Of a DNA stretch of 26,581 nt, positions 1-26,581 are shown one piece after another; the stretch's first letter is position 1, and each line of letters opens with the position of its first letter. The DNA comes from a virus. The position numbers were made by a program, and so were the translations under genes. The notes below the pieces were generated by a model. The model was not told where the DNA came from, made no database searches, and saw only the letters and a list, made by a program, of their open reading frames with translations. The stretch covers positions 1 to 26,581 of IMG/VR virus record IMGVR_UViG_3300017967_008812. One strand, written 5' to 3'.

Positions 1-313
1 ACTGTTAGAAGGCACCATGTCAGCTATCAAAGCTTTGGTTGCATCTGATGCTCACGGAGGGAACCGTTATTGGTCCGTGAAACCAGCGGCTCACAGCTTA
101 GGATTTATGACCTATATCGAAGCTGATAGAGGGACTATCCTTAAGGCTCTTACAAAGTTAACAGAGTCAGGGTTCTTAACTAAGGTAGGCCTTAAAAAGG
201 TTGACGGCAAGCTAACAGAACTGGATAAGTCCCAAGTTAATGCTTTTCAGCTCCGTTACATTGTTACCCCTGTAGAGGAGGCTGATGCAGCTGCTGATGA
301 AGCGGCCGAATAA
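1..313 (+). CDS. Winged-helix-like protein, 5'-truncated by window edge
   Basis: The reading frame is open to the left edge (codons from base 2), so the ATG at 17 is probably internal and the true start lies outside the window. The C-terminal half (WSVKPAAHSLGF, then TILKALTKLTESGFLTKVG) lines up with residues 74-118 of the minus-strand protein at 4386-4898 (FSVKP..., DILWSLKQLEKKGLAKQVG). Both then end in an alanine/acid-rich tail (here AADEAAE). The helix-turn-helix-like stretch with a following G-L-x-K-x-V-G strand suggests a winged-helix DNA-binding fold. This is inferred from pattern only. The two paralogues bracket the small-gene region on opposite strands. Role unknown; a nucleic-acid-binding or regulatory role is possible. 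Confidence 0.7.
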   Translation, partial: LLEGTMSAIKALVASDAHGGNRYWSVKPAAHSLGFMTYIEADRGTILKALTKLTESGFLTKVGLKKVDGKLTELDKSQVNAFQLRYIVTPVEEADAAADEAAE

Positions 314-327
314 CCGGTCCCTTCGGG

Positions 328-353
328 GCGGGGATAAAACGGAGACACCCCGC
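328..353 (+). terminator. Weak hairpin after first gene
   Basis: GCGGGG (328-333) can pair with CCCCGC (348-353) around a 14-base loop. A CCC-TTCG-GGG mini-hairpin (319-328) overlaps its left arm. No T-run follows, so if it terminates transcription it is not a classical intrinsic terminator. It lies just before the promoter at 357-384. Confidence 0.3.
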
Positions 354-356
354 TCA

Positions 357-384
357 TGCATATTATTCTGTCACCCATTATAAT
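357..384 (+). promoter_or_regulatory. Phage promoter, TGCATA-N16-TATAAT
   Basis: TGCATA at 357-362 is followed by exactly 16 bases and then TATAAT at 379-384. The same box and spacing occur at six other places in the window, usually as TGCAAA. The expected start is near 391, giving a short leader (ACACCTTACAACCTTGGAG) to the gene at 414. Confidence 0.65.
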
Positions 385-413
385 ATAAACACCTTACAAC
401 CTTGGAGTTATTT

Positions 414-773
414 ATGCGTTACTTTTCAATAGACTATCGTTCACCCCCTTCTGGAATGGGACAAATCATTGACACAACTAAGCCTGAGAAGATTGGAGAG
501 CGATGGAATTATATCCTCATCACCTACTCAGGATGTGGTCCAGCATATGATCCGACTTATAATATGACAAAACACTTCACCTCTAAACAAGCGGAAGAAG
601 AAGGATGGGCCGGTCCCGTTCTAGAGGAAATCATTCGGTTCCTTCGAGCTCAAAAAGTCACACATGTCTACGACTCAGAACTCTCATACAATTATGAGGG
701 AGGAAATGAAAATGACTTCGAAGGTCTATTCACATTGGATAGATGGGTTGAAATTATGAGAAGCTTCCTGTAA
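414..773 (+). CDS. Small hypothetical protein (119 aa)
   Basis: I place the start at ATG 414, with the ribosome site TTGGAG at 402-407. The upstream in-frame TTG at 402 lies inside that site and is not credible. The product begins MRYFSIDYRSPPSGMGQ and is rich in aromatic and acidic residues, with no membrane segment or signal. It looks like an alpha/beta domain, but I recognise no family. It is the first gene behind the 357-384 promoter. Its stop (771-773) is followed by a second promoter of the same type, so it is probably its own transcription unit, with read-through possible. Confidence 0.75.
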   Translation: MRYFSIDYRSPPSGMGQIIDTTKPEKIGERWNYILITYSGCGPAYDPTYNMTKHFTSKQAEEEGWAGPVLEEIIRFLRAQKVTHVYDSELSYNYEGGNENDFEGLFTLDRWVEIMRSFL

Positions 774-783
774 TGGAAGCTCG

Positions 784-811
784 TGTAAAACTTAAAACAG
801 CGTGTTATAAT
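784..811 (+). promoter_or_regulatory. Phage promoter, TGTAAA-N16-TATAAT
   Basis: TGTAAA at 784-789, 16 bases, TATAAT at 806-811. The leader that follows contains AACCAACCAACAAGGAG before the ATG at 842, like the leaders at 2421 and 4900. Its position rules out the upstream ATG at 773 as the start of the next gene. Confidence 0.75.
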
Positions 812-841
812 AGTAAGGTAACCAACCAACAAGGAGTAACT

Positions 842-1423
842 ATGACCCATACAAAACAACAAATCATCACAATCCTCGAGAACCCTGCAGCAGTCGACGC
901 AGCTATTATCATCTTGGCTAACAACCAGACGGCTGGTGAACTTCGCTCTAAGAGCACACATAACCTCAACGGCGAAGGCTTCTCAGCGGCGTACGGCAAA
1001 GTCGGTACCCGGTTCTACGAGTTCGTCACAGGAATCCAAATGTCTACCGGACAAAAGAAGTGGCCGGCTAGATCCCTCTCTCACCCCAAAGCAGAACAGG
1101 TCTTCCGTCGCTATGTAGGACACAAACACAAAACAGTAGTTGACTATGCCCGTCATATTGCTCAGCTCCACTGGAAGCAATTGGGTGAGCTATTCAACAT
1201 GAACTTCGATGTACCAGCACCTCAAAGCTTGGATGTGGAACCGAAGGTGGACAAGAACAGATTTGTGCAGTTCAGCTGCCAGCTGGTCAGACAATCACCC
1301 AAGGCATTCCTAGTTAACATAGGTGGTGCGGAACACTGGATGCCCAGAAGCAAGTGTGCTATCTCTGGTGGCACCCTCTCTATCCCTCAGTGGTTGGCAG
1401 AAGCCAAAGGCTTGGAGGTGTAG
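842..1423 (+). CDS. Hypothetical phage protein (193 aa)
   Basis: Start at ATG 842, eight bases after AAGGAG and downstream of the 784-811 promoter. The frame extends up to an ATG at 773, but that lies upstream of the promoter. The N-terminal half carries a compact motif (GELRSKSTHNLNGEGFSAAYG then FVTGIQMSTG.KKWP) that looks like a conserved catalytic or binding core. The C-terminal part (QSPKAFLVNIGGAEHWMPRS) resembles a small beta-barrel module I associate with phage replication and hypothetical proteins. No membrane segments. I cannot name the family; a nucleic-acid-binding function would be a guess. Confidence 0.8.
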   Translation: MTHTKQQIITILENPAAVDAAIIILANNQTAGELRSKSTHNLNGEGFSAAYGKVGTRFYEFVTGIQMSTGQKKWPARSLSHPKAEQVFRRYVGHKHKTVVDYARHIAQLHWKQLGELFNMNFDVPAPQSLDVEPKVDKNRFVQFSCQLVRQSPKAFLVNIGGAEHWMPRSKCAISGGTLSIPQWLAEAKGLEV

Positions 1424-1437
1424 AGCAAAATAATACT

Positions 1438-1508
1438 CCGTAGGTTGGTGGTGGTGTGACAGGTGGTTACTGTCGCGGACAGGGTGGGTATTGATCACCA
1501 ACTTACGG
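1438..1508 (+). ncRNA. Structured RNA element with two competing helices
   Basis: CCGTAGGTTGGTG (1438-1450) pairs with CACCAACTTACGG (1496-1508), 13 pairs including one G-T wobble. Inside it, CTGTC (1470-1474) can pair either with GACAG at 1458-1462 (7-base loop) or with GACAG at 1478-1482 (3-base loop), so two exclusive folds exist. It sits between the stop at 1423 and the 31-codon gene at 1539. It lacks tRNA hallmarks (no T-arm GTTC, 13-pair closing stem). It could be a processing site, an attenuator-like leader or a small RNA; none is shown. Confidence 0.5.
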
Positions 1509-1538
1509 CATCTTTACAACAACATTACAGGAGACGAT

Positions 1539-1634
1539 ATGATGACAGCAGGACACTTTGCACTATTCATCATCATCAACATATCATTCATCTATACGGC
1601 ATCAAAATTCTTAAATGCCAACATCTTGGAGTAA
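1539..1634 (+). CDS. 31-residue membrane microprotein
   Basis: The tandem ATGs at 1539 and 1542 follow CAGGAG (1528-1533). The product reads MMTAGHFALFIIINISF and on to ...NILE, then TAA at 1632-1634. Residues 6-19 are almost wholly hydrophobic, enough for a single short membrane helix. The last codons contain the TTGGAG ribosome site of the next gene (ATG 1638), so the two are translationally coupled. Small single-helix proteins like this are common in phage early regions. I have no function to propose. Confidence 0.6.
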   Translation: MMTAGHFALFIIINISFIYTASKFLNANILE

Positions 1635-1637
1635 CAT

Positions 1638-1841
1638 ATGAAATCAAAAACTTGGCCATATCTTTCATCTGACATAAAACGTAAACCACGAGGCTTTTGG
1701 CAAGACGATCGTACAATTGCAGTGATAAGAGAATATATTGACAATCGGTTGACAGAAGAGGAAGCAACGCAAAAACTCTTGGTCGCCAAAGGTGACGTCA
1801 TCTGGTACGCAAACGTTGAACGTAAAAAGGGAGGACAGTAA
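1638..1841 (+). CDS. Small hypothetical protein (67 aa)
   Basis: ATG 1638 follows TTGGAGTAACAT, four bases after the stop of the microprotein. The product is basic at both ends (KRKPRGFWQDDRT; ERKKGGQ), with a helical middle (IREYIDNRLTEEEATQKLL) that resembles a short helix-turn-helix or helical-hairpin domain. It could bind nucleic acid, but that is only an inference from charge and helix pattern. The GGGAGG that serves the next gene lies within its last codons. Confidence 0.7.
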   Translation: MKSKTWPYLSSDIKRKPRGFWQDDRTIAVIREYIDNRLTEEEATQKLLVAKGDVIWYANVERKKGGQ

Positions 1842-1843
1842 TT

Positions 1844-2143
1844 ATGACACCAAAAGAAGCACAGCGTTTCACGAAACTACTACACAACACAGACGACATG
1901 ACACCACTGGAGAAGGCAGAGGTAGGTCGACTTAAGACAGCGTACCTCTCAGCGGTCATCCAAGAGACAGAGGCGTATGTCGCAGCCAAAGAGGCATATG
2001 AAGAAGCAAAGGAACACCTTGATCTGCAAGATCCAGGAGAGCGTGAGGTCCTTATGACGCTGTTGAAGAGCATGCGTGACGGCGAGAAGAATGTGCTGAT
2101 CATAGCAGCAGAGTTAGAGACACACTTTGGAATAAGCGCGTGA
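1844..2143 (+). CDS. Helical, acidic small protein (99 aa)
   Basis: ATG 1844 comes two bases after the preceding stop, with GGGAGG upstream. The sequence is almost all helix-forming (TPLEKAEVGRLKTAYLSAV, then VAAKEAYEEAKEHLDL) with heptad-like spacing of L/A, suggesting a coiled coil or helical bundle. No cysteines or membrane segments. It is part of the 1539-2396 run of coupled genes. Family unknown. Confidence 0.75.
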   Translation: MTPKEAQRFTKLLHNTDDMTPLEKAEVGRLKTAYLSAVIQETEAYVAAKEAYEEAKEHLDLQDPGEREVLMTLLKSMRDGEKNVLIIAAELETHFGISA

Positions 2144-2150
2144 GGTGGAA

Positions 2151-2396
2151 ATGACTATAAAGATACAAGGGACATACGTGATTGTCCGAAAGAAGGGCGC
2201 AGGGAACGACAGCATGCCAATGAAGGCTTTGACACTGAGTGAAGCGACAGATAGAGCCAATGAGGATTGGTTGGCATGCTGTGACGAGAGGCTGTTACGC
2301 TACAATGTACTGGACTTCCGCAACGTGGGTAGCTACCACATTGCAGACACAGGATTGGGATACACTTACCAGATTGTGTACATTCCTGCAAATTAA
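2151..2396 (+). CDS. Small hypothetical protein (81 aa)
   Basis: I prefer ATG 2151 (MTIKIQGTYVIVRKK), just behind GAGGTGG. The in-frame GTG at 2145 lies within that ribosome site. The protein has an N-terminal beta-hairpin, a helix (ALTLSEATDRANEDWLACC) and a C-terminal strand pair (YTYQIVYIPAN). That gives a compact alpha/beta fold of no family I recognise. Its final codons include the TGCAAA box (2387-2392) of the next promoter. Confidence 0.7.
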   Translation: MTIKIQGTYVIVRKKGAGNDSMPMKALTLSEATDRANEDWLACCDERLLRYNVLDFRNVGSYHIADTGLGYTYQIVYIPAN

Positions 2397-2414
2397 GTGG
2401 GGGAGTGTTATAAT
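2387..2414 (+). promoter_or_regulatory. Phage promoter, TGCAAA-N16-TATAAT
   Basis: TGCAAA at 2387-2392 lies inside the end of the previous gene, 16 bases precede TATAAT at 2409-2414, and a second TATAAT follows at 2415-2420. The leader GTAACCAACAAAGGAGG runs to the ATG at 2443. Confidence 0.8.
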
Positions 2415-2442
2415 TATAATGTAACCAACAAAGGAGGTAATA

Positions 2443-2667
2443 ATGGAAAACAAAAACACACAAATGAAAGGATCCGGAATAGGAATCATTGACTTATTTG
2501 TTGTTATGCTTATCGGGCTTAAGTTAGCCAATGTCATTGATTGGTCTTGGTGGTGGGTTCTCGCTGGGTGGTGGGTACAACTAGTTATAACAGGTAGCTT
2601 CTACGTGATGATATCTGTAGTTGACACACTTAACCACATAGCCCGTGCAAAAGGCAAAAACAAGTAG
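2443..2667 (+). CDS. Two-helix membrane protein, tryptophan-rich (74 aa)
   Basis: ATG 2443 follows AAAGGAGGTAATA, a near-perfect ribosome site. After a short polar N-terminus come a hydrophobic segment (residues about 13-30, IIDLFVVMLIGLKLANVI) and a second one rich in tryptophan (WSWWWVLAGWWVQLVIT, about 34-60), ending in a basic tail (ARAKGKNK). The pattern 'G-x-IDWSWWWVLA' is one I recall from many small phage proteins loosely annotated as transmembrane Fragile-X-F protein. Probably in the inner membrane, function unknown. Confidence 0.8.
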   Translation: MENKNTQMKGSGIGIIDLFVVMLIGLKLANVIDWSWWWVLAGWWVQLVITGSFYVMISVVDTLNHIARAKGKNK

Positions 2668-2673
2668 TATAAT
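2646..2673 (+). promoter_or_regulatory. Phage promoter, TGCAAA-N16-TATAAT
   Basis: CGTGCAAA with TGCAAA at 2646-2651, 16 bases, TATAAT at 2668-2673 and again at 2674-2679. As at 2387, the upstream box lies within the end of the preceding gene. The leader TATTCAACCAAAGGAGC runs to the ATG at 2702. Confidence 0.8.
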
Positions 2674-2701
2674 TATAATGTATTCAACCAAAGGAGCAAA
2701 C

Positions 2702-2845
2702 ATGTTACATCACATCTATTACATCAACGCCAACGGTGCAGACAATTACATGATCGTACCATTCGACGAGATCGATCTCACTGTTGCATTTTTAGAGTCA
2801 CTCGACCACAAAGTCGTTGCCTACTGGCCGATTGAGGTAGCATAA
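2702..2845 (+). CDS. Small hypothetical protein (47 aa)
   Basis: ATG 2702 comes after AAAGGAGCAAAC. The longer frame from 2645 starts upstream of the promoter and is rejected. The product (MLHHIYYINANGADNYMI...) looks like two beta strands, a helix (DEIDLTVAFLESLDH) and a final strand. That is a small soluble alpha/beta protein. I recognise no family. Confidence 0.7.
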   Translation: MLHHIYYINANGADNYMIVPFDEIDLTVAFLESLDHKVVAYWPIEVA

Positions 2846-2885
2846 CATACAACCAAACCGTAACACTAACAAAAAGGAAGTAAAC

Positions 2886-3026
2886 ATGACTATAGTAACA
2901 TGGAAGACAAGGTGGGGTGAGACAAAGACAACCCGCTTTCAACAATCAACAGGATGGGTATTCATTGCACGTCTCAAACAACAAGGCAATAAGATTGTCA
3001 GCATAAGACAGGAGCACAGATGTTAG
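2886..3026 (+). CDS. Small basic hypothetical protein (46 aa)
   Basis: ATG 2886 follows AAAAAGGAAGTAAAC. The product begins MTIVTWKTRWGETKTTRF and ends IRQEHRC. It is rich in K, R, T and Q, mostly beta-prone, and strongly basic. Its last seven bases overlap the next gene (ATG 3020), whose CAGGAG lies inside this one, so translation is coupled. A leader of repeated AACCAAACC/ACTAACA lies between 2846 and 2885, without a promoter I can identify. Confidence 0.6.
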   Translation: MTIVTWKTRWGETKTTRFQQSTGWVFIARLKQQGNKIVSIRQEHRC

Positions 3027-3220
3027 CAGCACTTTACAACACATTTATTCTCTTCTGCGGTTTCGCAACAATTATTTGTGCTTCTCTTGCTGCCACTGCA
3101 CTCATCAACCTCTTCTCAGAAGTAGGACCAACATGGCGTGACGACAAGATGCTACTTGCATGGTCGCTTCCAACCGGTCTATTATTCGCAGGAATAACAG
3201 CATTAATGTTAGGTTGTTAG
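3020..3220 (+). CDS. Two-helix small membrane protein (66 aa)
   Basis: ATG 3020 lies within the end of the preceding gene, with CAGGAG 7 bases upstream. Residues about 4-32 (YNTFILFCGFATIICASLAA...) and 44-64 (LLAWSLPTGLLFAGITALML) are membrane segments, joined by a short loop with charged residues (TWRDDK). It ends in Leu-Gly-Cys. No signal-peptidase or lipobox pattern at the N-terminus. Possibly an inner-membrane protein made early in infection; a holin-like role cannot be excluded but nothing supports it. Confidence 0.7.
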   Translation: MLAALYNTFILFCGFATIICASLAATALINLFSEVGPTWRDDKMLLAWSLPTGLLFAGITALMLGC

Positions 3221-3268
3221 TATATGCAGAAGACACGAGAATGTACGAGAATAAACTTTACACAACAT

Positions 3269-3279
3269 TATAATATAAT
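3269..3279 (+). promoter_or_regulatory. Overlapping TATAAT boxes before the GDLV cluster
   Basis: TATAAT occurs at 3269-3274 and again, overlapping, at 3274-3279, with the gene start at 3295. No TGCAAA-like box lies 16 bases upstream (GAGAAT there), so it differs from the seven conserved promoters. Expected start near 3286 leaves a very short leader. Confidence 0.4.
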
Positions 3280-3294
3280 ATAGGTGCACACAAA

Positions 3295-3555
3295 ATGGAT
3301 GTAGGAGAGACACCATATTTTAGAGAAGGCGACTTGGTGCTGTGCAAACTACGACATGGCTTCAAGCGTCTGGTTCTAGTGCTGGACGCACAGCCATATC
3401 AACTTTGGCGTGGCCAAGCAAGCAACAACAGGTGGCGATACACCGTGCTACGCACCAGAGGCGAATTTGGTGGCACAGCAATAGGCAAAATGCACCTTAA
3501 GCCGGAGTGGCTTTTGCAGAGAATTACAGGAGGAGGACAGGATGGAAAGAGATAA
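3295..3555 (+). CDS. GDLV small beta-barrel-like protein 1 (86 aa)
   Basis: ATG 3295, preceded only by a weak AGG. The N-terminus has the motif FREGDLVLCKLRHG, then hydrophobic strands (RLVLVLDAQ) and a WRYTVLR strand. This order, G-D-L-V, then an LVLV strand, then a Trp-containing strand, recurs in the three following genes and suggests an SH3-like or KOW-like small barrel. Function unknown. It overlaps the next gene by 14 bases. Confidence 0.75.
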   Translation: MDVGETPYFREGDLVLCKLRHGFKRLVLVLDAQPYQLWRGQASNNRWRYTVLRTRGEFGGTAIGKMHLKPEWLLQRITGGGQDGKR

Positions 3556-3781
3556 CATGCCACTATTTCAGACAGGAGATCTTGTGCGCTTAGTTAACAA
3601 TCACGGCAGATATCCGCGGACAACCAACGTCCATGGAGATCTTTCGCTGGTGGTTGACGTGGACAAGATACACTACAAATTGTACAGTTGGAAGAGTAAG
3701 GAAGTATGGTGGTGCTCACATAATATGCGTTTCGACTACCATCTCGTGCAGGGGATCTCACGCGGAGGCGGAGATGCGTAA
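3542..3781 (+). CDS. GDLV small beta-barrel-like protein 2 (79 aa)
   Basis: ATG 3542 with AGGAGG five bases upstream, inside the preceding gene. The N-terminus LFQTGDLVRLVNNHG matches the GDLV motif of its neighbours, followed by LSLVVDVD and the strand VWWCSHNMRFDYHLV. The stop overlaps the next start by eight bases. Tandem, coupled and same fold class as 3295, 3774 and 4071: apparently a locally duplicated family. Confidence 0.75.
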   Translation: MERDNMPLFQTGDLVRLVNNHGRYPRTTNVHGDLSLVVDVDKIHYKLYSWKSKEVWWCSHNMRFDYHLVQGISRGGGDA

Positions 3782-4070
3782 GCAGCAGTGGAACGCAGGG
3801 GATCTCGTGGAAGTCACCATGCATGAGAAGCTTGGGTGGGGTGATAAGCGTGAAAGCTATCTCGTCCTGGTGCTAGGACGCCACTACGCAAAGCAGAAGC
3901 AGACCTATCCACTTACAGCAGATTTGGAGCGTGCCAGGAAGACAGTGTACCGCGTGCTGAAGAAGAGCGGCGCAAATGTTGACATGTGCCTGATGGGTTT
4001 GTCTGACTGGACAATTGGTGAGATGACTTGCACCAATCGTCTCGTGCAGTCATCTTGTGTGGAGGAGTAG
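3774..4070 (+). CDS. GDLV small beta-barrel-like protein 3 (98 aa)
   Basis: I place the start at ATG 3774, behind CGGAGGCGGAG; the long upstream extension to 3633 lies over the previous gene in another frame. It has QQWNAGDLVEVTMHE, then YLVLVLGRHYAK and a TVYRVLKKSG strand, matching its neighbours in order. It ends ...LVQSSCVEE; the same LVQ ending element occurs in protein 2 (YHLVQGIS). Next gene starts directly after its stop. Confidence 0.75.
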   Translation: MRKQQWNAGDLVEVTMHEKLGWGDKRESYLVLVLGRHYAKQKQTYPLTADLERARKTVYRVLKKSGANVDMCLMGLSDWTIGEMTCTNRLVQSSCVEE

Positions 4071-4358
4071 ATGGGAAGAGGAAAGATCCGTGTAGATCCG
4101 ATGTCTTTAGAGGTAGGAGATCTTATAGTCACAGACGGGAGGATGAGCTTGGAACTAGGTGACGTGTTGCTGGCTGTGCGTAAGTTGTCTGATATTGAGC
4201 TCTCGCAGTCGGAAAAGAGACATCCATTCGTCGACGGCAGAAGAGTGGGAGATCACTGGCGTCTGCTGACGCGTCTGGGAGTGGTGGACATATGGCTGGA
4301 TCCCCATGCGTCGTGGGTGGCGCACGTTGTGAAGGGTACAAAAAAAGACAGCTGCTAG
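4071..4358 (+). CDS. GDLV small beta-barrel-like protein 4 (95 aa)
   Basis: ATG 4071 abuts the previous stop, with GGAGGAG upstream. It has MSLEVGDLIVTDGRMSLELG and DVLLAVRKL, the same N-terminal module as the three preceding genes. The last codons (KGTKKDSC) and the TAG stop (4356-4358) lie inside the terminator hairpin that serves the convergent gene at 4386-4898: the stop codon is in the hairpin loop. Confidence 0.75.
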   Translation: MGRGKIRVDPMSLEVGDLIVTDGRMSLELGDVLLAVRKLSDIELSQSEKRHPFVDGRRVGDHWRLLTRLGVVDIWLDPHASWVAHVVKGTKKDSC

Positions 4359-4366
4359 AGCTGTCT
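4340..4366 (-). terminator. Intrinsic terminator for the 4386-4898 gene
   Basis: AGACAGCT (4346-4353), loop GCTAG, AGCTGTCT (4359-4366): a perfect 8-pair stem. On the minus strand it is followed by seven Ts (4340-4346). It lies 20 bases past the minus-strand stop and within the coding end of the plus-strand gene. Confidence 0.9.
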
Positions 4367-4385
4367 TGTGGGGAAGAGACCCCGC

Positions 4386-4898
4386 CTATTCGGCAGAGTC
4401 ATCTCCTGCTGGAGCATCTTCAGCTGGTGCAGCTTCAATGCTATGTACCCAACGGCGTTGGAAGTTATTGACCTCAGCTACTGGAACTATAACCATTTCC
4501 TTCTTAGGAAGTCCACGGTCTTCTCCAACAATCTTGCCTTTGATACCAACTTGTTTGGCCAGTCCCTTCTTCTCAAGCTGCTTGAGAGACCAAAGGATAT
4601 CCTCACGGGTGGCATCAACATGTTGATTGATAGCTATAGCACAAGCTGCAAACATTCCGGATGTGGGCTTCACAGAGAAGAACTTAGCTTTTTGTCCCTG
4701 AGGAGAGGCAAAGAATTCTGTGACTTCAGAGAGGACAGCTTGTCTACGGGATTTGGTAGCACCAGCTTTTGCTGCTCTATCAGCTTTGTCTGTGTAGACG
4801 GGTACTCCATCTTGCAGACCAATAAGCCCAGCTTGGGTAAGAGAGATGACTTGAGCAAGAGTTAACTCAGAGATGGGGGTTTGTGTTGTGTTAGTCAT
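4386..4898 (-). CDS. Winged-helix-like protein (170 aa), paralogue of the first gene
   Basis: ATG at 4896-4898 with GGAGGT seven bases upstream on the minus strand. Residues 1-30 form a small helical part (ELTLAQVISLTQAGLIGLQ), 38-56 are basic and alanine-rich, and 56-145 form a winged-helix-like domain (ILWSLKQLEKKGLAKQVG) ending in PKKEMVIVPVAEV. The tail is Ala/acid-rich (EAAPAEDAPAGDDSAE). It matches the truncated gene at 1-313 over the core and the tail. It has two tandem promoters and its own terminator, so it is a well-expressed single-gene unit, fitting an abundant DNA-binding or regulatory protein. That role is inferred. Confidence 0.85.
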   Translation of the reverse strand: MTNTTQTPISELTLAQVISLTQAGLIGLQDGVPVYTDKADRAAKAGATKSRRQAVLSEVTEFFASPQGQKAKFFSVKPTSGMFAACAIAINQHVDATREDILWSLKQLEKKGLAKQVGIKGKIVGEDRGLPKKEMVIVPVAEVNNFQRRWVHSIEAAPAEDAPAGDDSAE

Positions 4899-4930
4899 AA
4901 AGACCTCCGGTTTGGTTGGTTAGTAATAAT

Positions 4931-4958
4931 ATTATAACAAGCGGGGTGAACACTTGCA
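4931..4958 (-). promoter_or_regulatory. Phage promoter (minus), TGCAAG-N16-TATAAT
   Basis: On the minus strand: TGCAAG (4958-4953), 16 bases, TATAAT (4936-4931). The leader to the ATG at 4898 carries AACCAACCAAACCGGAGG, the same A/C-rich pattern seen in the plus-strand leaders. Confidence 0.75.
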
Positions 4959-5031
4959 TGAATGAGAGGTAGAACCAAAGCTCCGTGGGAGCCAGCTGGT
5001 GGATAATGATCCAATCCTGCCTTATGGTTAT

Positions 5032-5059
5032 ATTATAACACATCATGACGTCTTTTGCA
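5032..5059 (-). promoter_or_regulatory. Phage promoter (minus), TGCAAA-N16-TATAAT
   Basis: On the minus strand: CGTGCAAA with TGCAAA at 5059-5054, 16 bases, TATAAT at 5037-5032. It lies about 100 bases upstream of the 4931-4958 promoter and points the same way, so the two are tandem, or the distal one makes a short leader RNA. The leader includes a small GGCTCC-CAC-GGAGCC-like hairpin near 4980-4992. Confidence 0.75.
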
Positions 5060-5280
5060 CGAGACACAGTGTATTGACGCGTCATCTCAGGCGCTACAGC
5101 GCACGCTACATCTCTCGTGCAATTCGACGCGCTGGAGCGCGCCCAAGACAACTTGTCCGCAGACCGCTATAGGGCGCCTCTACTTTTGGCTCTCAGAGGG
5201 CCCCTTGAGGGCGCTACCCCCCGCGCTACTGCGCCGCCAGCCCATGGGCGGGCGCAAGACGGCCCTGCGCTGGCTTTGAT
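5060..5280 (+). other. GC-rich block dense in short inverted repeats; no gene seen
   Basis: This block is strikingly GC-rich against AT-rich flanks. It holds TGACGCGTCA (5075-5084), GCGCT-AC-AGCGC (5091-5102), CGCGCT-GG-AGCGCG (5128-5141), GCGC-TACT-GCGC (about 5224-5235), GCCCATGGGC (about 5240-5249) and five CGCTA(C/T) words. The frames open across it have no ribosome site, are alanine/proline-rich by composition and run through promoter and leader signals, so I do not call genes. It separates the minus-strand promoters from the rightward late-type genes. Candidate replication origin, operator array or structured RNA. Confidence 0.5.
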
Positions 5281-5295
5281 ACTCTTTCTTCTCCT

Positions 5296-5319
5296 GAAAT
5301 TTTTTAAAACTTTTACCTA
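5296..5319 (+). repeat. AAAACTTTT(T/A)CCTA element, copy 1
   Basis: A stretch of GAAATTTTTT followed by AAAACTTTTACCTA. It matches copies at 5436-5458 and 6011-6033 closely. Copies 2 and 3 sit directly upstream of ribosome sites; this one sits 20 bases before a TATAAT box. Confidence 0.55.
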
Positions 5320-5338
5320 CTGCTCTCTACTCATAGAG

Positions 5339-5344
5339 TATAAT
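5339..5344 (+). promoter_or_regulatory. TATAAT box before the tagged-protein genes
   Basis: TATAAT at 5339-5344 with no TGCAAA box 16 bases upstream (CTACTG there). A start near 5351 would place CCAATAT (5348-5354) at the very 5' end of the transcript, where it can pair with ATATTGG at 5404-5410. Confidence 0.35.
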
Positions 5345-5347
5345 TTG

Positions 5348-5418
5348 CCAATATTTCGATTTACAACAATAAAAAAGTCTTTTTCTGGGACCAAGAACTG
5401 TGGATATTGGATTTTTTT
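5348..5418 (+). terminator. Possible leader attenuator
   Basis: CCAATAT (5348-5354) is complementary to ATATTGG (5404-5410), and the right arm is followed by A and seven Ts (5412-5418). If transcription starts at the TATAAT at 5339, this could end a leader RNA of about 65 bases. The stem is AT-rich and the loop long (49 bases), so it is only a candidate. Confidence 0.3.
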
Positions 5419-5422
5419 CACA

Positions 5423-5443
5423 AAAATTTCTTCGGGAAATTTT
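5423..5443 (+). terminator. AT-rich hairpin with TTCGG loop
   Basis: AAAATTTC (5423-5430), loop TTCGG, GAAATTTT (5436-5443), eight pairs, followed after CAAAAC by TTTTT. It overlaps copy 2 of the AAAACTTTTTCCTA element and lies 35 bases before the gene start at 5479. It may be a terminator, an mRNA stabilising stem or a regulator site. Confidence 0.35.
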
Positions 5444-5458
5444 CAAAACTTTTTCCTA
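5436..5458 (+). repeat. AAAACTTTTTCCTA element, copy 2
   Basis: GAAATTTTC then AAAACTTTTTCCTA, 13 bases before the AAGGAGG of the gene at 5479. See copies at 5296-5319 and 6011-6033. Its position upstream of genes of the late-type region suggests a promoter or operator specific to this set. Confidence 0.55.
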
Positions 5459-5478
5459 TTTATCTCTAAGGAGGTGTT

Positions 5479-6000
5479 ATGAAATTAAGTAGAAGACAAT
5501 TAAGAAGACTAATAGCTGAAGCTTATACCACCGGTATTCCTTTTAGAACTGCTATTGAGCAATCAGAGTCGAATATTGAAAGACAGTATCCTGATTATAT
5601 AGATAGATTAAATATATTGCAAAGTGATGATCCTAACCAGAGTGAAATTATTAAATCGTCGTTAGATCAAAACAGACCTAGTCCATTGGGTATAAAACCA
5701 AGACCGATTGACTATGTTAGCAGTGGTGTAACACAAGATCAGATCTATGATGTTGTAGATGAATTTTTCAGTTATGATCCGCAAGCATATGCTGGTGCAA
5801 TGTCACAGGGAGGGATGTCGCTTAGAGATATTGCAGAAGAGATTTTTGATTATTGTGTTACTGGTCCGGGAATTGGTGCAGATGTACTTTATGATGAAAA
5901 TGGTAATGCTTATGATCAAAGTCAAGTAGATGAAGTAATTAGGCGATATAAAGAGGCACTTAAACGGCCACATCATAGGGAATTAGGGCATATATCATAA
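5479..6000 (+). CDS. Tagged protein (173 aa), possible internal capsid protein
   Basis: ATG 5479 with AAGGAGG. The N-terminus MKLSRRQLRRLIAEAYTT is the clearest copy of the repeated tag, with an L-I-A-E/A site after residue 14, fitting the (L/I)-x-E rule for the T4 prohead protease. The rest is acidic and helical (QDQIYDVVDEFFSYDPQAY, then DIAEEIFDYCVTGPG) and ends in a Lys/Arg/His-rich tail (KEALKRPHHRELGHIS). No family recognised. It is the first gene after the control region, suggesting strong expression. Packaging in the head is inferred from the tag alone. Confidence 0.8.
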   Translation: MKLSRRQLRRLIAEAYTTGIPFRTAIEQSESNIERQYPDYIDRLNILQSDDPNQSEIIKSSLDQNRPSPLGIKPRPIDYVSSGVTQDQIYDVVDEFFSYDPQAYAGAMSQGGMSLRDIAEEIFDYCVTGPGIGADVLYDENGNAYDQSQVDEVIRRYKEALKRPHHRELGHIS

Positions 6001-6010
6001 AATTTTCTGA

Positions 6011-6033
6011 GAACTTTTTAAAACTTTTTCCTA
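6011..6033 (+). repeat. AAAACTTTTTCCTA element, copy 3
   Basis: GAACTTTTT then AAAACTTTTTCCTA between genes, 24 bases before the ATG at 6057 and just ahead of TAAGGAG. It nearly matches copy 2 in both sequence and position relative to the ribosome site. Confidence 0.55.
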
Positions 6034-6056
6034 ATTAATTCTAATAAGGAGTTATT

Positions 6057-6485
6057 ATGAGTTTAAATAATCCGAAGCCTGGGGTAGGTTGGGTGCCTGA
6101 ATATCAGGTATCAGGCCGGCCCTTTGTCAAAACAATTACTGGTTTGACGACCGGATCGGTGAAAATCGAGTTTCCAAATGTAATACGCTGGTTTGCTTTC
6201 TCAGTTCATGCATCTTCTCATAGAACGGTTCGAGTGGGTTTTACAGAAAACGGCGTGAATGATGTAACAGGTGATGGTTGTTATTTTCTTCTCGAGACTG
6301 ACAACAAGGAAACAGGTGAGCACTCTGTCAAGTCGCTTCGCTTTGAAATGAAATGTAAAGAGTTGTGGTTTCGAACAGACACTGGGAATGACACGACAGT
6401 GTCTGTCATCGCCGGTTACACGGGAATTCAAACAGGTAGTTTTCCGACATTGACGGGATCTGCAGGTTGGATAGGAGTAGGATAA
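6057..6485 (+). CDS. Untagged beta-rich protein, likely virion surface protein (142 aa)
   Basis: ATG 6057 with AAGGAG. It begins MSLNNPKPGVGWVPEYQVSG; the GWVPEYQVSG-x-PF pattern is one I recall at the start of small structural proteins of marine phages. The remainder alternates short strands with G, T, S and N (TVRVGFTENGV; LWFRTDTGNDTTVSVIAG; GSAGWIGVG), like a beta-sandwich head-decoration or fibre protein. It lacks the N-terminal tag of its neighbours and its codons are visibly more GC-rich, so it may be displayed outside the capsid or have a different history. The structural role is an inference. Confidence 0.75.
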   Translation: MSLNNPKPGVGWVPEYQVSGRPFVKTITGLTTGSVKIEFPNVIRWFAFSVHASSHRTVRVGFTENGVNDVTGDGCYFLLETDNKETGEHSVKSLRFEMKCKELWFRTDTGNDTTVSVIAGYTGIQTGSFPTLTGSAGWIGVG

Positions 6486-6486
6486 T

Positions 6487-7068
6487 ATGAAAATAACACG
6501 TAGAAAATTAAGACGTCTCATTAGGGAAACTATTTTATTCGAATCTTTTAATTCAAAAGAAGAATTAGAAAGATTAGTAATGCATTATTTTTATCCGGGC
6601 AGCCCGGAACGCGTTCAAAGAGCAATGGATCAAATGTACAAGTATGATGCATCCATCGATGTTGAAAGTGAGTTGCAAAATTTTGTTGATGAACGATCTG
6701 ATGGCAAGAAAATACTAGCTTCTGAAATATTAAGTTTTATAAAAAAATTTAAATTTCCCGGAGATATTATAGGAAGTGATTTTGCATATTTTGCCGGCAT
6801 ACACCAGATACCTGGTTTTAAACTAGCAATAATAAATGATCATAAGATGCAAACAATATACGGTGTATATTTTAAAAATTCTCTAAATTTAAATTTGATA
6901 TCTAAAAATAAATCAGCTCTTATGAGACTAATTACAGATAAAAAAATTCGAATATGCATATTTGACGGTACTCAAGCAATGGGCCGGCCGACACTCGCTG
7001 ATCCTGAATTTTTATCTGATAAAAAAGCATCAGAAAAAATAGATTATCTGATGGAATTATTACGTTAA
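6487..7068 (+). CDS. Tagged protein (193 aa)
   Basis: ATG 6487 one base after the previous stop; GGAG upstream lies in that gene. It begins MKITRRKLRRLIRETILFES, the same tag, with L-I-R-E/T after residue 14 and a second site, L-F-E/S, after residue 19. The body is lysine-rich and mixed alpha/beta (SEILSFIKKFKFPGDIIG; AIINDHKMQTIYGVYFKN). No catalytic motif or family recognised. Candidate internal head protein by the tag; the high lysine content would suit DNA contact. Confidence 0.8.
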   Translation: MKITRRKLRRLIRETILFESFNSKEELERLVMHYFYPGSPERVQRAMDQMYKYDASIDVESELQNFVDERSDGKKILASEILSFIKKFKFPGDIIGSDFAYFAGIHQIPGFKLAIINDHKMQTIYGVYFKNSLNLNLISKNKSALMRLITDKKIRICIFDGTQAMGRPTLADPEFLSDKKASEKIDYLMELLR

Positions 7069-7099
7069 CGCTACACCCTAAGTAGAAAAGGAATATTGA

Positions 7100-8512
7100 G
7101 TGAAATTAACAAGAAAACAATTAATATTAATTATCGAATCGTTGATTAACGAAAAGTATATGACACGTAAAGAAAGAGAAGATGCAGCTATAGCCGGTGT
7201 CACCGGATCGAAAAGAAAAGCTAGGCTTGCTTATCGTGATAAGCAAGAAAAAGATTTTGATAATCTTTCACAAAATATATTAGACGAAGAATTGGGGAAG
7301 CACGGTCTTAAAGATTATAAAATTAAGAACATAGAGGAATCCTTAAGTTTAACTGGTGGAGAGGTTAATAAAATTAAAATTACGTATGAAAACGGATATG
7401 TCTCTGAATTTACTGGTGAAACAAATGATGATTTAAAAAATAATATTCTTGACATGGTAAGTTCACGTGACAATAAAGACATGAACATCTTTCTAACAGT
7501 TCAAAAATCTTATGCACGGGCACTTAAAAAATTCTTTAATTTAGAAATTCGTGAACAATATGAGGATGCCGGTTATAAACTTTTTCATGCTATTAATGCT
7601 TATGACCGGGGAAAATCAAAAGAAGACCTAGCAAAATTTAAAGAAGTCGGCATAGCAGACAACAACCTCTCTGGGTATACGCTAGCTTTTGAAAGTATTT
7701 TAAATAAAAGCGGAATGGAGCTTTCGACTGTATTATTACCTGAAGAGATATTAAGTGTGTATGGAGGTGATGCAGTTTCCCAATCCAAAGCGATGTTAGG
7801 AAGTATATTTCCACAGTTTGGTATTCTTGTTGATGGCCATTTAACATCCGCACTTCATGGAGATACTATGACAACAACTGTCAAAGATGCAATAGGAACA
7901 ATGCATAGCTCTGGCAAAACTATGTCACTTGGCGGGTATCGTCACGAAGGTGAAGGTTTTAATGAATTTGTAAAGTATTTAAACGATATAAGAATTAGTG
8001 CGCACGAATTAAAAGCTAGTACTTTACACGGGCCATGGAAGCGTTGGTTAACAACTATAACTGGCACAGAAGGGACTGCGTTGGAAACATATTTAGATAA
8101 GAAGTACAAATTTGGGGGAGGAATACAGACTAATTATGACAGTATATTCACAGGTGTGCGGGATTATAATGAATATATGGAGGCAACTGTTGACAACTGG
8201 AATACAGTAGGTATATATTACAAAGCCGGTATTGACTTTCTAGCGAAAGATATTTCTGAAACTTTAAGACTAGCATCGCAAACGGGTAATAAAGAATACA
8301 TAGAGCTCTATAATAGAGTTGCTAACTCCAATAAGACAGATGCTGTATCTATTTATACGGCTGAAAATTTATATGATGCTGTAGGCACATTGAGTGATGT
8401 GTTAAGCAAAGTTGAGATTCCTATTGTAAGTGATACTACTCCGGGGCAGAGTTTGCAGGAAGGATTATCTCGAGGTTCTTTATATAGAAAAAGATACTGG
8501 GGAAGATATTAA
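7100..8512 (+). CDS. Tagged protein with distinctive C-terminus (470 aa)
   Basis: GTG 7100 is chosen because it begins the tag MKLTRKQLILIIESLINE directly, with AAAGGA upstream. Possible cleavage sites are I-I-E/S (residue 13) and L-I-N-E/K (18). The middle has an alpha-helical part (about 130-215) and a glycine/threonine-rich part (FPQFGILVDGHLTSALHGD at about 237-255) that looks enzyme-like, though I recognise no catalytic motif. The C-terminus has S-L-Q-E/G followed by LSRGSLYRKRYWGRY, an Arg/Tyr-rich ending I recall from marine phage proteins; L-Q-E/G would also fit a prohead-protease site. It is followed by a structured terminator. Possible packaged effector, unproven. Confidence 0.8.
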   Translation: MKLTRKQLILIIESLINEKYMTRKEREDAAIAGVTGSKRKARLAYRDKQEKDFDNLSQNILDEELGKHGLKDYKIKNIEESLSLTGGEVNKIKITYENGYVSEFTGETNDDLKNNILDMVSSRDNKDMNIFLTVQKSYARALKKFFNLEIREQYEDAGYKLFHAINAYDRGKSKEDLAKFKEVGIADNNLSGYTLAFESILNKSGMELSTVLLPEEILSVYGGDAVSQSKAMLGSIFPQFGILVDGHLTSALHGDTMTTTVKDAIGTMHSSGKTMSLGGYRHEGEGFNEFVKYLNDIRISAHELKASTLHGPWKRWLTTITGTEGTALETYLDKKYKFGGGIQTNYDSIFTGVRDYNEYMEATVDNWNTVGIYYKAGIDFLAKDISETLRLASQTGNKEYIELYNRVANSNKTDAVSIYTAENLYDAVGTLSDVLSKVEIPIVSDTTPGQSLQEGLSRGSLYRKRYWGRY

Positions 8513-8520
8513 GTAGAGAT

Positions 8521-8588
8521 GAGGCGAGGATGACCCATGGGTCTTACTCGGCGATCGTAGAGTAAAAGTCGCGCCGGCCACGTGCCGG
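8521..8588 (+). ncRNA. Highly structured 3' region after the 470-aa gene
   Basis: CGAG (8525-8528) pairs with CTCG (8547-8550) around GACCC-AT-GGGTC (8532-8543), and CGGCG (8549-8553) could pair with CGCCG (8572-8576). The sequence is GC-rich compared with its flanks and runs directly into the terminator at 8574-8599. It may be a 3' stabilising structure or a small RNA released from the end of the transcript. Confidence 0.4.
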
Positions 8589-8599
8589 TTTTCTTTTTT
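8574..8599 (+). terminator. Intrinsic terminator after the 470-aa gene
   Basis: CCGGC (8574-8578), loop CACGT, GCCGG (8584-8588), then TTTTCTTTTTT. A GC-rich stem with a T-rich tail. The next gene starts at 8647. Confidence 0.8.
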
Positions 8600-8646
8600 C
8601 TGTGTTTTTTCTTTTTCGTGTTCCTAATTATGAATAGGAGAAAGAT

Positions 8647-9594
8647 ATGAGAATAACTAAAAAACAATTGATGAGACTTATTAAAGAATCATTAAATGGC
8701 CCGCAAAATCCAGACAATACTCTTGAAAAAATATTCTTGAGAGAAGTATATTATTGTGTAAATTATATGTTGGGTTTTTCTAGTGCGTTTGATTTTTTCT
8801 TGCAGCAAACTGCTGTTATGAGTAGCGATTATGATTTGAAACTTCATGAGCAAATACTCGAATTAAAGGAAGAAAGGGATGGGGGCTGGTCTGACCGTAG
8901 TACTCTTGTACTAAACCAACAGATAACTATATTAGATGAGGTGAGAGAACAGGCAATTCTACCTGGAGAAAGAGGAATTGATCGCTTAAGACGTGCAATG
9001 GACTATTATATGTCAGAGCTTACAGAATTGCACTCTTATTTAATAGTAGATAGCGCAAATAAACTAGGTTTAGAAGACGCTTCTTTTGCGTTTGGTGAAG
9101 CAGGAGAGAAAGATGGAAAAGAAGATTTATATGCTATTATAGGCAGTAATTACAACAGTGATAATCCAGAAAAATTTAATATCATCCAGTACATTATTGA
9201 CACTTGGAATAAAAAAGAATTTTTCGCGGGTAATTCTGATCCGGAAGCCAAAGCTGTCCTGGAATCAAATGGAATATCAGAGGGGCTAAGTACTTACGAT
9301 AAAATAGATGCACTGATCGTGCTTTTAAGTGACTCAGGTACTTTAGAAAAAAACTATCAACAAGGTATGCAAATAATGACATCATCTTCTAGATTTTTAA
9401 GTATATTAGATAGAATTGATGGACAAATCAATAACGCACTTCCTAAACATAAAAATAGATATGAAAGCGATGTTGAAGAATTAATTTACATTCTTAGAAA
9501 TGAAAAACCTAATAATTACAGCGATCTGATACGTATTACTACAAACCCAAGTAGCGATGATTCTGATAGTTATTATGGCGTGCCTCCTTTTTAA
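8647..9594 (+). CDS. Tagged helical protein (315 aa)
   Basis: ATG 8647 with ATAGGAG upstream. It begins MRITKKQLMRLIKESLNG with L-I-K-E/S after residue 14. The rest is mostly helical and acidic (LQQTAVMSSDYDLKLHEQIL; DRLRRAMDYYMSELTELH; DVEELIYILRN) and ends in a Ser/Asp/Tyr-rich tail. No signal peptide, membrane helix or catalytic motif. A DNA-scaffold or internal-protein role would fit the tag and helical content but cannot be shown here. Confidence 0.8.
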   Translation: MRITKKQLMRLIKESLNGPQNPDNTLEKIFLREVYYCVNYMLGFSSAFDFFLQQTAVMSSDYDLKLHEQILELKEERDGGWSDRSTLVLNQQITILDEVREQAILPGERGIDRLRRAMDYYMSELTELHSYLIVDSANKLGLEDASFAFGEAGEKDGKEDLYAIIGSNYNSDNPEKFNIIQYIIDTWNKKEFFAGNSDPEAKAVLESNGISEGLSTYDKIDALIVLLSDSGTLEKNYQQGMQIMTSSSRFLSILDRIDGQINNALPKHKNRYESDVEELIYILRNEKPNNYSDLIRITTNPSSDDSDSYYGVPPF

Positions 9595-9621
9595 ATATAT
9601 AACATAGTATAGGAGAGTTGA

Positions 9622-9662
9622 ATGAGGTTAACTGAGAATCAACTTAGAAAGATTATACGTAA
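9622..9662 (+). repeat. Near-identical 41-bp gene start, copy 1
   Basis: The first 41 bases of this gene and of the gene at 10317 match at 39 positions, with the first 27 identical. The encoded tag (MRLTENQLR-x-IIR) is the same while the bodies have diverged strongly. Confidence 0.9.
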
Positions 9663-10305
9663 AAACCTATTGACAGAAGGAATGATGTCTCCTAATGATA
9701 TAAAGAGATTGGGTTTAAAGATAATAGGAGAGTATTATCCAGGAGGTTTAAATCTTTCTGTGACAGATTCTGATGGAGGATATGTAGGTCACTTGAGTTT
9801 GGTTGAACTTGGGTTAGATGCTATATCTTATGGACCGATTGATTTGCCATATCATGGTAATTGTAATAAAGCATGGATGGTTGCTGACATTTTTATTGAG
9901 CGGGGTATACCTAAATATCACGGTTTGGGTCCAGTTCTTTATGATATAGGTATTGAAGTTGCTGGAGATAGAGGTTTAACGCCTGACCGTACGATTACAT
10001 CAGAAGAAGCTAGAAGTGTTTGGAATCATTATTTAGCATTAAGACCTGATGTAAAACCTATTCCTTTAGATTATATTGATAAGCCTTTTATTACACCTGA
10101 TGATGAATATGATGACTGTGTCCAGTCACAGTACTTAAATGACATGTTTCCTACTGATCCTCTTCATGATCCAGGTAAAGATCAGATATCGCAAATTAAG
10201 TATAGATCTCATTGGTCGACTAATAGATACGTTAAAAAACCTTATAATGACAATACAATTAGTGAATTAGAGAGGTTAGGTATTTTAGAATGGATATATT
10301 ATTAA
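9622..10305 (+). CDS. Tagged GNAT-like acetyltransferase 1 (227 aa)
   Basis: ATG 9622 with AGGAGAG. The tag MRLTENQLRKIIRKNLLTEG offers L-L-T-E/G after residue 19. Residues about 80-145 contain CNKAWMV, then KYHGLGPVLYDIGIEVA and GLTPDR.....EARSVWNHYL. The (K/R)-x-x-G-x-G-P-x-L-Y-D pattern corresponds to the acetyl-CoA pyrophosphate loop (motif A) of GNAT enzymes, and I recall this 'GxGPLxYD...DR' form from phage proteins. It would acetylate an unknown substrate; if the tag packages it, it could modify host proteins on entry, as T4 Alt does by ADP-ribosylation. Paralogue at 10317. Confidence 0.75.
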   Translation: MRLTENQLRKIIRKNLLTEGMMSPNDIKRLGLKIIGEYYPGGLNLSVTDSDGGYVGHLSLVELGLDAISYGPIDLPYHGNCNKAWMVADIFIERGIPKYHGLGPVLYDIGIEVAGDRGLTPDRTITSEEARSVWNHYLALRPDVKPIPLDYIDKPFITPDDEYDDCVQSQYLNDMFPTDPLHDPGKDQISQIKYRSHWSTNRYVKKPYNDNTISELERLGILEWIYY

Positions 10306-10316
10306 AGGATAAATAA

Positions 10317-10357
10317 ATGAGGTTAACTGAGAATCAACTTAGAGATATTATACGTAA
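10317..10357 (+). repeat. Near-identical 41-bp gene start, copy 2
   Basis: Second copy of the sequence at 9622-9662, 39 of 41 bases the same. It suggests duplication of the gene with the tag kept under tight selection, or later homogenisation of the tag. Confidence 0.9.
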
Positions 10358-11030
10358 TATTATATTGCGGGAAGGTGCAGTGACACCAGAGCAGCTTAGC
10401 GATGATTACACTGTTGTCATAAAAGATAATGGAATTGTTGTAACTCCGCTTAAAAGTCTAGGTAGAGTTGACATGAAAGAAAGATTTGCAGATCTAGATC
10501 CAAATACATTAATAAACATGCCTAGTTATTCTATTTATATTAAATATAAGTATACAGATCCTAAACTCCCAGAACCGGTAGAGGATTTATTTGCTGAATT
10601 GGAGATGAGAAAATGGGTAGGTATGTGTAATGATGCTTGGGAAGTATACTGGGCAGAAGTTCATAAAGATTATAAAATGGGTGGTTTTGGACCGCTCATG
10701 TATGATGTAGCTATGGAATTGGCAGGAAAGTTTGGTTTGATATGTGACAGAAATAGTGTATCTAATGAAGCAGCAAGATTATGGAATTATTATTTGCAGT
10801 TTAGGGCAGACGTCTTTTCAGAAGATATTGATATTGGAAATTGTCCTTCTGATATGATGTCGACAAATGATAGAATAGCAATAAGCAAAGGTGCAGATCA
10901 CCCATGGCATCAGAAAGTTTATTTTAGTACTCACTATATGTCTGGCGGTGGTCAAAAACCTGTTATAGATGCATTGCACAGAGCGGGTAGATTAGAATGG
11001 GAAGGACACATGTATCCGGGAGAAAAATAA
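10317..11030 (+). CDS. Tagged GNAT-like acetyltransferase 2 (237 aa)
   Basis: ATG 10317, twelve bases after the previous stop, with AAAGGAT. The tag MRLTENQLRDIIRNIILREG gives I-L-R-E/G after residue 19, the same position as in its paralogue. The core has CNDAWEV, YKMGGFGPLMYDVAMELA (about 119-136) and DRNSVSNEAARLWNYYL, parallel to the gene at 9622, including the G-F-G-P acetyl-CoA loop. Residues 20-95 and 170-237 differ clearly, so substrate choice probably differs. Enzyme class is inferred from the loop and motif order. Confidence 0.75.
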   Translation: MRLTENQLRDIIRNIILREGAVTPEQLSDDYTVVIKDNGIVVTPLKSLGRVDMKERFADLDPNTLINMPSYSIYIKYKYTDPKLPEPVEDLFAELEMRKWVGMCNDAWEVYWAEVHKDYKMGGFGPLMYDVAMELAGKFGLICDRNSVSNEAARLWNYYLQFRADVFSEDIDIGNCPSDMMSTNDRIAISKGADHPWHQKVYFSTHYMSGGGQKPVIDALHRAGRLEWEGHMYPGEK

Positions 11031-11032
11031 TT

Positions 11033-11260
11033 TTGAAAAATATTGAAGTTGGTGATGTTGTAAAATTTGTGCCTTATTATGCATCTACAGGTATGCAAGG
11101 ATCTTCTTTAAAATTAAAAATACCCGAATTCTCTGGTTTAGCTTTGGTATACAAAGTTTATTCAGTCAGAGGAATCGGGTATGCACATATTATGTTATCT
11201 AATAGAGATAAAGAAGTAATAGGGTTTGCAGGTATTGAAATGTTGAGTAGAATTAATTAA
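11033..11260 (+). CDS. Small GDVV beta-barrel-like protein (75 aa)
   Basis: I favour TTG 11033, two bases after the previous stop, with GGGAG ten bases upstream, giving MKNIEVGDVVKFVPYYAS. An in-frame ATG at 10997 lacks a ribosome site and would lie in the previous gene. The IEVGDVVKF opening, a later GLALVYKVY strand and a closing helix match the GDLV family at 3295-4358. Its stop overlaps the stop of the convergent protease gene by four bases. Confidence 0.65.
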   Translation: MKNIEVGDVVKFVPYYASTGMQGSSLKLKIPEFSGLALVYKVYSVRGIGYAHIMLSNRDKEVIGFAGIEMLSRIN

Positions 11261-11730
11261 AAGTGTCTTGTTATTGATGATTCAACAACTAAATGATGCA
11301 TAATATGACTTTTATCATGTTCTTCATGATCAACACCTAGTGAGTGACCTATTTCATGAATGATAAGATCTAGATCTTGTGTATAGTTATTATCAATTTT
11401 AATTGTCGCTGCGTCAAGATAAAAATTGCCTCCAATTTGATTGTAGTTACGATATGTCATACCATAATATCTTTTTATGTCTAAGTCTCTTTGTCCTGTG
11501 ATTCTTATTTCATTGCTAACAAATTCTTCTTCGCATGATTTTTTGATAATTTCTTTATTAAGTTTAAATCCTAAGTTTTTCCAAAAATTTATTGCTGTTT
11601 TGATATTGTTTTCAGGTATATGTGAATCATTGCAAAGTACAATTTGTGGTTCGTTGTACCAGTGATGTTGTGTATTCATATCATTTTTTGTGTATGCATT
11701 GCAAATGTTTGTAATTAAAAATAACAGCAT
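11257..11730 (-). CDS. Metzincin zinc protease (157 aa)
   Basis: The zinc site HEIGHSLGVDH (His125, Glu126, His129, His135) with the downstream Met-turn SHIMHH (Met144) is the complete metzincin (matrixin-type) signature HExxHxxGxxH...M. The N-terminus MLLFLITNICNA could be a short signal peptide, so the enzyme may act in the periplasm or outside. The length is close to a bare metzincin catalytic domain without a propeptide. ATG at 11730 follows AAGGAG, and the TGCAAA-N16-TATACT promoter lies just upstream. It is on its own against the surrounding genes. Target unknown; host surface protein or phage maturation are both possible. Confidence 0.85.
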   Translation of the reverse strand: MLLFLITNICNAYTKNDMNTQHHWYNEPQIVLCNDSHIPENNIKTAINFWKNLGFKLNKEIIKKSCEEEFVSNEIRITGQRDLDIKRYYGMTYRNYNQIGGNFYLDAATIKIDNNYTQDLDLIIHEIGHSLGVDHEEHDKSHIMHHLVVESSITRHF

Positions 11731-11760
11731 TGTGTAACTCCTTTTTATCTTTATATTAAT

Positions 11761-11788
11761 AGTATAACATGAAATTTATAAGTTTGCA
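11761..11788 (-). promoter_or_regulatory. Phage promoter (minus), TGCAAA-N16-TATACT
   Basis: On the minus strand: CGTGCAAA with TGCAAA at 11788-11783, 16 bases, TATACT at 11766-11761. Same layout as the promoters in the first 5 kb, here serving the protease gene whose ATG is at 11730. Confidence 0.75.
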
Positions 11789-11863
11789 CGTGTAGTGATA
11801 GTTACTTAGTGGGGGTTATTATATATTGTGTATTATTGATATGCAATATATTTTATTTAATTT

Positions 11864-12118
11864 ATGAATGGAATGACATTTATTCTTATCGTATTTGTTG
11901 TTATTGTTTTTTCTACTACTGTAATTTTAAATAAATGGATTGATTTTGCAGATAAAGAAAAAGAAAGGCGTGAGAAGAAACATGTTGATAATAATACACC
12001 TAAATTCAACTTTACAAAGTTTAATAAAGATAATATAATAATAGATGTCGACTGTGAAATTATAGAAGAAACTAATGATCGAAGAAAATACTTATCTATA
12101 GAAAATAAAGATCATTAG
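11864..12118 (+). CDS. Single-pass membrane protein (84 aa)
   Basis: The start is uncertain: ATG 11864 or 11873, neither with a clear ribosome site. Residues about 4-22 (MTFILIVFVVIVFSTTVIL) form one membrane helix, followed by a highly charged stretch (FADKEKERREKKHVDN) and a soluble acidic tail. The charge pattern puts the C-terminal part in the cytoplasm. It resembles small phage anchor proteins; a spanin or holin is possible but lacks the usual companions here. Confidence 0.6.
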   Translation: MNGMTFILIVFVVIVFSTTVILNKWIDFADKEKERREKKHVDNNTPKFNFTKFNKDNIIIDVDCEIIEETNDRRKYLSIENKDH

Positions 12119-12130
12119 GAGACTTGATTA

Positions 12131-12835
12131 ATGAGAAAGCAAAAAGTTTTTAAATCTGATTTAGTTGAATTAATTAGTAATCAGACAGGAATGAGTATTT
12201 ATGAATCTCATCAAGCAGCAAATAAATTTCTTTTAGAAGCAGAAAGTAAATCATTAGCAGATATGATATACAGTCAAATAGCAAATCCTGTTATTGACGC
12301 TGCTAAACAAAGAGTTGCAACAGCAATATTATCACAAATTGGATTAGATCCGGATAAGATATTAGGAAGAATTATTATTAACTCAATTGAAGAAATGGAT
12401 TTTTTGCAAATTAAAAAATACTTTGATCAGTGGGAAGAAGGTGCATGTGAAGCTTGGTTAGATGTGATATTAAATGGAGTTGTTGAAGCAATTGCTGAAT
12501 ATTTTATTGATAAAATGGTAGGTCATTTCAAACAATCGATAGCACCAACCGCAAAATCAGAATTAGGAATAAGTGACAAATTCATGGACAATATTCAAGG
12601 TGTTTTAGGCGGTGAAGAAGGTATTGATGCTGAGGCTTTATTAACTATGGTTACCAGCGTTATTAGAGAAAAGATCTTTGATGTTATTTTTACAGAAGAA
12701 ATAAGGCAAAAAACAGTTGAGACATTATGTGATGCAATGAGTAATATGGGTGATAATTTAAATATATCGAGTACCTTATCAGGAATAACAGATAGTGTAA
12801 GTGGTATATTTAGTGACGACGAAGAAGAGGAATAA
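12131..12835 (+). CDS. Helical protein upstream of the giant tagged protein (234 aa)
   Basis: ATG 12131 behind AGGAGACTTGATTA. Predominantly helical with small residues, some segments hydrophobic enough to look amphipathic (VDAAKQRVATAILSQIG-like; AWLDVILNGVVEAIAEYF), ending in an acidic tail DDEEEE. The N-terminus (MRKQKVFKSDLVELISNQ) differs from the tag, but F-L-L-E/A at residue 37 would fit the (L/I)-x-E cleavage rule. It is separated by one base from the 1000-aa gene, so the two may be partners. Family unknown. Confidence 0.7.
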   Translation: MRKQKVFKSDLVELISNQTGMSIYESHQAANKFLLEAESKSLADMIYSQIANPVIDAAKQRVATAILSQIGLDPDKILGRIIINSIEEMDFLQIKKYFDQWEEGACEAWLDVILNGVVEAIAEYFIDKMVGHFKQSIAPTAKSELGISDKFMDNIQGVLGGEEGIDAEALLTMVTSVIREKIFDVIFTEEIRQKTVETLCDAMSNMGDNLNISSTLSGITDSVSGIFSDDEEEE

Positions 12836-12836
12836 A

Positions 12837-15800
12837 ATGTTAACAGAAAAAATGATTAGAAAAATTATATCTAATAGAATCAAAGCTAAAATTGAAGAAG
12901 GATTACAGCCTGGTAGTGCAGCTCATGCTGCTGTTAATGTTGCGCCTGCTACGCCTGCAACAGCAACAAGTACAACAACTGCAGGATCAGTTGTACCTGG
13001 ATCATCAGGAACTGTGGGTGCATCAAGAATAATTTATTCCCAACCTACAGATGATACTTCCTTCCCAAAATTAGGTCATAGTGATAAACAAGAATTTGAT
13101 GCTTTGGCTAATATATTAGAAATAGAAAGAAATAATATAACTGGATTCGATCCAAGTGAACCTTCACTTGAAAATGACATAATGCAAGCAATCATGAAAA
13201 AAATTAACGATGATGAAGATGCTGCTAGAGGTGCTGAAGAAATATTTGGAGATCCGGGAGGTATCGAAGCAAAGCTTAGATCTTTTTACACTAAAGATAT
13301 TACACCTAAAGATCTTTTTGGTGCATCTGATACTGCTGTTCAAACAGCATTAACAGGATTTACAGCTGCTTTGCCTTATAATCCTACTATAACTTCAACT
13401 ACAAAGTGGATGTCTGGTGATCCTGTTCGAAATAATAATTATCGTCCTTTTTATTGGATTAAGTTCATGGTTGAAAAGAACTTTGATTTATCAGGACTTA
13501 AAGCTACTTCTGTTAAGTATGATAATAAAGGACGTCCTATTTTTGATGCAAAGAATTTAGATGATTTTTCATCGCAAACAGAAGAAGTTTTTGGTGAGCT
13601 GTATGATATATTTGAAACACAATATCGAGAAATTACCGTTGATGTTTATCAAGGTGGTGGAATGAGAGGCGTTTTAGGATATTTAGATGATAATGAAGTA
13701 TTAGCTTACTCTGTTTTATTAAAAAAATTAATTGAGAATGATATAGACTCTGAAAAACTACCCATGACTCGTATGTTTTTTGCATATTTAGGTGCATCAG
13801 AATGGTTAGGTGATGCATCTTTGGGTGGTGTCAAACAAGAAGCATTAGGAATCTATGCAGTTGGTGAAGATGGAAGATATGTAGACGCTTTTAATAATCG
13901 TACAATTGATATTACTAATGTTGATAGCGCAACTGTTGCTAGTGGAGATATAATTTCAGATGATGCACAACAGTTCTATAAAATGGCATATGACATGACA
14001 AAAGAAGCAGGAAGTCTTCTTTCTCGTGCAATGAGGCTACCTGCAGATGTTGATGATTCTATAAAAAATCAGCAACTAGTTGTAAGAAAAATTTTAGAAA
14101 GAACTCCGGGTTATAATGCATCGTTAGCCATTAAAGATTTAGATATAAAGTCGGGTAATATAAAAGCATATAAAGAACAAATTGAAGTTGATTTAGGATC
14201 TTTTGAAGTATTATTAAAAGGTAAAAAAGAAGAGTATGGTTCTTTAAACGAGTCATATATCCGCAGTGAAATACAAAAAATATTATCAGAGAAAAAGAAA
14301 ACAAAGAGCAATAAATATCAAGGTGTTAAGTTAGATGCAACATTTACAAACATGCCTGATGCTAACGGTTATGTATTAATATACCCAAGACCTCAACCAT
14401 CTGTGGACATGATTACTCTTCCTAGAATTCATACTAGTACCACAGATACAAAAGGATCACAACCTAAAACTGCGTATGAATTAGCTTGGTATGCTAGTTT
14501 TTGGGAAACAAATGCAACAGCAATTAGTAATAAATATTTTATGAGTACAAATGATCCAGATTTTCCTGAGCAAATGGCTAGACACATTCATGCACTATAT
14601 AGTTCTTCGAATGTGTCAGAATTTAATTTGGAAAAAGTTATTGTTGTTAAAGCAACTGATTTATTTAGGTTAAGTAAAAAATTAAATGCTGGTACGCCTC
14701 CGTCAGGTTTAGCCATAACTCCTGGTGTTACTCCCGGAACAATAAGTGCGACAGATATTAATACATTCAACACATGGTTTTATAGTCAAGATTTTATTTT
14801 GGAATTTAATGCATGCAAAGAATCTTTTAATTCACTTAACTTAGGGATACTTCAATTTATGAAGAAAAAAGATCCTATGGGTAAAGATCTTTATGATTAT
14901 ATGTCTTTCAATAAAGATAAATTTAATATAGGCAAAGACATGGGTACAAAATATGGAGATGCATTAAAAATTCCTAGTGCAGATACTGTTGATCCTGTTG
15001 AGGCTAAAAAATTAGAAGATATTAGAGATGCTATCAATAAAATGTATGAATATTTCAAAGGTATGGATGGTTTTGATGCTGGAGCTAGAAACACTGCATT
15101 AGAAAAAGAAAGAGATGATGCAGATAAAAAAATTGAATTTGCAATTAAGTCACCTGATATGCAGAAAAATCACCCTACATTCGTGCAAGCTCTTCAAACT
15201 TTAGCATTAAGAAAATTTAATAAAAATAGTGCATCTTTCAAAGATGTTGTGGGATTATCTACAAACTTTCATACGTTTGGTCCTAGATTTGGTTATAAAC
15301 CACAAGTCCATGGACCGGGTTTGTTAAAATTAGTTATGGACTTAGCATCTATGTCTGAAGTTAATCCTCGAGATAAAATTAAATCAACTGCAGTTTATTC
15401 TGGTGCAGTAATAGACTTAGGTGACTTTGTTACAAAAATTATTCAAAACCCAGATACAGTGCTAGTCCCAGCATATATTCCTACATCACCTAACTATACT
15501 GTAAATCCAACTCGAGCAGAGAATGCATTGTCAGAATTTTCTAATCTATTGAAAGACAGTAGTAATACTTTGAATCAGCCTATTAAAATTAAATTAGATG
15601 TTTCTGGTGGTATAACTGGATTAAAATTAGATAAAATTGAGGGACGATTAGGTGGAAATATCAAAATTGGTCTTAGAAGATGGGTTAAGAGAAGTTTAAT
15701 ACCTTCATTTACTGCGATCGATCCGGCATGTACACAGATGGAAATTGTAATGCCAGTAGGTAAATATGTTAGCAAGTTAAGTGAAAATAAATCTAAAACA

Positions 15801-15839
15801 GCTAAAGAAATAATAACAGCGATTAAAAAACTGATTTAG
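12837..15839 (+). CDS. Giant tagged protein (1000 aa)
   Basis: I choose ATG 12837, one base after the previous stop; the frame is open upstream to 12801 inside that gene. It starts MLTEKMIRKIISNRIKAKIE with I-E-E/G after residue 21, then an Ala/Pro/Thr/Ser linker (about 25-60) as between a delivery tag and cargo. Around residues 471-485 a second tag-like stretch, SYIRSEIQKILSEKKK, with I-L-S-E/K, divides the protein into two halves. No transmembrane helix or catalytic motif is clear; the C-terminal part has strands such as GGNIKIGLRRWVKRSL. It is among the largest phage proteins and could be an ejected or packaged effector, or a structural protein. The stop overlaps the convergent gene by 17 bases. 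Confidence 0.8.
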   Translation: MLTEKMIRKIISNRIKAKIEEGLQPGSAAHAAVNVAPATPATATSTTTAGSVVPGSSGTVGASRIIYSQPTDDTSFPKLGHSDKQEFDALANILEIERNNITGFDPSEPSLENDIMQAIMKKINDDEDAARGAEEIFGDPGGIEAKLRSFYTKDITPKDLFGASDTAVQTALTGFTAALPYNPTITSTTKWMSGDPVRNNNYRPFYWIKFMVEKNFDLSGLKATSVKYDNKGRPIFDAKNLDDFSSQTEEVFGELYDIFETQYREITVDVYQGGGMRGVLGYLDDNEVLAYSVLLKKLIENDIDSEKLPMTRMFFAYLGASEWLGDASLGGVKQEALGIYAVGEDGRYVDAFNNRTIDITNVDSATVASGDIISDDAQQFYKMAYDMTKEAGSLLSRAMRLPADVDDSIKNQQLVVRKILERTPGYNASLAIKDLDIKSGNIKAYKEQIEVDLGSFEVLLKGKKEEYGSLNESYIRSEIQKILSEKKKTKSNKYQGVKLDATFTNMPDANGYVLIYPRPQPSVDMITLPRIHTSTTDTKGSQPKTAYELAWYASFWETNATAISNKYFMSTNDPDFPEQMARHIHALYSSSNVSEFNLEKVIVVKATDLFRLSKKLNAGTPPSGLAITPGVTPGTISATDINTFNTWFYSQDFILEFNACKESFNSLNLGILQFMKKKDPMGKDLYDYMSFNKDKFNIGKDMGTKYGDALKIPSADTVDPVEAKKLEDIRDAINKMYEYFKGMDGFDAGARNTALEKERDDADKKIEFAIKSPDMQKNHPTFVQALQTLALRKFNKNSASFKDVVGLSTNFHTFGPRFGYKPQVHGPGLLKLVMDLASMSEVNPRDKIKSTAVYSGAVIDLGDFVTKIIQNPDTVLVPAYIPTSPNYTVNPTRAENALSEFSNLLKDSSNTLNQPIKIKLDVSGGITGLKLDKIEGRLGGNIKIGLRRWVKRSLIPSFTAIDPACTQMEIVMPVGKYVSKLSENKSKTAKEIITAIKKLI

Positions 15840-16245
15840 ATTTTCTAATTGATTCGTAAATTCTTTTTCTATCGTCGCTACTTTTTGCAAATAATTTAAG
15901 AAGTTCTCCTGCTCGAGCATTTGCTTGATCTTCATGAAAACCCCCGGCATCTTGAATATGCCCTATAAGTAAGCCTGTTTGATCTTGCATCATATGGGTC
16001 ATTTCATGTGCAATACTTCTCATAATGTCAGGAAGAGCTCTTCCTTTACCGTATACGCGACATGTATTGTTTCCGACTTCGTAAAGTGCTGTTGTTGTTA
16101 TTCCATGTTTAGGTCTATCAGTTACTACATAGACATTGAAAGATCCATTTATAGGTAATTCTGATGCACAGAAATTACAAAATTCACCGAGGTAATTTAA
16201 TTGCTGATCGTCTATATTTAGTGATTTATCAACGAACAATTTCAT
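15823..16245 (-). CDS. HExxH zinc metallopeptidase (140 aa)
   Basis: The AHEMTHMMQ site (His80, Glu81, His84) is a zinc-binding HExxH motif, and 21 residues on there is HEDQANARAGELL, whose Glu105 or Glu114 could be the third ligand, as in gluzincins. No signal peptide, so it probably works in the cell or in the virion. Last gene of a three-gene minus-strand operon: its ATG (16243-16245) overlaps the stop of the 16242-16463 gene by four bases. Substrate unknown. I see this small peptidase type in phages from memory, without a firm name. Confidence 0.75.
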   Translation of the reverse strand: MKLFVDKSLNIDDQQLNYLGEFCNFCASELPINGSFNVYVVTDRPKHGITTTALYEVGNNTCRVYGKGRALPDIMRSIAHEMTHMMQDQTGLLIGHIQDAGGFHEDQANARAGELLKLFAKSSDDRKRIYESIRKSKSVF

Positions 16246-16463
16246 TTTTGAAGTTCCTCTGCTAGTATTTTTTCACCTTCTTCTTTTGAGAAGGTTACTT
16301 TTTGTTTGGATCCATCTTCAGCTTCATATTCTTCTTCACCTTTTGATGCAGCGTCAGCATGTGCAATTCTATCTTGTTTTTGTGAAGGTGTCATTTCTTC
16401 ATTAACAAATTTTTCATTGTTATAGTATCTTTTAATAAAGTTCCTGATATCAGATCTTTTCAT
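16242..16463 (-). CDS. Small acidic protein with tag-like start (73 aa)
   Basis: ATG 16463 overlaps the upstream gene by four bases. It begins MKRSDIRNFIKRYYNNEKF, basic and amphipathic like the tags, then F-V-N-E/E; the match is weaker than in the plus-strand genes. The remainder is charged and disordered-looking (KGEEEYEAEDGSKQKVTFSK). Between two protease genes; it might be an inhibitor, chaperone or scaffold for one of them, which is a guess from position only. Confidence 0.65.
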   Translation of the reverse strand: MKRSDIRNFIKRYYNNEKFVNEEMTPSQKQDRIAHADAASKGEEEYEAEDGSKQKVTFSKEEGEKILAEELQK

Positions 16464-17284
16464 AAGTTTTCCTTTAAAAATTGTTTAATTGCTTCTGGCT
16501 TTGGACCTACTGCTAGATTGTTAAAGTCGACAGCAGCTTTAGCTATTATACTAACTATCTCGCCTTTTCCATTAATGACTGAACTTCCTGAGCTTCCAAA
16601 TGTTGCTGGTATTGTAAAACTACATTCATGACTATTACAACCTGCAAATTTGCCTTGATAATGTTGTCTTATTTCATCTTCATGTGACCATTGTGGTGCT
16701 GAGATTGCATAAATTTCTTCTCCAATGTCTGGGGCTTTATTTGCTACTTTCATATTTTTTGCATATTTATAAAATTTTGATTCGAATTCAATTAGACATA
16801 GATCATCTTTTTCATTCATGATAGGTTTTTTCTCTATTAGATAATCGTTACCCATAAATGTTGCATACATTCCAACTAAAGGGTCTTTTTCAAAGATTAA
16901 TCCTGTAGCGTCCATTATATCTTCTGTGTTTAGAGTTTTACACCAATGAGCCGCTGTTAATACATTAATTTTTTCTTTGTTAACATTTACTACATAACCT
17001 GAGGCTGATGTAAGTGGAACTAAAGGATCATAGCATAGATCACTTTTATCTTCATCTACATAACAGATTGAGTTGAAGTTATTACTGTCTCTTGTCATGA
17101 CAAAAGAAGTTAGAAACACAAAGTTTTGATTGTGAAGAATTTTATTTTTGTTTTTAAATTTAAAATTTAAATATTCAGCATTTAGTACGTCTTTTGGTTT
17201 GCTATATTTGTTATTGACACAACATCCTACTTGTACGACAAATAAGAAACTTATCATAGCCAAACCTATAATTTTTTTAAACAT
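16460..17284 (-). CDS. Secreted trypsin-like serine protease (274 aa)
   Basis: The first 22 residues (MFKKIIGLAMISFLFVVQVG then CC) form a signal peptide with a possible, imperfect lipobox ending at Cys21. The catalytic triad of the chymotrypsin fold is visible: His113 in NVLTAAHWC, Asp160/161 in NEKDDLCLIEF, Ser232 in TFGSSGSSVING. Six more cysteines suggest disulfides and an extracytoplasmic site. It is the first gene of the minus-strand operon and has AGGGG before its ATG at 17284. A secreted or membrane-anchored S1 protease is unusual in a tailed phage; it could cleave host periplasmic proteins or block a second phage. Confidence 0.85.
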   Translation of the reverse strand: MFKKIIGLAMISFLFVVQVGCCVNNKYSKPKDVLNAEYLNFKFKNKNKILHNQNFVFLTSFVMTRDSNNFNSICYVDEDKSDLCYDPLVPLTSASGYVVNVNKEKINVLTAAHWCKTLNTEDIMDATGLIFEKDPLVGMYATFMGNDYLIEKKPIMNEKDDLCLIEFESKFYKYAKNMKVANKAPDIGEEIYAISAPQWSHEDEIRQHYQGKFAGCNSHECSFTIPATFGSSGSSVINGKGEIVSIIAKAAVDFNNLAVGPKPEAIKQFLKENL

Positions 17285-17522
17285 AATTTACCCCTATATA
17301 AATAGGTATGTTTAAAAATTATAATTTACTAATAGTATATCCTGATTGATAGAGTTGAATTATTAATAGAGAGAGATAGTAGATTATTAATATAATATAA
17401 AGTATATGTTATTAATTACAAAAATTGTAAATTATAATTTATCTTTAATATAGTACATTACTATAATACTTTATTTAACTTTATGAATAATAGAGTATAC
17501 TAATAGTAGAGGATAATTAATA
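17285..17522. other. AT-rich divergent control region
   Basis: A 238-base gap, almost all A and T, between the minus-strand protease operon and the plus-strand PrkA operon. It holds two copies of the palindrome AAATTATAATTT (near 17316 and 17428), TATACT-type boxes facing both ways (minus near 17335, plus 17496-17501 with TTTAAC 16 bases upstream), a TATAAT at 17462-17467, and TATAAATA at 17297-17304. No TGCAAA box. It must contain the starts for both operons, but I cannot choose the active boxes. Confidence 0.5.
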
Positions 17523-18692
17523 ATGTCAATTTTTAAAGAACATAAATCTTCAGCAGATCGCTCAGCAACTGATAGAAGAAGACATAAAGAAAAGATTGAA
17601 AGAGCTATCAAAGATGGAATTCATGATATAGTTGCGGAAGAAAGCATAATTGGACAAGACGGGAAAAAGAGAATAAAAATACCAGTAAGAGGTATTAAAG
17701 AATATCAGTTTATTTATGGGAAAAATAATCCTAGAGTTGGATCTGCACAAGGTAAAGATGTGAGAAAAGGTCAGCAAGTTTCTCCTCCTAAAAATAAAAA
17801 GAAAAATGGAGGTCAGCCTGATAAACCTGGGAACACAGCAGGTGAAGAATTTTATGAAGTTGATATATCTTTAGATGAATTAGCAAAATATCTTTTTGAT
17901 GATTTAAATCTTCCCGATTTAGAAAAGAAAAGTTTTCCTAATATATTCAATAACACTATTAAGAGAAAAGGTTATAGAAAAGAAGGAATAAGACCTAGAT
18001 TATCTAAAAAAGAAACTATTAAAAGAAAAATAAGGCGTAAGAAAGCGTCTATTAAAGCAGGAACTTATGATCCTGAAAGTGGAGAACGTTTTCCATTTCA
18101 TAAAGATGATTTAAAATACAAGCATATTGAAATAACTAAAAAGAATGTCACAAATGCTGTTATATTTTTTATTATGGATACTTCAGGATCTATGACAAAA
18201 TCAAAAAAGTTTAAAGCACGTTCGTTCTTTTTCTTATTATATCAATTTATTAGATATCGTTATGATAAAACAGATATTGTATTTATTTCACACACAACTG
18301 AAGCTAAAGAAACAAATGAAGATGAGTTTTTTGGAAGAGGTTCAAGTGGTGGAACTTATATAAGTTCTGGTATAGAAAAAGCAGTTGATATTATGGAAAA
18401 AAGATATCCACCTACTAGTTGGAATATATATACTTTCCATTGTTCTGATGGAGATAATTGGATTGAAGATAATGATAAGGCATTGGATATAAGTAAGAAG
18501 CTAATTGATATGTGTCAATTATATAGTTTTATAGAAATAACTGATGGAAGAAAAGGAACAGCAGGTTGGGGTGAACCTATGTCTGAAGTCTATAAACCTT
18601 TAGAATGTAAGAATTTTAAAATTGTTGAAATAGATTCTAAGGAAGATATATGGGAAGAATTTAAAAAACTTTTTGGAAGTAATAATGACTAA
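17523..18692 (+). CDS. yeaH: DUF444 / YeaH-YhbH family protein (389 aa)
   Basis: ATG 17523 behind AGAGGATAATTAAT. The N-terminus is basic (DRSATDRRRHKEKIERAIKD), with the family features IPVRGIKEYQFIYG and a C-terminal half with a von Willebrand A-like core: DTSGSM at about 219-224, a second metal-site loop near SSGGTYISSG, and CSDGDNW. In bacteria, YeaH/YhbH proteins are encoded next to the kinase PrkA (YeaG) and SpoVR and act with them in starvation and stationary-phase survival; they may be PrkA's substrate or adaptor. Length and motif order are typical, and the metal-site residues are kept, so it looks functional. First gene of the operon; it overlaps spoVR by eight bases. Confidence 0.9.
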   Translation: MSIFKEHKSSADRSATDRRRHKEKIERAIKDGIHDIVAEESIIGQDGKKRIKIPVRGIKEYQFIYGKNNPRVGSAQGKDVRKGQQVSPPKNKKKNGGQPDKPGNTAGEEFYEVDISLDELAKYLFDDLNLPDLEKKSFPNIFNNTIKRKGYRKEGIRPRLSKKETIKRKIRRKKASIKAGTYDPESGERFPFHKDDLKYKHIEITKKNVTNAVIFFIMDTSGSMTKSKKFKARSFFFLLYQFIRYRYDKTDIVFISHTTEAKETNEDEFFGRGSSGGTYISSGIEKAVDIMEKRYPPTSWNIYTFHCSDGDNWIEDNDKALDISKKLIDMCQLYSFIEITDGRKGTAGWGEPMSEVYKPLECKNFKIVEIDSKEDIWEEFKKLFGSNND

Positions 18693-20028
18693 AAAATATA
18701 CAGAACATTGGAATTTTAGTGAGCTCAAAGAGTGGGATGAAATAATCTGTAAAAAAGCTAAAGAATTTGGTTTAGATTGGCATCCAATTAATTATGAAGT
18801 TTGTGATTATTTCGAAATGATTGGTCACATGTCATATCATGGTATGCCTAGTCATTATAATCATTGGAGTTATGGTAAGTCTTTTGAGGTAACACACCAA
18901 CAGTATAATATGGGAATGCAAGGACTTCCTTATGAATTAATTATTAATAGCAATCCTTCAATTGCTTATCTCATGAGAGAGAATCCTCTTTATCTTCAGA
19001 TTCTTATTATGGCACACTGTATTGGTCATAGTGATTTTTTTAAAAATAATAGAACTTTTAGAAATACATCACCTGAAAATATTGTATCAAAAATGCGTAA
19101 TGCAAAAAGACGTATATATGAATATTCAGAAGATCCTATGATAGGTGCAGAAAAGGTAGAAAGTTTTTTAGATGCATTACATACAATTAGGTTTCAAACT
19201 GAAAGATATGAAATGCCTAGATTGACTCCTGAAGAAAAACAAAATAATTTTATTAAAAAGATTAATAAGAGTAATTTTGTACAAGAAAAAAGAAATAAAT
19301 ATGTTGATATGATTCGTAAAAAGTCATTTATTGGAACAGATAGAGACTTATTAGGATTTTTATTAGATTATGGTGAATATGAAAATTGGCAATTAGATTT
19401 AATTAATATTGTTAGAGACGAATCACATTATTTTATACCACAAATTAAAACAAAAATTCTTAATGAGGGATGGGCATCTTTTTGGCATTACAAATTACTG
19501 CATGAATTAGAAATACCTCAAAAATTTCATATTCCTTTTTTGAAAATGCATAATGCTGTTGTTAGGCCTCATATTGGTGGAGTTAATCCATATCATTTGG
19601 GATTTTATTTATTCCAAAAAATAGAGAGAGAACAAGGATTAGAAGAATGCTTTTTTATAAGAGAAATACATGATGATGAATCAGCATTAAGAATGTATTT
19701 GCAAGAAGAAGATATGGTTGAGTTAAACTTTTTTGAATATCAACGTAATGCAAAGTCTGGAGGTGCTAAAGTTACTGAAGTTTCAGATAAAGATGGTTGG
19801 AAAAAAGTAAAACACCAGTTAATAAAAAACACAGGAATTAATTCAATACCTTTGATTTATGTTAGCGATTTAGATAAGAAAAATAAAATTTTAGAATTAA
19901 AACATGAACATGATGGAAGAGATTTAGAGTTAAAATATGCTGAAGAAGTAGTTAAAAGTATTAAACAAATATGGGATGGCGAGGTAAAACTATTTACGAT
20001 CGTCGAAGAAGAGATGTGGGAAATTTAA
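18685..20028 (+). CDS. spoVR: SpoVR family protein (447 aa)
   Basis: ATG 18685 overlaps the previous stop; the in-frame TTG at 18673 is less likely. SpoVR hallmarks are present: YHGMPSHYNHWSYGKSFE (about 51-68), MAHCIGHSDFFKNN with conserved His residues, and NEGWASFWHYKLLHEL (about 261-276). SpoVR proteins (E. coli YcgB) are of similar length, belong to the PrkA/YeaH set, and affect spore cortex formation in Bacillus; their biochemical activity is not established. The many histidines suggest metal binding. Being sandwiched between DUF444 and PrkA matches the bacterial association. Confidence 0.93.
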   Translation: MTKKYTEHWNFSELKEWDEIICKKAKEFGLDWHPINYEVCDYFEMIGHMSYHGMPSHYNHWSYGKSFEVTHQQYNMGMQGLPYELIINSNPSIAYLMRENPLYLQILIMAHCIGHSDFFKNNRTFRNTSPENIVSKMRNAKRRIYEYSEDPMIGAEKVESFLDALHTIRFQTERYEMPRLTPEEKQNNFIKKINKSNFVQEKRNKYVDMIRKKSFIGTDRDLLGFLLDYGEYENWQLDLINIVRDESHYFIPQIKTKILNEGWASFWHYKLLHELEIPQKFHIPFLKMHNAVVRPHIGGVNPYHLGFYLFQKIEREQGLEECFFIREIHDDESALRMYLQEEDMVELNFFEYQRNAKSGGAKVTEVSDKDGWKKVKHQLIKNTGINSIPLIYVSDLDKKNKILELKHEHDGRDLELKYAEEVVKSIKQIWDGEVKLFTIVEEEMWEI

Positions 20029-20042
20029 ACATAGGAGCTTAA

Positions 20043-21977
20043 ATGAGTCAGAAAAAATTTCTAGAGTTGATTAAAAATCAACGTGAAAATAGTAAAACAG
20101 AAAAATTTAAAGGAACTTTTTTAGATTATTTGGAAGTTCTAAGCGAAAATAAAAATATTGTTATGTTAGCACATAAAAGATTGCATGATACAATAGATAA
20201 ACAAGGTGTTTCTACGCTTGATGTAGGCGATGAGAATTATAGAAATTATTTCAATGGTGAAAAGATTAAAAAATATCAGTACTTTGAAAAAGAATTTTTT
20301 GGAATGGAATCTGTAATTCACAAATTAATGAGATTCTTAAAATCAGCAGCATTAAAAGGTGAAGAAAGTAGACAAGTTCTTCTTTTAATGGGACCGGTTG
20401 GTGCTGGTAAATCTGCTTTGGTTGAACATGTTAAAAGTTCTTTAGAGATGGCAGATAGAATATATCATCTTGAAGGATGTCCAGTACGTGAGGAACCTTT
20501 GCATCTTTTACCTAGAAACCTAAGGGGCCAGTTTGAAGAGATGCTAGGAATACATATAGAGGGCGATCTATGTCCTATATGTCGTCATAGATTGATGGAT
20601 GAATTTAATGGTGAATACGAAAAATTTCCAATAGTTCAATCATCATTTTCACAAAGAGGTAGAAGAGGTATCTCAGTAGTTCCGCCTATGGATGCTAATA
20701 GTCAAGATGTATCAGTCCTTATTGGTACAGAAGATATTAGTAAGCTAGATCTTTATCCTGAAGATGATCCACGTGTACTTTCACTTAATGGTGCATTTAA
20801 TGTGGGTAATCGTGGAATTGTAGAATTTGTTGAAGTATTTAAAAATGAAATTGAATTTCTACATACAATGTTGACAGCAACACAAGAAAAACGTGTACCT
20901 TCGCCAGGTAAGAATGATATGCTTTATTTTGATGGGGTTATATTATCCCATTGTAATGAATCAGAGTGGAACAGATTTAAAGCAGAACACACTAATGAGG
21001 CTATTTTGGACAGGGTTTTAAAGATAGAAGTTCCCTATGTTCTAGAATTAGATCAGGAGATGAAAATTTATCAAAAAATGATTAATCGATCTGATTTTAA
21101 GTCGGCTCATATTGCTCCCCACACTATTAAAATCGCATCTATGTTTAGTATCATGAGTCGACTTAAACCCTCTGCTAAGTGTGATCTTCTTACCAAGCTT
21201 AAGATATACAATGGTGAAAGTGTTATAGAAAAAGGAAGAGTTAAAAATATTGATATTAAAGATTTGCGTGAAGAAGCAAGACGTGAAGGTATGGAAGGTA
21301 TATCTACAAGATTCATTATGAAGTCACTAGATCGTGCATTATCAGACTCAGATAAAAATATGATCACTCCTATTAATGCTATTGATAGTTTGGTAAAACA
21401 AGTTAAAGAACAAATTATTGATGATAATACACGTGAGCATTATTTAGAAATACTACAAGATATTATCAGAGAAGAGTATCTTAGAATACTTGAAACAGAA
21501 ATTGCTAAGGCATTTATCACTGCTTACGAAGAACAAGCACAGTCGTTATTTGATTCTTATCTAGATAATGAAGAATCTTATACAACTAGATCTAAAGTAA
21601 AAGATAAAATTACTCGAGAAGAAAGAGAACCTGATGAAAAATTCATGAAGTCAATTGAAGAAATGATTGGTGTTGTAGGTTCTGCAAAAGATGGATTTAG
21701 AAATGATGTTACAGCTTATATGTTTGCTAAATTAAGAAAACAAGAAACTGTTGATTATCGATCTTATGGGCCTCTTAAAGAAGCAATAGAACAATATTTG
21801 ATAACTTCAGTAAAAGATATATCGCGTATTGTTACCAAGTCAAAGTCTAGAGACGACAAACAAAAGAAAAAATATTCAAATATGATTGAAACGCTTATTG
21901 AAGAATACGGTTATAATGAAAATAGTGCAGAAGAAATTTTAACTTATGCAGCTAATAATCTTTGGAGAGACTCATAG
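20043..21977 (+). CDS. prkA: PrkA serine protein kinase (644 aa)
   Basis: ATG 20043 with AGGAGC upstream, 14 bases after spoVR. Walker A GPVGAGKSALVEHV at about 117-130 in an AAA-type core, followed by the PrkA-specific insert with CPVREEPLHLLP, LCPICRH and GIVEFVEVFKNEIEFLH, and a C-terminal region with DRALSDSDKNMITP. Length fits the family (about 640). In bacteria PrkA (YeaG) is an AAA+ protein that phosphorylates serine/threonine or acts as a protease-like regulator during starvation and sporulation. Intact here, so the phage could alter host dormancy or growth state. Confidence in the family is high, in its phage role low. Confidence 0.95.
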   Translation: MSQKKFLELIKNQRENSKTEKFKGTFLDYLEVLSENKNIVMLAHKRLHDTIDKQGVSTLDVGDENYRNYFNGEKIKKYQYFEKEFFGMESVIHKLMRFLKSAALKGEESRQVLLLMGPVGAGKSALVEHVKSSLEMADRIYHLEGCPVREEPLHLLPRNLRGQFEEMLGIHIEGDLCPICRHRLMDEFNGEYEKFPIVQSSFSQRGRRGISVVPPMDANSQDVSVLIGTEDISKLDLYPEDDPRVLSLNGAFNVGNRGIVEFVEVFKNEIEFLHTMLTATQEKRVPSPGKNDMLYFDGVILSHCNESEWNRFKAEHTNEAILDRVLKIEVPYVLELDQEMKIYQKMINRSDFKSAHIAPHTIKIASMFSIMSRLKPSAKCDLLTKLKIYNGESVIEKGRVKNIDIKDLREEARREGMEGISTRFIMKSLDRALSDSDKNMITPINAIDSLVKQVKEQIIDDNTREHYLEILQDIIREEYLRILETEIAKAFITAYEEQAQSLFDSYLDNEESYTTRSKVKDKITREEREPDEKFMKSIEEMIGVVGSAKDGFRNDVTAYMFAKLRKQETVDYRSYGPLKEAIEQYLITSVKDISRIVTKSKSRDDKQKKKYSNMIETLIEEYGYNENSAEEILTYAANNLWRDS

Positions 21978-21981
21978 GATT

Positions 21982-23268
21982 ATGAATAATAGCGAAAAAT
22001 ACATTGATTTAATTAAAGAAAATTCGCTTAAAAATTCATTTGGGAAGAATATCAGTGAGTTTAAGAATAATCATCTAAATAAAGTAACACTTTATGATAA
22101 AGTAGATATTAAAAATAACTCACTGAACTTTTTTAACTATAAGTTTGATGATAATTCTAAGACCCTTAAAAGAGTAATAGACTATGAACTTGCAAGAATA
22201 GAATTAAATTCTAAAGATTTAGGTTCACTATTAACCGAGTGGCTAGTTGATTTTTATGTAAAACACCCATATCAGGCTTATGCTTTAGATAGAGAAGTAT
22301 GTAAAGATTTTATAACAGAAAATATTTTAAATAAGTTGAATAATTTAGTAGAAAGACCGAATAAAAATCATTTAAATGAAATAATAAAAAATATTGAAAG
22401 TAAAAAAAATAAAAACATTATTAAGAGTTTAATTAAAAATATTGATGCAGATGACACTGTTTTTGTAAAAGAATCATTCAATGAAAAAACTTTTATTAAA
22501 AAAACAGATCAAATTAAATTTAATTTTGAATTTGACAATTCTTTTTTACTTGACAAAAAAGAATGGCATGCAGAAAATTACAAATATATTATTATAGATG
22601 GGTTTATTGACTCTGTAGGTGAAATACATCACCTACTTCAAAAGTCTTATGAAGATAAAGAATGTTATGTTGTTTTTTGCAAGGGAATGCATGAAGAAGT
22701 TAAGGCAACAATACTTCAGAATCTTAAAAGAAAAACAATCAATGTTATGCCTGTTTCTCTAAAAGTAAATGAAGAAAATGTGAATATTCTAAATGATATT
22801 GCTGCATGTCACGATAATGATATTATATCTGCACACAAAGGAGATGTAATATCAATTGCAGTAAAAAGAGAGCTTAAGAGAGGTAAGCGAATAACTATTG
22901 ATAGTGATGGTATTGTATTACAATATAAAGACAAAAGATTGAAAGATAAACAATTAGAATATTTAACCCAAAAAGTAAACGATACAATAATTGGTGATCC
23001 TAATATTGATTATTTAAATAAGAGAATTAAAAATTTAAATTCTAAAAAAGTTGAAATTTTTTTAGATTCAAGATTTACTAAAAGAGAAAGAACAGAATTG
23101 GATGCTTATTTAAGATCTATAAACTATATTAAATCAGGAGCAGTATTTTTTAAAGATAATAAAAGAATATTAAATTATAGAGAATTGATTGTAGGAATAG
23201 TAAAGTTTACAAGTTTAATAAAGACAATAGAAAGTTTTGGTTGTGCTTTAGTTGAGGAAAATAAATGA
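21982..23268 (+). CDS. Diverged GroEL-like chaperonin, shortened (428 aa)
   Basis: ATG 21982 after ATAGGATT. Residues about 200-330 follow the GroEL apical domain in order: YKYIIIDGFIDSVGEIHHLL (GroEL: FILLADKKISNIREML), CYVVFCKGMHEEVKATILQNL (LLIIAEDVEGEALATLVVN), INVMPVSLKV (VKVAAVKAP), NILNDIAACHDNDIIS (AMLQDIATLTGGTVIS), RITIDSDGIVL (RVVINKDTTTI). Residues about 365-395 look like the return to the equatorial domain. At 428 residues it is shorter than GroEL (about 548) and lacks a clear ATP-site GDGTTT. So it may be a cofactor-like or decoy chaperonin. This is my reading by eye; a profile search is needed to be sure. Confidence 0.5.
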   Translation: MNNSEKYIDLIKENSLKNSFGKNISEFKNNHLNKVTLYDKVDIKNNSLNFFNYKFDDNSKTLKRVIDYELARIELNSKDLGSLLTEWLVDFYVKHPYQAYALDREVCKDFITENILNKLNNLVERPNKNHLNEIIKNIESKKNKNIIKSLIKNIDADDTVFVKESFNEKTFIKKTDQIKFNFEFDNSFLLDKKEWHAENYKYIIIDGFIDSVGEIHHLLQKSYEDKECYVVFCKGMHEEVKATILQNLKRKTINVMPVSLKVNEENVNILNDIAACHDNDIISAHKGDVISIAVKRELKRGKRITIDSDGIVLQYKDKRLKDKQLEYLTQKVNDTIIGDPNIDYLNKRIKNLNSKKVEIFLDSRFTKRERTELDAYLRSINYIKSGAVFFKDNKRILNYRELIVGIVKFTSLIKTIESFGCALVEENK

Positions 23269-23762
23269 AAGTTTTAAATAGTGTTAAGCATTTATTGGAA
23301 TGTCATTGTACTCTTAAAATATATGAAAATAAAGATAAAAATTTAGATAATCATTTATTTCACAAATTTCCTGTGTATTCTAAATACGACAATGAAACAG
23401 GGAAGTTTATAGAGAAAATAGTACAATGTAATAATTGTCAAACATTGCATAAAGTTATTGATGTTTGTAAATCTGAAATCATTCCAGGAGGAAAAGATAC
23501 AGATATGACGCTATCAACTATAGAAGATATGGAACTTCAACTACCGAGTAAATTATATAATTTTCTTGTAGGTCAAAATACTGATATAACAACTTTTGAA
23601 CATGCATTAGATGTTATTGATAATGAATGTTGGGGATCTCAAATAGTAATTGCTAGAGAATTAATCGATTTTAAATATCACATTAAAGTTTTAGAAATTA
23701 ATGGCGAAAACAAATTTAAAATTATTAAAAAAGTCATTGAAGATGAAATTAACTTAGGATAA
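23265..23762 (+). CDS. CxC/CxxC zinc-ribbon-like protein (165 aa)
   Basis: ATG 23265 overlaps the previous stop by four bases. Cys13/Cys15 (LLECHCTL) and Cys55/Cys58 (VQCNNCQTLHKV) are spaced like a zinc ribbon, with HKFPVYS between. I recall this 'LECHC...HKFPVFS...QCNNC..HKV' pattern from small proteins of marine phages and some bacteria. The C-terminal half is helical plus strands (WGSQIVIARELIDFKYHIKV). Function unknown; a nucleic-acid or protein-binding adaptor in this operon is possible. Confidence 0.75.
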   Translation: MKVLNSVKHLLECHCTLKIYENKDKNLDNHLFHKFPVYSKYDNETGKFIEKIVQCNNCQTLHKVIDVCKSEIIPGGKDTDMTLSTIEDMELQLPSKLYNFLVGQNTDITTFEHALDVIDNECWGSQIVIARELIDFKYHIKVLEINGENKFKIIKKVIEDEINLG

Positions 23763-23766
23763 AGAA

Positions 23767-24045
23767 ATGAATATAGGAAAAACAGATACAGAACTAGAAG
23801 TCGATAAAATGATTGAATGTCGACAAATAGTAAAAAATCTCATAAAATTTGGTCTATCTGAAAAACAGAAAGTACAAATCATGAGATTGTTAGCAATAGA
23901 GTTAGAATCTAGAGATGCTATGAATATTATCATAGAAGCTGTAGAAAAAATCAAATCTTTAGACGAAAATGTTAAATTTAGTTTAACAGAAGATAAAATT
24001 GATTATAATAATAATAAGCAAAGTAAAAAGCTTTTAGACATCTAA
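23767..24045 (+). CDS. Small helical protein of the PrkA operon (92 aa)
   Basis: ATG 23767 four bases after the previous stop, with TAGGATAAAGA. Almost entirely helical and charged (ECRQIVKNLIKFGLSEKQKV; MNIIIEAVEKIKSLDE), ending in an Asn/Lys-rich tail (DYNNNKQSKKLLDI). No motif recognised. Its place between the zinc protein and the H1-like protein suggests shared regulation. Confidence 0.7.
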   Translation: MNIGKTDTELEVDKMIECRQIVKNLIKFGLSEKQKVQIMRLLAIELESRDAMNIIIEAVEKIKSLDENVKFSLTEDKIDYNNNKQSKKLLDI

Positions 24046-24063
24046 AACACATTGGAGGATAAT

Positions 24064-24264
24064 ATGTCAGAAGTAAGAAGTGATTTGGAACAAAAATGGC
24101 AAGAACTTAAAGTACTTATTGAAACACTTGAAGTTGATATTCAAAAAAATATTAAAGGAAATAAATCAGCAGGTGTTCGAGCACGTAAAGGTCTTAGACT
24201 ACTAAAAACAAATGCCAGTGATATTGTTAAAGTATCACTAGCAGCTGATAAAGATTCTGAATAA
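24064..24264 (+). CDS. Histone H1 (Hc1)-like protein (66 aa)
   Basis: ATG 24064 with TTGGAGGATAAT; the in-frame TTG at 24052 overlaps that site. It contains LKVLIETLEVDIQKNIKGNK then SAGVRARKGLRLLKTNAS, matching the Hc1-type signature L-E-x-D-x-x-K-x-x-x-G-N-K-x-A-x-x-R-x-R seen in chlamydial Hc1 and in small bacterial and phage H1-like proteins. Unlike chlamydial Hc1 it lacks a long Lys-rich tail. Likely a small DNA-binding protein. Last gene of the operon, 32 bases before the terminator stem. Confidence 0.75.
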   Translation: MSEVRSDLEQKWQELKVLIETLEVDIQKNIKGNKSAGVRARKGLRLLKTNASDIVKVSLAADKDSE

Positions 24265-24287
24265 TAAAATAAGATTTAATCTTAAAT

Positions 24288-24527
24288 TTAATTAAGAGAG
24301 AGTGATTCTGTTACTCTCTTTTTTATTTTTTCGATAATCTTTTTTTCTATTTGACAGACTCTCATTCTTGTTATATTATAAATCTCTCCGATGTCTTGAA
24401 GAGTTTTATTACCTGAATTAGAAGCGGCAACACAACAATTACCGTCATTTTTTGAATTAATCCAGTACCTGCATTTTTTTTGTTGACAGGTTTTACTTTG
24501 TTTATTATAAAATTCGTAACACTTCAT
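24288..24527 (-). CDS. Zinc-finger plus sigma-region-4-like HTH protein (79 aa)
   Basis: ATG 24527 on the minus strand; AGGAG lies 12 bases upstream, a longish gap. N-terminal Cys3, Cys14, Cys19, Cys31/32 with KKCRYWINSKNDGN suggest a small zinc site. Residues 42-70, TLQDIGEIYNITRMRVCQIE and the basic KIIEKIKKRV, match the sigma-70 region 4.2 form (TLEEIG...TRERIRQIE...LRKLR), which contacts the -35 box. It lacks sigma region 2, so it is not a full sigma factor; it may redirect host RNA polymerase, possibly to the TGCAAA boxes. That link is speculation. Confidence 0.75.
   Translation of the reverse strand: MKCYEFYNKQSKTCQQKKCRYWINSKNDGNCCVAASNSGNKTLQDIGEIYNITRMRVCQIEKKIIEKIKKRVTESLSLN
24297..24324 (+). 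terminator. Intrinsic terminator of the PrkA operon
   Basis: AGAGAGTGA (24297-24305), loop TTCTG, TTACTCTCT (24311-24319), nine pairs with one G-T, followed by a run of six Ts (24319-24324), an A and more Ts. It overlaps the coding 3' end of the convergent gene, as at 4340-4366. Confidence 0.9.
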
Positions 24528-24594
24528 ATTTATATTCGTCTCCTATATCATATATTAAATAGTGTAGACATAAATTACAAAATTTGGAGTAAAT

Positions 24595-25908
24595 GTGCGT
24601 AAAACTTTTATACTTGACACGAGCGTCCTCTTATACGATAAAACATCAATTCATTCTTTTCCAGAAAATGATGTTGTATTACCTATAGTTTCATTAGACG
24701 AATTAGATAGATTTAAGTCTAAGAAAGGAATTATAGGAGAAAATGCAAGATATGTCAATAGATACTTAGATGATTTGAGAAAAGAAGGTGGGTCAATACA
24801 CGAAGGTGTTGAATTAGAAAATGGTCAGACAATAAGAGTTGCGCTAGAAGGTTATTCTGACATTCCTAACGGTCTTAATGGTGATGATGCTGATAATAAG
24901 ATGATAGCGCTAGCTAAAAAAATGACTTTAGAATCTGACAAGTCTGTAGTTATGATTACAAAAGACATTAATTTTAGAGTTAAATGTGATGCTGTAGGTG
25001 TTAAATCTGAAGATTATTACAAGGATCAGATTATTGATGACAATGATAAATCTTACAAGGGTTTTGTTGAATTAGATCTAGGACAAGACTTAAGTCACTT
25101 AATTGATATGCTTTATAATGAAGAGGATGATTTAACACAAGACATTGAAGACTTAATTGGTAGAAAAACCTTTCCTAATGAATTTATATGTCTTAAATCA
25201 GGAAGTCAATCCATTTTAGCACAAAATAAAAGAGGAATCATTAAAAAAATGGAAAAGCTTTCATTAGAAGACTTTATGGGAATCAAAGCAAGAAATAGAG
25301 AGCAGAGTTTTGCTTTAAATCTTTTGCTTGATGACAACGTTCCTTTGGTTTCTTTGACCGGTATTGCTGGGTCTGGTAAAACTTTTTTAACATTAATGGC
25401 GGGAATCGAGGGTATAAATAAAGGAAAATACAAAAGAATCGTAATTACACGTAATATTCAACCTGTAGGTAGGGATATTGGTTTTTTGCCAGGTGATGCT
25501 GATGATAAAATGTTACCTTGGATTGCACCAATTATGGATAATTTTAGACAAGGTATGAAAGATAAAGACTTGTCTTATTTTGAAGCAATGAGAAGAACTG
25601 GTCAAATAGAAATTGCACCATTAGCTTTTATGAGAGGAAGAACATTTTCTGAAACATTTTTAATTATAGATGAATCTCAAAATAGTTCTATTCATGAACT
25701 AAAAACAGTCATAACAAGAATTGGAGAAGATTCAAAGGTAATTCTTCTTGGTGATACAGATCAAGTTGATACTCCTTATATTGATTCACTCTCAAACGGT
25801 TTGACCATAGTTTCAGAAAAATTTAAAGATCAAGAAATGGCAGGACATATCCAGCTTCAAAAAGGTGAAAGATCTAAATTGTCATTTTTGGCATCAAAAA
25901 TACTTTAA
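24595..25908 (+). CDS. phoH: PIN-domain PhoH-like ATPase (437 aa)
   Basis: GTG 24595 with TTTGGAG upstream. Residues 1-130 form a PIN nuclease domain (FILDTSVLLYDK with Asp8; LDELDRFKSKKG; GDDADNKMIALAKK; ITKDINFRVK). The C-terminal half is the PhoH P-loop ATPase: Walker A LTGIAGSGKTFLTL at about 253-266 and Walker B FLIIDESQNS at about 355-364, with LLGDTDQVDTP. This PIN-PhoH (PhoH2/YlaK) layout cuts and unwinds RNA in bacteria. PhoH is common in marine phages, where its role in infection is unsettled. All motifs look intact. Own start after the divergent HTH gene. Confidence 0.93.
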   Translation: MRKTFILDTSVLLYDKTSIHSFPENDVVLPIVSLDELDRFKSKKGIIGENARYVNRYLDDLRKEGGSIHEGVELENGQTIRVALEGYSDIPNGLNGDDADNKMIALAKKMTLESDKSVVMITKDINFRVKCDAVGVKSEDYYKDQIIDDNDKSYKGFVELDLGQDLSHLIDMLYNEEDDLTQDIEDLIGRKTFPNEFICLKSGSQSILAQNKRGIIKKMEKLSLEDFMGIKARNREQSFALNLLLDDNVPLVSLTGIAGSGKTFLTLMAGIEGINKGKYKRIVITRNIQPVGRDIGFLPGDADDKMLPWIAPIMDNFRQGMKDKDLSYFEAMRRTGQIEIAPLAFMRGRTFSETFLIIDESQNSSIHELKTVITRIGEDSKVILLGDTDQVDTPYIDSLSNGLTIVSEKFKDQEMAGHIQLQKGERSKLSFLASKIL

Positions 25909-25959
25909 AGTTTTATTAATGATTGTTGAGCAGTATTATTATCTCAAAAAGAGGTGATA

Positions 25960-26581
25960 ATGTTTAACAAAAATATATTTGATACTAAACAAGACAATAA
26001 TCAATTAATTTTAAATTCTGATATTGTTGTAGTTTCTGACTTATACGCTGATGAATATCTTGGAGGTGCTGAATTAACTTCTGAGGTATTCATCAATTCT
26101 TTAATTGATGCAGGTTATAAAGTTTGTAAAATTAAAAGCAATGAATTGGATATGAAAAATATTGAAACAGGAGTAATGAAAAGTTGGATATTTTTTAATT
26201 ACTCTGCAATCAATATGAATTTAATACCTACAATTGTAGCAAATGTGAATTATTCAATTGTAGAATACGATTATAAATTTTGTCAATATAGATCAACAGA
26301 AAAACATAAAGAAGTAGAAAATAATGATTGTGATTGTCATGAAAAACCATTAGGTAAATTAATATCTGCATTTATGTTTGGAGCAAAAAATTTAATGTGG
26401 ATGTCAGAAGGGCAAAGAGACTTTTACATTCAACGCTTTCCTTTTCTCAAAAGTAAAGATAACTACATAATAAGCTCAGCGTTTACAGATAAAACATTTA
26501 AAAATTTAAGTGAAAATAGAAAAAATAAAAAAAGAAATGACAAAGCACTGATAATACAGTCTAATTCGTGGATTAAAGGCG
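25960..26581 (+). CDS. Glycosyltransferase-like protein, 3'-truncated by window edge
   Basis: ATG 25960 with AAAGAGGTGATA. The frame is open to the right edge (207 codons seen). The N-terminus has IVVVSDLYADEYLGGAELTS, the GGAEL glycine-rich loop typical of GT-B glycosyltransferases, followed by FINSLIDAGYKVCKI. A Cys/His set near residues 110-130 (YDYKFCQYRS; DCDCHEKP) is unusual for the class. It could glycosylate DNA, virion proteins or host surface sugars. The C-terminal donor-binding half lies outside the window. Confidence 0.65.
   Translation, partial: MFNKNIFDTKQDNNQLILNSDIVVVSDLYADEYLGGAELTSEVFINSLIDAGYKVCKIKSNELDMKNIETGVMKSWIFFNYSAINMNLIPTIVANVNYSIVEYDYKFCQYRSTEKHKEVENNDCDCHEKPLGKLISAFMFGAKNLMWMSEGQRDFYIQRFPFLKSKDNYIISSAFTDKTFKNLSENRKNKKRNDKALIIQSNSWIKG

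Follow-up and report, generated by a model that had tools for sequence, protein, structure and literature searches.

A conserved GC-rich noncoding island at the edge of early-promoter territory in a group of large phages: a probable origin of replication or master switch

Results

Features of the island and its flanks

The window, that is, the whole stretch of DNA analyzed here, is an entire IMG/VR record, a linear fragment of 26,581 bases. Positions 5061–5285, assigned to neither strand, form a GC-rich noncoding island composed in this phage of diverged GC palindromes with GCGC, GGCC, and GGCGCC centers. GC content was 46% from 1 to 5060, 64% from 5061 to 5280, and 31% from 5281 to 26581, and of all 120-bp segments of the window the most GC-rich fell inside the island (0.683 at 5161). 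The original prediction had set the island between AT-rich flanks; this is true of the right flank, at 31% GC, but the left flank, at 46% GC, is not AT-rich. The island had also been called gene-free. In a mechanical list, ORFs do overlap it, on the plus strand at 4999–5172, 5055–5279, and 5117–5482 and on the minus strand at 4891–5151; however, its similarity to the corresponding islands of two relatives, G001 and G002, was weak and alike in all six frames, and because no reading frame was favored we concluded that the island behaves as noncoding DNA.

To the left lies a leftward gene (4386–4898, minus strand) encoding a possible winged-helix protein of 170 aa. For the suggestion that this product binds DNA there were only weak winged-helix signs: no Pfam or PHROG family matched it, the mean pLDDT of its predicted structure was 57.7, Foldseek gave no match at E ≤ 0.001 (several winged-helix proteins were among the nominal matches), and a profile search returned one PDB chain (E 0.056). 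At the same place G002 has instead a sigma-70 region 2 protein (PF04542, E 4e-14), unlike the protein of the window and G001. Between this gene and the island both of the leftward TGCAA promoters reported earlier (5059 and 4958) were present, each with TATAAT at a spacing of 16: TGCAAA-N16-TATAAT at 5032–5059 and TGCAAG-N16-TATAAT at 4931–4958 (minus strand), conserved in G001 at 42596 and 42484 on its minus strand, respectively. On the other side a conserved AT-rich tract (5285–5473, plus strand), 78% identical to G001 over 190 columns and, from 5418 to 5463, 93.5% identical to G002, leads from the island to the first rightward gene (5479–6000, plus strand), which starts with MKLSRRQLRRLI. 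Its product gave no Pfam or PHROG family and no homologue in viral_contigs.

Several other features of these phages were recorded. Paralogues of the 4386–4898 protein occur elsewhere in the early region (window 17–313, plus strand; G002 10539–10799; G001 22228–22545). Sigma-like proteins are split: the window encodes one with sigma-70 region 4 (24288–24527, minus strand), and G002 encodes one with region 2 (17258–17740, minus strand) that has a 44% identical paralogue (11556–12008, plus strand). An N-terminal tag of the type MKITKRQLRRIIKEE is found on otherwise unlike proteins, beginning in the window at 5479, 6487, 7100, 8647, 9622, and 10317, and on many genes of G001–G003, G006, and G007; there were 53 pattern matches in seven contigs, 21 of them in G006 and 0 in G018. 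In kind this tag may be comparable to the T4 capsid targeting sequence, which, as outlined in one account, is carried by internal proteins that are packaged (PMC3012670). Leftward genes at 11257–11730 and 16460–17284 (minus strand) resemble a matrixin-type metallopeptidase and a trypsin-like peptidase, respectively, both weakly and just below the Pfam cut-offs. The window also carries a DUF444 (YeaH-like), SpoVR, and PrkA operon (17523–21977, plus strand), 88–94% identical in G013, and distant PrkA homologues occur in Thermus phages and huge phages.

Conservation in related phages

A protein search with the 4386–4898 product matched a single contig, G001 (locus L003, 107,885 bases), whose 57% identical homologue lies beside a GC-rich block; the arrangement is that of the window, with the leftward homologue, the GC-rich block, an AT-rich leader, and rightward genes, which begin M-K/R-I-K/T. 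A shared-promoter scan gave further records, and protein searches in those led to G002 (123,028 bases); the promoter scan was the only source of G003 (61,706 bases). G006 (267,118 bases), G007 (254,743 bases), G009 (98,649 bases), and G018 (40,810 bases) were reached through the PrkA-like protein, at 67–72% identity. As G009 was identical to G007 over 420 bp, it was taken as a copy and left out of the counts, giving seven islands including that of the window. Positional homologues of the island were thus those in G001, G002, G003, G006, G007, and G018, six other non-redundant uncultured phage contigs of 41–267 kb, so that conservation of the block in relatives, one of the checks proposed for it, was borne out.

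Other searches were less productive. The 4386–4898 protein yielded no new relative in viral_contigs and none in genome_contigs, a search among annotated phages gave no match, and the core word had 0 matches in genome_contigs. One scan gave 19 loci, of which only L014 (G001 again) had a blastn or tblastn match to the window, and the others were dropped; another gave four stretches, and L080 and L081, which lacked homologues of the tested window proteins, were dropped. G013 begins to the right of the locus and so allowed no judgement, and the first 40,000 of the 40,023 bases of G014 were covered. Four huge phages with a distant PrkA (29.7–33.7% identity) had neither the island nor a TGCAA promoter in the 50-kb stretches leftward from PrkA.

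Seen in the window alone, the step from 46% to 31% GC looks chimera-like, and the island might then be a compositional accident or an assembly junction without function. The same junction was found in the six other contigs, however, with both flanks conserved in G001 and G002, and we regard this explanation as highly improbable.

The palindromes and their array

The words named in the original prediction were all found where it had placed them: GCGCTnnAGCGC at 5091 and 5129, its sole two occurrences in the window, TGACGCGTCA at 5075, GCCCATGGGC at 5240, and five CGCTA(C/T) words (CGCTAC at 5092, 5104, 5212, and 5224; CGCTAT at 5165). Palindromes with arms of at least 5 numbered 6 in the island versus 1.7 in dinucleotide shuffles (P = 0.021), a modest excess, and the far smaller P values obtainable for the named words are post hoc. 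As conserved units these words did not survive comparison: GCGCTnnAGCGC, TGACGCGTCA, and GCCCATGGGC were absent from the islands of G001 and G002, where CGCTA(C/T) had a single occurrence, on the G001 minus strand, and we rejected them as functional words. The palindromes named earlier are not conserved; their neighborhood is.

In G003, G006, G007, and G018 the island is a row of GGGGCCCC-like GG(G)GCC(C)C palindromes whose period is 12 bp. The GGCC centers lie mostly 10–14 or 22–25 bp apart, with 7 sites in G003, 6 in a chain in G006, 7 in G007, and 5 in G018, and the pairs at 12 or 24 bp (each ±1) numbered 9, 9, 6, and 3 in these contigs versus 0.2–0.7 in shuffles (P ≤ 0.005 each). Periodicity was not significant in the window (P 0.054), G001 (0.05), or G002 (0.22), whose sites (GCGC, GGCC, and GGCGCC) are a diverged form. 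Site spacing nevertheless agrees between the window (35-25-12-12) and G001 (about 35-25-12-11). Because periodicity alone is not significant there, the sameness of the diverged islands and the arrays rests on position and downstream order, and from the place of the islands and the sequences that follow we take the two to be the same element. The array in four relatives points to a protein-binding row, and the diverged palindromes of the window presumably do the same job.

The array is a single locus. Chains of 5–7 sites occurred once per contig in G003, G006, G007, and G018, and no other chain longer than three was found in any of the 19 contigs examined, apart from the 7 sites in G009, the copy of G007; no array was detected in G004, G005, G008, G010–G012, or G014–G017. 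Outside the island, G018 had slightly more GGCCCC-type words than expected from composition (7 versus 4.3), and G003, G006, and G007 had about as many as expected or fewer. The densest cluster of GGCCCC/GGGCGC-type words was the island in eight of the nine contigs tested, and the ninth, G005, had two such words in all. With dispersed words near the composition expectation, the island is single-copy and would therefore be one locus with one job.

A single-copy GC-rich noncoding block could also be a packaging site of the pac or cos kind. We consider this very unlikely, as in the three island contigs with a terminase match the large subunit gene was 94 kb (G002 and G006) or 128 kb (G007) away, and no contig end lay at the island. 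A centromere-like segregation site, at which a partition protein would link the island to a phage tubulin, has more in its favor. Known tubC sites, as described in two reports (PMC5016525; PMC7762940), consist of tandem repeats at one locus to which a small winged-helix protein binds. The island is a single-copy tandem array, and phages of the group carry tubulin-family genes: G006 123255–123737 (minus strand), the only one over the Pfam cut-off, and, below it, G018 39158–39628, G007 227319–227789 (minus strand), and G004 40305–40781. In G006 and G018 the tubulin gene lies about 17–20 kb to the right of the island. The same reports, however, place tubC directly upstream of tubRZ, whereas no tubR-tubZ operon adjoins the island, the tubulin gene is at least 17 kb away or was not found, and the sites are GC palindromes; moreover, G004 has a tubulin gene without an array, and G003 has an array with no tubulin gene detected on its fragment. 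A tubC-like role is accordingly an improbable one.

Early promoters and the direction of transcription

The leftward promoters beside the island belong to a phage early-type family, CGTGCAAA-N16-TATAATATAA with fixed spacing, whose members in the window are at 2387, 2646, 5059, and 4958 and which is found in G001 at 10.7–40.2 kb, in G002 at 0.9–15.9 kb, and in others; our search found no paper on a TGCAAA early promoter. When plus-strand early promoters (TGCAA-N17-TATAAT) were counted in the seven contigs, 61 lay to the left of the island (in 264 kb) and 8 to the right (in 617 kb). The boundary at the island held in five of the seven contigs, the exceptions being G003 (3 left, 3 right) and G007 (0 left, 2 right). 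The island therefore lies at the edge of early-promoter territory, beside the conserved AT-rich tract leading into the rightward genes, much as had been proposed.

The proposed transcription divide fared differently. A rightward gene follows the island in 7/7 contigs (the start in G007, at 12373, was read by eye), and transcription is divergent in the window, G001, and G002; but in G003, G006, G007, and G018 the flanks are co-directional and rightward, and the neighbor in G006 and G007 is VWA/peptidase-like, as judged by eye from the translation. The conserved feature is therefore not the divide itself.

This position raises the possibility, which we hold tentatively, that the island is a master control of early and late transcription, in which an activator or repressor would act on the palindromes as its operators, and the AT boxes described below would be the late promoter or the leader of the rightward operon. 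In its favor are the excess of early promoters on the left, the rightward gene always close behind the island, the AT boxes just before start codons, that of the second gene included, and a possible regulator leftward of the island in three of the seven contigs (a protein with sigma region 2 in G002, and one that is winged-helix-like in G001 and the window). Against it, the promoter boundary fails in G003 and G007, the sites are not dispersed to other genes, no promoter consensus was recognized within the array, and the adjoining regulators are not conserved across the group.

Hairpin, CTAAGG, and AT boxes beside the array

The order of elements was the same in all seven phages: the GC block, a GC hairpin region, usually CTAAGG, an AT box with a CTCGAG-like center, and the rightward gene. 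The hairpin core of the window, GCCGCCAGCCCATGGG (5233–5248, plus strand), comprises an arm and the loop of a GC hairpin (CCGCC-loop-GGCGG); this 16-mer is identical in the G001 island, and its AGCCCA is also in G002. CTAAGG or a near variant was present in G001, G002, G003, G006, and G007 and was not evident in the window or G018. AT boxes are of the type TCTCGAGaAATTTTcAAAAC; the window, G001, G002, G006, and G007 each have two or three of them. In the window copy 1, TCTCCTGAAATTTTTTAAAACTTTTACCTA (5289–5329, plus strand), which has counterparts in all six relatives, is a direct repeat (78%) of copy 2 (5428–5468, plus strand), which lies shortly before the start codon at 5479 and has a CACAAAAATTTCT-type match also in G001, G006, G007, and G009. 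A copy in G006, CACAAAAATTTCTCGAGCAAGTTTCGAAAC, resembles the window copy at 5419, CACAAAAATTTCTTCGGGAAATTTTCAAAAC. Copy 3 (5995–6055, plus strand; 79% match to the leader) lies ahead of the second rightward gene (6057), where there is no GC island; G001 likewise has an AT box without a GC block before its next gene, at 43646, so that these boxes are gene-leader-like.

The GC block might instead act as a folded RNA, leader, or terminator. In favor of this are the hairpin core common to the window and G001 and the fold z-scores of some strands, which were ≤ −2 (−2.2 for the minus strand of the window, −3.7 and −3.2 for the plus and minus strands of G003, and −3.9 for the plus strand of G018). 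Over both strands of the seven phages, however, z ranged from −3.9 to +0.1, 10 of the 14 strand tests were weaker than −2, and the strand was inconsistent; there was no Rfam match at the gathering score for the window or L003 and no conserved U-run, and tandem self-complementary GGGGCCCC words alone give many alternative hairpins. We rejected structured RNA as the main reading and consider it unlikely.

A second conserved intergenic element was seen in the rightward region, at window 8510–8612 (plus strand), G001 45872–45965, G002 20840–20945, and in G013 (L079 16643–16745, minus strand). It consists of GAGnAGGACC, a loop, and GGTCCTACTC, followed by TCGTAGAGTAAAAGTCGCGCCGGC, which is invariant in the four; in some of them a GC hairpin and a T run come next. 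From its sequence it looks like a structured RNA, in which the possible partner of TACTC is an upstream GAG or a downstream GAGTA, but there were no double-sided pair changes and no Rfam match at the gathering score.

Base composition and strand skew

The island was the 120-bp GC maximum of its contig in five of the seven (window 0.68, G001 0.75, G002 0.74, G003 0.65, and G006 0.72), but not in G018 or in G007, where the maximum (0.70 at 11,921) is within an open frame. The strongest GC-content changepoint lay 0.2–3.9 kb to the right of the island in 7/7 contigs. Nearby genes are GC-rich too, the mean GC of the 5 kb on either side being high for each contig (quantile 0.79–0.99). An AT-rich tract adjoins the island in all seven; it was not specially weak, as 3–24% of 40-bp windows per contig melt as easily.

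A change of GC skew had been offered as a check on an origin, and none appeared: changepoints were computed, and there was no sign change at the island in any of the seven contigs, only changes of magnitude nearby in three. The best skew changepoint was within 3 kb of the island in the window, G001, and G002 and at least 6 kb away in the other four. A strand-skew origin signature was therefore rejected.

Discussion

The island is a conserved, noncoding locus, one per genome, that has kept its position among related large phages, and it is probably a replication origin or a master switch site. The pair of functions first proposed for it, origin or multi-operator switch, thus remains the best, upheld by conservation and by the position at the early-promoter edge and shorn of the named words, the transcription divide, and the skew flip. 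The best-fitting single reading, plausible but short of an even chance, is that the island is a phage replication origin working in an iteron-like manner. It comes first in our ranking because the island is unique, has its array next to an AT tract, and lies at a compositional boundary; the uniqueness of the array, with GGCCCC-type words near expectation elsewhere, makes an origin fit better than a regulon operator. The order of elements common to all seven phages, the GC-content changepoint 0.2–3.9 kb to the right of the island, and the skew changepoint within 3 kb in three contigs also favor an origin; the AT boxes that recur without a GC block, the skew changepoints at least 6 kb away in the other four contigs, and the non-significant periodicity in the window, G001, and G002 weigh against it. 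In an iteron-like origin a phage DNA-binding protein would assemble cooperatively on GC palindromes spaced by about one helical turn, next to the AT-rich tract; the protein array would load first, and the adjacent AT tract would then open. That the sites bind protein is suggested by their arrangement, and that the outcome would be replication rather than transcription control is our inference.

The origin of lambda, as outlined in one source, consists of iterons bound by O protein beside an AT-rich tract (PMC7466680), and the island is similar in being a short, single-copy row of repeated sites adjoining such a tract, with tandem sites at one locus in G003, G006, G007, and G018. It differs from ori-lambda as described there in being intergenic rather than inside the initiator gene and in its sites, which in these four relatives are 8-bp GC palindromes of 12-bp period instead of the four O-binding iterons (PMC7466680). 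No initiator gene was recognized among the neighbors in the window, G002, G006, and G007, and there was no strand-asymmetry switch in the seven contigs. Since we found no skew sign change, no specially weak AT tract, and no initiator gene, we have not classed the island as a lambda-type origin, but as a locus that may work like one. In the open-access literature, searched with a few term combinations, we found no description of jumbo-phage iteron origins or of palindromic GC-rich phage origins like the island.

The transcription switch ranks close behind the origin, because AT boxes also precede the second gene and because of the promoter boundary. The island resembles lambda pR' and other master late promoter regions in being one locus, placed where early and late territory meet and followed by a long rightward operon; unlike them, it has no recognized late promoter or antitermination site. 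We know of no counterpart of the GC-rich palindrome array in such regions.

A more speculative proposal, which we think quite improbable, is that the island is the first recognized cis-site of a segregation or positioning system in large tubulin-bearing phages, the words having drifted with the binding protein (from GGGGCCCC to GCGC/GGCGCC) and the architecture having been kept. If so, one island would, as a segregation site, mark where replication starts as well as the early/late boundary. For large phages with unmapped origins, the island offers a concrete single-copy coordinate for testing, and the combination of a 12-bp-period GGGGCCCC array, TTGCATACTnACTGGAGCC, CTAAGG, and a CTCGAG-type AT box provides a signature with which other metagenomic phages may be searched.
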